This document shows, piece by piece, positions 1 to 64,000 of a stretch of 64,000 nt of DNA. The notes under the pieces were generated by a model. It searched no databases, was not told the origin of the DNA, and saw only the letters and a list, made by a program, of their open reading frames with translations. The first letter of the stretch is position 1. Every line of letters starts with the position of its first letter. Source of the stretch: Paenirhizobium naphthalenivorans (GTDB lineage Bacteria > Pseudomonadota > Alphaproteobacteria > Rhizobiales > Rhizobiaceae); NCBI RefSeq assembly GCF_007992095.1, contig NZ_BJZP01000012.1, positions 62,001 to 126,000 on the forward strand. The letters are read 5' to 3'. Made by a program: the position numbers and the translations under genes.

Positions 1-755
1 TCTTCGCCATGCCGTCGCAGTCCCAGATTGACGCGACCGCCCAATATGGACCGTATCTGCGCGATGGCGCGACCGTGGTCACTTGCGCCAAGGGAATAGA
101 CCGGAGTTCAACCCGGCTGCTCACCGACGTACTCGAAGAAGCCTTGCCGCATCATCCGGTTGCAGCGCTTTCCGGGCCGGGCTTTGCCGCTGATATTGCC
201 AAGGGGTTGCCGACCGCCATGGCGATCGCCGCTGCCGATCTTTCTGTTGCTGAAATGCTGGCGCATGCCATTTCCGGTCGTACCTTCCGGCTCTACGCCT
301 CTGGCGACCGGATCGGCGTACAACTCGGCGGTGCTTTGAAAAACGTCCTGGCGATCGCCTGCGGCATCGTCGAAGGCATGGGGCTCGGCGATTCGGCCCG
401 CGCCGCGCTGATTGCCCGAGGCTTGGCTGAAATGTCACGGCTGGTCGCGGCCATGGGCGGCAAGGCGGACACGGTGCGCGGTCTTTCCGGTCTTGGGGAT
501 CTGGTCCTCACGGCCACCAGTCACCAATCGCGTAACCTGCGCTTCGGCATTTCGCTGGGGCGCGGCGAGCCGATCGACTTCTCACGCGGCCAGTTGGTCG
601 AGGGCGCCTTTGCCGCTGCTGTCGCCTCCCGCCTTGCCGAAGGGCTGGAGGTCAGCATGCCGATCACCGATGCCGTCGCCCTGGTCATCGAGGGCAACCT
701 CGATATTCCGACGGCCATTGAGCAACTGATGTCGCGTCCGATCACCACCGAGTGA
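1..755 (+). CDS. gpsA: Glycerol-3-phosphate dehydrogenase [NAD(P)+], C-terminal part (cut by window edge)
   Basis: Reduces dihydroxyacetone phosphate to sn-glycerol 3-phosphate, the backbone precursor of phospholipids, in the cytosol. The reading frame is open through the left edge, so the N-terminal Rossmann motif lies outside the window; the Met at base 9 is internal. Visible family signatures are LSGPGFA, the active-site region [16 protein letters not shown] with its catalytic Lys, and the [11 protein letters not shown] and SRN segments near the C terminus. About 250 of the usual 325-335 residues are present. It is followed after 32 bp by a YciI-like gene on the same strand. Identification is firm; only the start is unseen. 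Confidence 0.95.
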
Positions 756-787
756 CAAGCGTCGAACAACCAAGGAGAAATGAGAAC

Positions 788-1081
788 ATGCTGTTTGCCG
801 TGATCTGCACCGACAAGCCCGGGCACCTGAACGTCCGGATGGAAACCCGCCCGGCCCATGTCGAGTGGTTGAACGGCCTGAACGCCGCCGGCACGCTGAA
901 GATCGGCGGGCCGTTCCTCGATGAGGATGGCAAGCCCTGTGGTTCGATGCTGCTGATCGCTGCCGATGATCTCGGCGCGGCCAAGGCTGTTGCCGCGCAG
1001 GACCCCTATGCTGGCGCCGGCCTCTTCGCTGATGTTGAAATCAAGCCTTACAACTGGATCTTCAACAATCCGGAGGCCTGA
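788..1081 (+). CDS. YciI-like protein
   Basis: A 97-residue protein of the YciI family (ferredoxin-like dimeric fold; family members have a conserved His/Asp pair, but most have no known substrate). The sequence starts LFAVICTDKPG and carries the RPAHVEWL segment with the conserved His, followed by the GGPFLDEDGKPCGSM stretch typical of YciI. ATG at 788 is preceded by AAGGAGA and is preferred to the in-frame GTG at 752, which would overlap gpsA. It lies between gpsA and an EVE-domain gene with short gaps, as in other rhizobia, suggesting co-transcription. Its biochemical role is not known. Confidence 0.85.
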   Translation: MLFAVICTDKPGHLNVRMETRPAHVEWLNGLNAAGTLKIGGPFLDEDGKPCGSMLLIAADDLGAAKAVAAQDPYAGAGLFADVEIKPYNWIFNNPEA

Positions 1082-1088
1082 GGCGGAC

Positions 1089-1520
1089 ATGGCATTTTGG
1101 CTCTACAAGTCAGAACCCTTCAAATGGTCCTGGGAAATGCAGAAGGCCAAGGGTGACGTTGGCGAGGAGTGGACGGGCGTTCGCAACTATCTCGCGCGTA
1201 ACAACATGCGGGCCATGCAGATCGGCGACAAAGGCTTCTTCTATCATTCGAACGAGGGGCTGGAGGTCGTCGGAATCGTCGAGGTCTGTGCCCTTTCTCA
1301 TCCGGATTCGACAGCCGAGGGCGATGCCCGCTGGGATTGCGTCGACATCCGCGCTGTGTGCGATATGCCAAGACCCGTCACGCTGAAGGACGTCAAGGCC
1401 AATCCGAAGCTCGCCGGTATGGCACTCGTCACCTCGATGCGCCTCTCGGTGCAGCCGGTGACGGAAGAGGAATATCTCGAAGTCTGCCGTATGGGCGGGC
1501 TCGAGAATCCACCGCGCTGA
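1089..1520 (+). CDS. EVE domain protein (thymocyte nuclear protein 1 type)
   Basis: A 143-residue single-domain EVE protein. The fold belongs to the PUA/YTH-like group, whose members bind modified bases in nucleic acids; for bacterial stand-alone copies the target is not established. The hallmark start FWLYKSEPFKWSW and the following WTGVRNYLARNNMRAM and GDKGFFYHS segments are all present, covering the whole length. The gene starts 7 bp after the YciI-like stop and is followed 9 bp later by a methyltransferase gene, so the three look like one transcript. Family assignment is strong; function is inferred from the family only. Confidence 0.88.
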   Translation: MAFWLYKSEPFKWSWEMQKAKGDVGEEWTGVRNYLARNNMRAMQIGDKGFFYHSNEGLEVVGIVEVCALSHPDSTAEGDARWDCVDIRAVCDMPRPVTLKDVKANPKLAGMALVTSMRLSVQPVTEEEYLEVCRMGGLENPPR

Positions 1521-1529
1521 GGAGGTGGC

Positions 1530-2174
1530 TTGAATACCGATCCAGAGGCCTTCATCCGTAAAAACACCAGCCTGATGGCGCCGCCGCACGTGCCGGAAAT
1601 ACGGCTCCGGCTGGCGAGCGAGGTTCATGACCTCTGGCTCAAGACGGAAGAGGACCTTGACGCCATTGGTCTACCGCCGCCGTTCTGGGCTTTCGCCTGG
1701 GCGGGCGGGCAGGGTCTTGCCCGCTATGTTCTCGATCACCCCGAGGAAGTGCGCGGCAAGCGCGTGCTCGATTTTGCCACGGGTTCCGGATTGGTGGCGA
1801 TTGCGGCGAAACTTGCCGGTGCTGCCGAAGTCATCGCCGTTGATATCGATCCTTGGGCAGGAACGGCCGTACGTCTCAATGCGGCGGAAAACGGTGTTGA
1901 AATCGAGTTCCTCTCCGACAATCTGATTGGTGTTCCGATCGACACGAATATTATCCTGGCCGGCGACGTGTTCTACGATCGCGATTTTTCCGATGCCTTG
2001 GCGGAATGGTTCGGTCGCCTGACGGCGGCTGGGACGCGGGTGCTGGCCGGCGATCCAGGCCGCAGCTACCGTCCGACGGAACGGCTGGAGCCGCTGGCTA
2101 CCTATGAAGTGCCCGTGACAAGGGTTCTCGAGGATAGCGAAATCAAGAAGACGACGGTCTGGCTGTTTCGCTGA
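1530..2174 (+). CDS. Class I SAM-dependent methyltransferase, METTL20/ETF-beta lysine methyltransferase type
   Basis: A 214-residue seven-beta-strand methyltransferase. Motif I is VLDFATGSGLVAIAA, the acidic residue ending strand 2 is in AVDIDPWA, and the post-II region reads AGDVFYD. The N-terminal PPFWAFAWAGGQGLARYVLDHP segment and overall length match the METTL20 group, which methylates lysines on the beta subunit of electron transfer flavoprotein; a related enzyme from Agrobacterium has been described. The start is a TTG with a GAGGAGG Shine-Dalgarno 5 nt upstream. No etf genes lie in the window, so the target is inferred from family resemblance. A PrmA-like or small-molecule methyltransferase remains possible. 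Confidence 0.75.
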   Translation: MNTDPEAFIRKNTSLMAPPHVPEIRLRLASEVHDLWLKTEEDLDAIGLPPPFWAFAWAGGQGLARYVLDHPEEVRGKRVLDFATGSGLVAIAAKLAGAAEVIAVDIDPWAGTAVRLNAAENGVEIEFLSDNLIGVPIDTNIILAGDVFYDRDFSDALAEWFGRLTAAGTRVLAGDPGRSYRPTERLEPLATYEVPVTRVLEDSEIKKTTVWLFR

Positions 2175-2183
2175 CCGGCTTTC

Positions 2184-2510
2184 TCACCTGGGACGGATGA
2201 CGCAGACGCCGGCTTCAAACGAACAGGCGCTATTCTCCATATCTGCGCCAACCTCGATGATTTTCGCCACCGGCGGGCGATAGGTAATCATCTTGCGGCG
2301 GGAACCTTCGATGGCGAAATAGATCCCCGTGCCGCGGACGCGCACAGCCGAGATAGATCCGGCGAATGTGCCAATGCCCGGAACAACCGACGGAAGCCCT
2401 GCACCACCGACAACCGCGTCTCTATAATCATTGCCATGCGCGCTCGAAGCGAAAAGCAGTGATGTTGCGACTGCAACCAGCAATCCGGTGCGGGAAGGAC
2501 GTATGACCAT
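2184..2510 (-). CDS. Small secreted hypothetical protein
   Basis: A 108-residue protein that I do not recognise. The chosen ATG at 2510 gives a clean N-terminal signal peptide: a basic start (VIRPSR), a hydrophobic core (LLVAVATSLLFASS) and an AHG cleavage region. A longer frame to 2621 exists but would bury the signal. The mature part is about 80 residues with two cysteines near the end (SACSFEAGVCVI) that could form a disulfide. It is convergent with the methyltransferase gene, 9 bp apart. A TTAA-N7-TTAA box lies about 30 bp upstream of the start. Likely periplasmic. Confidence 0.6.
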   Translation of the reverse strand: MVIRPSRTGLLVAVATSLLFASSAHGNDYRDAVVGGAGLPSVVPGIGTFAGSISAVRVRGTGIYFAIEGSRRKMITYRPPVAKIIEVGADMENSACSFEAGVCVIRPR

Positions 2511-2539
2511 AGATGCCTTTCCGTCAAAATCGCGAGTGG

Positions 2540-2554
2540 TTAACAAAAGGTTAA
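2540..2554 (-). promoter_or_regulatory. Candidate CtrA-type box (TTAA-N7-TTAA)
   Basis: TTAA, seven bases (CAAAAGG), TTAA, 30-44 bp upstream of the start of the small secreted protein gene on the minus strand. The spacing equals the core of the CtrA recognition sequence of alphaproteobacteria. Such a motif is expected roughly once per 65 kb by chance at even base composition and less often in GC-rich DNA, so the position is suggestive but not decisive. No -10/-35 was assigned. Confidence 0.35.
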
Positions 2555-2813
2555 GGCCACAATGCCAGACTTTCCCGGTAAAGTCATGGGTCGTTACGAT
2601 TTTTTCGCGAGCCCGCAGCAAATCCTGCGATTTGGCATAAAGTTCTATTCATCCCAATCGATTAAATTCAAATCGACGGGCGAATGGGCTTGTCGTCGGT
2701 CATTTCGGCGATTAAACGTCGCAATTGATGCAATGCACCCACACGTGGGTTTTCAAGCATTGCCCGGAGGATGTCCGAAAATTCGGAACGCATTGAAACG
2801 CCGCGAGGTCCTG
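2555..2813. other. Upstream region of the sdh operon
   Basis: Together with 2511-2554 this is about 300 bp without a convincing gene between the secreted protein gene and sdhC. It should hold the sdh promoter, but I could not assign -35/-10 elements with confidence. Short inverted repeats are visible: CAAATC-CTGC-GATTTG near 2620-2635, and ACCCA-CACG-TGGGT followed by TTTT near 2737-2755. An open frame reading into sdhC from 2562 has no family resemblance before the sdhC start. Confidence 0.4.
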
Positions 2814-3206
2814 ATGGCGAATCTGACAAATAACCGGCCCTTGTCGCCGCATCTGCAAATCTACAAGCCGATCCCCACCATGGTGATGTCGATCCTGCAT
2901 CGTATTACCGGGGCCGCACTCTACTTCGGCACGATCCTGGTCGCTTGGTGGCTGATCGCCGCATCGACGGGCGCAGCCTATTTTGACTGGGTCAGCTGGT
3001 TCATGGGGACGATCATCGGTCGGCTCGTGCTGCTCGGCTACACCTGGGCTCTGCTGCATCACATGCTTGGCGGCCTCCGCCACTTGATGTGGGATGTCGG
3101 CTACGGCTTCGACAAGCATTTTTCCACCAAGCTCGCCAAGATCAACATCATCGGTTCGCTGGTGTTGACCGTTCTTGTGTGGGCAATCGCCTACGCTGTA
3201 CGCTGA
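2814..3206 (+). CDS. sdhC: Succinate dehydrogenase cytochrome b556 subunit
   Basis: Membrane anchor subunit of complex II, 130 residues, three transmembrane helices. It helps form the quinone site and supplies a heme b ligand. The signature [26 protein letters not shown] at residues 8-33 contains the conserved Ser and Arg near the quinone site, and [15 protein letters not shown] supplies the heme-ligand His. ATG at 2814 (ATGGCGAATC) is chosen because family similarity begins there; the open frame continues upstream to 2562. First gene of sdhCDAB, with sdhD 11 bp downstream. Confidence 0.96.
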
Positions 3207-3217
3207 GGATCACGAAC

Positions 3218-3598
3218 ATGGATATGCGCACTCCACTTGGTAAGGTCCGCGGTCTCGGTTCGGCAAAGGAAGGTACGGATCACTTCTGGCGTCAGAGGGT
3301 CACGGCTGTTGCCAATATTCCGCTCATCCTCTTCTTCATCGGCTTCCTGGTATGCTACGGCGGCGCTCCCTATGCGGATGTCGTCGGCGCGCTTGCCAAT
3401 CCGGTCGTCGCTGTGGTTATGGGGCTGGTGGTCATCTCCGGCGTCATTCACATGAAGCTCGGTATGCAGGTCATCATCGAGGATTATGTCCACGCCGAGC
3501 TGGTCAAGATCGCCTTGCTGATGCTCAACATGTTCTTCGCGATCCTGATTGCCGGGCTCTGTCTCTTCGCCCTTCTGAAGATCGCATTCGTAGGATAA
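3218..3598 (+). CDS. sdhD: Succinate dehydrogenase membrane anchor subunit
   Basis: Second membrane anchor of complex II, 126 residues. The start [20 protein letters not shown] is typical of rhizobial SdhD; three hydrophobic helices follow. The conserved heme-ligand/quinone segment [18 protein letters not shown] lies between helices 2 and 3, with the Asp-Tyr pair. ATG at 3218 is chosen over the longer frame from 3089, which overlaps sdhC. sdhA begins 6 bp after the stop, so translation is probably coupled. Confidence 0.95.
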
Positions 3599-3604
3599 TT
3601 CCCC

Positions 3605-5446
3605 ATGGCACCGATCAACTCTCCCGCCCAGAACGGCAAGGCATACAAGTATGTCGATCACTCTTACGACGTGGTCGTCGTCGGTGCTGGCGGCGCAGGT
3701 TTGCGCGCCACCCTCGGCATGGCCGAGCAGGGCTTCAAGACCGCCTGCATCACCAAGGTCTTCCCGACTCGCTCACATACGGTCGCGGCGCAGGGCGGTA
3801 TTGCCGCTTCGCTCACCAATATGACGCCTGACTGTTGGCAGTGGCACCTTTATGACACCGTCAAGGGCTCCGACTGGCTCGGCGACGTCGATGCCATGCA
3901 GTATCTCGCCATGGAGGCGCCGAAGGCTGTCTATGAGCTCGAGCACTATGGGGTGCCCTTCTCGCGTAACGAGGAAGGCAAGATCTACCAGCGCCCGTTC
4001 GGTGGTCACATGCAGAACTACGGTGAAGGCCCACCGGTACAGCGCACCTGCGCTGCCGCCGACCGCACCGGCCATGCCATCCTGCATACGCTTTATGGTC
4101 AGTCGCTACGCAACAATGCGGAATTCTTCATCGAGTATTTCGCCCTCGACCTGATCATGGCGCCGGATGGCCGCTGTACCGGTGTCGTAGCCTGGAACCT
4201 TGATGACGGTACGATCCATCGCTTTTCCGCCAAGATGGTGGTTTTGGCGACTGGTGGTTATGGCCGTGCCTACTTCTCGGCCACTTCGGCCCACACCTGC
4301 ACCGGCGACGGCGGCGGCATGATTGCCCGCGCCGGCCTACCGCTTCAGGACATGGAGTTCGTGCAGTTCCATCCGACCGGCATCTATGGTGCCGGCTGTC
4401 TGATCACCGAAGGCGCGCGCGGCGAAGGTGGTTATCTGGTAAATTCCGAAGGCGAGCGCTTCATGGAGCGCTATGCGCCCTCGGCTAAGGACCTTGCTTC
4501 ACGCGACGTCGTTTCGCGCTGCATGACAATGGAAATCCGTGAGGGCCGCGGTGTTGGCAAGAACAAGGATCACATCTTCCTGCATCTCGACCACCTCGAT
4601 CCGGCCGTTCTACACGAGCGCCTGCCGGGTATCTCGGAATCGGCGAAGATCTTCGCTGGCGTCGACGTGACCCGCGAGCCGATCCCGGTCCTGCCGACCG
4701 TCCACTACAACATGGGCGGTATTCCGACCAATTACTGGGGCGAAGTGCTGAACGCCGATGCCTCGAACCCGGAACGCGTTGCGCCCGGCCTTATGGCTGT
4801 TGGCGAGGCGGGTTGTGCATCGGTTCATGGTGCGAACCGCCTTGGCTCCAACTCACTGATCGATCTTGTCGTCTTTGGGCGTGCCGCCGCCATTCGCGCC
4901 GGACAGGTCATCGACAAGTCGGAGCCGGTCCCCGCACTCGACATTGCCGCTTGCGACAAGATCATGGAGCGTTTCGACAGGCTGCGGAATGCCTCCGGTT
5001 CGACGCCGACGGCCGTGCTGCGCGACAAGATGCAGCGCGCCATGCAGGAAGACGCTGCCGTGTTCCGCACCCAGGAAGCACTGGAAAGCGGCTGCCGTCG
5101 CATTTCGGCGATCTGGAAGGAAATGCCGGACGTGAAGGTCACCGACCGCTCGTTGATCTGGAATTCCGACTTGGTCGAAACGCTTGAGTTGCATAACCTG
5201 ATGGCCAATGCGATCACCACGGTCTATGGCGCTGAGGCGCGCAAGGAAAGCCGTGGCAGTCATGCTCGCGAGGATTACACCAGCGGCCCGTTTGCCGGCC
5301 GTGACGACGAGAACTGGCGTAAGCATACGCTGGCTTGGGTCTCCGAGGCAGGCGACGTGAAGCTCGACTACCGTCCGGTCCACACCGACCTCATCGCCGA
5401 AGGTATCGATCCGCACAAGATCGAGCCCAAGGCTCGCGTTTATTGA
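3605..5446 (+). CDS. sdhA: Succinate dehydrogenase flavoprotein subunit
   Basis: Catalytic flavoprotein of complex II, 613 residues, the normal length; oxidises succinate to fumarate with covalent FAD. The FAD-binding motif [13 protein letters not shown] is at residues 23-35, and the covalent flavin attachment His is His58 in [11 protein letters not shown]. Substrate-site segments [23 protein letters not shown] and [11 protein letters not shown] are intact. The C terminus carries the REDY and KHTLAW region. It sits on the cytoplasmic face, docked on SdhB. Third gene of sdhCDAB. Confidence 0.98.
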
Positions 5447-5464
5447 TCTGGAGAGGAACTGGAC

Positions 5465-6244
5465 ATGGTTGAACTCGCTCTTCCCAAAAACTCGCAGATC
5501 AGCGAAGGCAAGGTCTGGCCTAAGCCGGCCGGTGCCACGAACGTACGGGAATACCGAATCTATCGCTGGAACCCTGACGACGGCCAAAACCCGCGCATCG
5601 ATACCTATTATATCGACATCGATGACTGCGGCCCGATGGTTCTTGATGGTCTTCTGTACATCAAGAACAACATCGATCCGACGCTGACGCTACGCCGCTC
5701 ATGCCGCGAAGGCATTTGCGGTTCCTGCGCGATGAACATCGACGGCACCAATACGCTCGCCTGCACCAAGGGCATGGACGAGATTGGCGGCACGGTGAAG
5801 GTCTACCCGTTGCCGCATATGCCGGTGGTAAAGGATCTGGTGCCGGATCTAACCAATTTCTACGCCCAGCACCGCTCGATCGAGCCATGGCTGAAGACGG
5901 TTTCGCCGCCGCCGGCCAAGGAGTGGAAGCAGAGCCATGAGGATCGCCTGAAGCTCGACGGTCTGTACGAGTGCATCCTTTGCGCCTGCTGCTCGACCTC
6001 CTGTCCGAGCTACTGGTGGAACGGCGATCGTTATCTTGGTCCAGCCGTTCTGCTACAGGCCTATCGCTGGCTGATCGACAGCCGCGACGAGGCGACCGGC
6101 GAACGTCTTGATAACCTGGAAGACCCCTTCCGGCTCTATCGCTGCCACACGATCATGAACTGTACGCAGACCTGCCCGAAGGGTCTGAACCCGGCCAAGG
6201 CAATCGCCGAGATCAAGAAGATGATGGTCGAGCGCCGCGTCTGA
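5465..6244 (+). CDS. sdhB: Succinate dehydrogenase iron-sulfur subunit
   Basis: Electron-transfer subunit of complex II, 259 residues. The plant-type 2Fe-2S cluster is bound by [16 protein letters not shown] and LAC near residues 78-100; the 4Fe-4S and 3Fe-4S clusters by [23 protein letters not shown] and CTQTCPKGL near residues 165-235. It passes electrons from FAD in SdhA to quinone at SdhCD. ATG at 5465 is preceded by GGAGAGGAA. Last gene of the sdh operon; 192 bp separate it from the next gene, and a weak GC-rich hairpin near 6300-6335 might act as terminator. Confidence 0.98.
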
Positions 6245-6436
6245 TCGGCGTAAAGAACGGTATGCGGGTTGCATTCCAGCGGTTGTGACCCATGTAATTG
6301 CGGACCGGCGAGGATCTCCTTTGGAGGTTCCGCCGTTTCGTATATTGGCCAGTCTCTTGATTCGAGCATGCGTTTTGCGATAATTCCGCCTTGTTTCGGG
6401 ACGACAACCGGCCTTACGCGGTCAACCGGGAGTGTG

Positions 6437-6958
6437 ATGATGAAGTTGAAACATGTGGCGACGGGCGTTGCGATCCTTCTGTCTCTGGCGGGTTGCCAGC
6501 GTGCATCCTACAGCGGCTTCAACTCTGGCGCTTCTTCACTTCCTCCGCTCGAGGCGCAGCCTGTGCCGTCTGTTCAGTCAGGCCAACTGCCGCCGCCCGG
6601 CGCGTCTTCCAATTTTCCGGCCGCACCCGCACCAATGACCCAAACCGCAGCGGCCGACGTGGCTCCGGCCACCGCGCTTGACCTGACCAAGGAATCCATG
6701 GTCGGCAATTGGCGGGTTTCCAATGCTGGCACCTCCTGCGATATGTTCCTGACGCTGACCAATCTTGGCAGTGGCTCGCGCGGTGGTACGCGCGGTTGCG
6801 CCGGTCCGCTGACGGCCATGGGGTCGTGGGAAGTCTCCGGCAAGCAGGTGGTGCTGAAGGACCGTAGCGGCAATGTACTCGGCCGTCTCTACAAGACCGC
6901 CGACGCGCGCTATGACGGTACCACCAATACCGGGCAGCCGATCAGCCTCAGCCGCTAA
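6437..6958 (+). CDS. Outer-membrane lipoprotein with AprI/Inh (protease inhibitor) domain, Omp19-like
   Basis: A 173-residue lipoprotein: signal peptide with the lipobox SLAGC (lipidated Cys about residue 20), then a Pro/Ala-rich linker of about 65 residues, then a compact C-terminal domain ([14 protein letters not shown] ... SCDMFLT ... [23 protein letters not shown] ... TGQPISLSR). The arrangement and the final SLSR match Brucella Omp19 and its Inh-like beta-barrel domain, which inhibits proteases. Two adjacent in-frame ATGs at 6437 and 6440 are possible starts. Likely anchored in the outer membrane; actual inhibitor activity is not shown by the sequence. Confidence 0.82.
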
Positions 6959-7029
6959 GCTCCATCATTCTCAAGCCGCGCGGCTGTCGTTCTGGCGACG
7001 CCGCTCGGTCGCTCAAGCGGAGCCTGCGC

Positions 7030-8193
7030 ATGCAGCCCATCCCCGACTATGCCATGAGCGTCGCCGAGCAGTTGCGCTCGATGACCGAGGCTGGAACGCT
7101 CAAGGCCGACAAAGCCCAGATGGCGGTTGCTGGCCATCTCGATCGCATTCTTCAAGATCTGAAGCAGCGCAAGCCGGCCGCCAAGAAGAGTGCGCTCGGC
7201 TGGATGTTCGCACAGAAGCGGAAGCCGTTACAGGCGGTTCGCGGTCTCTACGTCCATGGCAGCGTCGGGCGTGGCAAGACCATGCTGATGGACCTTTTCT
7301 TCAAGATGGCCCCGGTCGAGAAAAAACGGCGCGCCCATTTCCATGAATTCATGGCCGATGTCCATGCCCGTATCCATGCGCATCGGATCAGGCTGAAGAA
7401 CGGCGAAACCCGGCAGGCCGATCCGGTGCCGCCTGTCGCCGCGGCGCTGAGGGAGGAGGCTGAGCTCCTCTGCTTCGATGAATTTACCGTCACCGATATC
7501 GCCGACGCCATGATCCTCGCCAGGCTCTTTACCGAGCTTTTTGCCCGAGGCTGCACATTGGTGGCCACATCGAACGTCGAACCGGACAATCTCTACCGTG
7601 ATGGTCTGAATCGGGGATTGTTCCTGCCGTTCATCGAGATGCTGAAGCGCCATGTCGAGGTGACGACCCTCGACTCGCCGACGGACTATCGGCTGGAGAA
7701 GTTGGAGAGCCTGCCGGTCTACGTCGCGCCACTCGATGCGGAGGCTGATCGTCTGATGAATCTGGCATGGCAGCGGGTGACCGAAGGGCGGCCTGAGATC
7801 TACACCGAGATCGAGATGAAGGGTCGAGTCGTGCCGGTGCCGCGCGCGGTGGGGCGCTCGGCGCGTTTCACCTTCGCCGAGCTTTGCGAGAACCCGCTTG
7901 GTGCCTCTGACTATCTGGAGATCGCGCGGCGCTTCGATGTGGTCTTCATAGATCACATTCCATATCTGGGGCCAGCCAAACGAAACGAGACGAAACGCTT
8001 CATTATTCTTGTTGATGCATTGTACGACTCTTCCGTGCAGGTGTTTGTGTCCGCAGCGGCGATGCCGGAGACTCTTCTGACGGAAAAGAAGGGTACAGAA
8101 GGCTTCGAGTTTGACCGGACCGTTTCCCGTCTTTTCGAGATGCGCAGCGCCGACTATCTTGCGCTACATCATGCCAACCGCGCTGAATTGTGA
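7030..8193 (+). CDS. zapE: Cell division protein ZapE (AFG1-like P-loop ATPase)
   Basis: A 387-residue AFG1/LACE1-family ATPase; in E. coli the homologue ZapE interacts with FtsZ at the division site. Walker A is GSVGRGKTMLMD (about residues 75-86), Walker B is LLCFDEFTVTD, sensor segment TLVATSNVEPDNLY, and the C-terminal FIDHIPYL and ALYDSSVQVFVSAAA segments are family hallmarks. The length is usual. It stands alone between the lipoprotein gene and mdh and is closed by an AT-rich hairpin. A longer frame from 6873 in another phase is a shadow. Confidence 0.93.
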   Translation: MQPIPDYAMSVAEQLRSMTEAGTLKADKAQMAVAGHLDRILQDLKQRKPAAKKSALGWMFAQKRKPLQAVRGLYVHGSVGRGKTMLMDLFFKMAPVEKKRRAHFHEFMADVHARIHAHRIRLKNGETRQADPVPPVAAALREEAELLCFDEFTVTDIADAMILARLFTELFARGCTLVATSNVEPDNLYRDGLNRGLFLPFIEMLKRHVEVTTLDSPTDYRLEKLESLPVYVAPLDAEADRLMNLAWQRVTEGRPEIYTEIEMKGRVVPVPRAVGRSARFTFAELCENPLGASDYLEIARRFDVVFIDHIPYLGPAKRNETKRFIILVDALYDSSVQVFVSAAAMPETLLTEKKGTEGFEFDRTVSRLFEMRSADYLALHHANRAEL

Positions 8194-8251
8194 CGATGGA
8201 ACGTCAGAAAATATTACGTTTACGTAAGAATTTTATCATCTAACCGATTGA

Positions 8252-8287
8252 AAAAACTGCACCGAAAATAATCGGTTGCAGTTTTTC
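8252..8287 (+). terminator. Rho-independent terminator after zapE
   Basis: A 14-bp stem with one bulged T: left arm 8252-8265 (AAAAACTGCACCGA), six-base loop, right arm 8272-8286 ending in five T. Because the arms begin with A and end with T it could work in both directions. It separates zapE from the mdh-suc operon; the 178-bp gap is AT-rich and also contains TTACG-TTTA-CGTAA at 8216-8229. Confidence 0.65.
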
Positions 8288-8326
8288 CTAAGTGTCGTTA
8301 TGCGAATTTTCACAAAGCTTGGCTAA

Positions 8327-9334
<1,008 letters not shown>

Positions 9335-9365
9335 TCGCCTTACGGCTTAAACCAGGGAAGAGACG

Positions 9366-10559
9366 ATGAATATTCACGAATACCAGGCCAAGGCTCTGTT
9401 GAAGAGCTACGGCGCTCCGGTTGCGGAAGGGGTGGCGATCCTGAAGGTCGAGGAGGCAGAAGCCGCCGCCAAGAGCCTTCCGGGTCCGCTTTACGTGGTC
9501 AAGAGCCAGATCCATGCCGGCGGTCGCGGCAAGGGCAAGTTCAAGGAGCTTGGCCCCGACGCCAAGGGTGGCGTACGTCTGGCCAAGTCGATCGACGAAG
9601 TGGTTGCCAACGTCAAGGAAATGCTTGGCAATACGCTGGTAACCGCGCAGACCGGTGAGGCCGGCAAGCAGGTCAACCGTCTTTACATCGAAGACGGCGC
9701 CGACATTGCCCGCGAGCTCTATTGCTCGCTGCTGGTTGATCGTTCGGTCGGTCGTGTTGCATTCGTCGTCTCCACCGAGGGTGGTATGGATATCGAGGCG
9801 GTCGCCCATGACACGCCGGAGAAGATCCATACCGTCGCCATCGATCCGGAGAAGGGCGTAACGGCTGACGACGTTGCTGCGATCTGCAAGGCTCTCGAGC
9901 TTTCCGGTGCGGCCGCTGAAGATGCCAAGTCGCTCTTCCCGATCCTCTACAAGGCCTTCGACGAGAAGGATATGTCGCTTCTCGAGATCAATCCGCTGAT
10001 CGTCATGACGAATGGCCATCTGCGCGTTCTCGATGCCAAGGTTTCGTTCGACGGTAACGCGCTGTTCCGTCACGACGACATCAAGGCGCTGCGCGATGAG
10101 ACTGAAGAGGACGCCAAGGAAATCGAGGCCTCCAAGTGGGATCTCGCTTACGTGGCTCTCGACGGCAACATCGGCTGCATGGTCAATGGTGCCGGTCTCG
10201 CCATGGCGACGATGGACATCATCAAGCTGTACGGCAAAGAGCCGGCGAACTTCTGCGACGTTGGCGGTGGCGCCGGCAAGGAGAAGGTCGCTGCGGCCTT
10301 CAAGATCATTACCGCTGACCCGAAGGTCGAAGGCATTCTCGTCAACATCTTCGGTGGCATCATGAAGTGCGACGTCATCGCCGAAGGCGTTGTCGCTGCC
10401 GTGCAGGAAGTCGGTTTGAAGGTTCCGCTCGTTGTTCGCCTCGAAGGCACCAATGTCGAGCTCGGCAAGAAGATCCTGAACGAGTCCGGTCTGGCGATCA
10501 CTGCCGCTGACGACTTGGACGACGCGGCGAAGAAGATCGTCGCGGCGATCAACGGCTAA
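9366..10559 (+). CDS. sucC: Succinate-CoA ligase beta subunit
   Basis: ATP-grasp beta subunit of succinyl-CoA synthetase, 397 residues; with SucD it converts succinyl-CoA to succinate with nucleotide triphosphate formation. It begins with the family hallmark [16 protein letters not shown], has the nucleotide-binding region [17 protein letters not shown], the ATP-grasp metal site LEINPLIV, and the C-terminal CoA-ligase part [11 protein letters not shown]. The length is usual. 18 bp upstream of sucD in the mdh-sucCDAB operon. Confidence 0.98.
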
Positions 10560-10577
10560 TTTGAGGGACCGGAAAAT

Positions 10578-11480
10578 ATGTCTATTCTTGTGAACAAAGA
10601 CACCAAGGTCCTCGTGCAGGGCCTGACCGGCAAGACCGGCACCTTCCATACCGAGCAGGCTCTCGCCTACTACGGCACCCAGATGGTCGGCGGTATCCAC
10701 CCGAAGAAGGGTGGCGAAACCTGGACCGGCTCCAAGGGCGAAAGCCTGCCGATCTTTGCGACCGTCGCCGAAGGCAAGGAAAAGACCGGCGCCGACGCAA
10801 CCGTCATCTATGTCCCGCCGGCCGGTGCCGCAGATGCGATCATCGAGGCGATCGAAGCCGAGATCCCGTTCATCACCTGCATCACCGAGGGTATCCCGGT
10901 CATGGACATGGTTCGCGTCAAGGCTCGCCTCGATCGCTCCAAGTCCCGCCTGCTCGGCCCCAACTGCCCGGGCATCCTGACCCCGGAAGAATGCAAGATC
11001 GGCATCATGCCGGGCTCGATCTTCCGCAAGGGCTCGGTCGGTATCGTTTCGCGCTCTGGAACGTTGACCTACGAAGCCGTGTTCCAGACCTCGAACGAGG
11101 GCCTTGGTCAGACGACGGCTGTCGGCATCGGCGGCGACCCGGTCAAGGGTACCGAATTCATCGACGTCCTGGAAATGTTCCTGGCCGACGACGCCACCCA
11201 GTCGATTATCATGATCGGCGAAATCGGCGGCTCGGCTGAAGAAGATGCGGCGCAGTTCCTGATCGACGAAGCCAAGAAGGGTCGCAAGAAGCCGATGGCC
11301 GGCTTCATCGCCGGTCGTACGGCTCCGAAGGGCCGGACCATGGGGCACGCCGGCGCCGTGGTTTCGGGCGGCAAGGGCGATGCTGAATCCAAGATCGCAG
11401 CCATGGAAGCCGCCGGTATCAAGGTTTCGCCTTCCCCGGCACGCCTTGGCAAGACTCTGGTTGAAGTCCTCAAGGGCTGA
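10578..11480 (+). CDS. sucD: Succinate-CoA ligase alpha subunit
   Basis: Alpha subunit of succinyl-CoA synthetase, 300 residues. The CoA-binding N terminus has [14 protein letters not shown] and the motif [20 protein letters not shown]. The phosphorylated catalytic His is His257 in [18 protein letters not shown] at 10578 follows GGGACCGG. It is followed by a GC-rich hairpin and 162 bp before sucA, so the operon may be partly attenuated here. Confidence 0.98.
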
Positions 11481-11497
11481 AGCCATCTAACAAACAC

Positions 11498-11534
11498 CAG
11501 GCAGGGGGATCGCAGTCTGTGATCCGCCTGCCTG
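11498..11534 (+). terminator. Hairpin between sucD and sucA (possible attenuator)
   Basis: Inverted repeat with arms CAGGCAGGGGGATC and GATCCGCCTGCCTG (13 of 14 bp paired), extended by GCAG/CTGT at the tip. It is followed by GATTTGACGTTTT, a poor T tract, so it may reduce rather than stop transcription, or stabilise the 3' end of the mdh-sucCD message. No riboswitch-like conserved core was recognised. Confidence 0.4.
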
Positions 11535-11642
11535 ATTTGACGTTTTAAGCAGTGGATCGTCACGAACGGTCTGAGAAAGCGGCAGACCGGGCTCCGGTCA
11601 TCACCTCAAGTCGGGAGGCGGGCGCAAAGGCTCGCATGACAC

Positions 11643-14639
11643 ATGGCAAGGCAAGAAGCCAACGAGCAGTTTCAGATCACGTCTTTCCTCGACGGTTCGA
11701 ACGCTGCCTATATCGAGCAGCTCTACGCGCGTTACGAAGATGATCCGACGTCAGTTACCGCCGAATGGCAGGCCTTCTTCAAGGCGCTCGCCGAAAATCC
11801 GGCCGATGTGAAGAAGGCTGCCGCCGGCGCCTCTTGGCAGCGCAATAACTGGCCGATCGCCGCGCACGGGGATCTCGTTTCCGCGCTCGACGGCAATTGG
11901 GGCGTGGTCGAGAAGGCCATTGAAACCAAGGTCAAGGCGAAGGCCGAGGCCGCAGCGGTCGCCACCGGCAAGCCCGCAAGCGAAGCAGAGGTCCTCCAGG
12001 CGACCCGCGATTCCGTTCGCGCCATCATGATGATTCGTGCTTACCGCATGCGCGGCCATCTGCACGCCAATCTCGATCCGCTCGGCCTGGCTGCACCGGT
12101 CGAGGACTATAACGAGCTGTCCCCGACGGCCTACGGTTTCACCGAAGCTGACTACAGCCGCAGGATCTTCATCGACAATGTGCTTGGTCTCGAATACGCG
12201 ACCATTCCGGAAATGCTCGAGATCCTCAAGCGGACCTACTGCTCGACTATTGGTGTCGAGTTTATGCATATTTCTCACCCGGACGAGAAGCAGTGGATCC
12301 AGGAGCGTATCGAAGGGCCGGACAAGGGTGTCGATTTCACGCCAAACGGCAAGAAGGCGATCCTGCAAAAGCTGATCGAGTCCGAAGGCTTCGAGCAGTT
12401 CATCGACGTCAAGTACAAGGGCACCAAGCGCTTCGGCCTCGACGGAGGCGAAGCACTGATCCCGGCGCTTGAGCAGATCATTAAGCGCGGCGGCCAGGAA
12501 GGCCTCGAAGAGGTTGTTCTCGGCATGGCCCATCGCGGTCGCCTGAACGTTCTGACCAATGTGATGCACAAGCCGCATCGCGCCGTTTTCCACGAATTCA
12601 AGGGAGGCTCCTTCAAGCCTGACGAAGTCGAAGGCTCGGGCGACGTGAAGTATCACCTCGGTGCCTCGTCCGACCGCGAATTCGACGGCAACAAGGTTCA
12701 CCTGTCGCTGACGGCCAACCCCTCGCACCTTGAGATCGTCAACCCGGTCGTCATGGGTAAGGCGCGCGCCAAGCAGGACCAGCTCGCCAAGGTCTGGGAC
12801 GGTGACATCATCCCGCTTTCGGAGCGTTCCAAGGTCCTGCCCCTGCTGCTGCATGGCGATGCGGCTTTCGCTGGCCAGGGCGTTGTTGCCGAAATCCTCG
12901 GCCTTTCGGGCCTGCGTGGCCACCGTGTTGCCGGCACGATGCATTTCATCATCAACAATCAGATTGGCTTCACCACCAATCCGGCGTTCTCGCGCTCGTC
13001 GCCTTATCCGTCGGACGTAGCCAAGATGATCGAAGCGCCGATCTTCCACGTCAATGGCGACGATCCGGAAGCGGTCACCTACGCCGCCAAGATTGCCACT
13101 GAATACCGGATGAAGTTCCACAAGCCGGTTGTAGTCGATATGTTCTGCTACCGCCGCTTCGGTCACAACGAGGGCGATGAGCCCGCGTTCACCCAGCCGA
13201 AGATGTACAAGGCGATCCGTGCGCACAAGACGGTCGTGCAGATCTATGCCGAGCGTCTGATTGCCGAAGGCCTGATCTCGGAAGGCGAATTCGAGAAGAT
13301 GAAGGCCGACTGGCGCGCCCATCTCGAGCAGGAGTTTGAGGCCGGCCAGTCCTACAAGCCGAACAAGGCAGACTGGCTTGACGGTCAGTGGTCCGGCTTG
13401 CGCGCTGCAGACAATGCCGACGAGCAGCGTCGTGGCAAGACCGCCGTGCCGATGAAGTCGCTCAAGGAAATTGGTCGCAAGCTGTCGACGATTCCTGAAG
13501 GCTTCAGTGCACATCGCACGATCAAACGCTTCATGGACAACCGCGCCCAGATGATCGAGACGGGCGAAGGTATCGACTGGGCAATGGGTGAGGCTCTTGC
13601 TTTCGGTTCGCTCTGCGTCGAAGGCACGAAGATCCGCCTGTCGGGTCAGGATTGCGAGCGCGGTACCTTCTCGCAGCGCCACTCGGTGCTCTACGATCAG
13701 GAAACCGAAGACCGCTTCATTCCGCTCGCTAACCTGGCGCCGAACCAGGGTCGCTACGAGGTCATCAATTCGATGCTCTCCGAAGAGGCCGTGCTTGGCT
13801 TCGAATACGGCTACTCGTTGGCCCGGCCGAACGCGCTGACGCTCTGGGAAGCCCAGTTCGGTGACTTTGCCAACGGTGCGCAGGTCGTCTTTGACCAGTT
13901 TATTTCGTCGGGCGAACGCAAGTGGCTGCGCATGTCGGGTCTCGTCTGCTTGCTGCCGCACGGTTATGAAGGTCAGGGTCCGGAACATTCCTCGGCCCGC
14001 CTCGAGCGCTGGCTGCAGATGTGCGCCGAAGACAACATGCAGGTCGCCAACGTCACGACGCCGGCGAACTACTTCCACATCCTGCGCCGCCAGGTGAAGC
14101 GTGACTTCCGCAAGCCGCTTATCCTGATGACGCCGAAGTCGCTGCTGCGCCACAAGCGTGCTGTCTCCAGCCTTTCGGAAATGGCGGGCGAGAGCTCGTT
14201 CCACCGTCTGCTGTGGGACGATGCCGAGGTCATCAAGGACGGCCCGATCAAGCTGCAGAAGGACAATAAGATCCGTCGCGTGGTCATGTGCACGGGTAAG
14301 GTCTATTACGACCTTCTGGAAGAGCGGGAGAAGCGCGGCATCGATGATGTCTACCTGTTGCGTATCGAACAGCTCTATCCGTTCCCGGCAAAGGCGCTGA
14401 TCAACGAACTTTCGCGTTTCCGCAATGCGGAGATGGTGTGGTGCCAGGAAGAGCCAAAGAACATGGGCGCTTGGTCGTTCATCGACCCCTATCTCGAATG
14501 GGTGCTCGCTCACATCGATGCCAAGTATCAGCGCGTTCGCTACACAGGCCGTCCGGCCGCAGCTTCACCGGCGACAGGCCTGATGTCCAAGCACCTTGCC
14601 CAGCTTGAAGCCTTCCTTGAGGATGCGCTGGGGGGCTGA
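11643..14639 (+). CDS. sucA: 2-Oxoglutarate dehydrogenase E1 component
   Basis: Thiamin-diphosphate-dependent E1 subunit of the 2-oxoglutarate dehydrogenase complex, 998 residues as usual for rhizobia. It decarboxylates 2-oxoglutarate and succinylates the lipoyl group on SucB. Visible are the E1 N-terminal segment ([17 protein letters not shown]), [11 protein letters not shown], the thiamin-diphosphate motif [13 protein letters not shown] ... NNQIGFTT, and the C-terminal transketolase-like part with [15 protein letters not shown] and [14 protein letters not shown] at 11643 is the first codon matching the family. sucB starts 59 bp later. Confidence 0.98.
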
Positions 14640-14698
14640 TGCCTCCCACCGCCGAGACCCATCGACAGAAACATTCTCTGATCAACGGAATTGAGATC

Positions 14699-15922
14699 AT
14701 GGCCACAGAAATCCGCGTACCCACCCTGGGTGAATCCGTCAGTGAAGCCACCGTCGGCACCTGGTTCAAGAAGGTTGGCGATACCGTCAAGGTCGACGAG
14801 CCGCTCGTCGAGCTGGAAACCGACAAGGTCACGGTCGAGGTTCCGTCCCCAGTCTCCGGCGTCCTGACCGAAATCGTTGCCGCCAATGGCGAGACCGTAG
14901 GCCTCGGCGCCCTGCTCGGCCAGATCGCCGAAGGCGCTGCGGGTGCAGTTGCGGCTGAGCCGGCCAAGGCCGCTGCCCCGGCTGCTGCCGCTCCGGCAGC
15001 CCCTGCCGTGTCGGCTCCTGCCGCAGGCGCTATGCCGGCCGCTCCGGCTGCCGCTAAGATGCTGGCTGAAAATAACCTCTCCGCCGATCAGGTCGAAGGC
15101 TCGGGCAAACGCGGCCAGGTCCTCAAGGGCGACGTGATCGCCGCGGTAGCCAAGGGCGTCACGACTGCCGCCGCTCCGGCTCCGGCCGCCGCGCCGCGTG
15201 CGCCGTCGGCCGCCGGCGATGTGGTCCGCGAGGAGCGCGTCAAGATGACCCGCCTGCGCCAGACCATCGCCAAGCGCCTCAAAGACGCCCAGAACACGGC
15301 AGCCATGCTGACCACCTACAACGAGGTGGACATGTCGGCGGTGATGAGCCTGCGCAACAAGTACAAGGACATCTTCGAGAAGAAGCACGGCGTGAAGCTC
15401 GGCTTCATGGGTTTCTTCACCAAGGCTGTGACACATGCCCTGAAGGAACTGCCGGCTGTCAACGCCGAGATCGACGGCACCGACATCATCTACAAGAACT
15501 ACTGCCACGTCGGCATGGCCGTCGGCACAGACAAGGGTCTTGTGGTTCCGGTCATCCGCGACGCAGACCAGATGACGGTCGCCGAAGTCGAGAAGGAATT
15601 GGGTCGCCTGGCCAAGGCCGCCCGTGACGGCTCGCTCTCCATGGCCGACATGCAGGGTGGTACCTTCACCATCACCAATGGCGGTGTCTACGGTTCGCTG
15701 ATGTCCTCGCCGATCCTCAACGCGCCTCAATCGGGCATCCTCGGCATGCACAAGATCCAGGAGCGTCCGGTCGCTATCGGTGGTCAGGTCGTCATTCGCC
15801 CGATGATGTATCTGGCGCTTTCCTACGACCACCGGATCGTCGACGGCAAGGAAGCCGTCACCTTCCTCGTGCGCGTCAAGGAAAGCCTGGAAGATCCGGA
15901 ACGTCTGGTTCTCGATCTGTAA
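14699..15922 (+). CDS. sucB: Dihydrolipoyllysine-residue succinyltransferase (E2)
   Basis: E2 core of 2-oxoglutarate dehydrogenase, 407 residues. One lipoyl domain (residues 1-80) with the lipoylated Lys43 in ETDKVTVEV; an Ala/Pro-rich linker; a peripheral-subunit-binding domain ([24 protein letters not shown]); a second Ala/Pro linker; and the catalytic domain with [12 protein letters not shown] near the C terminus carrying the catalytic His. ATG at 14699 begins [13 protein letters not shown]; the longer frame from 14639 overlaps the sucA stop and has no similarity. Confidence 0.97.
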
Positions 15923-15934
15923 GAACGATCCTCA

Positions 15935-15959
15935 GAGAGGCTGCCTCTGGCGGCCTCTC
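15935..15959 (+). terminator. Hairpin after sucB (weak terminator)
   Basis: Seven-bp GC-rich inverted repeat GAGAGGC ... GCCTCTC with an 11-base loop directly after the sucB stop. There is no T tract after it. It may mark the end of the suc message or act as processing/stability signal before the three genes that precede lpdA. Confidence 0.35.
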
Positions 15960-16015
15960 ATGCAATCCGGCATAGTGGCGCACCACTGTTTGATCACGCC
16001 GGAAGGAAAACGAAG

Positions 16016-16651
16016 ATGCACGCCTATCTCCTAGAACTCGCCTCGCTGATGGCCGTCTTCTCCTTCGCGATTGTCGCGCCCGGTGCCGATACCGCCATGG
16101 TTATGCGTCAGGCGATGGTGCATGGACGGCGCGCGGCGATCGTCACCAGCGTCGGCATCGGCACCTCGCTGATGTTCCATGTGACCTACACGATCCTCGG
16201 CCTTGGCATCATCATCTCGCAGTCATTGCTGCTGTTCGGCATCATCAAGTGGGTGGGGGCCGCCTATCTCGTTTATATGGGCGTGATGTCGCTCCGTGCA
16301 GGCCGGACGGACCTCGATCCCGCTGCTGGCCTGGTTGAAGGGCCGCGTCAGAGCATATTTCGTGCCTTTGGCCTCGGTTTCCTCGCCAATGCGCTCAATC
16401 CCAAGCCGGTGCTGTTTTTCCTGTCTATCTTCTCCGCCCTGGTCAGCGCCTCGACGCCTGGCATGGTCAAGTTCAGCTATGGCTTGGTCATGGCTAGCTG
16501 CCTGATCGCCTGGTTCGTCGGCGTATCCTTCTTTATGACGACGCCGCGTATGCGCGCCGCTTTCTCCCGCATGAGCAAGTGGATCAACCGCGCATCGGGT
16601 CTCGTCTTCATCGCCTTCGGCCTCAAGCTCGCAGTCGCAAAGGCGAACTGA
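16016..16651 (+). CDS. LysE/RhtB-family exporter
   Basis: A 211-residue inner-membrane protein with about six hydrophobic helices, matching the LysE/RhtB amino-acid exporter family. Signature segments are VAPGADTAMVMRQAMVHGRRAAI near the N terminus, KWVGAAYLVYMGVMSLR in helix 3, and GFLANALNPKPVLFFLSIF in the second half with the conserved NPK. The substrate cannot be read from the sequence; family members export basic amino acids, homoserine, threonine or related compounds. It sits between sucB and lpdA, and its stop is 1 bp from the next gene start. Confidence 0.85.
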   Translation: MHAYLLELASLMAVFSFAIVAPGADTAMVMRQAMVHGRRAAIVTSVGIGTSLMFHVTYTILGLGIIISQSLLLFGIIKWVGAAYLVYMGVMSLRAGRTDLDPAAGLVEGPRQSIFRAFGLGFLANALNPKPVLFFLSIFSALVSASTPGMVKFSYGLVMASCLIAWFVGVSFFMTTPRMRAAFSRMSKWINRASGLVFIAFGLKLAVAKAN

Positions 16652-16652
16652 G

Positions 16653-17150
16653 ATGAAGGGCCGACTAACGTCGTCGATCGCTGTCGCCTGCATGGCCGGA
16701 ACCGTTCCGGCCGCGGCGGCCGATTGCCCGATCGAACGCGCCATCTATGCGGAACCGGAAGCCAAGATCGAGATCCGTTTTCAGGCCAGCGGAGAGAATT
16801 CGCCGGTCAGTCATCGCTTCTTGCTTGTAGCTCCTTCCGGCAAGATGACGGTCGAAGGTCATGTGATGTTCGAGCCAGAGATCGAGCGTCCGGTGGCGAT
16901 GGTCATGCACAATTGCCCTGAGGGCGATGTGACGGGCGCGGACCTCGCTGCCTGCACGGTCTGGACGGGTATCATTTACGCAAGCGACGAGGCCACGGGA
17001 CACGTCGAACTTCTGCCGTCAGAAGATGCCGATGCTCCGGACAGCCTGATTCTTCCGGGTTTCGGCCCCGCCGTTTCCCGATCGGTTCTCGGCAAGGATC
17101 TTGATGTGGTGCCGTGGGATGTGTTCGAGTTGAAGGAATGCGCCCAATGA
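16653..17150 (+). CDS. Periplasmic hypothetical protein
   Basis: A 165-residue protein that I do not assign to a family. It has an N-terminal signal peptide (LTSSIAVACMAGTVPAAAA, cleavage near AAA-DCPI), then a soluble domain with four cysteines (in DCPIE, NCPEG, AACTVW and KECAQ), consistent with two disulfides in the periplasm. The start lies 1 bp after the LysE-type gene and the stop overlaps the SDR gene start (ATGA), so the three genes are translationally coupled. Homologues in the same position between sucB and lpdA would be the best clue to its role. Confidence 0.65.
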   Translation: MKGRLTSSIAVACMAGTVPAAAADCPIERAIYAEPEAKIEIRFQASGENSPVSHRFLLVAPSGKMTVEGHVMFEPEIERPVAMVMHNCPEGDVTGADLAACTVWTGIIYASDEATGHVELLPSEDADAPDSLILPGFGPAVSRSVLGKDLDVVPWDVFELKECAQ

Positions 17151-17899
17151 CCGGGCGGCCCGTCGTTCTCATTACCGGCGGCAGCCGCGGCATCGGCGCC
17201 GCCGTTGCACGCAAGGCCGCGAGCCAGGGATGGGACGTGCTGGTCAACTATGTTGCCCAGGAAGAAGCGGCGCGTTCACTGGCCACGGAGCTTCATGCAA
17301 CGGGTGCACGTACCGAAATCATCAAGGGCGATACCGGCAGCGAAGAGGGGATCGCCGCGATCTTCGCGGCGCTCGACCAGCACTTTGGCCGGTTGGACGC
17401 GCTCGTCAATAATGCGGGGGTCGTCGATCACGCCGAGCGCGTCGAGGACTTCAGCCGGGCCCGGCTCGACCGGATGTTTGCGATCAACGTGATCGGCAAG
17501 ATCCGCTGTGCTGCTGAGGCTGTGCGCCGCATGTCCACTGCCCATGGCGGGCAGGGCGGTTCGATTGTCAATATCTCGTCGATGGCGGCTGTGCTCGGCA
17601 GTCCCGGACAATATGTCGACTATGCCGCCTCCAAGGGAGCGATTGACACCTTCACTGTCGGCCTGTCCAAGGAGGTCGCGGCCGAAGGTATCCGCGTAAA
17701 CGCGGTTCGGCCGGGTATCATCGACACCGACATCCACGCTTCCGGCGGCATACCCGACCGGGCAATCGCCATGGCATCAGCGATCCCCATGCGGCGTCCC
17801 GGTCTAGCCGGAGAAGTTGCCGACGCAGTTCTCTACCTCATGTCCAGCCAGGCATCCTATGTGACTGGCGCCCTCTTGAATGTCAGCGGCGGACGATAG
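17147..17899 (+). CDS. SDR-family NAD(P)-dependent oxidoreductase
   Basis: Classical short-chain dehydrogenase/reductase, 250 residues. The cofactor motif [12 protein letters not shown] is at residues 10-21, NNAG follows strand 4, and the catalytic triad is Ser in ISSMAAV, Tyr and Lys in YAASK. The C-terminal [11 protein letters not shown] and [13 protein letters not shown] segments are typical. ATG at 17147 overlaps the preceding stop by ATGA and is chosen over the longer frame from 17114. The substrate is unknown; annotation pipelines often call such genes glucose 1-dehydrogenase, which the sequence does not prove. Confidence 0.88.
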
Positions 17900-17924
17900 T
17901 CGCCGAAAACGAAGGAAGCAGCCC

Positions 17925-19331
17925 ATGTCTTACGATGTCATCATTATCGGCTCCGGCCCCGGCGGTTATGTCTGCGCGATCAAGGCGGCTCAACTCGGTC
18001 TCAAGGTGGCCGTGGTCGAAAAGCGGGCCACCTACGGCGGCACTTGCCTCAACGTTGGCTGCATTCCGTCCAAGGCGCTGCTACATGCCTCGGAAATGTA
18101 CCATCACGCCGCCCACGGCATGGATTCGCTCGGTGTCGAGCTGGCTGCGCCCACGCTCAATCTTGAAAAGATGATGGCGCACAAGGATGCCACCGTGAAG
18201 TCGAACGTCGAGGGCGTTTCCTTCCTGTTCAAGAAGAACAAGATCGACGGCTTCCAGGGCACGGGTAAGATCGTCGGCGCGGGCAAGGTTTCCGTCACCA
18301 ACGACAAGGGCGAGGAGCAGATCCTCGAAACCAAGAATATCGTCATCGCCACCGGTTCCGACGTGGCCGGCATTCCGGGTGTCGCCGTCGAGATCGACGA
18401 GAAGGTCATCGTCTCCTCCACCGGCGGCATCGCGCTCGACAAGGTTCCGGGCAAGATGGTCGTCGTCGGCGGCGGCGTCATCGGCCTCGAACTGGGTTCG
18501 GTCTGGATGCGTCTCGGTGCCAAAATCACCGTCGTCGAATATCTCGACAACATCCTCGGCGGCATGGATGGCGAAGTCTCCAAGCAGTTCCAGCGCATGC
18601 TCGCCAAGCAGGGCATGGAATTCAATCTTGGTGCCAAAGTGACCGGCGTCGAGAAGACCGGCAAGGGTGCCAAGGTCACGTTCGAGCCGGTCAAGGGCGG
18701 TGACGCCCAGACGATCGATGCCGATGTCGTGCTGATCGCCACCGGCCGCAAGCCTTATACCGAAGGCCTTGGCCTTGCTGAAGCAGGTGTTGCACTCGAC
18801 GGGCGCGGCCGCGTCGAGATCGATGGGCACTACTGCACGAACGTCGCCGGCATCTATGCCATCGGCGACGTCGTCAAGGGTCCGATGCTTGCCCACAAGG
18901 CTGAGGACGAAGGCGTGGCGCTGGCCGAAATCCTCGCGGGCCAGCACGGCCATGTGAATTATGACGTCATTCCAGGCGTCGTCTACACCCAGCCGGAAGT
19001 CGCCTCCGTCGGCAAGACCGAGGAAGAGCTGAAGGCCGCTGGCATCGTCTACAAGGTGGGCAAGTTCCCGTTCACCGCCAACGGTCGCGCCCGCGCCATG
19101 CAAGTGACCGATGGCTTCGTCAAGATCCTGGCCGACAAGGAGACCGACCGCGTTCTCGGCGGGCATATCGTCGGCTTCGGTGCCGGCGAGATGATCCACG
19201 AGATTGCCGTGCTGATGGAATTCGGTGGCTCGTCGGAGGACCTCGGCCGTACTTGCCACGCACATCCGACCATGTCGGAAGCGGTCAAGGAGGCCGCGCT
19301 TGCCACCTTCTTCAAGCCGATCCATATGTGA
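17925..19331 (+). CDS. lpdA: Dihydrolipoyl dehydrogenase (E3)
   Basis: FAD-dependent E3 that reoxidises the dihydrolipoyl group of the 2-oxoglutarate dehydrogenase E2, 468 residues. FAD motif [14 protein letters not shown] at residues 5-18, redox disulfide in [16 protein letters not shown] motif [15 protein letters not shown], and the C-terminal catalytic His in [12 protein letters not shown] at 17925 ([10 protein letters not shown]) is preferred to the in-frame start at 17880 inside the SDR gene. It is the last gene of the suc block and is followed by a strong terminator hairpin. Confidence 0.97.
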
Positions 19332-19366
19332 TAAACGCTGGAGAATAAATCTTCTCCATTTTTCCG

Positions 19367-19398
19367 GGCCGCGCCTTGCCAAGCAGGGCGCGGCCTTT
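19367..19398 (+). terminator. Rho-independent terminator after lpdA
   Basis: A 9-bp perfect GC stem GGCCGCGCC (19367-19375) with GGCGCGGCC (19387-19395), 11-base loop, then TTTAT. It lies 35 bp after the lpdA stop and closes the TCA block. Confidence 0.75.
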
Positions 19399-19446
19399 AT
19401 CATCAGGACGCAGTTGCCCTCAACCTATTGATAAAAGGCAAGTAAA

Positions 19447-19947
19447 ATGTCCTCCTCCCCCGTCCTTTCCTATTCCATTCCGCAACGCCTTATCCATTGG
19501 CTGATGGCTGGCTTGATTTTCTTCAATTTGATCTTCACCGAAGGCATGGAAGAGCTAACTGAGGCAGCCGAAGAAGGCCAAACACCATCGGCAGATATGA
19601 TCGCTTCGGCCAATATCCATGCCTATGTCGGGATCGGGATACTCTGTCTTGCCGTTCTCCGGCTGATCCTGCGTCTGACGCATGGCGCGCCGGAAGCGCC
19701 TGCCGATGAGCCCCCAGTCGTCCGCCTCGTGGGCAAGATCGTCCATGGCACCTTCTACCTTCTGTTTTTGGTTATGCCGGCGGCCGGTATCGCGGCCTAC
19801 TATTTCGGAATCGGCACGGCCGGCGAACTCCACGCTGGTCCGATGAAGTTGTTGATGTGGGTGCTGATCGTCCTTCACGTCGGCGCTGTTCTCGTCCACC
19901 AGTTCGTTTGGAAGACGCCGGTTATCCAGCGTATGACCAAGGGCTGA
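19447..19947 (+). CDS. Cytochrome b561 family protein
   Basis: A 166-residue four-helix inner-membrane cytochrome b of the bacterial b561 type, which typically passes electrons between quinol and acceptors such as superoxide. Candidate heme-ligand histidines are His17 (QRLIHW), His58 (NIHAYVG), His100 (KIVHGTFY) and His144 (IVLHVGAVLVHQF), one per helix, as expected for two b hemes. It has its own short upstream gap after the lpdA terminator and precedes a DUF2867 gene by 49 bp. The physiological partner is not evident. Confidence 0.85.
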   Translation: MSSSPVLSYSIPQRLIHWLMAGLIFFNLIFTEGMEELTEAAEEGQTPSADMIASANIHAYVGIGILCLAVLRLILRLTHGAPEAPADEPPVVRLVGKIVHGTFYLLFLVMPAAGIAAYYFGIGTAGELHAGPMKLLMWVLIVLHVGAVLVHQFVWKTPVIQRMTKG

Positions 19948-19996
19948 AGCAGCGGCTTGTCGCTATCAACCCACGGTAAGAAGTGAAGGAAGCGCC

Positions 19997-20488
19997 ATGG
20001 TCGTTGTCGTTCCCGAACGTTTGGCGCTTCCGCATCCAGTATTGCTGGAGGCCGACTGGGCCGATCGCTATGCCGTGAACAGTCCCGAACGGGCGATGCC
20101 AGCGATCCGTGCGGCCCGGCTGGTGCTTGGCGAACCACCGGCCTGGTTGCGCCGTTTGCTCGAGCTGCGCAACCGTCTGGTTGCGCCGTTCGGTCTAAAG
20201 CCTGCAGAGATGAAATTAGGGGAGGCGGATTCGGTCGGTGCCTTTCCGATCATCAGCGCGCGCGGAGATCAGGTCGTGCTCGGCTTCAACGACAAGCATC
20301 TCGATTTTCGGATCGTCGTCGACGTCGCCTCGGCGGGAGAGGAGGGCAGCAGGATCGCGGTGACGACACTGGTCAACCGGCACAATGCTTTTGGCCGGCT
20401 TTACATTCTCGCCATAACGCCGTTTCACCGGCTGATTGTCAGGACGGTACTTGGGCGCCTTGCCGATCCGGCCGTGCTCAGCCGTTGA
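19997..20488 (+). CDS. DUF2867 domain protein
   Basis: A 163-residue protein resembling DUF2867, a SRPBCC-like domain often fused to NAD-binding epimerase domains but here standing alone. The recognisable parts are DSVGAFPIISARGDQVVLGFNDKHLDFR in the middle and the C-terminal VNRHNAFGRLYILAITPFHRLIVRTVL. No transmembrane helix or signal peptide. Its final 11 bp overlap the end of the convergent TraB/GumN gene. Its function is not known. Confidence 0.7.
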   Translation: MVVVVPERLALPHPVLLEADWADRYAVNSPERAMPAIRAARLVLGEPPAWLRRLLELRNRLVAPFGLKPAEMKLGEADSVGAFPIISARGDQVVLGFNDKHLDFRIVVDVASAGEEGSRIAVTTLVNRHNAFGRLYILAITPFHRLIVRTVLGRLADPAVLSR

Positions 20489-21572
20489 CGACAGTTACAG
20501 TGAAGCCTTGCTTGCGCAACAGTTCCACCAGGCCCTCTGCACCGGGGATATGCAGGGCGCCCACCGCGATGAAGGCATTGCCTTCAGCCAGTAGTGGGGC
20601 GGCGCGTTCGGCCATGACCTTGTTACGGTCGGTGACGATTCGCTTCTCGAAGGCGGCATAGCCGCTCTCGTCTTTGCTGGCCTCGCTGGGTGCCACCGCC
20701 TCAAGCATGGGCATGGTCATGCCGACGTCGCCGGAGAGGTAGAGGGTCGTCATTGTTTCGATGATATCGTTCATCTTGTCGCCGAGTTCGAGTGTCTCGA
20801 TCAGCGCTTGCAGGTGGAATTCCACCGGCAGATCGGCCATGGCCTGCAATTGCTCCGCCAGGGTTTCGAGACCGACGACCTTCTTGCCGGCCTTGATGGC
20901 ATCTTCGACAATATGCTTGTCGAGGAAGGAAGCGCCGGCCGTCTTACGTGCGATTTCGCAGGCCGGGAGCGCCACAAAGCTCGACAGGATCCACGGTTTC
21001 ATGCGCGCAACCGCCGCAAGGGGGAGGCCGCGGGCCTTGAGGCCAGCTTCGAGCTTGTCGGCATCCTCGGCAGACAGATGATCGCGGATCGTCGTGCCAT
21101 CCGTGAACATCGTCAATTCGGGATGCATCAGCATCGCTGCGGCTGCCTTCTTCTCATCGAGAATTTCATCGGATTCAATGATGATGGTTGAGACGGCGGC
21201 CGCCGTCTTGCGGGCGCTGTCTGGCATGGTCAGGACCCGCGGGTCGGTGACGTGCATCGTGCCGAGAAGATAGGACGGGCTGACCCCTTCCTTCTCGATT
21301 CTCCAGAAGATCCCTTTGCCGTTCGGGTTTTTCGCGGCTTCGGTGACGATCTTTTCGTAGGCAGCCGGATCGCTCCGCTGCAATGAAGGCAGCAGGTTTT
21401 TCCCCGTGCAGGCGGGCGGTTCGCCGGCATGGGCCGTAGATACCGAAAGGAGCACAAAAGCGGTGGCGACGAGCAAGGCGATATGCAGCGCGGCAATCAG
21501 CCAGAGCACGAGTTCGCCGGGTGAGGAAAAGGGGATGTGCTGGCGGAATCGGTCGAGGGAATGGGCGATCAT
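20478..21572 (-). CDS. TraB/GumN family protein
   Basis: A 364-residue member of the TraB/GumN (TIKI-like) family, related to metal-dependent proteases. A hydrophobic anchor or signal lies at about residues 20-48. Family motifs are YLLGTMHVTDPRVL (the GxxH motif), IIESDEI, and the C-terminal NKVMAERAAPLLAEGNAFIAVGALHIPGAEGLVELLRKQGF, with conserved Arg and the second GxxH. The protein probably faces the periplasm. It lies 81 bp downstream of xerC on the same strand. The substrate is unknown. Confidence 0.85.
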   Translation of the reverse strand: MIAHSLDRFRQHIPFSSPGELVLWLIAALHIALLVATAFVLLSVSTAHAGEPPACTGKNLLPSLQRSDPAAYEKIVTEAAKNPNGKGIFWRIEKEGVSPSYLLGTMHVTDPRVLTMPDSARKTAAAVSTIIIESDEILDEKKAAAAMLMHPELTMFTDGTTIRDHLSAEDADKLEAGLKARGLPLAAVARMKPWILSSFVALPACEIARKTAGASFLDKHIVEDAIKAGKKVVGLETLAEQLQAMADLPVEFHLQALIETLELGDKMNDIIETMTTLYLSGDVGMTMPMLEAVAPSEASKDESGYAAFEKRIVTDRNKVMAERAAPLLAEGNAFIAVGALHIPGAEGLVELLRKQGFTVTVVNG

Positions 21573-21653
21573 GGAGATGTCCGTTTCAATCGCGGCAATC
21601 TAGCCGGTAGCACCCTCACGTTCTCTTAACACATGTGGTTAACGACGGATGCG

Positions 21654-22589
21654 TCAGGCCCGGGGATGGGCCCTATCATAGACGTCGAGCAGGCGGGCGG
21701 CGTCTATCCCGGTATAGACCTGCGTCGTCGACAGGCTGGCGTGGCCGAGTAGTTCCTGAATGGTACGCAAGTCGCCGCCGCTGCCCAGGAGATGGGTGGC
21801 GAAGGAGTGGCGCAGCGCATGCGGCGTGGCCGAATCGGGCAGACCGAGCGCGGAGCGCAGGCGCTGCATCTCTCGCTGGATGATAGCCGGCTGCAGCTTG
21901 CCGCCGCGCGCGCCCCGGAACATCGGCGCGCCGGCGTCCAGAGGGTAGGGGCACAGTCTGACATAGGTCTGGACCGCTTCGTTGACGACCGGAAGGAGCG
22001 GCACAAGCCGCGTCTTGGCGCCCTTGCCGGTGATCCGCAGAGTGGTCGGATCGCCTGCGAAAGCTTGTGGGGTCAGGTCGAGTGCTTCGGAAATGCGTAG
22101 CCCGCAACCGTAAAGCAGGGTGAGCACGGCGGCGTCGCGGGCGGCGATCCACGGTTCCTCGTTCATCTGAGCCTCCTGGCTGACGACGCGCAATGCCTGC
22201 GCGCCGGACAGGGGCTTCGGCAGTGACTTAGGCTGTTTGGGCGATCGTATAGCCCCTGCGCCTGCGGCATTGACCAAACCCTTGCGCTCCAGGTGCTTCA
22301 GGAAGGAACGCAGGCCGGCGAGATGCCGGCCGAGCGAGCGCGCGCTGGCGCCCTGCTTGCGGCGGAAAGCGAGAAAGGCGCGCAAATCCGCCGGGCGCAG
22401 CGCGGATACATCTTTGATGCTCGCCGGACCGCCGACATGGGTGGTGAGAAAACGCAGGAACTGGCGCGTGTCGCGTTCGTAAGCCTCGAGCGTATTGCCT
22501 GAGAGGCGACGCTCTCCACCGAGGCTTGCCAGCCAGGCGCCGCGCTCAGTCAACAGATCGTCGGCCGCGAGGATCAGTAGTTCGTCCAC
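21654..22589 (-). CDS. xerC: Tyrosine recombinase XerC
   Basis: Site-specific tyrosine recombinase that resolves chromosome dimers at dif, acting with XerD; 311 residues from the GTG at 22589. That start is chosen over ATG 22628 because AAAGGAAG sits 5-8 nt before it. N-terminal SAM-like domain (residues 1-115), then the catalytic domain with Arg165 (GCGLRISE), Lys189 (GKGAK), His257/Arg260 (HALRHSFATH), His283 (LGHASLSTTQ) and nucleophile Tyr292. All catalytic residues are present, so it should be active. It reads XerC-like rather than phage integrase because of its length and housekeeping context. Confidence 0.93.
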   Translation of the reverse strand: MDELLILAADDLLTERGAWLASLGGERRLSGNTLEAYERDTRQFLRFLTTHVGGPASIKDVSALRPADLRAFLAFRRKQGASARSLGRHLAGLRSFLKHLERKGLVNAAGAGAIRSPKQPKSLPKPLSGAQALRVVSQEAQMNEEPWIAARDAAVLTLLYGCGLRISEALDLTPQAFAGDPTTLRITGKGAKTRLVPLLPVVNEAVQTYVRLCPYPLDAGAPMFRGARGGKLQPAIIQREMQRLRSALGLPDSATPHALRHSFATHLLGSGGDLRTIQELLGHASLSTTQVYTGIDAARLLDVYDRAHPRA

Positions 22590-22727
22590 GGCTGCTTCCT
22601 TTACTAAATGCGAATGCTGCGCCAACATGCACGCCTAGCGTTAGGGAATGGCTAACGCTGATACTGTCTGTCATGCTTCGATCACATTGGATTGCGATAG
22701 GTTTAAACGAGATAGTCGGAGTTTGAG

Positions 22728-23627
22728 ATGACACGCCGTGATTCGATGACGACCTTCGGGCAGTTCGCCGAGGCGGTTGCGCTGGTCTCGCACGGCAAGC
22801 CGGGCCATATCGTTGATACACTGATCGCCGAGCGTGGTCAGAAGATTGTGCACAATCCGCTCTGGCCTGTCATGCGGCCGTTCCTCTACACACTGTTGCG
22901 CTATGCCAAGGCAATCGAATTCGCCAACGACATCGCCAACATGCCGGGCTTCAAGGCCTTCGACTACCTGAGTGACACTCTTCAGCTTGACATCTCCGTC
23001 AGGCATGGTGAACGCATCCCCGACAGGGGCGGCTTCATCATGGTCAGCAACCATCCGACCGGTATCGCCGACGGGGTAGCCGTGTTCGACTTGTTGAAGA
23101 ACACCCGGCCAGACATGACGTTCTTCGCCAACCGTGATGCGATCCGGGTCAATCCGCGTTTTGCCGAAATCATCATTCCGGTCGAGTGGCGCGAGGAGCA
23201 CAAGTCAAAGCTCAAGGCGCGTGAGACGTTGCAACTCACCAACCGTGCCATCCATGAACAGAAGGCCGCCGTGCTGTTTCCGTCCGGGCGCATCGCCTAC
23301 TGGGCGAACGGACGGCTCAATGAGCGCCCGTGGAAGACCTCGGCGGTCGGGCTTGCCCGCAAGTATAACCTGCCGATCCTGCCGGTACACATATCTGCGC
23401 GCAATTCCGGCCTGTTCTACTGGTTCGCCAAGTGGTCGACCGAACTGCGCGACATGACGGTCTTCCACGAACTACTCAACAAGAGGGGCGACCGTTTCGA
23501 CTTTACCGTCGGGCAACTGATAGAGCCGGATCGATTGAATGGCGATCCGGTCGCGGTCACTGCGGCACTGGAGCGGCATACCGTCCATGCGCTCGCCGCC
23601 GACGGTAATGCCGCCTTTCCCCTCTAG
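22728..23627 (+). CDS. 1-Acyl-sn-glycerol-3-phosphate acyltransferase-like (PlsC family)
   Basis: A 299-residue PlsC-superfamily acyltransferase. The acyltransfer motif is NHPTGIADG (residues 104-112, NHxxxxD form), motif III is FPSGRIAYW and motif IV is PILPVHI. This version resembles the hemolysin/ornithine-lipid-type acyltransferase branch more than canonical PlsC, and no long membrane helix is obvious at the N terminus. ATG at 22728 follows a 98-bp gap from divergent xerC. A canonical intrinsic terminator lies 136 bp downstream. The acyl acceptor cannot be decided from the sequence. Confidence 0.8.
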   Translation: MTRRDSMTTFGQFAEAVALVSHGKPGHIVDTLIAERGQKIVHNPLWPVMRPFLYTLLRYAKAIEFANDIANMPGFKAFDYLSDTLQLDISVRHGERIPDRGGFIMVSNHPTGIADGVAVFDLLKNTRPDMTFFANRDAIRVNPRFAEIIIPVEWREEHKSKLKARETLQLTNRAIHEQKAAVLFPSGRIAYWANGRLNERPWKTSAVGLARKYNLPILPVHISARNSGLFYWFAKWSTELRDMTVFHELLNKRGDRFDFTVGQLIEPDRLNGDPVAVTAALERHTVHALAADGNAAFPL

Positions 23628-23763
23628 GCTCGGTCGGTGCGGCACTGCTGCTTCGCCGTCGTTTGTCGATTTCAGGTTGCACGGTCGATGTGCTTTCCGG
23701 GAAATCATTGAGGATTGCCTGAGATAGCGGAGTCTCGCCGACGAGACTTAAGCTGGATAACAT

Positions 23764-23788
23764 CTGTCGCGCTTTTGCGACAGTTTTT
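23764..23788 (+). terminator. Rho-independent terminator
   Basis: Perfect 7-bp stem CTGTCGC (23764-23770) and GCGACAG (23777-23783), six-base loop, then TTTTT. It lies in the 310-bp gap between the acyltransferase gene and the chemoreceptor gene and probably ends the former. The rest of the gap (23628-23937) holds no recognised gene; an open frame joining the chemoreceptor from 23815 lacks similarity before residue 42. Confidence 0.8.
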
Positions 23789-23937
23789 GAAGATGCTTAA
23801 ATTCAAACCTTCCGATGCGCCTATTGCGGTTGGCTTATGTTAACAACTCGCGAGCGCAAGCTGGTCTCTGTACAAAGGGGGCAAGAGCATCGATCGCAGG
23901 TCCCCTCGCACCACGCAATCGGCAAGGGGAAAAACGA

Positions 23938-26301
23938 ATGCGCTTCAAGTCCATACAGCTAAAAATTGCAGTCTTATCCGGTGTTTGCGTCCTGGCCGCC
24001 ACTGCCGGCCTTGTCGGATATGGTATCATCTCTGCGGGAAAAACGCGTGCGTTCGTGGCCAGCCAAGTCACCGAGCTTAGCGATGTGAAAACGAGACAAA
24101 GCCTGCAGACGCTGGCATCGACACAAGCCGGCATCATCCGCTCTTCGCTGGATGGTGCATTCGATGCGGCGCGCGTCATGGCACGCAGCTTCGAAATGCT
24201 TGCCGGTGATTCGGCCGCGACGCCACCCGAGACCCGGCGGGCGCAACTGAACGCCGTGCTTCTCAATGTCCTGAAGGATAATCCGCGCTTCAACGGGACA
24301 TACAGCGCGTGGGAGCCGAACGCGCTTGACGGCGCCGACGCGGGTTTTCGGAACCGCCGCGATCTCGGCTCGGATGCCACGGGACGTTTCCTGCCTTACT
24401 GGACTCGCGATGTGGCTGGAAAGATCGCAGTGCAGCCGCTTGTCGAATACGACAGTGTCGAGCTTCACCCGAACGGTGTGATGAAAGGTGGCTGGTATAT
24501 CGGCCCCCAGAAGGGCAAGGGCGAAAGCATCCTCGATCCCCTGCCCTACATCGTGCAAGGCAAAAGCGTGTTTCTCGCCACCATGTCGGTACCGATCACG
24601 GTCAACGGCAAGTTTGCCGGTGTTGCCGGCGCAGATTTCGATCTCGGCTTCGTGCAGAAGCTGGCCGAACAGGTGAAAGCCTCGATCTATGACGGAAGGG
24701 CATCGGTTTCGATCGTGAGCCACATGGGGCTTGTTGTCGCATCGAGTGAAAATCCGCAGACGATCGGCCAGCCGTTCGATCTCGCGAACAAAAGCCTTTC
24801 GCAATATCTTCCGGTTATCCAGGGCGGGCGCGATGAAGTGCTTGCCAGCGGCGATGCATTCAAGGCTTTCTCGCCGATCCTCATCGGCCGGACGGCTACG
24901 CCGTGGTCGGTGATGATTGACGTGCCGCGTGCGGTTGCCATGGCTGAAGCGATCCGGTTGGACAAGGACTTGACGCGACGTAATGCGAGCGACGGGACCC
25001 TCCAGATCCTCGTTGCGGCCATCATCGCACTTGGCGGTGTCGGTGCCATGTGGTTCGTTGCCCGGAGCATTTCGTCCCCCATCCGCCAGATGACAACCAG
25101 CATGCGCACGCTCGCCGCCGGCAACACCGGCTGTGACGTTCCAGGCATTGGCCGCGTGGACGAAATCGGCGCGATGGCGGCTGCGGTCGAAGTCTTCCGT
25201 AACAATGCGATTGCCAACCGGCGGCTGGAAGAAGAGGCTGCGGCAACGCAGGCAACGAGCGAGCTTGAGCGTCGCCGCAATATGGAAGTCGAGCGTGTGC
25301 GGACTGAAGCCATGTCCCAGGCGACAGCCGGCTTGGCGGATGGTCTGAAACAGCTGGCTGCCGGCAATCTGTCATTCCAGCTGCAGGATCCCTTCTCCAC
25401 CGAATTCGAGAGCCTGCGCAGCGATTTCAACGCCGCCGTTTCGCAGCTCAGCAACACCTTGATATCGGTTGCCGAGGCGTCCCGCTCCATCGATTCCGGC
25501 ACCCAGGAGATCAGCCAGAGCGCTGACGACCTGTCGAGGCGTACGGAGCAGCAGGCTGCCTCTCTTGAAGAAACCGCCGCAGCACTCGACCAGATCACCG
25601 CCAACGTTTCGAATTCCTCCAAGCGGGCGGAAGAGGCGAGGGCGATCGCGGTACAGGCGAATGCCAGCGCGGCGCATTCAGGCGCGGTCGTGGCCAGTGC
25701 TGTCGATGCCATGCAGCGCATCGAGCAATCCTCGAACCAGATCGCCAACATCATTGGCGTGATCGACGAGATCGCCTTCCAGACCAACCTGCTGGCGCTC
25801 AACGCCGGCGTCGAGGCGGCTCGCGCCGGTGACGCGGGCAAGGGCTTTGCCGTTGTGGCCCAGGAGGTACGGGAACTGGCGCAGCGTTCTGCCCAGGCGG
25901 CGAAAGAGATCAAGGACCTGATCCGCAATTCCAGCACGGAGGTCGAAAACGGGGTCAAGCTCGTAAAGGATACCGGCGATGCGCTAAAGACGATTGAAAC
26001 CTATATCGTCACCGTGAACCAGCATATGGACGCGATCGCTATTTCGGCCCGCGAGCAGGCGTTGGGGCTCTCCGAGGTCAACACCGCCGTCAACCAAATG
26101 GATCAGGTCACGCAGAAGAACGCGGCCATGGTCGAGGAGGCTAACGCGTCAAGCGCGACGCTGGCGATGGAATCGCAGCGCTTGCGCGAGCTTATCCGGC
26201 AGTTCCAGCTCGCTGAAGGCGCGGGTGTCGCGGCTGCCCAGCTTCGGGAGGCCGGCGCGGAAATGGTAGTGGGGCGGCCAAAATATGCTGCACGCGGCTG
26301 A
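23938..26301 (+). CDS. Methyl-accepting chemotaxis protein with periplasmic Cache domain
   Basis: Transmembrane chemoreceptor, 787 residues from ATG 23938 (GGGGA 7-11 nt upstream). TM1 at about residues 10-32, a large periplasmic double-Cache-like sensor at about 45-345 with YWTRD and GVAGADFDLGFVQ segments, TM2 about 355-377, HAMP at about 378-430 (ISSPIRQMTTSMRTLAAG), a second HAMP-like stretch, and the signalling domain around 560-745 with the hairpin tip IDEIAFQTNLLALNAGVEAARAG. There is no C-terminal WEEF-type CheR tether. A separate operon. The ligand is unknown; Cache domains of this kind often bind amino or organic acids. Confidence 0.92.
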   Translation: MRFKSIQLKIAVLSGVCVLAATAGLVGYGIISAGKTRAFVASQVTELSDVKTRQSLQTLASTQAGIIRSSLDGAFDAARVMARSFEMLAGDSAATPPETRRAQLNAVLLNVLKDNPRFNGTYSAWEPNALDGADAGFRNRRDLGSDATGRFLPYWTRDVAGKIAVQPLVEYDSVELHPNGVMKGGWYIGPQKGKGESILDPLPYIVQGKSVFLATMSVPITVNGKFAGVAGADFDLGFVQKLAEQVKASIYDGRASVSIVSHMGLVVASSENPQTIGQPFDLANKSLSQYLPVIQGGRDEVLASGDAFKAFSPILIGRTATPWSVMIDVPRAVAMAEAIRLDKDLTRRNASDGTLQILVAAIIALGGVGAMWFVARSISSPIRQMTTSMRTLAAGNTGCDVPGIGRVDEIGAMAAAVEVFRNNAIANRRLEEEAAATQATSELERRRNMEVERVRTEAMSQATAGLADGLKQLAAGNLSFQLQDPFSTEFESLRSDFNAAVSQLSNTLISVAEASRSIDSGTQEISQSADDLSRRTEQQAASLEETAAALDQITANVSNSSKRAEEARAIAVQANASAAHSGAVVASAVDAMQRIEQSSNQIANIIGVIDEIAFQTNLLALNAGVEAARAGDAGKGFAVVAQEVRELAQRSAQAAKEIKDLIRNSSTEVENGVKLVKDTGDALKTIETYIVTVNQHMDAIAISAREQALGLSEVNTAVNQMDQVTQKNAAMVEEANASSATLAMESQRLRELIRQFQLAEGAGVAAAQLREAGAEMVVGRPKYAARG

Positions 26302-26425
26302 TCTGTCGCGGAATCATCCCCGTCAAGAGACCAACTGAGCAAACGCGTGGCTCGCAGTTCCTCTGCGGGCCACTGTAGCGTTTTCGGTTTTCTTTCCGGT
26401 CGTCGAGAGGCAAGTATGGCGTCCC

Positions 26426-28630
26426 ATGAAAGACGATTCGCCCGGACTGTTCGGCCCGTTGCCATCTTCCCGCGTCGTACCCGTACTGGTGCCGATGCCG
26501 GCGCCGGTTGCTTATAGCTATGCGGTGCCCGATGGCATGGCGGTGGAGCCCGGCTCGATCGTGCAGGTACCGCTCGGGCCGCGCCAGGTGATCGGCGTCG
26601 TTTGGGACGGGCCGGATGCCGGTGGCGTCGATCCCAAGAAGCTTCGCTCGATCACCAAGGTGTTTGATTGTCCGCCGCTCGATAAACCCATGCGGATCTT
26701 CCTGGACTGGGTCGCGGCCTATACGTTGTCGCCGCCCGGTTATGTAGCGCGCATGGCGCTGCGCGCGCCGGCAGCCCTTGACCCGGAACCGATGGTCGAG
26801 GGTTTTCGCTTTTCGGGGATGACGCCGGAGCGCATGACGCCGGCGCGCCGCAAGGTGCTGGATCTTGCCGTAGACGGGCTGTCCTGGACGAAGAGCGGCC
26901 TTGCCCATGCCAGCGGCGTCTCCGCTAGCGTCATCGATGGTCTCGTCGCCCAGGGTGTATTCGAAACCGTCTTTCTGCCGCCGCCACCGTTGGTCGCCAG
27001 ACCCGACCCCGACTTTGCCGGGCATCGTCTCGCAGGCCCGCAGAAGCAAGCGGCCGATGAAATCCTTGATGGTATCGCCAAGGGTGGCTTTTCCGTCGCG
27101 CTGATCGATGGCGTAACGGGGTCTGGTAAGACCGAGGTCTATTTCGAGGCGATCGCGGAGACGCTTCGGCGGGGAAAGCAGGTGCTGATCCTGCTCCCGG
27201 AAATCGCATTGACCGCCAACTTCCTTGAACGCTTCCAGGACCGGTTCGGGGCAAAGCCTGGCGAATGGCATTCGGATCTCGCCACCCGGACGCGCGAGAA
27301 GGTCTGGCGGCAGGCGGCGACCGGCGAGATCCGCGTGGTCGCCGGTGCGCGTTCGGCGCTCTTCCTGCCGTTCGAGGATCTCGGCCTGATCATCGTCGAC
27401 GAAGAGCATGACCCGGCCTTCAAGCAGGAAGATCGGGTCTTCTATAATGCGCGCGACATGGCGGTGGTCAGGGCGCGAATCGCCGGCTTCCCGGTCGTGC
27501 TGGTTTCGGCGACCCCTTCTGTGGAGAGCCAGGTCAACTGCCAGGCTGGGCGCTATAAACGCATCCATCTGCCGACGCGTTTCGCCGATGCGGCGCTGCC
27601 GGATCTCCATCTCATCGACATGCGCCGTCATCCTCCGGAGCGCGGCGGCTTTCTGTCGCCGCTACTGCTCAGGGCCGTCGGCAGGACGGTCGAGCGCAAG
27701 GAGCAGGCTCTGCTCTTCCTCAATCGGCGGGGCTACGCGCCGCTGACGCTCTGCCGTGTCTGCGGCCACCGCTTCCAGTGCCCACAATGCTCGAGCTGGT
27801 TGGTCGAGCACCGCTTCCGCGGTCAGATCCAATGTCACCAGTGCGGTTATTCAGAACCGACCCCGCACGCCTGCCCGGAATGTGGAACGCTTGACCATCT
27901 GGTCGCGTGCGGACCCGGTGTCGAGCGGATTGCCGAGGAGGTGGAGAAACACTTTCCCGATGCCCGCACGCTGGTGCTCTCCTCCGACCTCGGGGGTGTC
28001 AAGCGGCTGAGGCTCGAACTTGAGGCAATCGCCAATGGCGAGGCCGATATCGTCATCGGCACCCAGTTGGTCGCCAAGGGTCACAATTTCCCTCTGATGA
28101 CCCTAGTCGGCATTGTTGACGCGGACATCGGCCTCGCCAACGGTGATCCGAGAGCGGCGGAGCGGACCTTCCAGCTGCTGTCGCAGGTGACTGGTCGCGC
28201 GGGACGAACCGGGCGCAAGAGCCACGGCCTCCTGCAGACTTTCCAGCCCATGCACCCGGTGATGCAGGCTCTGGTCTCGGGGGATGCCTCGGCCTTCTAC
28301 GAGCGCGAGATCGCCGAGCGGGAACGGGCGGCATTGCCACCCTTCGGCCGCCTAGTCTCGATCATCATCTCCGCCGACACGCGTACCGAGGCGGAAACCC
28401 ATGCGCGACAGCTTCGCCAAACCGCTCCGATTGAACGAGACATTGCCATTCTTGGCCCGGCGGAAGCGCCTTTGGCGTTGATCCGCGGGCGGCATCGTTT
28501 CCGGCTTCTCGTGCATGGGCGGCGCACAAGCGACATGCAGGGTTTTGTCCGTGCCATGCTCGCCAACGGGCCGAAGGAGCGCCGGTCGATCCAGGTCCAG
28601 GTCGATGTCGATCCGCAGAGCTTCCTGTAG
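26426..28630 (+). CDS. priA: Primosomal replication protein N' (PriA helicase)
   Basis: DEAH-type helicase that restarts stalled replication forks, 734 residues. N-terminal DNA-binding domain (PVPAPVAYSYAVPDG ... GSIVQVPLGPRQVIGVVW), Walker A GVTGSGKTEVYFEAI, Walker B VDEEHDPAFKQE, the zinc-binding cysteines in LCRVCGHRFQCPQCS, QCHQCGY and CPECGT, and helicase motifs V/VI in GTQLVAKGHNFP and QVTGRAGRTGRKS. ATG at 26426. It stands between the chemoreceptor gene and a small membrane protein and is complete. Confidence 0.97.
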   Translation: MKDDSPGLFGPLPSSRVVPVLVPMPAPVAYSYAVPDGMAVEPGSIVQVPLGPRQVIGVVWDGPDAGGVDPKKLRSITKVFDCPPLDKPMRIFLDWVAAYTLSPPGYVARMALRAPAALDPEPMVEGFRFSGMTPERMTPARRKVLDLAVDGLSWTKSGLAHASGVSASVIDGLVAQGVFETVFLPPPPLVARPDPDFAGHRLAGPQKQAADEILDGIAKGGFSVALIDGVTGSGKTEVYFEAIAETLRRGKQVLILLPEIALTANFLERFQDRFGAKPGEWHSDLATRTREKVWRQAATGEIRVVAGARSALFLPFEDLGLIIVDEEHDPAFKQEDRVFYNARDMAVVRARIAGFPVVLVSATPSVESQVNCQAGRYKRIHLPTRFADAALPDLHLIDMRRHPPERGGFLSPLLLRAVGRTVERKEQALLFLNRRGYAPLTLCRVCGHRFQCPQCSSWLVEHRFRGQIQCHQCGYSEPTPHACPECGTLDHLVACGPGVERIAEEVEKHFPDARTLVLSSDLGGVKRLRLELEAIANGEADIVIGTQLVAKGHNFPLMTLVGIVDADIGLANGDPRAAERTFQLLSQVTGRAGRTGRKSHGLLQTFQPMHPVMQALVSGDASAFYEREIAERERAALPPFGRLVSIIISADTRTEAETHARQLRQTAPIERDIAILGPAEAPLALIRGRHRFRLLVHGRRTSDMQGFVRAMLANGPKERRSIQVQVDVDPQSFL

Positions 28631-28749
28631 GCCTCGCCGGATCGATAGGGGCGGGCTGGAAAGCTGCAAAAAATGTGGTCCGGCGTATCTCGGCAAGCCG
28701 GATTGTGCGATAAGCGCCCCGTTCGATTTACTTCTGACGGGGACCAAGG

Positions 28750-29133
28750 ATGGAGTTTTATTTTCCCACCGAATTCGGTGAACAGCTGGCTTTTGGTGCG
28801 GCACTGGCGGCAGCCCTCATCGGCGCCCTGGTGATGTTCGCTCCGGGGCTGACGCTCAAGTTTTTTGCCCTGCAGCCCCGTGACCTGCGTCCCGAGGGCT
28901 ATGGAGCGGCGCGTTCCGCTGGAGGGCTGATCGTCGGCTTCTCCGCAACGGCCCTGATGCTCGCCCAACCTACTCTCTATCTCGCATTCGGCGCTGCGAT
29001 GGCTCTTGCCGCATTTGGGCGGATCCTCTCGATCTTGTCGGACAGGGGAAATGCGATCCGCAATATGCTGCTTCTGGTTGTTGAAATTGTGCTTGCAGCG
29101 CTCCCGCTTTCTTATGTCTTCGGGCTCGTTTGA
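28750..29133 (+). CDS. Small integral membrane protein
   Basis: A 127-residue protein with four probable transmembrane helices (about residues 15-33, 57-75, 77-95 and 103-125). I do not recognise the family with confidence; it resembles small four-helix membrane proteins of the DUF4345 kind. The start MEFYFPTEFGEQLAFGAALAA is preceded by GGGGACCAAGG. It lies between priA and the atp operon on the same strand, with 119 and 261 bp on either side, so it is probably transcribed alone. Confidence 0.6.
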   Translation: MEFYFPTEFGEQLAFGAALAAALIGALVMFAPGLTLKFFALQPRDLRPEGYGAARSAGGLIVGFSATALMLAQPTLYLAFGAAMALAAFGRILSILSDRGNAIRNMLLLVVEIVLAALPLSYVFGLV

Positions 29134-29394
29134 GGAGAAAGGGGGAGGGGATGCCGCATCCTCTGACCAATTTGGCGCGGATTCGTAGAAAATTGCGGCC
29201 AAAGCCTTGTCCTTAAGGCTTATTCCGTTATTACGCGTGTTGCGAGTCCAGACTTCCTATGCTAGACGGACCGCGAAATTCGAAAAACACAAGCGGGGGA
29301 CCCTTGTGTTATTCAATAAAAACCTAACGATATCAGGATGATGTCGCCGCCTCGCAAGGGCTGCGAAAATCCTGGATCAAAATCAGGGAATATT
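29134..29394 (+). promoter_or_regulatory. Upstream region of the atpHAGDC operon
   Basis: About 260 bp without a gene, AT-richer than the flanks. Two loose sigma-70-like pairings can be drawn (TTGTCC and, 17 bp later, ATTACG; TTGCGA and, 17 bp later, TAGACG near 29247-29275), neither close to consensus. The operon promoter is expected here; I do not fix its exact place. Confidence 0.35.
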
Positions 29395-29961
29395 TTGCCC
29401 GTGGCAGACACATCCCAAGTCATTTCAGGCGTGGCGGAGCGTTACGCGTCGTCGCTGTTCGAGCTTGCCCTTGAGGCAGACTCGATCGATGCGGTCGGTG
29501 CTGACCTTAATCGTTTTCAGGCCATGATCGACTCGAGCGACGACCTGAAGCGCTTGGTTGCTTCTCCGGTCTTTTCGGCTGAAGATCAGACCAAGGCAGT
29601 TGTCGCCCTTTGCGAGAAGGCTGGCCTCGGCGCTCTCGTGTCGAACTTCCTGAAGGTCGTGGCTGGCAACCGTCGCCTCTTTGCTGTTTCCGGCATGATC
29701 GCCTCTTTCTGGCAGGTCGTTGCCCGTCATCGTGGCGAGGTCACTGCTGAGGTCACGTCCGCTCACGCACTTACTTCCGAACAGGAAGACGAATTGAAGG
29801 CGGCGCTGAAGGGCGTCACCGGCAAGGACGTAACGATCGTTGTTTCGATCGATCCGTCCATTCTCGGTGGTCTGATCGTCAAGGTCGGCTCGCGCCAGAT
29901 CGACACGTCTCTTCGCACCAAACTTTCCACCCTTAAGCTTGCACTGAAAGAGGTTGGCTGA
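29395..29961 (+). CDS. atpH: ATP synthase F1 delta subunit
   Basis: Delta subunit that links F1 to the peripheral stalk, 188 residues from TTG 29395 (AGGG six nt upstream); GTG 29401, giving 186 residues, is the alternative. Similarity to rhizobial delta begins with [25 protein letters not shown], and the C-terminal [27 protein letters not shown] segment is conserved. The upstream extension to 29338 has no similarity. Its stop overlaps the atpA start by 1 bp (TGATG). First gene of the F1 operon; the F0 genes are elsewhere, as in other alphaproteobacteria. Confidence 0.93.
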
Positions 29962-31490
29962 TGGATATCCGCGCCGCGGAAATTTCCGCAATTCTTAAAG
30001 ATCAAATCAAAAACTTCGGCAAAGAGGCGGAAGTCTCCGAAGTCGGCCAGGTGCTTTCCGTCGGTGACGGTATCGCCCGTGTCTACGGTCTCGACAACGT
30101 TCAGGCCGGCGAAATGGTCGAATTCCCAGGTGGTATTCGTGGCATGGCGCTGAACCTCGAAGCCGACAATGTCGGTGTCGTTATTTTCGGTTCGGACCGT
30201 GACATCAAGGAAGGCGACACCGTCAAGCGGACCGGCGCCATCGTGGACGTTCCGGTTGGTCCGGAGTTGCTCGGCCGCGTCGTCGACGCACTCGGCAATC
30301 CGATCGACGGCAAGGGCCCGATCAATGCGACCCGCCGCTCGCGCGTCGACATCAAAGCTCCGGGCATCATCCCGCGCAAATCGGTTCATGAGCCGATGTC
30401 GACTGGCCTCAAGGCCATTGACGCCCTGATCCCGGTCGGCCGTGGCCAGCGTGAGCTTGTTATCGGTGACCGTCAGACCGGCAAGACCGCGATTATCCTT
30501 GACTCCATCCTGAACCAGAAGGCCATTCACGATAATGGCCCGGAAGGCGACAAGCTGTTCTGCGTCTATGTGGCTATCGGCCAGAAGCGCTCGACGGTTG
30601 CCCAGTTCGTCAAGGTTCTCGAAGAACGTGGCGCCTTGAAGTACTCGATCATCGTTGCTGCGACCGCTTCGGACCCGGCTCCGATGCAGTATCTGGCTCC
30701 GTTCGCCGGTTGCGCCATGGGCGAGTACTTCCGCGATAACAGCATGCACGCCCTGATTGGCTACGACGATCTTTCCAAGCAGGCCGTCGCCTACCGTCAG
30801 ATGTCGTTGCTGCTGCGCCGTCCGCCGGGCCGCGAAGCCTATCCGGGCGACGTTTTCTATCTTCACTCGCGTCTTCTCGAGCGCGCTGCGAAGCTCTCCG
30901 ACGATCGCGGCGCCGGTTCGCTGACCGCGCTGCCGGTTATCGAAACCCAGGGTAACGATGTCTCGGCGTTCATTCCGACCAATGTGATCTCGATCACTGA
31001 CGGTCAGATCTTCCTCGAAACGGACCTGTTCTATCAGGGTATTCGTCCGGCCGTTAACGTCGGTCTGTCGGTTTCCCGCGTCGGTTCGGCCGCGCAGATC
31101 AAGGCGATGAAGCAGGTCGCCGGCTCGATCAAGGGTGAGCTTGCCCAGTATCGCGAAATGGCGGCCTTCGCCCAGTTCGGTTCCGACCTTGATGCCTCGA
31201 CCCAGCGCCTGTTGAATCGTGGTGCGCGTCTGACGGAGCTTTTGAAGCAGCCGCAGTTCTCGCCGCTCAAGACCGAAGAGCAGGTCGCGGTGATCTTCGC
31301 CGGTGTCAACGGCTACCTCGACAAAGTCGCGGTCAACCAGATTGGCAAGTTCGAACAGGGTCTTCTTTCCTACCTGCGGTCGGAAGGCAAAGCCATTCTC
31401 GATGCCATCCGTACGGAGAAGGCCATCAGCGACGACACCAAGAGCAAGCTCAAGGCTGCTCTGGATGCCTTCGCCAAGACTTTCGCGTAA
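29961..31490 (+). CDS. atpA: ATP synthase F1 alpha subunit
   Basis: Non-catalytic nucleotide-binding subunit of F1, 509 residues. The P-loop is [10 protein letters not shown] at about residue 170, with [11 protein letters not shown] before it, and the nucleotide-binding signature [17 protein letters not shown] is at about 360. It starts inside the atpH stop. Downstream, atpG begins after a 29-bp gap. Composition and codon use match the other highly expressed genes here (sucA, atpD). Confidence 0.98.
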
Positions 31491-31519
31491 TCGGGGCTCA
31501 AGCCAAGGACGGATAACGG

Positions 31520-32398
31520 ATGCCTTCACTTAAGGATCTGAAAAACCGGATCGCCTCCGTCAAGGCGACGCAGAAAATCACCAAGGCGATGAAGATGGTC
31601 GCCGCGGCGAAGCTGCGTCGTGCGCAGGAGGCGGCCGAGGCCGCACGTCCCTATTCGCAGCGCATGGGTGCCGTCCTTGCCAATATCGCCCAGGCGATAG
31701 GCAGCGATGACAGTGCACCTCGGCTGATGACCGGGACCGGCAAGGACGACGTGCATCTGCTCGTCGTTTGCACGGCCGAACGTGGGCTTTGCGGCGGTTT
31801 CAATTCGCAGATCGCCCGCTTTGCCCGTGACCATGCTCGCAAGCTTCTCGGTGCTGGCAAAACCGTCAAGATCTTCTGCGTCGGCAAGAAGGGTTATGAC
31901 AGCCTGCGTCGCGAGTTCGGTTCCAGCATTGTCGAGCGCACGGACCTGCGCGAAGTCAAGCGCGTCGGTTTTGAAAACGCTGATGCGATCGGTCGCAAGG
32001 TCATCGCCATGTTCGACAAGGGCGAATTCGACGTCGCGACGCTGTTCTACTCGGAGTTCAAGTCCGTAATCAGCCAGGTGCCGACCGCGCAGCAGCTGAT
32101 CCCGGCTGCAGCTCCGGAGGCAGAAGCCGCGACTGGTGCGGCAGCCGTTTACGAATATGAGCCCGATGCCGGGGCGATCCTCAGTGATCTTATTCCGCGC
32201 AATATCTCGGTGCAGATCTTCCGGGCTCTGCTTGAAAACGTCGCCGGTGAAATGGGCGCCAAGATGAGCGCGATGGACAATGCGACGCGCAATGCTGGTG
32301 AGATGATCAACAAGTTGACGCTCAGCTACAACCGTCAGCGGCAGGCCCAGATCACCAAGGAACTCATTGAAATCATTTCGGGCGCGGAAGCGCTCTGA
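31520..32398 (+). CDS. atpG: ATP synthase F1 gamma subunit
   Basis: Central rotor shaft of F1, 292 residues. N-terminal coiled coil [36 protein letters not shown], conserved internal [16 protein letters not shown], and C-terminal [42 protein letters not shown], all typical. It lies between atpA and atpD with short gaps. Complete. Confidence 0.98.
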
Positions 32399-32404
32399 GG
32401 TTAA

Positions 32405-33886
<1,482 letters not shown>

Positions 33887-33951
33887 TTACGGATTTGGCG
33901 CGCGCTTGATGGCGCGCGCCGTTCCCGCCTCTATCGAAGAAGTGAACAACC

Positions 33952-34359
33952 ATGGCCGACAATTTCAATTTTGAACTCGTTTCGCCCGAGCGCCTGCTGA
34001 TTTCCGAAAAGGTGAGCGAAGTTGTCATTCCGGCAACCGATGGCGAGATGACCGTCATGGCCAATCACGCGCCGACGATGACGACGATCAAGCCGGGCGT
34101 AGTTTCGGTCAAAGCCTCGAACGGCCAAGTGACGAAATACGTCGTGTTCGGCGGTTTCGCCGACGTCGTCCCGACGGGTTGCACGCTGCTGGCTGAATCG
34201 GCGGTGGCGCTGAGCGATCTCAACCGCGAGACACTGACCAAGCGTATCGAGGCTGCCCGCACCGAACTCGATGCAGTCGAAAGCCACGAACACAAGACTC
34301 GCCTCGAGCAATACCTTGCCGAATTGACGCACCTGAACGGCGCTCTGATTCCGGCCTGA
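33952..34359 (+). CDS. atpC: ATP synthase F1 epsilon subunit
   Basis: Epsilon subunit, 135 residues, which regulates coupling and rests on gamma and the c-ring. The N-terminal beta-sandwich is recognisable (FNFELVSPERLLISEKVSEVVIPATDGEMTVMANHAPTMTTIKPG) and a helical C-terminal hairpin follows (LNRETLTKRIEAARTELDA). Last gene of atpHAGDC; a strong terminator follows 22 bp after the stop. Confidence 0.96.
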   Translation: MADNFNFELVSPERLLISEKVSEVVIPATDGEMTVMANHAPTMTTIKPGVVSVKASNGQVTKYVVFGGFADVVPTGCTLLAESAVALSDLNRETLTKRIEAARTELDAVESHEHKTRLEQYLAELTHLNGALIPA

Positions 34360-34381
34360 TCCGGATTTGCGACGGATTAAG

Positions 34382-34407
34382 AAGCGGCCTTCGGGGCCGC
34401 TTTTTTT
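34382..34407 (+). terminator. Rho-independent terminator of the atp operon
   Basis: Stem AAGCGGCC (34382-34389) with GGCCGCTT (34395-34402), a TTCGG loop and a run of seven T (34401-34407). Canonical. Confidence 0.92.
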
Positions 34408-34496
34408 ATATCGTTATTTTCTGTCTGCAAGATTGTCGGGTTTTGCCACAGCTTTCGGCGTATCCTCCAGATGGCAGGCCCACTGAGGCCCCTTGA

Positions 34497-35498
<1,002 letters not shown>

Positions 35499-35682
35499 CG
35501 GCGTAGCGTTGTGCATGAAGGGCGCAAAGCCCTGTGCGATCGCCGCAAACAGGCGGCCGTCCGTCTGGCACCGCGGAAGAATTACGTTTTCGTCGCTTCC
35601 TGCTGCGCCAAGGGCATTTCCGCCATGATCGCAATATCGTATGTCTCAGCTAGGATAGATAACGCGAACGCCGGATGATTTT

Positions 35683-36039
35683 ATGAATGTGCCGAAGATG
35701 ACGCCGGGGATGGGGTCGGAACAGCTTGAGGGCTTCATGTCCAAGGCTCGGGCCGCGAGTGGTCTTCTTAAGGCGCTTTCGCATGAAACGCGGCTTCTGA
35801 TCCTCTGTATCCTCAGTCAGGGTGAGAAAACGGTCGGGGAACTCGAGGCTATACTTGGCCTTCAGCAGGCCGTCGTTTCGCAACAACTTGCCCGGCTGCG
35901 CGCCGAAAAGATCGTCACCACTCGCCGCGAGGGTCGACTGATCTACTATAATATCGCCGATCCCTCCCTCACCGGTCTCGTGTCCGCCCTTTATGAAATG
36001 TATTGTGGGCCGAATGCGGCTCCCATTATTCCGGACTGA
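35683..36039 (+). CDS. ArsR-family transcriptional regulator, BigR/SqrR-like thiol switch
   Basis: A 118-residue winged-helix repressor of the ArsR family. The HTH covers about residues 49-73 (TVGELEAILGLQQAVVSQQLARLR), the wing REGRLIYYNI is at 82-91. Two cysteines stand at residues 42 (LLILCILSQGE) and 108 (LYEMYCG), the same positions as the persulfide-sensing pair of BigR and close to SqrR; there are no metal-binding CVC motifs. It is likely a repressor relieved by reactive sulfur or oxidants. No sulfur-oxidation genes (blh, sqr) are next to it; ldh is upstream and a LysR gene downstream, so its targets are not evident. Confidence 0.82.
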   Translation: MNVPKMTPGMGSEQLEGFMSKARAASGLLKALSHETRLLILCILSQGEKTVGELEAILGLQQAVVSQQLARLRAEKIVTTRREGRLIYYNIADPSLTGLVSALYEMYCGPNAAPIIPD

Positions 36040-36163
36040 ACTCGGGGCTAGGGCTTTGGGGGCTTCGTTCTTGCCCGGTGACCGGGTTGACTTGCTGTCT
36101 CAATGACGCCGCCCGTTTGCGCTTCCAGCGTGGTCCGCCTAGTCTTGACGGCGAGGAGTGATC

Positions 36164-37060
36164 ATGATCGACAAGCTTGAATTCTTCATCGCGCTCGCGC
36201 GTGCTCAGCATTTTGGTCGCGCGGCGCAAGAATGCGGCATAACTCAGCCAACACTGTCGGCGGCGATCCGGCAATTGGAGGATCAGCTGGGCGTCATGCT
36301 CGTGCAGCGCGGTTCTCGCTACCAGGGTCTCACCCCGGAGGGGCAGCGGGTACTCGAATGGGCACGCCGTATCGTCGGTGACGCGCGCACCATGCGGGAA
36401 GAGATGCGGGCCGCCCGGCGGGGGCTTGCCGGTCATATCCGCATCGCCGTCATTCCGACGGCCCTGTCGATGGTGCCGCGTATCACCGGTCCCTTCCAAG
36501 AAAAGCACCCGGACGTTACCTTCTCTGTCAGCTCGCGTACGTCCTTGCAGGTGCTCAGCCTGCTGGAAAATCTCGAGATCGATGCGGGGATCACCTATCT
36601 CGACAATGAGCCGCTTGGCCGCGTGACCTCGGTGCCGCTCTACGCTGAGCGCTATCACCTCATCACGGCGGCAGGCACGCCACTCAGTGATCGCGATCTT
36701 GTGTCGTGGCGTGAAGTGGCTGATCTTCGGCTTTGTCTATTGACTGCAGATATGCAAAACCGGCGGATCATCAACCACCATCTCACGGAAGCTGGTGTCG
36801 TCGCCAAGCCCACGCTCGAATCCAATTCGATGATTGTGCTGTTTTCCCATATTCGTACGGGCCGCTGGGCGTCGATTATGCCGCGCAACATCGCGGAATC
36901 CTTCGGTTTTTCCGAGGAGATTCGGATGATCCCAATCGTTGAGCCGGAGGCCGAGCACTCGGTTGGCCTCGTGGCGCAATATCGCGAACCCTTTACCCCT
37001 CTGGTCTCCGCTCTCCTGCATGAGGCACGCCGCTTGTCCGATCTTCAGGTATTTCAATAG
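36164..37060 (+). CDS. LysR-family regulator, probable regulator of the fds operon
   Basis: LysR-type regulator, 298 residues. N-terminal HTH (FIALARAQHFGRAAQECGITQPTLSAAIRQLEDQLGVMLVQRG), linker helix, then the periplasmic-binding-like effector domain from about residue 90 (GHIRIAVIPTALSMVPRI). ATG at 36164 has GAGGAG 5 nt upstream; a GTG at 36158 would place the start inside that site. It lies directly upstream of fdsG in the same direction, as FdsR does in several formate-using bacteria, which suggests it controls fds with formate or a related effector; this is inference from position. Confidence 0.85.
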   Translation: MIDKLEFFIALARAQHFGRAAQECGITQPTLSAAIRQLEDQLGVMLVQRGSRYQGLTPEGQRVLEWARRIVGDARTMREEMRAARRGLAGHIRIAVIPTALSMVPRITGPFQEKHPDVTFSVSSRTSLQVLSLLENLEIDAGITYLDNEPLGRVTSVPLYAERYHLITAAGTPLSDRDLVSWREVADLRLCLLTADMQNRRIINHHLTEAGVVAKPTLESNSMIVLFSHIRTGRWASIMPRNIAESFGFSEEIRMIPIVEPEAEHSVGLVAQYREPFTPLVSALLHEARRLSDLQVFQ

Positions 37061-37117
37061 GTTTTCTCTATCGTTGCATGGGACTGCTTTATTGACCTTG
37101 GCTGGTATCAGTGTGCA

Positions 37118-37136
37118 CTTTGACAACAAGTCAGAG
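37118..37136. promoter_or_regulatory. Candidate operator upstream of fdsG
   Basis: Imperfect 19-bp palindrome CTTTGAC-N5-GTCAGAG (6 of 7 positions paired) about 115 bp upstream of the fdsG start. It has the T-N11-A-like symmetric form used by LysR regulators. The left arm also contains TTGACA, a -35-like hexamer, but no good -10 follows at 17 bp. The 190-bp gap 37061-37250 also contains nested inverted repeats further down. Confidence 0.35.
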
Positions 37137-37145
37137 GGTTCGACG

Positions 37146-37202
37146 GGAAAGCGGACTTCGTCGGCGCGTTAACACTGCAAACCGACTGGGCGTTCGCTTT
37201 CC
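37146..37202 (+). repeat. Nested inverted repeat in the fds leader
   Basis: Outer arms GGAAAGCG (37146-37153) and CGCTTTCC (37195-37202) are perfect 8-bp complements; inside them GTCGG (37160-37164) pairs with CCGAC (37182-37186). Together they could fold as one long stem-loop ending 48 bp before fdsG. I recognise no known riboswitch core. Confidence 0.35.
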
Positions 37203-37250
37203 ACGTGTCGACCGTCTTGGCGCATTCGTGTCGGTTTGGGAGGGCTGATC

Positions 37251-37730
37251 ATGGATATTCGATCGTCTGCGGATGATTTTGTTTCTCGTACACAGGCCAT
37301 CGTCGCCGAGTTGAAAGCGCTCGAGGGGCCCTTGCTACCGATCCTGCATGCGGTGCAGGAGAGTTTCGGCTATGTGCCGGATGAGGTGAAGCCGGTCCTT
37401 GCTGAGGCGCTCAACCTGTCGCGGGCCGAAGTACACGGCGTGGTTAGCTTTTATCATGATTTCCGCACCCACCCCTCGGGTCGTCATGTTCTGAAGCTCT
37501 GTCGTGCCGAGGCCTGCCAGTCACGCGGCGGCGAGGCTCTGGCTGATCGGGTGCGTGAATTGCTCGGCGTTGATTTTCACCAGACCACACAGGACGGGGC
37601 GGTGACGCTGGAGCCCGTCTATTGCCTCGGGCTGTGTGCCTGTGCCCCTGCCGCCATGCTGGATGACGAGCTGCATGGCCGGATCGATGCAGACGCGCTC
37701 GAGGGTCTTATCGCGGAGGCACGTCTATGA
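37251..37730 (+). CDS. fdsG: NAD-dependent formate dehydrogenase gamma subunit
   Basis: Thioredoxin-like 2Fe-2S subunit (NuoE-like), 159 residues, of the soluble molybdenum formate dehydrogenase. Cluster ligands are in CRAEACQS (first pair) and VYCLGLCACAP (second pair). The N-terminal helical part contains LPILHAVQESFGYVPDEV, typical of NuoE. ATG at 37251 is preferred to GTG 37236 because GGGAGGG lies upstream of both but the family begins at MDIRSSADDF. Its stop overlaps the fdsB start (ATGA), so the subunits are translated in a coupled way. Confidence 0.95.
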   Translation: MDIRSSADDFVSRTQAIVAELKALEGPLLPILHAVQESFGYVPDEVKPVLAEALNLSRAEVHGVVSFYHDFRTHPSGRHVLKLCRAEACQSRGGEALADRVRELLGVDFHQTTQDGAVTLEPVYCLGLCACAPAAMLDDELHGRIDADALEGLIAEARL

Positions 37731-39283
37731 GCCGGACTGTCTTCATTCCCAGCGACGCCGCCGCTCTTGCTGTCGGCGCCGACAAGGTCGCCGCTGCGAT
37801 CGAACAAGAGGCCACCCTGCGCGGCATCGAGCTTGCTATCGTCCGCAATGGCTCCCGCGGGCTCCTTTGGCTCGAGCCGCTGGTGGAAGTTCGCACCGGA
37901 CGTGGCCGCATAGCCTATGGGCCAGTGTCCGTCGCCGATGTCCCTAGCCTGTTCGAGGCGGATTTTCTGGCTGGCGGGGAGCATCCGCTCTGTCATGGTC
38001 TGACCAAGGAAATTCCCTATCTTGCCCGGCAGACGCGGCTCACCTTCTCCCGTTGCGGTGTCACTGATCCGTTGTCGCTTGCCAACTATCGCCACTACGA
38101 GGGACTGAAGGGGCTCGACAAGGCGCTGGCCATGGGGTGCTCGGAAATCGTTAAGACGGTGACCGATAGTGGACTGCGGGGGCGCGGCGGCGCCGGCTTC
38201 CCGACCGGCGTCAAATGGAAGACCGTTGCCGATGCCCCCGGTGATCAGAAATACATCGTTTGTAATGCCGACGAGGGCGACAGTGGCACCTTCTCCGACC
38301 GGATGATCATGGAGGGTGATCCCTTCGTGTTGATCGAAGGCATGGTCATCGCCGGTATCGCGACTGGTGCCAGCAAGGGCTATGTCTACACCCGCTCCGA
38401 ATATCCGCATGCCATCAAGACCATGCGCGCCGCGATTGAAATTGCCCGAGGCGCCGGCATTCTCGGTCCGTCTGTCATGGGCTCGGCGCACGCCTTCGAC
38501 ATCGAAGTGCGTATGGGCGCCGGTGCCTATGTCTGCGGTGAGGAGACCTCGCTGCTCAATTCGCTTGAAGGCAAGCGCGGCATCGTGCGAGCCAAGCCGC
38601 CGCTTCCGGCGCTGCAGGGGCTGTTCGGCCGGCCGACCGTGGTCAACAACGTGATCTCGCTCGCCTCCGTGCCGGTCATTCTCGACCGCGGGGCCGCCTT
38701 CTATCGCGACTATGGCGTGGGTCGCTCGCACGGTACGATCCCGATCCAGCTTGCCGGCAATATCAAGCATGGTGGACTCTATGAAACGGCCTTTGGCCTG
38801 ACGCTCGGCGAGATCATCTACGACATCGGTGGTGGCACGGCGAGCGGCCGACCGGTCAAGGCCGTGCAGGTCGGCGGTCCGCTCGGGGCCTATTTCCCGC
38901 CGAGCCTGTTCGACACGGTCTTCGACTATGAGGCCTTCGCTGCCAGGGATGGTCTGATCGGCCATGCTGGCATCGTCGTCTTCGATGACACTGCAGACAT
39001 GCTGAAGCAAGCACGCTTCGCCATGGAATTCTGCGCGATTGAAAGTTGCGGCAAGTGCACCCCCTGTCGGATCGGCTCGACGCGGGGCGTCGAGACGGTC
39101 GACCGAATTGCCCGGGGCATAGAGCCGGAGAAGAACAGGGCGTTGCTCTCTGACCTCTGCAACACGATGAAGTTCGGCTCGCTCTGTGCACTCGGTGGCT
39201 TCACCCCCTATCCAGTCATGAGCGCGCTCCATCATTTTCCGGAGGATTTCGCGCCCACCCCCCTCGTTGAAGCGGCGGAGTAA
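37727..39283 (+). CDS. fdsB: NAD-dependent formate dehydrogenase beta subunit
   Basis: NuoF-like subunit that passes electrons from the clusters to FMN and NAD+, 518 residues. N-terminal thioredoxin-like domain (about residues 1-90), then the FMN/NADH domain with GLRGRGGAGFPTGVKWKTV and the ADEGDSGTFSDR segment, and the 4Fe-4S site in SCGKCTPCRIGSTRG with the fourth Cys in GSLCALGG. Complete; fdsA follows after 5 bp. Confidence 0.96.
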   Translation: MSRTVFIPSDAAALAVGADKVAAAIEQEATLRGIELAIVRNGSRGLLWLEPLVEVRTGRGRIAYGPVSVADVPSLFEADFLAGGEHPLCHGLTKEIPYLARQTRLTFSRCGVTDPLSLANYRHYEGLKGLDKALAMGCSEIVKTVTDSGLRGRGGAGFPTGVKWKTVADAPGDQKYIVCNADEGDSGTFSDRMIMEGDPFVLIEGMVIAGIATGASKGYVYTRSEYPHAIKTMRAAIEIARGAGILGPSVMGSAHAFDIEVRMGAGAYVCGEETSLLNSLEGKRGIVRAKPPLPALQGLFGRPTVVNNVISLASVPVILDRGAAFYRDYGVGRSHGTIPIQLAGNIKHGGLYETAFGLTLGEIIYDIGGGTASGRPVKAVQVGGPLGAYFPPSLFDTVFDYEAFAARDGLIGHAGIVVFDDTADMLKQARFAMEFCAIESCGKCTPCRIGSTRGVETVDRIARGIEPEKNRALLSDLCNTMKFGSLCALGGFTPYPVMSALHHFPEDFAPTPLVEAAE

Positions 39284-39288
39284 AGAAC

Positions 39289-42168
39289 ATGCCCCTCGTT
39301 CATGAAATCGACTATGGCACCCCGGCCTCCAAATCGACCGAGACCGTGACACTGACCATCGACGGTCTCCAGGTCACGGTGCCTGCCGGCACGTCCGTTA
39401 TGCGTGCCTCGATGGAAGCCGGCATCCAGGTGCCGAAGCTCTGCGCCACTGACATGGTGGATGCCTTCGGCTCCTGCCGGCTCTGTCTCGTCGAGGTCGA
39501 GGGCCGCAATGGCACGCCGGCTTCCTGCACCACGCCATGCGCGCCGGGCATGGTGGTTCACACCCAGACAGAGCGGCTGAAGCAGATCCGCAAGGGGGTG
39601 ATGGAGCTCTATATCTCCGACCATCCGCTTGACTGTCTGACCTGCGCGGCCAATGGCGACTGCGAATTGCAAGACATGGCCGGCGCGGTCGGCCTGCGCG
39701 ACGTGCGCTATGGCTATGAGGGCGACAATCACGTCAAGACTCGCAACAACGGCGACATCAACGCCAAATGGATGCCGAAGGACGAATCGAACCCCTACTT
39801 CACTTATGATCCGTCGAAATGCATCGTCTGCTCGCGCTGCGTGCGGGCCTGTGAGGAAGTGCAGGGCACGTTCGCGCTGACCATCGAGGGCCGTGGTTTC
39901 GACAGCCGGGTTTCGCCCGGCGCGCATGAACATTTCCTCGAGTCGGAGTGCGTCTCTTGCGGCGCCTGTGTTCAAGCCTGTCCGACGGCGACGCTCACCG
40001 AAAAATCGGTCATCGCCATCGGCCAGCCCGAGCATTCGGCCGTCACCACCTGCGCTTATTGCGGCGTGGGCTGCTCGTTCAAGGCGGAGATGCGCGGCGA
40101 GGAACTGGTGCGCATGGTGCCCTACAAGGATGGCAAGGCCAATCGCGGTCATTCCTGTGTCAAGGGTCGTTTCGCTTACGGCTATGCCACCCACAAGGAC
40201 CGCATCCTCAATCCGATGATGCGCGAGAAGATCACCGATCCGTGGCGCGAAGTGACTTGGGAAGAGGCTCTTGCCCATGTTTCCTCCGAGTTCCGCCGGC
40301 TGCAGTATCAGTATGGCAAGGATTCGATCGGCGGCATCACCTCCTCGCGCTGCACCAACGAGGAGACTTTCCTCGTCCAGAAGCTGATCCGCGCCGGTTT
40401 CGGCAATAACAATGTCGATACCTGCGCCCGCGTCTGCCATTCGCCGACCGGCTATGGTCTCGGCCAGGCCTTCGGCACCTCGGCTGGCACGCAGGACTTC
40501 GATTCGGTCGAACATTCCGACGTGATTATGGTGATCGGCGCCAACCCGTCAGCGGCGCACCCGGTCTTTGCCTCGCGCATGAAGAAGCGCATCCGCCAAG
40601 GCGCCAAGCTGATCGTGCTCGACCCGCGAGAAACCGAGACCGTCAACTCGGTCCACGCAAGGGCAGACTACCACTTGCCACTCAAGCCCGGCACTAATGT
40701 CGCGGTCATCACTGCTCTTGCCCACGTTATTGTTACGGAAGGCCTGTTCGACGAAGCCTTCATTCGCGAGCGTTGCGACTGGTCGGAATTCGAGGATTGG
40801 GCCGCCTTTGTCGCCGAGCCGCAGCATTCGCCGGAAGAGACCGAAAAGTTCACTGGCGTTGCGGCCGATCTCGTGCGCGGCGCAGCCCGGCTTTACGCCC
40901 GGGGCGGCAATGGCGCGATTTACTACGGTCTCGGCGTGACCGAGCACAGCCAGGGGTCGACGACTGTCATGGCGATCGCCAACCTTGCCATGGCGACCGG
41001 CAATATCGGCCGTCCGGGCGTCGGCGTGAATCCGCTACGCGGCCAGAACAATGTGCAGGGCTCGTGCGACATGGGCTCCTTCCCGCATGAACTGCCGGGC
41101 TATCGCCACGTTTCCGACGACGCGACGCGCGATACGTTCGAGAAGCTCTGGGGCGTCAAGCTCGACAACGAGCCGGGCCTGCGTATCCCCAACATGCTCG
41201 ATGCTGCCGTCGATGGTTCGTTCAAGGGCATCTATATCCAGGGCGAGGACATCCTCCAGTCCGACCCCGACACCAAGCATGTCTCAGCCGGCCTCGCCGC
41301 GATGGAATGCGTCGTGGTCCATGACCTCTTCCTCAATGAGACGGCCAACTATGCCCACGTCTTCCTGCCGGGTTCGACCTTCCTGGAGAAAGATGGCACG
41401 TTCACCAATGCCGAGCGCCGTATCAACCGGGTGCGCAAGGTTATGAGCCCGAAGAACGGCCTGGCCGACTGGGAGGTCACGCAGAAGCTCGCCCAGGCCA
41501 TGGGGCTGCCATGGAACTACAGCCATCCGTCCGAAATCATGGACGAGATTGCCGCCACGACGCCGAGCTTCGCCAGCGTGTCCTATGAACTTCTGGAAAA
41601 AATGGGCTCGGTTCAGTGGCCCTGCAACGAGAAGTTCCCCGAGGGATCGCCGATCATGCATGTCGGTGGTTTCGTACGTGGCAAGGGCAAGTTCATCCGC
41701 ACCGAATATGTGGCGACCGACGAACGCACTGGTCCGCGTTTCCCGTTGCTCTTAACCACCGGTCGCATTCTGTCGCAGTATAACGTCGGTGCTCAGACAC
41801 GCCGTACCGAGAATATCGCCTGGCATGCGGAAGATCGCCTCGAGATCCATCCGCATGACGCCGAACAGCGTGGCATCAAGGACGGCGATTGGGTGCGTCT
41901 CGCCAGCCGGGCGGGAGAGACGACGCTGCGGGCGTTCATCACCGAGCGCGTTTCGCCGGGCGTCGTTTACACGACCTTTCACCATCCCGAGACTCAGGCC
42001 AATGTCATCACCACGGACTTTTCCGACTGGGCGACCAACTGCCCGGAATACAAGGTGACCGCCGTGCAGGTCGCACCGTCGAATGGTCCGTCCGAATGGC
42101 AGCAGGACTATGAGGATCTGTCGCGCCAGTCACGGCGCATTGCTGGGAAGCTGGAGGCTGCGGAGTAG
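39289..42168 (+). CDS. fdsA: NAD-dependent formate dehydrogenase alpha (catalytic) subunit
   Basis: Bis-MGD molybdenum subunit that oxidises formate to CO2, 959 residues. N-terminal 2Fe-2S domain (FGSCRLCLVEV, CTTPC), a His/Cys 4Fe-4S site (HPLDCLTCAANGDC), two ferredoxin-type 4Fe-4S sites (CIVCSRCVRAC, CVSCGACVQACP), then the molybdopterin part with its own 4Fe-4S motif CAYCGVGC (residues 255-262). The catalytic pair is Cys383-His384 in CARVCHSP, so it is a Cys rather than a Sec enzyme. Cytosolic; no twin-arginine signal. The family name FdsA is supported by the fdsGBA gene order. Confidence 0.96.
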   Translation: MPLVHEIDYGTPASKSTETVTLTIDGLQVTVPAGTSVMRASMEAGIQVPKLCATDMVDAFGSCRLCLVEVEGRNGTPASCTTPCAPGMVVHTQTERLKQIRKGVMELYISDHPLDCLTCAANGDCELQDMAGAVGLRDVRYGYEGDNHVKTRNNGDINAKWMPKDESNPYFTYDPSKCIVCSRCVRACEEVQGTFALTIEGRGFDSRVSPGAHEHFLESECVSCGACVQACPTATLTEKSVIAIGQPEHSAVTTCAYCGVGCSFKAEMRGEELVRMVPYKDGKANRGHSCVKGRFAYGYATHKDRILNPMMREKITDPWREVTWEEALAHVSSEFRRLQYQYGKDSIGGITSSRCTNEETFLVQKLIRAGFGNNNVDTCARVCHSPTGYGLGQAFGTSAGTQDFDSVEHSDVIMVIGANPSAAHPVFASRMKKRIRQGAKLIVLDPRETETVNSVHARADYHLPLKPGTNVAVITALAHVIVTEGLFDEAFIRERCDWSEFEDWAAFVAEPQHSPEETEKFTGVAADLVRGAARLYARGGNGAIYYGLGVTEHSQGSTTVMAIANLAMATGNIGRPGVGVNPLRGQNNVQGSCDMGSFPHELPGYRHVSDDATRDTFEKLWGVKLDNEPGLRIPNMLDAAVDGSFKGIYIQGEDILQSDPDTKHVSAGLAAMECVVVHDLFLNETANYAHVFLPGSTFLEKDGTFTNAERRINRVRKVMSPKNGLADWEVTQKLAQAMGLPWNYSHPSEIMDEIAATTPSFASVSYELLEKMGSVQWPCNEKFPEGSPIMHVGGFVRGKGKFIRTEYVATDERTGPRFPLLLTTGRILSQYNVGAQTRRTENIAWHAEDRLEIHPHDAEQRGIKDGDWVRLASRAGETTLRAFITERVSPGVVYTTFHHPETQANVITTDFSDWATNCPEYKVTAVQVAPSNGPSEWQQDYEDLSRQSRRIAGKLEAAE

Positions 42169-42203
42169 GCAATGGCAAAACATGCCCTTCAGCCGCCTGC
42201 TAT

Positions 42204-42233
42204 CGCCTTTCCTCCGCTTGAGGGGGAAAGGCG
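42204..42233. repeat. Stable intergenic hairpin between fdsA and fdhD
   Basis: Arms CGCCTTTCCTCC and GGGGGAAAGGCG pair over 12 bp with one G-U, loop GCTTGA. No T tract. It lies in the 131-bp gap inside the fds operon. It looks like an intergenic palindromic repeat or an mRNA-processing/stability element rather than a terminator. Confidence 0.55.
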
Positions 42234-42299
42234 GCAAGCTGATTTGCCTTGGTCCCCTCTGCCGGTACGCGACGGGTGGTTTGGGTCGAAGGACAGGGC

Positions 42300-43127
42300 A
42301 TGATGACCAGAAAGACCTCCACCCGCATTCGTGAAGTGCAATTCCGCAACGGCGTCCTGGCCGAGGGCAGCCGGATTGTTCCGGAAGAAGTGCCGATCGC
42401 CTTTTCCTATGGCGGCACGACGCATGCGGTGATGATGGCGACACCGGCCGATCTGGAGGATTTTGCCCTCGGCTTCTCGCTTTCCGAGGGCATTATCTCC
42501 GCAGCGGCGGATATTGTCTCGGTCGAGATGATGGAGGCGGGTGATGGCATTGACCTGCAGATTGTGCTGGCCGACGGCACGGCAGAGGCCTTGACGGCAC
42601 GTCGCCGGCACATGGCCGGCCCGGTTGGCTGTGGCCTGTGTGGTATTGAGTCGATTGAGCAGGCGACACGCAGTGTAGCGCCCGTGGACGCCGGCGATTT
42701 CTCGCTGACGCCGGCGCAGATCGCCGAGGCGGTGTGGTTGCTCGGAGACGGACAGAGCCTCAATCGTGAAACCCGTGCCGTGCATGGCGCGGGCTTCTTC
42801 ATTCCCGGGCAGGGACTGGTTTGTCTGCGCGAGGACGTGGGCCGTCACAATGCGCTCGACAAACTTGCCGGCGCCGTGATGCGCTCCGGCCTGGCTGGCG
42901 GCCACGGCGCCGTCGTCGTGACCAGCCGTTTGTCGGTTGAAATGGTGCAAAAGACGGCGGCGCTGCGAAGTGCTGTGCTGATCGCCGTATCGGCACCCAC
43001 CGCACTTGCGGTGCGCACGGCGGAAGCCGCGGGCATCACCCTCGTTGGCATCGCCCGGGGCGACGAATTCGAGATTTTTACCAGACCAGAACGTACCATT
43101 GCCGGAGTGACCGCCCATGTCGCATGA
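42300..43127 (+). CDS. fdhD: Formate dehydrogenase accessory sulfurtransferase FdhD (FdsC)
   Basis: Transfers sulfur from a cysteine desulfurase to the molybdenum cofactor, a step essential for formate dehydrogenase activity; 275 residues. The sulfur-carrying cysteines are Cys111 and Cys114 in GPVGCGLCGIES. Other family segments are LEDFALGFSLSEGII and LCLREDVGRHNALDKLAG. Two adjacent ATGs (42300, 42303) are candidate starts; the longer frame from 42249 lacks similarity. Corresponds to fdsC of the fdsGBACD operon. It overlaps fdsD by 11 bp. Confidence 0.94.
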   Translation: MMTRKTSTRIREVQFRNGVLAEGSRIVPEEVPIAFSYGGTTHAVMMATPADLEDFALGFSLSEGIISAAADIVSVEMMEAGDGIDLQIVLADGTAEALTARRRHMAGPVGCGLCGIESIEQATRSVAPVDAGDFSLTPAQIAEAVWLLGDGQSLNRETRAVHGAGFFIPGQGLVCLREDVGRHNALDKLAGAVMRSGLAGGHGAVVVTSRLSVEMVQKTAALRSAVLIAVSAPTALAVRTAEAAGITLVGIARGDEFEIFTRPERTIAGVTAHVA

Positions 43128-43347
43128 CACCACTGAAAGGCTCGTCCGCATGGCGAACCAGATCGCCACCTTCTTCCTGTCGCAGCCCGAATCGGGGCGC
43201 ATCGAGGGCGTTGCGAACCATATCAACAAGTTCTGGGAGCCGCGCATGCGGCGGGAGCTGTTCGAGCATATCGACAAGGGGGGAGAAGGACTCATGCCAA
43301 TGGTGATCGAGGCCTCCAGGACGATCAAGCGCCCGATCGCCGCCTAG
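43117..43347 (+). CDS. fdsD: NAD-dependent formate dehydrogenase delta subunit
   Basis: A 76-residue FdsD. The diagnostic segments RLVRMANQIATFFLSQPESGRIEGVANHINKFWEPRMRREL and the C-terminal EASRTIKR are present. In Cupriavidus and Rhodobacter it is a small subunit/assembly factor of the complex. It starts inside fdhD (43117 versus stop at 43127). Last gene of the fds operon; the response regulator gene follows after 87 bp without an evident terminator, so read-through is possible. Confidence 0.94.
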   Translation: MSHDTTERLVRMANQIATFFLSQPESGRIEGVANHINKFWEPRMRRELFEHIDKGGEGLMPMVIEASRTIKRPIAA

Positions 43348-43434
43348 AGGAGATTCAGTGGCCGCCCGCTTTGGTGTTTGGGATCGCCTCTGCTATGCAT
43401 GGCGAAGCGTTGAACGAGGGGAGCGATCGACACT

Positions 43435-44826
43435 GTGAGGGCGGACACGGCACGCAAAGTCCAGGCGAGCGAACGGGACCCGGAATTCGGCCCCTGGTTG
43501 GCGCAGGCCACCATTCTCGTCGTCGATGACGAACCGGGCATGCGCAATTTTCTCGTGCGCACGCTAGCCCCCCGTTGCAAGGCGATTGAGGAAGCCGCTG
43601 ATGCCGAGGAGGCATCCCGCAAGCTTGACCAGCACCATTTCGACGTCGTCATTCTTGATAATATCATGCCGGGCAAGAACGGCGTTGACTGGCTGATCGA
43701 ACAGAGGGCGATCGGTTTCTTTGCCGATGTCATCCTGATGACGGCCTATGCGGATCTCGAAACGGCGATCCGGGCCTTGCGCGCCGGTGCCGTCGATTTC
43801 GTCCTCAAACCCTTCCGTTCCAACCAGATCCTCAATGCGGTCGCGCGCTGTCTCGACCGCATCCGCCTACAGCGCGAGAACTTCGTCTTGCGCTATGAAT
43901 TGAGAGCGACCGCTGACCACATCCTGCTGCGCGACAAGCTGATCGGTGGGTCCGCCGCAATCCAGCAGGTGCGTGAGACGCTTGCCCGCGTGGCGCCCCT
44001 GCCAACGACCGTGTTGCTCACCGGTGAGTCCGGTACGGGCAAAGAGGTGGCTGCCCGTTCGCTGCACGCCCTTTCCGACCGGGCAGCCAAGCCCTTCGTT
44101 CCGGTCAACTGCGCCGCCATCCCGCCGGATGTGATCGAGTCCGAACTGTTCGGCCATGTGCGCGGTGCCTTTACCGGGGCGGAATCGGGGCGCGAGGGTC
44201 TTTTCCTCCATGCTCAGGGCGGCACGCTTTTCCTCGACGAGATCGGAGAAATGCCGCTGGCCACCCAGAGCAAGCTGCTCCGCGTGATCGAGGACCGGCG
44301 CGTGCGCCCGGTCGGAGCGGAGCGGGAAGTACCGATCGACCTGCGCTTTGTTTTCGCCACCAATGCCAACCTCGAGAAGCTGGTGCAGGAGGGTGGGTTC
44401 CGCCCGGATCTCTATTACCGCATCAACGTTATGCAGCTGAAGCTGCCGCCGCTGCGCGACCGGGGCGATGACGTGCTCGAGCTTGCAAGCCTATTCATGC
44501 ACAAGCTGTCGCAGCAGCTCGGCATGCCGATGGTGCCGATCGATAAGGCGGCAAAAGCGGTGCTCTCCGCTTACGCATGGCCGGGCAACGTGCGCGAACT
44601 CCGCAATCTGATCGAACGCTCACTTATCCTCGGTGGCTTCCCAGAGGATTTCCGCGGCTGGCGGGGAGGCTCCGTGAGCCTCCCGTCGGGGACCCTTGAG
44701 GAGGTCGAACGGCGCCATATCCTCGCTGTGCTGGAAGAGACCGGTGGGGATCGCGACGAGGCTGCGCGACGGCTCGGTATCTCGCGCAAGACTATCGACC
44801 GCAAGTTCGTGTTCTGGAATGCCTGA
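43435..44826 (+). CDS. Sigma-54-dependent response regulator (NtrC family)
   Basis: A 463-residue activator: receiver domain (residues 26-140, phospho-acceptor Asp75 in VVILDNIMPG), AAA+ domain with Walker A GESGTGKE, the sigma-54 contact loop GAFTGAESG and Walker B GGTLFLDEIGEM, and a C-terminal Fis-type HTH (DEAARRLGISRKTIDRKF). Start is GTG 43435. Its stop overlaps the kinase start by ATGCCTGA (8 bp), so both are made together. It almost surely binds the twin palindromes upstream of the transporter gene. Which acid it answers to is unknown. Confidence 0.93.
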   Translation: MRADTARKVQASERDPEFGPWLAQATILVVDDEPGMRNFLVRTLAPRCKAIEEAADAEEASRKLDQHHFDVVILDNIMPGKNGVDWLIEQRAIGFFADVILMTAYADLETAIRALRAGAVDFVLKPFRSNQILNAVARCLDRIRLQRENFVLRYELRATADHILLRDKLIGGSAAIQQVRETLARVAPLPTTVLLTGESGTGKEVAARSLHALSDRAAKPFVPVNCAAIPPDVIESELFGHVRGAFTGAESGREGLFLHAQGGTLFLDEIGEMPLATQSKLLRVIEDRRVRPVGAEREVPIDLRFVFATNANLEKLVQEGGFRPDLYYRINVMQLKLPPLRDRGDDVLELASLFMHKLSQQLGMPMVPIDKAAKAVLSAYAWPGNVRELRNLIERSLILGGFPEDFRGWRGGSVSLPSGTLEEVERRHILAVLEETGGDRDEAARRLGISRKTIDRKFVFWNA

Positions 44827-46840
44827 AGCCGCTCCGCGAGATATCAGCATTCGCCGCGGCAGATCGATCCGCTATCGGCTCCTGGCCATAGCTCTCCTGC
44901 CGACACTGGTCATCCTGCCGCTTCTGCTGGTTGCGACCATGGCTCGCTGGGAGGCGAAGTTCGATGCTTTGCTGACCTCGAAGGTCAATGCGGACCTCAC
45001 CATCGCGCACCAATATCTGGCTCGGATCCTTGAGAACACCGGCGAGCATCTCGCCGCACTGACTGGCTCCGTCGCCTTTCGCGACGCGGCGGATCAGGGC
45101 GGTGGAGCTGGGCTTTCGGCCTATTTAGAAGAAAACCGGATGCGCCTTGGCCTCGACTTTCTCTTCTTGGTGAACCAAACCGGCATGTCGATCGGGCCCG
45201 CCGGCTTCCCGGGCCAGAGCGCGGTGCGGACGGATTGGCCGGTTCTCAGGTCGGCCTTTGCGGGCGAGCCGAAAACGGCAATAGACATCTTCTCCCGGCG
45301 GGAGCTGGAGGCGATCTCGCCGGCGCTTGCCGCGCGCGCCCAGCTGGAACTCGTGCCGACACCAAACGCGGTTCCGACTGATCGGGCGAGCGAAACTCGC
45401 GGCATGGTCGTGCATTCGGCTAGCCCCGTCGCTTTGCCGGACGGACCAGCCGTGCTCGTCGGCGGTATCCTGCTCAACCAGAATCTCGTTTTCATCGACA
45501 CGATCAATGATCTCGTCTATCGCGCGGCGAGCTTGCCGGAGGGGAGTCAAGGGACGGCGACGCTTTTCCTCGACGACGTGCGAATCAGCACCAATGTCCG
45601 GCTGTTCGAGGACAAGCGGGCGCTTGGCACCCGCGTTTCGGCGGCTGTCCGCCAAGCGGTGCTGGACGAGGGACGGGTCTGGCTCGACAGCGCCTTCGTC
45701 GTCAGCGACTGGTATGTTTCGGCCTACGAGCCGATCAGCGACAGTTTTGGCAAGCGCGTCGGCATGCTCTATGTCGGTTTCCTCGAGGCGCCGTTCGCCC
45801 GCGCCAAGACCGAGACCATCATCGGTATTGCCGTCGCATTCCTTCTGGTCACTGCTGCCAGCGTGCCGATCTTCCTTCGCTGGGCGCGGGCGATCTTCAA
45901 ACCGTTGGAGCGGATGACCGGCACCATTGCCCGGGTCGAGGAGGGCGATCTGGGCGCGCGATCCGGCCTTATCGATGCCAGCGATGAGATCGGCCGGGTG
46001 GCTGCTCATCTCGACAGCCTTTTGGATCAGTTGCAGCAGCGTGAACGGGAACTCCGGACGTGGAACGACGAGCTCAACGATCGTGTCGCCGAGCGTACGC
46101 GTGAACTCGAACTGGCGAACCGGCAGCTGGAGGCGACGACCAAGCAACTCATCATGTCGGAGAAGCTCGCGGCGCTCGGTGAGATTACGGCTGGCGTCGC
46201 CCATGAGATCAACAATCCGATTGCCGTCATGCAGGGTAATCTCGATGTGGTGCGCAGCGTGCTTGGGGACAGGGCGGAGGGTTTGGCGACGGAACTCCGG
46301 CTGATCGACGAGCAAATCCACCGGGTCAACCAGATCGTCACCAAGCTGCTGCAATTCGCCAAACCGGAGGAATATGCCGGTTATGTCGAGCGTCATAGCC
46401 CGGCTGCTGTGATTTCGGATTGTCTTCCGCTCGTCCAACATCTGCTCGGCAAAGCCGCCATCAAGGTCGAGCGGGACGATCAGGCGACGCGGCATGTTCT
46501 GATGAATCACACGGAGTTGCAGCAAGTCCTGATCAACCTGATCGTCAACGCCATCCACGCCATGCCGGACGGAGGCCGTCTGCGCCTCGCCAGCCGCGAC
46601 GAGGAGCGCGATGGTCATGACGGCATCTGCATTGACGTGACGGATACCGGCGTCGGCATGACGCCGCAGGTGCTTTCGCGGATCTTCGATCCGTTTTTTA
46701 CCACCAAGCGTCGGCAAGGTACGGGCCTTGGCCTATCGATTAGCCAGACCTTGGTCTCCCGCCAAGGCGGCGCGCTGACCGTGGAGAGCGAACCAGGCAG
46801 GGGGACGACCTTCTCGATCTGGCTTCCAGAGGCTGACTAA
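44819..46840 (+). CDS. Sensor histidine kinase with periplasmic Cache-type domain
   Basis: A 673-residue membrane kinase. TM1 about residues 21-41, a periplasmic sensor of nearly 300 residues (45-335) resembling a single-Cache domain, TM2 about 340-360, HAMP (FKPLERMTGTIARVEEGDLGARSG), a coiled coil (QQRERELRTWNDELNDRVAERTRELELANRQLE), the HisKA site GVAHEINNP with phospho-His462, and the ATPase domain with DTGVGMT and GTGLGLSIS. Architecture resembles DctB-type sensors of organic acids. It overlaps the response-regulator gene. The ligand is not known; neighbouring genes point to formate, oxalate, pyruvate or lactate. Confidence 0.92.
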   Translation: MPEAAPRDISIRRGRSIRYRLLAIALLPTLVILPLLLVATMARWEAKFDALLTSKVNADLTIAHQYLARILENTGEHLAALTGSVAFRDAADQGGGAGLSAYLEENRMRLGLDFLFLVNQTGMSIGPAGFPGQSAVRTDWPVLRSAFAGEPKTAIDIFSRRELEAISPALAARAQLELVPTPNAVPTDRASETRGMVVHSASPVALPDGPAVLVGGILLNQNLVFIDTINDLVYRAASLPEGSQGTATLFLDDVRISTNVRLFEDKRALGTRVSAAVRQAVLDEGRVWLDSAFVVSDWYVSAYEPISDSFGKRVGMLYVGFLEAPFARAKTETIIGIAVAFLLVTAASVPIFLRWARAIFKPLERMTGTIARVEEGDLGARSGLIDASDEIGRVAAHLDSLLDQLQQRERELRTWNDELNDRVAERTRELELANRQLEATTKQLIMSEKLAALGEITAGVAHEINNPIAVMQGNLDVVRSVLGDRAEGLATELRLIDEQIHRVNQIVTKLLQFAKPEEYAGYVERHSPAAVISDCLPLVQHLLGKAAIKVERDDQATRHVLMNHTELQQVLINLIVNAIHAMPDGGRLRLASRDEERDGHDGICIDVTDTGVGMTPQVLSRIFDPFFTTKRRQGTGLGLSISQTLVSRQGGALTVESEPGRGTTFSIWLPEAD

Positions 46841-46852
46841 TCTGGGGTTCTT

Positions 46853-46887
46853 GGACATTTTGTCCGTTTTTATCGGACATTTTGTCC
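46853..46887 (+). promoter_or_regulatory. Twin upstream activator sites for the response regulator
   Basis: Two identical 13-bp palindromes GGACATTTTGTCC at 46853-46865 and 46875-46887. Centres are 22 bp apart, two helical turns, so dimers bound to them would face the same side. They lie 54 bp and 76 bp upstream of the -24 element. This is the layout of NtrC-family enhancers. A near match to the IHF consensus (one mismatch; TAACTTATTGAAA at 46910-46922) lies between them and the promoter. Confidence 0.85.
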
Positions 46888-46940
46888 GTTCAGGCACTCC
46901 TGCTCCAGCTAACTTATTGAAAATTGGCAGATTCGGTATT

Positions 46941-46954
46941 GGCACGGCGGTTGC
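46941..46954 (+). promoter_or_regulatory. Sigma-54 (-24/-12) promoter of the transporter gene
   Basis: TTGGCACGGCGGTTGCT contains the invariant GG (46941-46942) and GC (46953-46954) with exactly 10 bp between them, matching the TGGCAC-N5-TTGC consensus fully. It lies about 205 bp upstream of the transporter start, leaving a leader of roughly 190 nt in which I recognise no gene; an open frame from 46851 crosses the promoter and is not coding. Confidence 0.9.
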
Positions 46955-47160
46955 TTCGAGATCGCTGTTCCCGGCGGAGTGTTTCTTGGAGAAGATATGC
47001 GGACGGGAGCGGGGGAGGAAGCCGCAACGCTTGGCTTCTTATTTGGACCGGTCCTGCGGTACGCCTTGTTGGAGGAACAAAACAAGGTGGGAGAATCCGT
47101 GGACGGCCGGATCAGGGAAAGATCCATCGGTGATATCCGATGAGAGGGAGGATTTCGACT

Positions 47161-48816
47161 ATGTCTGCTACGACCGAGACAGCGACGGGCGGTTACGGAG
47201 GCGGTGGCCTTCTCGACCGCGAACGCATTATTGCCAAACCTGGTTTCAATCGTTGGTTGGTGCCGCCGGCGGCGCTGGCCATCCATCTTTGCATCGGCAT
47301 GGCTTATGGCTTTTCCGTCTTCTGGCTGCCACTTACCAAGTCGCTTGGTATTGGCCAGTCCATCGCCTGCCCGGACCTCACTCTCATATCCGCCCTGTTC
47401 ACGACCAGCTGCGACTGGCGCGTCAGCGATCTCGGCTGGATCTATACTTTGTTCTTCGTCCTTCTCGGGTCCTCGGCGGCCATCTGGGGCGGCTGGCTTG
47501 AGCGTGTCGGGCCGCGCCGCGCCGGCTTCGTTTCGGCTTGCTGCTGGTGCGGCGGTATTTTGATCGCTGCGCTTGGCGTCATAACCCATCAGCTGTGGTT
47601 GATGTGGCTCGGCGCGGGCGTGATCGGCGGCATCGGGCTCGGCCTCGGCTATATCTCGCCGGTTTCGACGCTGATCAAATGGTTCCCCGACCGGCGCGGC
47701 ATGGCGACTGGCATGGCCATCATGGGCTTCGGCGGTGGTGCTATGATCGGTGCGCCGCTTGCCAATATGCTGATGAACACTTTCAAGAGCGACACTTCAG
47801 TCGGCGTCTGGCAGACTTTTGTCGTCATGGCGTGCGTCTATTTTGTCTTCATGGTGGGCGGCGCCTTTGGTTATCGTATTCCGCCGGCCGGCTGGCGTCC
47901 CGAAGGCTGGGTGCCGAAGGTCACCGGCAATGCGATGATCACCCATGGCCACGTCCACCTGAACAAGGCGCACAAGACGCCGCAGTTCTGGCTTATCTGG
48001 GCGGTTCTCACCTTGAACGTTTCGGCCGGTATCGGCGTGATCGGCATGGCTTCGCCTATGCTGCAGGAGATCTTCGCCGGTTCGCTGATCGGCCTTCCTG
48101 AGCTGAAGTTCTCCGATCTGAGCAAGGAACAACTGACGGCCATCGCCGCGATCGCCGCCGGGTTTACCGGCCTTCTGTCGCTCTTCAACATCGGCGGGCG
48201 ATTCTTCTGGGCCTCGCTTTCCGACAAGATCGGCCGCAAGAATACCTACTACGTCTTCTTCCTGCTCGGCATCGTGCTCTATGCTTCGGCCCCGTGGGCT
48301 GCCGGCATTGGTAGCAAGGTGTTTTTCGTCGCGGCCTTCTGCATCATCCTGTCGATGTATGGCGGCGGTTTTGCCACCATTCCGGCCTATCTTGCCGACA
48401 TTTTCGGGACCCAGTTCGTCGGCGCCATTCATGGGCGGTTGCTGACCGCCTGGGCAACCGCAGGCATCATCGGTCCTGTGGTGGTCAACTATATTCGCGA
48501 GGCGCAGATCGCGGCGGGTATTCCGCGTGCTCAGGTTTACGACTTCACGATGTACATTCTGGCCGGCATGCTGGCGCTCGGTCTCGTTGCCAACTTCCTG
48601 GTCAGGCCGCTGTCCGACAAGTGGTTCATGTCCGACGAGGAAGTGGCAGCGTTGCAGGCCAAGAGCCAAGCGGCGGCGGCTGGTCCGACCGGATCCTTCG
48701 GCATCGGCAAGGGTGGGTTCGATGGCAAGGCGGCGATCGCTTGGGCCGTCGTCGGCATCCCGATCCTCTGGGGGGTCTGGATCACGCTGCAAAAGACCTT
48801 TGTGCTCTTCGCTTGA
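47161..48816 (+). CDS. Oxalate/formate antiporter family MFS transporter
   Basis: A 551-residue major-facilitator protein of the OFA family with about 12 helices. The start RWLVPPAALAIHLCIGMAYGFSVFWLP is the OFA signature; GLGYISPVSTLIKWFPDRRGMATGMAIMGFGGGA covers helices 4-5; NIGGRFFWASLSDKIGRK is the conserved loop in the second half. There are extra loops (about residues 55-80 and 215-260) and a C-terminal tail with a further helix. ATG 47161 is chosen for GGAGG 9 nt upstream, over ATG 47140. Family members move oxalate, formate or pyruvate. Its sigma-54 promoter and closeness to fds suggest uptake or exchange of such an acid. Confidence 0.88.
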   Translation: MSATTETATGGYGGGGLLDRERIIAKPGFNRWLVPPAALAIHLCIGMAYGFSVFWLPLTKSLGIGQSIACPDLTLISALFTTSCDWRVSDLGWIYTLFFVLLGSSAAIWGGWLERVGPRRAGFVSACCWCGGILIAALGVITHQLWLMWLGAGVIGGIGLGLGYISPVSTLIKWFPDRRGMATGMAIMGFGGGAMIGAPLANMLMNTFKSDTSVGVWQTFVVMACVYFVFMVGGAFGYRIPPAGWRPEGWVPKVTGNAMITHGHVHLNKAHKTPQFWLIWAVLTLNVSAGIGVIGMASPMLQEIFAGSLIGLPELKFSDLSKEQLTAIAAIAAGFTGLLSLFNIGGRFFWASLSDKIGRKNTYYVFFLLGIVLYASAPWAAGIGSKVFFVAAFCIILSMYGGGFATIPAYLADIFGTQFVGAIHGRLLTAWATAGIIGPVVVNYIREAQIAAGIPRAQVYDFTMYILAGMLALGLVANFLVRPLSDKWFMSDEEVAALQAKSQAAAAGPTGSFGIGKGGFDGKAAIAWAVVGIPILWGVWITLQKTFVLFA

Positions 48817-48837
48817 AGACATGCACTTGGCTTCGAC

Positions 48838-48871
48838 AATGAACAAGGCGGCGCGAGCCGCCTTGTTCATT
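48838..48871 (+). terminator. Terminator hairpin after the transporter gene
   Basis: Perfect 15-bp stem AATGAACAAGGCGGC (48838-48852) and GCCGCCTTGTTCATT (48857-48871), GCGA tetraloop, followed by TTC. Very stable; ends the sigma-54 transcript. The region 48872-49032 beyond it holds no recognised gene. Confidence 0.8.
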
Positions 48872-49032
48872 TCAAACCGCGAAACGACCTGGTGTGTGGC
48901 TGGCGCCTTCGAGGCGGAGTGTGTTCAAGGACCTCGCCGGTGTGATCCATTCGATGAAAGCCAGCAACTTGGAAAGCATAGGGGGGGCTGGCGTGCGGAG
49001 GTCTGCGCAGTCGAAAGAAGGACTGAAGCCAT

Positions 49033-49063
49033 AAAAAAAGCCCCCGCGACGCGGAGGCTTTTA
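49033..49063 (-). terminator. Rho-independent terminator of the cheW/chemoreceptor operon
   Basis: On the minus strand a stem AAAAGCCTCCGC/GCGGGGGCTTTT with a GTC loop and one mismatch ends in a run of seven T. It lies 34 bp after the cheW stop. The A/T flanks on both sides could let it act bidirectionally. Confidence 0.82.
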
Positions 49064-49096
49064 TGATCGCTGGGATCTGATTCTAGTGGCCTCGCC

Positions 49097-49576
49097 TCAG
49101 GCGGCCATCTCTTCAAGATCGCTGCCCTTGAACATCTTGGCGAGGTTCAGGAAGCAGATCATGCCATGCTCGTTGGCGATGATGCCTTCGGAGAAGGATT
49201 TGTCGAAGGAGGCGGATATCTCCGGTACCGGCTGAACCTGGCTCGACGGGATGGTTAGAATATCCGAAACGCGGTCGACCAGCATGCCGATGACCATGTT
49301 GTGAACCTCTGCAACCACGATAGCCGAACGCTCGTTGGCAACCGTGCTCTTCATCCCGAGCTTGTAGGCAAGATCGATAATCGGGATCACCGAGCCGCGC
49401 AGGTTCATCACGCCGATAACGTCTGCGGGGGCATGCGGGATGGGAGTCGACGGTGCCCAGCCGCGGATTTCGCGGATGGTCGTGGTCTTGACGCAGAACT
49501 CCTGGTCATGCAGCCGGAAGGCGATGATTTCGAGGGTTTCGCCGTTGAAGCTTGTCGAGTTGATCGCAGTCGCCAT
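49097..49576 (-). CDS. cheW: Chemotaxis coupling protein CheW
   Basis: CheW links chemoreceptors to the kinase CheA; 159 residues from ATG 49576. Family segments are IIAFRLHDQEFCVKTTTIREIRGW, HAPADVIGVMNLRGSVIPIIDLAYKLG and VIGMLVDRVSDIL. The start overlaps the chemoreceptor stop (TAATG), so it is translationally coupled to it. An additional in-frame TTG 15 bp upstream is unlikely. A receptor-specific copy; the main che cluster is not in the window. Confidence 0.93.
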   Translation of the reverse strand: MATAINSTSFNGETLEIIAFRLHDQEFCVKTTTIREIRGWAPSTPIPHAPADVIGVMNLRGSVIPIIDLAYKLGMKSTVANERSAIVVAEVHNMVIGMLVDRVSDILTIPSSQVQPVPEISASFDKSFSEGIIANEHGMICFLNLAKMFKGSDLEEMAA

Positions 49577-51360
49577 TAGAATTCTTCCCAACTTTCCTGT
49601 GCCTGGGCGGTTGCAGCGCCGCCGGTTGCGGCGCGAGCGACCTTAGCCATGAGTTTGCGTGCCGGGGATGCGACAGGTCTGGCATCAGGACGCGCTACGG
49701 ACACTGTAGTCGAAGAGTGTTGCCCAAATCTAAACTGCGACAGCAGATTGCGAAGGGTTTCGGATTCCCTGGCGAGGCTGTGGCTGGCCGCTGTCGTTTC
49801 CTCAACCATGGCCGCATTCTGCTGTGTATTCTGGTCCATGGCGTTGACCGCCTTGTTGATCTCCTGAAGTCCGGTTGCCTGTTCGCGAGAGGCTTCGACG
49901 ATGGCGATGACGTTCTGGTTGATGTCTTGCACCTCGGTGACGATCTGCGTGAGCGCCTTGCCAGTTTCTCCAACGAGCGAGACACCGTTGCGCACCTGTT
50001 CGCTGGAGGTGGTGATGAGTGCCTTGATTTCCTTGGCGGCATTGGCCGAGCGCTGGGCCAGTTCGCGCACCTCCTGGGCGACGACCGCAAAACCCTTGCC
50101 GGCATCTCCGGCGCGCGCCGCTTCGACACCGGCGTTCAGCGCCAGCAGATTGGTCTGGAAGGCGATGTCATCGATTACACCGATGATGTTGGAGATTTCG
50201 CGGGACGAGGATTCGATCCGACTCATAGCGTTGATCGCGCTTTTCACCACTTCTCCGGACTTTTCGGCACCTGATTTGGTCCGGGCCACGAGCGAACCGG
50301 CTTCCTCCGCTCGCTTGGAACTGTCGCTGACCGTCTGGGTGACTTGCTCGAGTGCTGCTGCTGTTTCCTCCACGGCGGCGGCCTGCTGTTCGGTACGCTT
50401 GGCCAGATCGTCGGAGGCCGACTGGATTTCTTTGGAGCCAGCGGCAATCGCATTGGTATTCTCGCCGACCGTGCGCATGGCAGCCTGCAGCTTGTCGAGT
50501 GAGTTGTTGAAGTCCAGCCGCAGTCGGTCGAGACTTGGAATCAGTGGTTGAACGATCCGGGTGGTCAGATCGCCCTCGGCGAGGGCGGTGAGGCCTGCGG
50601 CCACATCGTCAACCGAGCGAACCCGGTCGGTGATGTCGGTGGCGAACTTGACCACCTTGAAAACCTTGCCGTTCATGTCGAAGATCGGATTGTAGGAGGC
50701 CTGGATCCAGACGACCTTGCCGCCCTTGCCTAAGCGCTTGAACTCTTCGGCGACGAATTCTCCACCGGCCAGCTTTTGCCAGAAGCGCTGGTAGTCCGGG
50801 CTCTGGGTGTAAGAAGGTTCACACAACATTGCATGATGTTTGCCCTGGATTTCTCCAAGACTGTAACCGAGCGTGTTGAGAAAGTTATCGTTGGCCGTCA
50901 GAATATCACCCGTCGGTGTGAATTCGATGAGTGCCTGCGCCCTGGATACTGCGGCGAGCTTGCCGGCGTCTTCGGCGGCCTTCATCTTGGCGGCGGTGAT
51001 ATCGGTTGCGAATTTCACGACCTTGTAGGGCTTGCCGCCGCTGAACACCGGATTATAGGAGGCCTGAATCCAGATGTCCTGCCCCGTTTTGGAGATCCGC
51101 TTGTATTCGCGCGCGTCGAAACGGCCGGACGAAAGTGCGGCCCAGAAATCCGTGTAGTCTTGTGTCGCGGTGTAAGCCGGGTCGCAGAACATTCGATGAT
51201 GCTTGCCTTTGATCTCCGACAACTCGTAGCCGAGCGCCCGACAGAAATTCTCGTTGGCGGTGATGATATTGCCGCCGAGATCGAATTCGATGATTGCCTG
51301 GGACTTGCTCATGGCAGCCAGAATCGCTTTGGCGTCCGCTCCGAACATATTGATAGCCAC
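49576..51360 (-). CDS. Cytosolic methyl-accepting chemotaxis protein with two PAS domains
   Basis: A soluble chemoreceptor, 594 residues from GTG 51360 (GGGGAGAGACA upstream); a longer frame to 51468 lacks a ribosome site. Two PAS domains at about residues 10-120 and 135-245, each with a similar core (IIEFDLGGNIITANENF and LIEFTPTGDILTANDNF; HHRMFCDPAY and HHAMLCEPSY), a HAMP-like stretch, and the signalling domain with IDDIAFQTNLLALNAGVEAARAG. No transmembrane helix. The C terminus ends SWEEF, a CheR/CheB-binding pentapeptide. PAS domains may bind heme or flavin and sense oxygen or redox state. Coupled to cheW. Confidence 0.92.
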   Translation of the reverse strand: MAINMFGADAKAILAAMSKSQAIIEFDLGGNIITANENFCRALGYELSEIKGKHHRMFCDPAYTATQDYTDFWAALSSGRFDAREYKRISKTGQDIWIQASYNPVFSGGKPYKVVKFATDITAAKMKAAEDAGKLAAVSRAQALIEFTPTGDILTANDNFLNTLGYSLGEIQGKHHAMLCEPSYTQSPDYQRFWQKLAGGEFVAEEFKRLGKGGKVVWIQASYNPIFDMNGKVFKVVKFATDITDRVRSVDDVAAGLTALAEGDLTTRIVQPLIPSLDRLRLDFNNSLDKLQAAMRTVGENTNAIAAGSKEIQSASDDLAKRTEQQAAAVEETAAALEQVTQTVSDSSKRAEEAGSLVARTKSGAEKSGEVVKSAINAMSRIESSSREISNIIGVIDDIAFQTNLLALNAGVEAARAGDAGKGFAVVAQEVRELAQRSANAAKEIKALITTSSEQVRNGVSLVGETGKALTQIVTEVQDINQNVIAIVEASREQATGLQEINKAVNAMDQNTQQNAAMVEETTAASHSLARESETLRNLLSQFRFGQHSSTTVSVARPDARPVASPARKLMAKVARAATGGAATAQAQESWEEF

Positions 51361-51596
51361 TGTCTCTCCCCTCGCTATTTGACATGAGAGTGTGTGGTTG
51401 AGCCTCCACCTCATGCGTTGAATTCTGAGCCCATTCTTGAGCAATGCCGGTATGGAGCCGAGGAACATGCAAATACTGCCCCCCCTTATAAATAGGGGTC
51501 ATCAGTTAACGTCTTGTAAATAAATCTTGCTTCGATACGAAATCACGTCCCCTGAGAATTGCTCAGGGGACGTGTTGATCGTCCATAATGTTCATG
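51361..51596 (-). promoter_or_regulatory. Upstream region of the PAS chemoreceptor with a 13-bp perfect palindrome
   Basis: The 435-bp gap between arginase and the chemoreceptor (51361-51795) has no convincing gene. At 51544-51574 lies a perfect 13-bp inverted repeat (CACGTCCCCTGAG and CTCAGGGGACGTG, five-base loop) with no T tract on either strand, about 185 bp upstream of the chemoreceptor start. A second weak repeat, GAATCATG ... CATGATTC, is at 51630-51652. A structured RNA or operator is possible. Confidence 0.4.
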
Positions 51597-51621
51597 AAAA
51601 AGCTCTCGTCACAGGACGAGA
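51597..51621 (-). terminator. Terminator of the arginase gene
   Basis: On the minus strand, stem TCTCGTC/GACGAGA with a CTGT loop, then GC and five T (51601-51597). It lies about 175 bp after the arginase stop. Confidence 0.6.
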
Positions 51622-51795
51622 ACCGCACCGAATCATGCTTCACTCATGATTCGTGCGCCAGACCCTGCTGATTGTCTCCTGCGCCAGACGGATGGTGTCG
51701 ACAAGGACATCCTTGGCCGATGGATTTCCATCCTCCAACGCAATAGCAATACTGACGCGGGCCACCGCATTCCGGATCAAGTTCGACCGCCGGCT

Positions 51796-52731
51796 TTAGG
51801 CGGCGCGGGTGGGGCGGTCGAGAATGCGGCGACCGAACAGGCTTGCGGCGAGTTCGACGATGACGCGGGCGCTTTTGCCACGATCATCGAGGAAGGGGTT
51901 GAGCTCGACCAGATCGAGCGATGAGACAAGGCCGCTGTCGTGCAGCATTTCCATGATCAGATGGGCCTCGCGGAAAGTTGCGCCGCCGGGTACGGTTGTG
52001 CCGACGCCAGGTGCGACATCCGGATCGAGGAAATCAACGTCGAGGCTGACATGCAGCAGGCCGTTGGCGCTTGAGACGTCGGCGATGATACGACGCATGA
52101 TCGCGCCCATGCCCTCTTCATCGATGGCACGCATGTCGAAGACGTTGACGCCGCTTTCGGCGATGGCCAGGCGCTCCTGTTCATCCACCGACCGGATGCC
52201 GACCTGATAGACATGTCGCGGATCGACGAACGGCCGGTTGGCTGGGAGAATCGGGGCGAATTCGGCCTTGCCGCAATAATAAGCAACCGGCATGCCGTGG
52301 ATATTGCCAGACGGCGAACTTGCCGGGGTATTGAAATCCGCATGGGCATCGAGCCACAGCACGAAGAGAGGGCGATCAAGATCCTTGGCGTGGCGTGCCA
52401 TGCCCGACACGCTGCCCATGGACAGGCTGTGGTCGCCGCCAAGCAGGACGGGTATCGTCCCTTCGTTGGCAGCGCGATAGGTCGCCTGTTCGATCGCCCG
52501 AGCGAAGGCGCCGACGACGGGCAGGTGATGAGCTTTCGGATTTTCGCCAAGGTCACTGGCTGATGCCGGACGCAGGTCGCCGACGTCTGCGACGCGGTAG
52601 CCGAGTTCGCCGAGCGCCTGGCCAATGCCGGCTATGCGTAGTGCGGCCGGACCCATGGCGCAACCTCCACGGCCGGAACCCTCTTCCAGCGGAACACCAA
52701 TCAGCGTGGCGGCCTTCGTCTTGTCGCTCAT
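51796..52731 (-). CDS. Arginase
   Basis: Manganese enzyme that splits arginine to ornithine and urea, 311 residues from ATG 52731 (AAGGAGA 6 nt upstream). Metal-site motifs are VLLGGDHSLSMGS, WLDAHADFNTP and SLDVDFLDPDVAPG; the substrate loop SPSGNIHGMP is also intact, so it should be active. Called arcA or rocF in related species. It is transcribed divergently from an Lrp/AsnC gene 120 bp away, the arrangement of arginine-catabolic regulators in Agrobacterium and Brucella. Supplies ornithine and nitrogen in arginine catabolism. Confidence 0.95.
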   Translation of the reverse strand: MSDKTKAATLIGVPLEEGSGRGGCAMGPAALRIAGIGQALGELGYRVADVGDLRPASASDLGENPKAHHLPVVGAFARAIEQATYRAANEGTIPVLLGGDHSLSMGSVSGMARHAKDLDRPLFVLWLDAHADFNTPASSPSGNIHGMPVAYYCGKAEFAPILPANRPFVDPRHVYQVGIRSVDEQERLAIAESGVNVFDMRAIDEEGMGAIMRRIIADVSSANGLLHVSLDVDFLDPDVAPGVGTTVPGGATFREAHLIMEMLHDSGLVSSLDLVELNPFLDDRGKSARVIVELAASLFGRRILDRPTRAA

Positions 52732-52851
52732 AAAAATCTCCTTGCTATGGGTGGTGATTTTCTCCGATGCGCATGTCTGCAAAAAGATGGAAAATGATCA
52801 GGAAGATAGGTAGTCTGCGCAGATCGACAGCTAATTGTGGTGAATTGTAAG
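52732..52851. promoter_or_regulatory. Shared promoter region of arginase and the Lrp/AsnC regulator
   Basis: A 120-bp divergent gap. It holds the 10-bp perfect palindrome TCTGCGCAGA (52814-52823) and a second GTCTGC near 52775, possible parts of an Lrp-type operator. No promoter hexamers were assigned. Confidence 0.4.
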
Positions 52852-53277
52852 ATGGACGATCTCGACCGCGACATTCTGAGCGCCCTGCGCCATAATGCCC
52901 GCATCCCGGCCTCGTCGCTCGCAGCGATGACCGGCGCTTCTCGCGCCACGATTGCCGCCCGGATCGAGCGCATGGTGGCCGATGGTACGATCGCAACCTT
53001 TACCATCCGCACCGGTAGCGAAATCCGCCCGGCGGGAGTTCGATCCATCGTCATGATCGAGGTGGTGGGAAAGTTCGCCGACCGTGTGGCGCACCAGCTG
53101 CGAGGGCTTCCTGAGGTCCGCGCGCTGCACAGCACCAACGGGCGGTGGGATTTCATTGCAGAGTTGGAGGACCGTGATCTCGCTTCGTTTGACGAGACCT
53201 TGCGGCGTATCCGGCTGATCGAAGGGATCAACACAACGGAGTCTAGTATCCTATTGAAGACCAGTAAGGTTGGCTGA
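52852..53277 (+). CDS. Lrp/AsnC-family regulator, probable regulator of arginase
   Basis: A 141-residue Lrp/AsnC protein: HTH in residues 1-60 (MDDLDRDILSALRHNARIPASSLAAMTGASRATIAARIERM), then the RAM effector-binding domain (about 65-135). ATG at 52852 begins at the usual MDDLDR; an in-frame GTG upstream (52837) is less likely. Divergent from arginase, so it probably activates that gene in response to arginine or ornithine, as homologues do. The effector itself is inferred. Confidence 0.9.
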   Translation: MDDLDRDILSALRHNARIPASSLAAMTGASRATIAARIERMVADGTIATFTIRTGSEIRPAGVRSIVMIEVVGKFADRVAHQLRGLPEVRALHSTNGRWDFIAELEDRDLASFDETLRRIRLIEGINTTESSILLKTSKVG

Positions 53278-53295
53278 GCAACGAAGTTCGCCGGC

Positions 53296-56200
53296 TTAGT
53301 ATTCCTTTTCGTAGAAAATACCGCCGCCTGCGCCCTCTGCGCCCGCCTCGCCCTTGAGCTTCACGCCGCGGCCGATGTCAAGGTTGATCACCGCCTTGGT
53401 TTCGCCGGTGCCACCCTGCTGAAGCTCGATATAGGTCTTATCGTTCAGATATTTGCCGGCACTGACCTTTGCTTGGCCGGTTTCATCGGTCGAGATGTCG
53501 AGATCGTCGACGCCAAGCGTGGAGCGCAATGCTTCGAACAACGAGGTTGAGCGACCGCCGGCGAGCTGGGCTGCGGCATCGGCCAACTGGGCGATCTGCA
53601 GGGCCGACAGTCGTGACATCGACTGGCCGAAGATCAGTTGTGCCAGGATCTCGTCCTGCGGCAGTGCTGGCGACGACGAGAAGGTGACTACCGGGTCGTT
53701 GGCAAAGCCTGAGATCTTGATGGTGATCGTCGTTGTGCCCGATGTGGTCGTGGCCTCCATGTCGAGGATCGGGATGAGTCCGCCGCCGAAGGTGATCGTG
53801 CCGCTGGTGAATTCCATGCGCTTGGTCATGATCGACAGCCGGCCGCGGCGCAGATCGAAAGCGCCGGAGACGTTCGGTGCCTGGGCCGTCCCGGTCACCC
53901 CGATCTTGCCGCCGAGCTCGGCGTCGATGCCTCGACCGCGTACGAAGATCTGGGTCGGCGAAGAGACGGCCAGATCGAGGCCTATCGACGATTGGCTGCC
54001 GTTACGGTCAGTCTTGGTGATTGTCGCCATCTGCTGGCGCACGTCTGGAGGCGCGTTTTTGTGCTGGATGTCGAGTTCCGCCAGGCTGGTCGGCAACTTC
54101 TCCGGAATGGTGATGGCGGTCTTGCTGAGGTTGATCCTGCCGGCCAGGACAGGGGCGGAGAGGAGTGGGCCTTGCAGCGTTAGCTGACCATCGGCTGTGC
54201 TTGCGACCATGCTGCCATCGACATAGACGGCCTTGTCGAGCGTGATGGCGATATCAGCCGGCATGCCGGGCGAGAGAATGTCGATCGTTCCTCCGCCTGA
54301 GATTCGTCCGCCGCTCGCGAGCTTGCCGGTCAAGCCGGAGACGTCGGCGCGGTTGCCTTTGAGGGTCACGGTCGCAGTCAGTTGCTCGATCGCCAGGTTG
54401 CGCCTGACGTCGATCAGGCGTGCGCCGGCGGTCCGCACCGAGCCAGTAATCTGCGGGCTACCGATCCCACCGGAAATCGAAATGTTGGCATCGGCCGCCC
54501 CCTCCAGCACGAAGCCTTGGGGAGCGAGAAGACCGGTCAACGCCGCGAAGGGCAGCTTGCCGTTGAACGTCATGGCGATTGGCCGCTGACCGGACAAACT
54601 GACGGTGCCGCCACCGGAAAGGGCGAGCCCGTCCTGGCCGGTAACGCGTGTGTCGAGCAACAAACGGCCATCGCGGAAGTCGCCCTTGGCGGTCACACCG
54701 AAAGCGGCTATGCCGGCCGAGCGTGTCTGGGCCAGAGCGGCGTCCGTCCAGTTCAGATCATAGCTGACGACCGGCGCGGCCGGGGTGCCCTTGACGGTCA
54801 CCGTGCCGGTGACCGTGCCAGCAGGTGAGAGAGCCGGCGCCATCGTAGCGGCAAGCGAGGCGGGAACATTGCGGAGGGCGACATTCAGATCAAGCGTGTC
54901 GCCGGCGCTGCCCTTGATCTCCACGGCGCCAGAGCCCGCCGAAATCGTCGCCGCATTAATGGTCATCTTGCTATCCACAATCGACAATGTCGCCGGTTTG
55001 GCAAGTTTGAGCGGGATGCCGCGCGGTATGGCCGCAAGCGTGTCGAGCGTGACGGTAAGGCCGCTTGCTTGCTGCTCCAGCCGCCCCTTGGCGACGAGCG
55101 GGGCGCCGTCGTAGCGCCCGCCAAGGTCGAATGCGGTACTGCCTGCCTGCCGCGAGAAGGCAAGCTTGGGTGTTTCCATGCGGTTGGTGCCGATCGAGAT
55201 GGCCTTTGCGGCGATCGCGCCCTCCGCCGCAAAGGCCGCGAGATCGGAAATCGCCAGTCGTATGTCCGGCGCGGCGACAGACAGCGTATCGCGCGTCAGC
55301 GTCGAACCGGTCGCTGTGATATTGGCCGAAAGCCTGCCGTCGGCCTGCGCAATTTCGACCAACCCCTTCAGGTCGCCACTTGCCTTCTGGCCTGCAAGCG
55401 CGGCGATCAGGCCAGCTTCCGGCAGGTCGAAGCGTAACTGCCCGGACGGCAGGAATGTGGGCGAAAAGGCGAGCGCCCCTTCGATACGGTTGGGTCCGAC
55501 CGTCACGGAAAGCGCCGGGATCGATGATCGGCCGTTTTCGGTGACGAGGTCCGCTGTCCCTTCGATTTTCTGCCCGTCGAGAGTGCCGGATATGTTCAAG
55601 GTGCCCTTCGGTGCTGTCTGATCGGAGGTGCCTTCAACCTCGACTGAGAGGTTCTCCAGGCTTCGCCCGGCCGCGACCGCCGCCTCGCTTTTCAGCGACA
55701 GCCTGCCGGTCAAGGCCTCGAGCGGTCCCTCTGCTGATAGGGCAAAATCGGCGCTGCCACTGACGTTATCGACAAGGGCTGCGATCTCTTTGATCCGGCC
55801 GGTGAGTTCGGCGGTCAACTTGTTCTCGACGTCGAGGCTTGCCGAACCTGTTGCATCACCAAGACTGGTGGCCAGCTTCAGATCGGAAAGTGTCACGACA
55901 CGCGGCGTCGCATAATCGAGCGTGCCGGCCAAGCCGATGGTTCCCTCGAACTTGCCTGCCAGATTGTTCGGCAGGATGTCGGGGAGGGCGAACAATTCGA
56001 AACGGCTGGTCAGTTTCTGTTCGTCAAGCGCATATTCGCCGCTGAGCCTACCGCCGACCGTCGTGCTCTCGATGGTCGCATTGTCGAAGGTGAGCCGTGT
56101 CGCGTTGATCGCCAGCGGTGACTGGATCGTCAGCGGTGCTTTGACAATCCGGTTGAGTTCGGCGTCGGCAAACTTGCTTCCCGAGACGGACAGGCGCGCC

Positions 56201-57459
56201 GCAATTGACCCGGATCGGGTGCCCAGATCGAAGGCGTCGCTTGTGGCGGAGAGATCCACGCCGGAGAAAGACGCCTGCGGGGTCTCCAAAGAGCTGAAGC
56301 GGCTCTTGAGGTCGACCGTCGCTGCATTAGCAGGCCCGCTGATGGAAAGGGCGAGTTCATCGATCGCCGCTGTTATGGTCTGTTTGCCTGACGTCCAGCG
56401 GAAGGGCACGGCGCCGGCCGTACCGACGAGCTTCGCCTTCAGGTCGTTCGTGCCGTTTGCCGCATAACGGCCGGAGGCGGTCAGGTCGAGTGCTGCGGTC
56501 GAGAGCTTTCCAGCCTTGATCGTCACGGCGCCGTTGCGGTCCAGATTGGCGGCGAGGTCTATCACCGTCTCTCCTTCGAACAGCGGGCGCAGGCTTGGCG
56601 GCATCAGCGCGTCAAACCGGCCACCACCCTTGGCGATGATCGTGCGCAGGCCGGAGTCGACCCGATGAGCGGCATCGATGGCAAGCGTCGGACGGCCATC
56701 GACATCGGCCGTGACCTTGCCCTTCCAGTCGGTCAGTGGCCCGTCCCCGTCGACGTCGATGCGCACAGCGGGGCTGCCCGGCAACCGAAGCAGTTCGGCG
56801 AGAAGACCGCCTGCCGGCTCGCTCAGTTCGCCGGTCAGCCTGAGGCGGTTTGCCCCAGGGGCATAGATGATGTCAGCGGACACTTGTCCATCAGGCGTAT
56901 CGGCGCGCGTGGCTTGCAGCTTTACTGCAATGTGGTCGCTGATCGCCTGACCCGAACCGGACAGGGAAAGACGAAAGTCCCGTCCGACAAGCGCCATGCC
57001 AAGGTCGAGGACGGGCAGGTCGAGCTTCTTGATGTCGATCTCGACCGGAAGCGAGAAACTCGAGCTCGCGTCAGCACTTTTCTCGACTGTCACGACCGGC
57101 GCCCGATCGATGCGCACAGATCCCGCCGCGATTCGTTCTGCGGTCACGCGACCCTTGAACAGGTCCACCGGCGTCCAGTCGACGGCCAGTTCACGGATTT
57201 CAGCATAGACGCCGCGGCTGTCGGCCAACGTGATGCTGCCTACGCGGAGCTTTCCACCAAGCAGTGGGCCTGCGTTGGAAATCGTGATGCGCCGGTCCGG
57301 GGTTGAGAGGAGGGACGCAATCGGACCGGCGACAAAGCTGCTGCCCGCGCCGGTGAACCCGGTGATGAGGATCGCCACAACCGATAGAACCAGTGTCGCG
57401 CCTGCGACATAGGCGACCAGGCGAAGGGCAAGACTCGTGAGGCGTTTCAGCAGGCGCAT
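53296..57459 (-). CDS. tamB: Translocation and assembly module inner-membrane component TamB
   Basis: A 1387-residue AsmA-like protein that spans the periplasm and works with TamA in outer-membrane protein insertion or phospholipid transport. N-terminal membrane anchor at about residues 10-33 (LALRLVAYVAGATLVLSVVAILITGF). The long middle has repeating beta-strand units. The C-terminal DUF490 domain starts near residue 1000 (LPTSLAELDIQHKNAPP, SSIGLDLAVSSPTQIFVRGRGIDAELGG) and ends in EKEY. tamA lies immediately upstream on the same strand, 29 bp away. Length is typical for rhizobia. Confidence 0.95.
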   Translation of the reverse strand: MRLLKRLTSLALRLVAYVAGATLVLSVVAILITGFTGAGSSFVAGPIASLLSTPDRRITISNAGPLLGGKLRVGSITLADSRGVYAEIRELAVDWTPVDLFKGRVTAERIAAGSVRIDRAPVVTVEKSADASSSFSLPVEIDIKKLDLPVLDLGMALVGRDFRLSLSGSGQAISDHIAVKLQATRADTPDGQVSADIIYAPGANRLRLTGELSEPAGGLLAELLRLPGSPAVRIDVDGDGPLTDWKGKVTADVDGRPTLAIDAAHRVDSGLRTIIAKGGGRFDALMPPSLRPLFEGETVIDLAANLDRNGAVTIKAGKLSTAALDLTASGRYAANGTNDLKAKLVGTAGAVPFRWTSGKQTITAAIDELALSISGPANAATVDLKSRFSSLETPQASFSGVDLSATSDAFDLGTRSGSIAARLSVSGSKFADAELNRIVKAPLTIQSPLAINATRLTFDNATIESTTVGGRLSGEYALDEQKLTSRFELFALPDILPNNLAGKFEGTIGLAGTLDYATPRVVTLSDLKLATSLGDATGSASLDVENKLTAELTGRIKEIAALVDNVSGSADFALSAEGPLEALTGRLSLKSEAAVAAGRSLENLSVEVEGTSDQTAPKGTLNISGTLDGQKIEGTADLVTENGRSSIPALSVTVGPNRIEGALAFSPTFLPSGQLRFDLPEAGLIAALAGQKASGDLKGLVEIAQADGRLSANITATGSTLTRDTLSVAAPDIRLAISDLAAFAAEGAIAAKAISIGTNRMETPKLAFSRQAGSTAFDLGGRYDGAPLVAKGRLEQQASGLTVTLDTLAAIPRGIPLKLAKPATLSIVDSKMTINAATISAGSGAVEIKGSAGDTLDLNVALRNVPASLAATMAPALSPAGTVTGTVTVKGTPAAPVVSYDLNWTDAALAQTRSAGIAAFGVTAKGDFRDGRLLLDTRVTGQDGLALSGGGTVSLSGQRPIAMTFNGKLPFAALTGLLAPQGFVLEGAADANISISGGIGSPQITGSVRTAGARLIDVRRNLAIEQLTATVTLKGNRADVSGLTGKLASGGRISGGGTIDILSPGMPADIAITLDKAVYVDGSMVASTADGQLTLQGPLLSAPVLAGRINLSKTAITIPEKLPTSLAELDIQHKNAPPDVRQQMATITKTDRNGSQSSIGLDLAVSSPTQIFVRGRGIDAELGGKIGVTGTAQAPNVSGAFDLRRGRLSIMTKRMEFTSGTITFGGGLIPILDMEATTTSGTTTITIKISGFANDPVVTFSSSPALPQDEILAQLIFGQSMSRLSALQIAQLADAAAQLAGGRSTSLFEALRSTLGVDDLDISTDETGQAKVSAGKYLNDKTYIELQQGGTGETKAVINLDIGRGVKLKGEAGAEGAGGGIFYEKEY

Positions 57460-57488
57460 TCGGCTTTCATCGTCCTTTCGGGCACGGC

Positions 57489-59414
57489 TCAGAAGCTCTG
57501 TCCAATGCCGGCATAGATGCCGTATTTGCTTCCGCCGTCATAGCGATCGAGCGGCATGGCGACGTCGAGGCGCAATGGCCCGAACGGTGTCTGGTAACGC
57601 AGGCCGATGCCGGCGCCCATGCGTATATCGGAGAAATCCGGATAAAGTGCGGTGGTGACGGAGCCTATGTCGAGGAACGGCACGATGCCGATGGTCTTGG
57701 TGACGTTGATCCGTGCCTCGAACGAGCCGAGCGCATAGGCGCGTCCGCCAGTGGGATCGCCTGCGGCGTTGAGCGGCGAGATTTCCTGATAGGCATAACC
57801 GCGGACCGAGCCGCCGCCGCCGGCGAAAAAGCGCCGGGTCGCTGGAACGGATTCCAGATCGCCGGCACCGATCAGCACGCCGGCGGAAACCTTGGCGGCC
57901 AGCACCACACGGTCGTCAGCGCCGAGGCTGTAATAGCCGGAGACGGAACCCTCGAAGGTGGAGAAGAAGGTTTTCCCGAGGACTTCGTAACTCGGAATTG
58001 CGCTCAGTGCCGCGTTGATGCCTTCGGTCGGGTTGAGTTTGTTGTCGCGTGTGTCCCGCACGTAGCTGATCGGTATGCCGGAAGTCAGATAGGTATTGTT
58101 GCCGAAGGCGTCGTCGATGTTGTCATAGGTCAGCGAGGCCCCGGCTGTCACCTTGTCATAGTCGGTGAGGTCGTAACTGAAGGCGATCTTGCCGATCACG
58201 GAGGCGGCGTCATAGGAGTCGGTCGTCAGCGTTGCACCCTTGACGCTTGCTTCAAGTGTTCCTGACGGAACGAAGGCGCCTGGCTTGATGAAGGTGACGC
58301 CTGCGGAATAATCGAGGTTTCCGACGTTGCTGAGTTCGCTCAGGCCGGAAACCTTGCCCTCCAACCTCAGCGATTCCGCTTGGCCGAAGAGGTTGCGGTG
58401 GCCCCAATAACCTTCGAGGCCAAGTCCATCGATGGATGAGAAGCTTGCGCCGACGCCGAAATAGCGGTGCTTGCCTTCGGCCACGACAATGCCGAGCGGC
58501 ATGGAGCCGTCAGCAGCGAGATCTTTGGATTCGTCAATCGTGACACTGGAGAAGACGCCGAGCGCGCGAAGCCGCTCCGCCGCTTTCCTCAATTGTTCCG
58601 GCGAATAGGGCTGCCCCTGCCGCAGCCGTGAATAGCGGGCGATGAATTCGGGGTCGACCTTGCGGGCCCCCTTCACAGTTACCTCGCCGAGTGGCGCCAT
58701 GGGGCCAGCCTTGACCGCCAGCGCCACATCGACAGTTTGCGTTTCATGATCGGCAATGACGTCGCGACGTGCCAGAACCGCAAGGGGCCGGCCTTCGGCT
58801 TTCAGGTCGTCGACAATCTTCTCGCTGGCCTTCAGGATGAGCAATGAGCCTGCGGGGCCGCCGGCTACCAGGTTGTAGGTGGCAGGATCGAGGCCTACCG
58901 CATCGCCCTCGAGCGAAACCTTGCCAAGCGTGAAGGCGGGGCCGGGGTCGACTCGGATGGTGACGGCGATCGGCTGGCTGCGATCAAAGGCCGGAATGGG
59001 AGGAAGATCGTCGATGTCGCGGCCGTCCACGGTTATCCGGACGATGCCGCCATAACGGGAGTTTTCGTAAAGGGTGGCGATGAGCCTGTCTCGATCGTCA
59101 CGCGCCTTTATGACCAGGCCGAGATCGCCCGAAACGGGGGCGTCCTCACCTTGCAACAGAAGCGAGGTACGCTCCAAGGCTTTGGCCAGATCGGCGTCGG
59201 CGCCGTCGGTGTCGAGACTGATTTGATAGCGAACAGGGTCGATAACGTCGTTGACCGCCTCGTCCTTGCCGAAAAGGGTGATACCGAAAATCTTGAAGGC
59301 AAATGCCTGCTCGGCCAGCAGCGGCGAAATCGACAAGGCGAGCGCAAGAGCGAATGCGGTGCCGGATTGCCGAAACGCAGGACTTTTCTTCGGTGTTATC
59401 GGGTTACTCGGCAT
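57489..59414 (-). CDS. tamA: Translocation and assembly module outer-membrane component TamA
   Basis: Omp85-family outer-membrane protein, 641 residues. Signal peptide at residues 1-38 (FALALALSISPLLAEQAFA), three POTRA domains (about 55-320), then the 16-strand barrel with the lid-lock motif region YVRDTRDNKLNPTEG and GGGGSVRGYAYQEISP. The protein ends in Phe (GIGQSF), the usual C-terminal signal for BAM. tamB follows on the same strand, forming the tamAB pair. Confidence 0.96.
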   Translation of the reverse strand: MPSNPITPKKSPAFRQSGTAFALALALSISPLLAEQAFAFKIFGITLFGKDEAVNDVIDPVRYQISLDTDGADADLAKALERTSLLLQGEDAPVSGDLGLVIKARDDRDRLIATLYENSRYGGIVRITVDGRDIDDLPPIPAFDRSQPIAVTIRVDPGPAFTLGKVSLEGDAVGLDPATYNLVAGGPAGSLLILKASEKIVDDLKAEGRPLAVLARRDVIADHETQTVDVALAVKAGPMAPLGEVTVKGARKVDPEFIARYSRLRQGQPYSPEQLRKAAERLRALGVFSSVTIDESKDLAADGSMPLGIVVAEGKHRYFGVGASFSSIDGLGLEGYWGHRNLFGQAESLRLEGKVSGLSELSNVGNLDYSAGVTFIKPGAFVPSGTLEASVKGATLTTDSYDAASVIGKIAFSYDLTDYDKVTAGASLTYDNIDDAFGNNTYLTSGIPISYVRDTRDNKLNPTEGINAALSAIPSYEVLGKTFFSTFEGSVSGYYSLGADDRVVLAAKVSAGVLIGAGDLESVPATRRFFAGGGGSVRGYAYQEISPLNAAGDPTGGRAYALGSFEARINVTKTIGIVPFLDIGSVTTALYPDFSDIRMGAGIGLRYQTPFGPLRLDVAMPLDRYDGGSKYGIYAGIGQSF

Positions 59415-59529
59415 GCGTAGCTTAGCTCGTCGCGTTTGGCAGCGTGACGGCAGGCCCCGCCAACTTTCTCAAGTCTAAACGCAAATGCGCTAAAAAAGGA
59501 TATATTTTTGGAAAATGCCCGCAATGGGA

Positions 59530-59551
59530 GTCCCGGCGCGAGCGCCGGGAC
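59530..59551 (-). terminator. Hairpin after the glycine-zipper lipoprotein gene
   Basis: Perfect 9-bp GC stem GTCCCGGCG/CGCCGGGAC with a CGAG loop, 17 bp beyond the stop. No T tract follows on the minus strand, so termination is doubtful. Confidence 0.4.
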
Positions 59552-59567
59552 CTTGTCTTGAGCGGAA

Positions 59568-59831
59568 TCAGTAGCCGCGCGGGCAGTTGTCGATATAGCG
59601 GCGGCCATAACGGTCGCGATAGTAGCACTGACCGGGCTGGTCAGCGACGCTGCCGAGCACCGCGCCGGATACACCGCCGATGGCCGCGCCCACAGCCGCG
59701 CCACGCACATTACCCGTGACTGCCCCGCCGATGATGGCGCCCGATACGGCGCCAATGGAGGCGCCTTTTTCGGTCTGGGTGCAGCCTGCGACCGACAAGC
59801 CGATCAGAGCGAGCACAAGAGCTTTCTTCAT
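59568..59831 (-). CDS. Glycine-zipper outer-membrane lipoprotein
   Basis: An 87-residue lipoprotein: signal with lipobox SVAGC (Cys17), then a glycine-zipper two-helix segment (GASIGAVSGAIIGGAVTGNVRGAAVGAAIGGVSGAVLGSVA) and a short Cys- and Tyr-rich C terminus (CYYRDRYGRRYIDNCPRGY). Similar to the SlyB/YMGG group of surface lipoproteins. It stands upstream of tamA on the same strand with a 154-bp gap and is separated from coxS by about 300 bp. Its role is unknown. Confidence 0.82.
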   Translation of the reverse strand: MKKALVLALIGLSVAGCTQTEKGASIGAVSGAIIGGAVTGNVRGAAVGAAIGGVSGAVLGSVADQPGQCYYRDRYGRRYIDNCPRGY

Positions 59832-59904
59832 GATTTTCTCTCCACTGTTTACGCAGCCGGCTTCGCCGGTCCATGTTTCTCCACCCTGACGCTGGGTGCG
59901 TCAC

Positions 59905-60093
59905 CTACTTGGCGGTTGCTTTCTTAGAATAGCCGGCAATTCCGGAAAGTCCATGGAATAGAAAGTCGAATGCGCGGCTCCAGTAATGACCGCGCGTCGC
60001 ATCATAGTAGAGGCGAATCTTGTGCTGCGGCGCGAAAGATAAAAAATCCTCCGTACCCCAAAGTACCGGTTGATCGGACAGTGAAAAAGTCAA
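59905..60093 (-). CDS. Possible small protein of unknown function
   Basis: The reading frame ending at 59905 gives about 60 residues (TTG 60093) with an aromatic-rich, non-shadow-like composition (HKIRLYYDATRGHYWSRAFDF ...). A GGAGGA lies near 60045 but no proper start codon follows at the right distance; no ATG occurs in the frame. It lies in the gap 59832-60135 between the lipoprotein gene and coxS. It may be coding with an unusual start, a gene remnant, or nothing. Confidence 0.25.
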   Translation of the reverse strand: MTFSLSDQPVLWGTEDFLSFAPQHKIRLYYDATRGHYWSRAFDFLFHGLSGIAGYSKKATAK

Positions 60094-60135
60094 ATGATAG
60101 CTGATGTGTCTGGGAGAGGCACGAGGAGGAGCAAT

Positions 60136-60624
60136 ATGGCTAAAGTAACGCTGACGGTGAACGGCAGATCGATGAGCGGTGAGTGTGAGGATCGCACGCT
60201 GCTCGTTCATTTCATTCGTGAAAAACTCGGGCTGACCGGCACTCATGTCGGCTGTGACACCACACAGTGCGGTTCCTGCGTCATTCACATGGACGGAAAA
60301 TCGGTCAAGAGCTGTTCGATCCTTGCCGTGCAGGCTTCGGGCTCGACGATCACGACGATCGAGGGACTGGCCGGCAACGGCGAGCTTCATCCCGTTCAGG
60401 CCGCCTTCAAGGAACATCACGGTTTGCAGTGCGGCTTCTGCACGCCGGGCATGGTTATGACCGCGGTCGATATGATCAACCGTCACGGCGGGAGCCTCGA
60501 TGAGCCTACGGTTCGCCACGAACTCGAAGGCAATATCTGTCGGTGCACCGGTTACCACAACATCGTCAAAGCCATTCTGTCCGCCAATGCCGAAATGCAT
60601 AGCGGGCGCCAGGCTGCCGAATAA
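60136..60624 (+). CDS. coxS: Carbon-monoxide-dehydrogenase-like small (2Fe-2S) subunit
   Basis: A 162-residue subunit with two 2Fe-2S clusters, part of a xanthine-oxidase-family molybdenum hydroxylase. Plant-type cluster ligands are in GCDTTQCGSCVIHMDG and KSC; the second cluster is bound by CGFCTPGM and CRCTGY. ATG 60136 has GAGGAGGAG upstream. First gene of the coxSLM order, which is the order of form II cox clusters, not of the form I coxMSL of true CO oxidisers. Confidence 0.93.
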   Translation: MAKVTLTVNGRSMSGECEDRTLLVHFIREKLGLTGTHVGCDTTQCGSCVIHMDGKSVKSCSILAVQASGSTITTIEGLAGNGELHPVQAAFKEHHGLQCGFCTPGMVMTAVDMINRHGGSLDEPTVRHELEGNICRCTGYHNIVKAILSANAEMHSGRQAAE

Positions 60625-60704
60625 ACAATTGTTCGCCGGTCGGACGTCGCGTTTGAGGAGACGTGGCGACCAAATGCGAGCCGGTATCCCATCGGGAGGA
60701 AATC

Positions 60705-63053
60705 ATGGGTGTTGAAGGAATCGGGGCGCGCGTGACGCGCAAGGAAGACAAGCGCTTCCTGACTGGCAAGGGCCGGTATACGGACGATATGGTCGTTCCC
60801 GGCATGAAGTACGCCTGTTTTGTGCGCTCACCGTATGCGCACGCGAGGATCACCAATTTCGATGCGTCCGCGGCCAAGGCCATGCCGGGCGTTATCGACG
60901 TGCTGGATGGCAAGCAGTTGCTGGCCGATGGCATCGGCAACATCATCTGCGGCTGGATGATCCATTCCAAAGACGGCACGCCGATGAAAATGGGTGCCTG
61001 GCGCCCGCTCGCGGTCGATATTGTGCGCTATGTGGGCGATGCTGTGGCCATCGTCGTCGCCGATACCTACGGCGAGGCCTGCGACGCTGCCGAAGCGGTG
61101 GTAGTGGACTATGACGAGCTGCCGGTGGTGACCGAGGCCGTTATTGCGCTCGAAGCGGGCGCTCCGCAGCTTCATCCCGAAGCGCCGGGCAATCTGATCT
61201 TCGACTGGGAGATCGGCGATGCCAGTGCCGCCGACAAGGCGATCGCTGCGGCTGCCCATGTCACCGAGATCGAGATCCACAACAACCGGCTCTCGCCCAA
61301 TCCGATGGAGCCACGCGCCACGCTTGGCATTTACGATACGGCCGAGGATCACTATACCTGCTACACCACTTCGCAGAACCCGCATGTCGCGCGTCTTGTC
61401 ATGAGCGCGTTCTATAACGTCGCGCCAGAAAATAAGCTGCGCGTCATCGCCCCCGATGTCGGTGGGGGCTTTGGTTCGAAGATCTACATTTATCCGGAAG
61501 AGATTGTCTGTCTTTGGGCCTCAAAGAAAACCGGTGTGCCGGTCAAGTGGACGTCCGACCGGACCGAGGCTTTTCTGACTGACGCGCATGGTCGCGACCA
61601 TGTGTCTAAGGTGAAGATGGCTTTCGACAAGGACAATAACGTCATCGGTCTCAAGGTCGACACGATCGCCAATCTCGGCGCCTACATGTCGTTGTTCTCC
61701 TCGTCGGTCCCTACCTATCTCTATGCCACCCTGCTGTCCGGGCAATATGCGATCCCGGCGATCCACTGCAACGTTCGCACCGTCTATACCAACACTGTGC
61801 CTGTGGATGCTTATCGCGGGGCAGGGCGTCCGGAGGCGACCTACCTCCTTGAGCGCACCATGGAAACGGCGGCCCGCGAACTCGGCGTCTCTCCGGCGGA
61901 ACTGCGCCGGCAGAACTTCATCCGCACCTTCCCCCATCAGACCCCGGTGATCATGAACTATGACGCGGGCGATTACGAAGCGTCGCTTGAGGCGGCCATG
62001 GCTGCGGCCGACTGGAACGGCTTTGCGGCGCGCAAGGCGGAGGCGGCAAGCCGTGGCATGAAGCGTGGTATCGGGATGAGCTGCTATATCGAGGCCTGCG
62101 GCATCGCGCCGTCGGCCGCGGTCGGCTCGCTCGGAGCTGGCGTCGGCTTGTGGGAATCGGCAGAGGTACGGGTCAACGCTGTCGGCACGGTTGAGGTCCT
62201 GACCGGCTCGCACAGCCATGGCCAGGGGCATGAAACGACCTTTGCCCAGTTGGTCTGCGAGCGGCTTGGCGTGCCGATTGACAATGTCTCGATCGTTCAT
62301 GGCGACACCGACAAGGTGCAGATGGGCATGGGGACCTATGGGTCGCGCTCGGGTGCCGTCGGCATGTCGGCGATCGTCAAGGCGCTCGACAAGGTTGAGG
62401 CCAAGGCAAAGAAGATCGCAGCCCATCTGATGGAGGCGGACGAGAGCGATATCGTCATCGAGAATGGCGAACTGAAGGTTGCCGGTACCGACAAGTCGTT
62501 GCCCTGGTTTCAGGTGGCGCTTGCAGCTTATACCGCCCATAACCTGCCGGGTGGCATGGAGCCGGGCCTGAAAGAGGGTGCGTTCTACGACCCGTCCAAT
62601 TTCACCTTCCCAGCCGGCTGCTATATCGCCGAGGTCGAGGTCGATCCGGAAACCGGCAAGACGACGATCATCCAGTTTGTTGCCGCCGACGATTTCGGCA
62701 ACATCATCAACCCGATGATCGTCGAGGGACAGGTGCATGGCGGAATCGCGCAAGGTGTTGGCCAAGCGATGCTGGAAGGGGTGCGCTACGACGCGACGAC
62801 CGGCCAGCTTCTGACGGCAAGCTACATGGATTATGCCATGCCGCGCGCTGATGATCTGCCATCGTTCTCGCTATCGCATCAGAACACCCCTTGTCCGGGC
62901 AATCCGCTCGGCATCAAGGGCTGCGGTGAGGCCGGCGCCATCGGCTCTCCGCCCGCGCTGATGAATGCCATCACGGATGCGATTGGTACCAACAACCTCA
63001 ACATGCCTGCAACGCCGCTTGCCGTCTGGTCGGCATTGCAGGCCGCCGAGTAA
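60705..63053 (+). CDS. coxL: Form II CoxL-like molybdenum hydroxylase large subunit
   Basis: A 782-residue molybdopterin-cytosine-dinucleotide subunit of the xanthine oxidase family. The active-site loop reads AYRGAGR (residues 369-375), the form II signature; form I CO dehydrogenase has AYRCSFR. Other motifs are DVGGGFGSK, GSHSHGQGHETTFAQL, and the C-terminal IKGCGEAGAIGSPPA with the catalytic Glu. ATG 60705 is preferred to the longer frame from 60663. The substrate is unknown: form II proteins may not oxidise CO and are probably hydroxylases for other compounds. No coxD/E/F/G maturation genes are in the window. Confidence 0.9.
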   Translation: MGVEGIGARVTRKEDKRFLTGKGRYTDDMVVPGMKYACFVRSPYAHARITNFDASAAKAMPGVIDVLDGKQLLADGIGNIICGWMIHSKDGTPMKMGAWRPLAVDIVRYVGDAVAIVVADTYGEACDAAEAVVVDYDELPVVTEAVIALEAGAPQLHPEAPGNLIFDWEIGDASAADKAIAAAAHVTEIEIHNNRLSPNPMEPRATLGIYDTAEDHYTCYTTSQNPHVARLVMSAFYNVAPENKLRVIAPDVGGGFGSKIYIYPEEIVCLWASKKTGVPVKWTSDRTEAFLTDAHGRDHVSKVKMAFDKDNNVIGLKVDTIANLGAYMSLFSSSVPTYLYATLLSGQYAIPAIHCNVRTVYTNTVPVDAYRGAGRPEATYLLERTMETAARELGVSPAELRRQNFIRTFPHQTPVIMNYDAGDYEASLEAAMAAADWNGFAARKAEAASRGMKRGIGMSCYIEACGIAPSAAVGSLGAGVGLWESAEVRVNAVGTVEVLTGSHSHGQGHETTFAQLVCERLGVPIDNVSIVHGDTDKVQMGMGTYGSRSGAVGMSAIVKALDKVEAKAKKIAAHLMEADESDIVIENGELKVAGTDKSLPWFQVALAAYTAHNLPGGMEPGLKEGAFYDPSNFTFPAGCYIAEVEVDPETGKTTIIQFVAADDFGNIINPMIVEGQVHGGIAQGVGQAMLEGVRYDATTGQLLTASYMDYAMPRADDLPSFSLSHQNTPCPGNPLGIKGCGEAGAIGSPPALMNAITDAIGTNNLNMPATPLAVWSALQAAE

Positions 63054-63066
63054 GGGAGGACGAAGC

Positions 63067-63867
63067 ATGTTTCTCTATTCGACCAGCTATCATCGTGCCT
63101 CCAGCGTGGAGGAAGCCGGTGCAATGCTCTCGGACGCGCCCGATGGCAAGTTCGTGGCGGGAGGGCAGACCTTGATCGCGACCCTCAAGCAACGCCTTGC
63201 CCAGCCTTCCGATCTCATCGATCTCAGGCACATCCCCGCACTCAAGGGCATTGCAGTCGATGGCCGTACCGTGACGATCGGTGCGGGTGTGACCCATGCG
63301 GAAGTGGCCGGATCGGGCCTCATCCGTTCGGTCTGTCCGGCGATTTGCCATCTCGCCTCGCTGATCGGCGATCCGCATGTTCGTCATCTCGGCACCATCG
63401 GCGGATCGATCGCCAACAATGATCCGGCCGCCGACTATCCGGCTGCCGTGCTTGGGCTAGGCGCGACGATCATTACCGATCGCCGGCAGATCGCGGCGGA
63501 CGACTTCTTCGTTGGCCTGTTCGAGACGGCGCTGGAGGAGAACGAAATGGTGACTGCAGTACGCTTCACCGCACCGGACAAGGCGGGGTACGCGAAGTTT
63601 GCCAATCCCGCGTCACGTTTCGCTATGGCTGGCGTGTTCGTTTCCAAGGGTGCGGGGGGCGTTCGCGTCGCCGTCACCGGGGCGGGCTCGAGCGGTGTGT
63701 TTCGTCACGGAGACCTTGAAGCGGCGCTCGCCAGCGATTGGTCGGCGGATGCGTTGGCGGGAGCTGTCGTCGATTCGGGCGAACTGATGGCCGATATGCA
63801 TGCGACGGCGGAATACCGCGCAAATCTTGTGAAAGTAATGGCGAAGCGGGCCGTCTCCGCCTGTTGA
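63067..63867 (+). CDS. coxM: Carbon-monoxide-dehydrogenase-like medium (FAD) subunit
   Basis: A 266-residue FAD subunit of the same hydroxylase. The flavin-binding motifs are KFVAGGQTLIATLKQRLAQP (residues 28-47) and TIGGSIANNDPAADYPA; the C-terminal domain follows. ATG 63067 lies 13 bp after the coxL stop. It ends the coxSLM cluster, followed by a canonical terminator. Shorter than form I CoxM (about 285) but within the form II range. Confidence 0.93.
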   Translation: MFLYSTSYHRASSVEEAGAMLSDAPDGKFVAGGQTLIATLKQRLAQPSDLIDLRHIPALKGIAVDGRTVTIGAGVTHAEVAGSGLIRSVCPAICHLASLIGDPHVRHLGTIGGSIANNDPAADYPAAVLGLGATIITDRRQIAADDFFVGLFETALEENEMVTAVRFTAPDKAGYAKFANPASRFAMAGVFVSKGAGGVRVAVTGAGSSGVFRHGDLEAALASDWSADALAGAVVDSGELMADMHATAEYRANLVKVMAKRAVSAC

Positions 63868-63890
63868 GGGTACGGAGAATCGCCATTCGG

Positions 63891-63920
63891 AAAAAGGACG
63901 GCTGCGGTCGTCCTTTTTTC
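63891..63920 (+). terminator. Rho-independent terminator of coxSLM
   Basis: Stem AAAAAGGACG (63891-63900) with CGTCCTTTTT (63909-63918), eight-base loop, continuing into TT. Canonical; 24 bp after the coxM stop. The last 80 bases of the window hold no gene I can support. Confidence 0.88.
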
Positions 63921-64000
63921 TGTGGCTTGACGCAGATCAAATTTGCCGAGGGTTTAATCGGCTAGCAAATGGCCAGAATAATTCCATGATTGCGCCATTT

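Follow-up and report, generated by a model that had tools for sequence, protein, structure and literature searches.

Two identical 13-bp palindromes upstream of an OFA-family transporter gene probably form an enhancer for the adjacent NtrC-type response regulator, which, once phosphorylated by the neighbouring sensor kinase, would activate the transporter gene; the cargo is likely formate or another small monocarboxylate. We put the probability of this reading at about 0.83. The elements, their order and their distances recur in many genomes, and the palindrome pair occurs together with the kinase gene. The system is a conventional NtrC-type sigma-54 transporter switch, and the mechanism that the original prediction had read from the bare sequence is very likely correct.

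In the sequence of events that we envisage, the Cache domain would sense a small acid and the kinase would phosphorylate the regulator, dimers of which would bind the two palindromes side by side. IHF would bend the spacer between enhancer and promoter, the AAA+ domain of the regulator would open the sigma-54 polymerase complex, and the transporter would be produced when its substrate is about.

Table 1. Positions of the features discussed, in window coordinates unless a locus is named
Feature	Position	Strand	Remarks
Palindrome 1, GGACATTTTGTCC	46853-46865	+	arms GGACA/TGTCC; predicted regulator site; conserved in relatives
Palindrome 2, identical GGACATTTTGTCC	46875-46887	+	22 bp centre to centre from palindrome 1; -24 GG 60 bp further on
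TAACTTATTGA, predicted IHF-like site (YAAN4TTGR)	46910-46920	+	between enhancer and promoter
Sigma-54 -24/-12 element, TGGCACGGCGGTTGC	46940-46954	+	sequence match
NtrC-type response regulator	43435-44826	+	receiver, sigma-54 activation domain with GAFTGA, Fis-type HTH (Pfam)
Sensor histidine kinase	44819-46840	+	single Cache domain 3, HAMP, HisKA, HATPase_c (Pfam); start inferred; listed ORF from 44696
OFA-family MFS transporter, predicted target	47161-48816	+	start inferred; listed ORF from 47140
Chemotaxis receptor	49576-51468	-	adjoins the transporter gene
Formate dehydrogenase cluster including small ORF	36158-43347	+	upstream of regulator gene, same strand
LysR-type regulator (formate dehydrogenase cluster)	36158-37060	+	
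Formate dehydrogenase gamma	37236-37730	+	
Formate dehydrogenase beta-like	37727-39283	+	
Formate dehydrogenase alpha	39289-42168	+	
FdhD-like gene	42249-43127	+	
Small ORF, 76 aa	43117-43347	+	no NCBIfam match
NAD L-lactate dehydrogenase	34506-35498		model score over cut-off; 11.6 kb upstream
Side-branch sets of pair and sigma-54 box	L268, 12195-12298; L259, 14560-14800 and 7780-8010 (minus strand); L270; L292; L293		

Palindromes and promoter in the window and the genome

Searching the window (the whole 64-kb stretch of DNA analysed) for GGACATTTTGTCC without mismatch returned exactly two sites, starting at 46853 and 46875, in exact agreement with the twin palindromes originally described. 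A zero-mismatch search for TGGCACNNNNNTTGC on both strands gave one site (46940-46954), and the full-consensus -24/-12 element with GG-N10-GC spacing that had been claimed is thus the sole perfect match in the window. It follows the TGGCAC-N5-TTGC consensus, and the genome encodes RpoN (two matches over the cut-off, C2:221344-222846 and C6:61625-62869). Only the perfect site is informative, because -24/-12 sites with up to two mismatches were no commoner than chance (73 seen, 68.6 expected). Both palindromes and the promoter sit between the kinase stop (46840) and the transporter gene, and the gene and domain calls bear out the position given in the prediction, after an activator/kinase pair and before an OFA-family transporter. 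The transcript would be expected to start near 46966.

For the transporter, ATG 47161 is the more likely start than 47140, since the listed homologues are mostly 549-554 aa long and GGAGGA lies just upstream. For the kinase, ATG 44819 is more likely than TTG 44696, as the annotated kinase of Rhizobium sp. SL42 likewise overlaps its regulator by 8 bases. A riboswitch in the 5' leader was considered and rejected: Rfam at the gathering threshold gave no match, and the fold was no better than those of shuffles (z = -0.82).

In the whole assembly (4.95 Mb) the strict palindrome pair (spacer 4-24) occurred once. The palindrome had been offered as a possible key to a whole regulon, a hope that these searches did not bear out in this genome. 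Allowing up to three mismatches in a pair with a 9-bp spacer added one further place (C6:181854, 2 mismatches), and five lone GGACANNNTGTCC sites lie elsewhere in the genome. Perfect -24/-12 matches, searched as TGGCACNNNNNTTGCW, numbered 9 in the assembly (reversed-pattern control, 3); three of the nine lie on C6 between 82.7 and 90.6 kb. A site at C16:4873 (1 mismatch) was not assigned to the system; it comes after a perfect -24/-12 box, next to a regulator of 40% identity. This regulator paralogue (C16, about 4900-6330; L006) is followed by the box in a similar layout with another target.

Single GGACANNNTGTCC sites with up to one mismatch are common in the genome (169 per strand, reversed control 120), as would be the case if the palindromes and the promoter match were chance or a neutral repeat. 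We give this explanation next to no credence, as the reversed-pattern pair controls were zero in the family, order and class scans, the pair is conserved in several families, and letter shuffles of 52 gap sequences yielded a pair with up to two mismatches in 0 of 2600 cases. A sigma-54 score of at least 10/11 arose in 1 of 1040 such shuffles; neither the shuffle counts nor the locus counts are significance values, the loci being related.

Occurrence of the palindrome pair across genomes

A search for the kinase matched 41 of 297 Rhizobiaceae genomes (E up to 1e-100, at most three candidates scored per genome). One of these (G074) was dropped because a contig end cuts its kinase, leaving 40 readable loci, the counts over which are not independent because the loci are related. 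With a limit of two mismatches in 20 positions, the pair was present in 31 of the 40, our own locus included and G120 counted through its transporter on another contig. Six loci exceeded the limit with 3-5 mismatches (G061, G021, G244, G116, G013, G248), and three had no pair under six (G131, G180, G181), although a single site with at most one mismatch persists in G180 and G181.

The transporter was found in 69 of the 297 genomes, 28 of them shared with the kinase set and 41 without a kinase match. Upstream regions were examined in the 30 less divergent of these 41, three genomes of the same genus included. The original prediction had been staked on conservation of the palindromes before orthologous transporters, and on this point it came through well: against the 31 of 40 loci with the kinase, the pair was present in 0 of the 30 regions where the kinase was not found (fewest mismatches, 6), and the sigma-54 score there never exceeded 9/11. 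In the loci examined the pair thus tracks the kinase, and no other observation speaks as strongly for assigning the palindromes to this regulator. That the adjacent regulator controls the transporter through these sites, as had been proposed, is supported by this co-occurrence, and the sigma-54 element and its distance accompany the pair.

A further scan disregarded gene positions and looked for strict pairs, two GGACANNNTGTCC sites separated by 4-24 bp. Within the Rhizobiaceae, 19 of 297 genomes matched (reversed control, 0), and 18 of the 19 pairs had a relative of this kinase on one side and an OFA gene on the other, the exception being L089 of G017. Across the order, 14 of 397 genomes matched, comprising our own and G054, already counted, and 12 others. 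Five of these 12, from another family, have the pair in the kinase-OFA gap (G330, G435, G462, G484, G542); G577 has it between regulator and OFA gene, G505 before the regulator gene and G381 before other genes near the system, and in the remaining four none of these genes lies in the 3-kb stretch around the pair. In the class (spacer 6-12), 5 of 367 genomes matched, three of them new, two of which, again of another family, have the pair in the kinase-OFA gap.

Several related loci depart from this arrangement. In L225 (Methylorubrum extorquens CM4 plasmid pCMU01) the genes run in the order OFA, regulator, kinase, and a single perfect palindrome (5576-5588) precedes the first of them. At L251, L253, L255, L256 and L260-L265 the gene after the same kinase encodes a different OFA transporter (about 38-52% identity); several of these loci show a spacing of 19-21 bp, a distance of 84-89 bp to the promoter, or degenerate sites. 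Relatives of the chemotaxis receptor (63-91% identity) were present in L009, L010, L252, L254 and L257 among 57 loci searched, with a partial match (53%) in L260.

Geometry and the IHF-like element

In 28 of the 30 good family pairs the -24 GG lies 59-61 bp beyond the centre of the second palindrome; in the other two (G210, G146) the distance is 85-86 bp. Sigma-54 scores of 10-11 of 11 were found in 34 of 40 family loci and in 11 of 12 other loci. Spacing between the centres was compared in 40 good pairs (30 from the family and 10 from the 12 other loci) and was 22 bp in 24, 23 in 8 and 21 in 3, with rarer values of 20 (2 pairs), 19 (2) and 24 (1). The prediction had placed both palindromes on one helix face; this is roughly right, but it does not hold strictly, because the spacing varies from 19 to 24 bp between genomes.

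Between the second palindrome and the promoter, 23 of 45 spacers (45 of the 52 gaps qualified for this count) contained YAA-N4-TTGR, compared to 1% of shuffles, and in all 23 the element started 30-32 bp before the GG. We take this element to resemble the IHF consensus. IHF is described as commonly binding between enhancer and sigma-54 promoter (PMC7962754), and we predict that it binds at 46910-46920 here.

We also considered that the palindromes might be bound by some other protein, whether a repressor or a second activator, with the adjacent regulator acting elsewhere. Binding by the regulator is a prediction, and in 6 of the 34 distinct genomes with a strict pair, the stretch examined shows the pair apart from these genes (L089, L162, L164, L166, L168, L284). 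Moreover, AGGACAAATTGTCCT, a 13-mer of the same type, is reported as the operator core and regulatory site of the unrelated M.SsoII (PMC3978073). Against these points, the presence of the pair follows the kinase and not the transporter, the distance to a sigma-54 promoter, which requires just such an activator, is nearly constant, and in G505 the pair also stands before the regulator gene itself. We therefore consider control by another protein very improbable and retain the adjacent regulator as the factor that would bind the pair. The M.SsoII site shares the GGACA/TGTCC arms and the 3-bp centre, but it is a lone site, used by the DNA methyltransferase of a restriction-modification system, without a sigma-54 promoter (PMC3978073); we take the likeness to be a coincidence.

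Relation of the regulator to known systems

The regulator has the domain composition of the NtrC family, its sigma-54 activation domain being of the AAA+ type. NtrC-type regulators use tandem upstream sites, and the regulators behind the AtoC, NtrC and ZraR models share with the present one the domain order, the sigma-54 activation and such sites. They differ in that our regulator matched no named NtrC subfamily, the best 25 of 112 NCBIfam equivalog models all scoring below cut-off (AtoC, 390.6 of 714). Among the alphaproteobacterial regulators compared (one row, G011, is truncated), the sequence of the last helix is RKT(I/V/L)DRK, except in G021, G244, G116 and G013, which have RKTIERK and the sites of which are degenerate. 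A tie between last helix and site sequence is only a lead, because these four regulators form one clade in the regulator tree. Among gammaproteobacterial relatives of the regulator (L016-L022, L055), there was no OFA relative above the score shown and no GGACANNNTGTCC except a lone site in L055.

One of the closest described parallels is MifS-MifR of Pseudomonas aeruginosa, a kinase and NtrC-type regulator that need RpoN, with PA5530 as the MFS carboxylate transporter gene (PMC4482717). Compared by description and not by sequence, the two systems share the kinase, the regulator and a -24/-12 element before the transporter gene; they differ in substrate, which for PA5530, a C5-dicarboxylate transporter, is alpha-ketoglutarate, and no such palindrome pair is named in the portion of PMC4482717 available. 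Our literature search, outside which most subscription papers fall, found no publication tying the operator to a two-component system, and a text search with four 13-mers returned only papers on the SsoII/Ecl18kI methyltransferases.

Substrate of the transporter

By sequence, the transporter has an MFS fold and is of the OFA type. It scored below cut-off with TIGR00890 (158.5 of 374.85 bits) and with the OxlT-type model TIGR04259 (116.6 of 335 bits). Two solved structures matched, SfMCT (L-lactate), which was the better, and OxlT (oxalate:formate). R272 and K355 are functional charged residues of OxlT. In the alignment R272 is kept as R354, but K355 is replaced by W438, so that the pair of charges is incomplete; this replacement speaks for a monocarboxylate. 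Use of oxalate was rejected as an option: the oxalyl-CoA decarboxylase model matched 6 places in the genome, none with a score over cut-off.

We believe the substrate is likely formate or another small monocarboxylate, because the formate dehydrogenase cluster is adjacent and the OxlT lysine is lost. A relative of formate dehydrogenase alpha occurred within about 10 kb of the kinase in 9 of 40 family loci, our own included (upstream in 5, downstream in 4), and was not found within the span in the other 31. A divergent formate dehydrogenase alpha follows the transporter in all six Bradyrhizobium-like loci, and in Thalassospira (L011) the OFA gene is followed by a relative of formate dehydrogenase beta.

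The same switch could carry L-lactate or pyruvate in place of formate. SfMCT was the best NCBIfam model (304 bits, cut-off 320) as well as the best structural match, and an NAD L-lactate dehydrogenase gene lies in the window; SfMCT shares the MFS fold by sequence, differing in that its model score falls just short and in that our transporter carries a C-terminal OXA-tail domain at 530-557 (27, above the cut-off of 24). However, that dehydrogenase was found in 0 of 57 related loci searched, most of them covering some 8 kb to either side. Relatives of formate dehydrogenase, by contrast, recur in two kinds and on different sides, and FdhD relatives are nearby in 13 of 40 family loci, our own included. 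Formate is our preferred substrate; lactate or pyruvate is a serious alternative whose chances fall somewhat short of even.

A side branch with chaperone genes

In some genomes the pair precedes genes other than transporters. Beyond the kinase gene of G106 come a pair with 2 mismatches, an IHF-like element, a sigma-54 box that scores 11/11 at a distance of 60 bp, and then clpB; a second set stands before dnaK (pair 1 mismatch, sigma-54 10/11, 61 bp). In G381 dnaK-dnaJ is preceded by a perfect pair and, 60 bp from it, an 11/11 box, and G505 has further sets near the system, one beside FdhD, with ClpB-like and FdhF-like frames, judged by eye, beside two. A pair lacking the sigma-54 box, perfect or near-perfect, stands before FdhF/YdeP-type genes in G381 and G106 (L268, 6347-6381; L259, 17917-17951). 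In a tree of 65 regulators, G106, G131, G381 and G505, from three families, formed one branch (support 100/98) inside the OFA-linked regulators; G131 has DyP peroxidase and encapsulin genes downstream, where there is a sigma-54 box but no palindrome pair.

A sigma-54 chaperone precedent in rhizobia is described for groESL3 of Bradyrhizobium (PMC4842269). The pair, the IHF-like spacer and the sigma-54 box may together be a portable operator cassette that belongs to a single alphaproteobacterial regulator family. It would serve mostly as a small-acid transporter switch and would have been recruited in this one branch for dnaK, clpB and formate-dehydrogenase-like genes, as a proteostasis response that sigma-54 mounts under formate or acid stress; we give this reading even odds. 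The dnaK and clpB sites would link the regulator family to chaperone control. For a sensor-regulator family in which no named member was found, the locus offers a concrete DNA site and a single-gene target, so that both the signal and the substrate of the transporter could be tested with one reporter.
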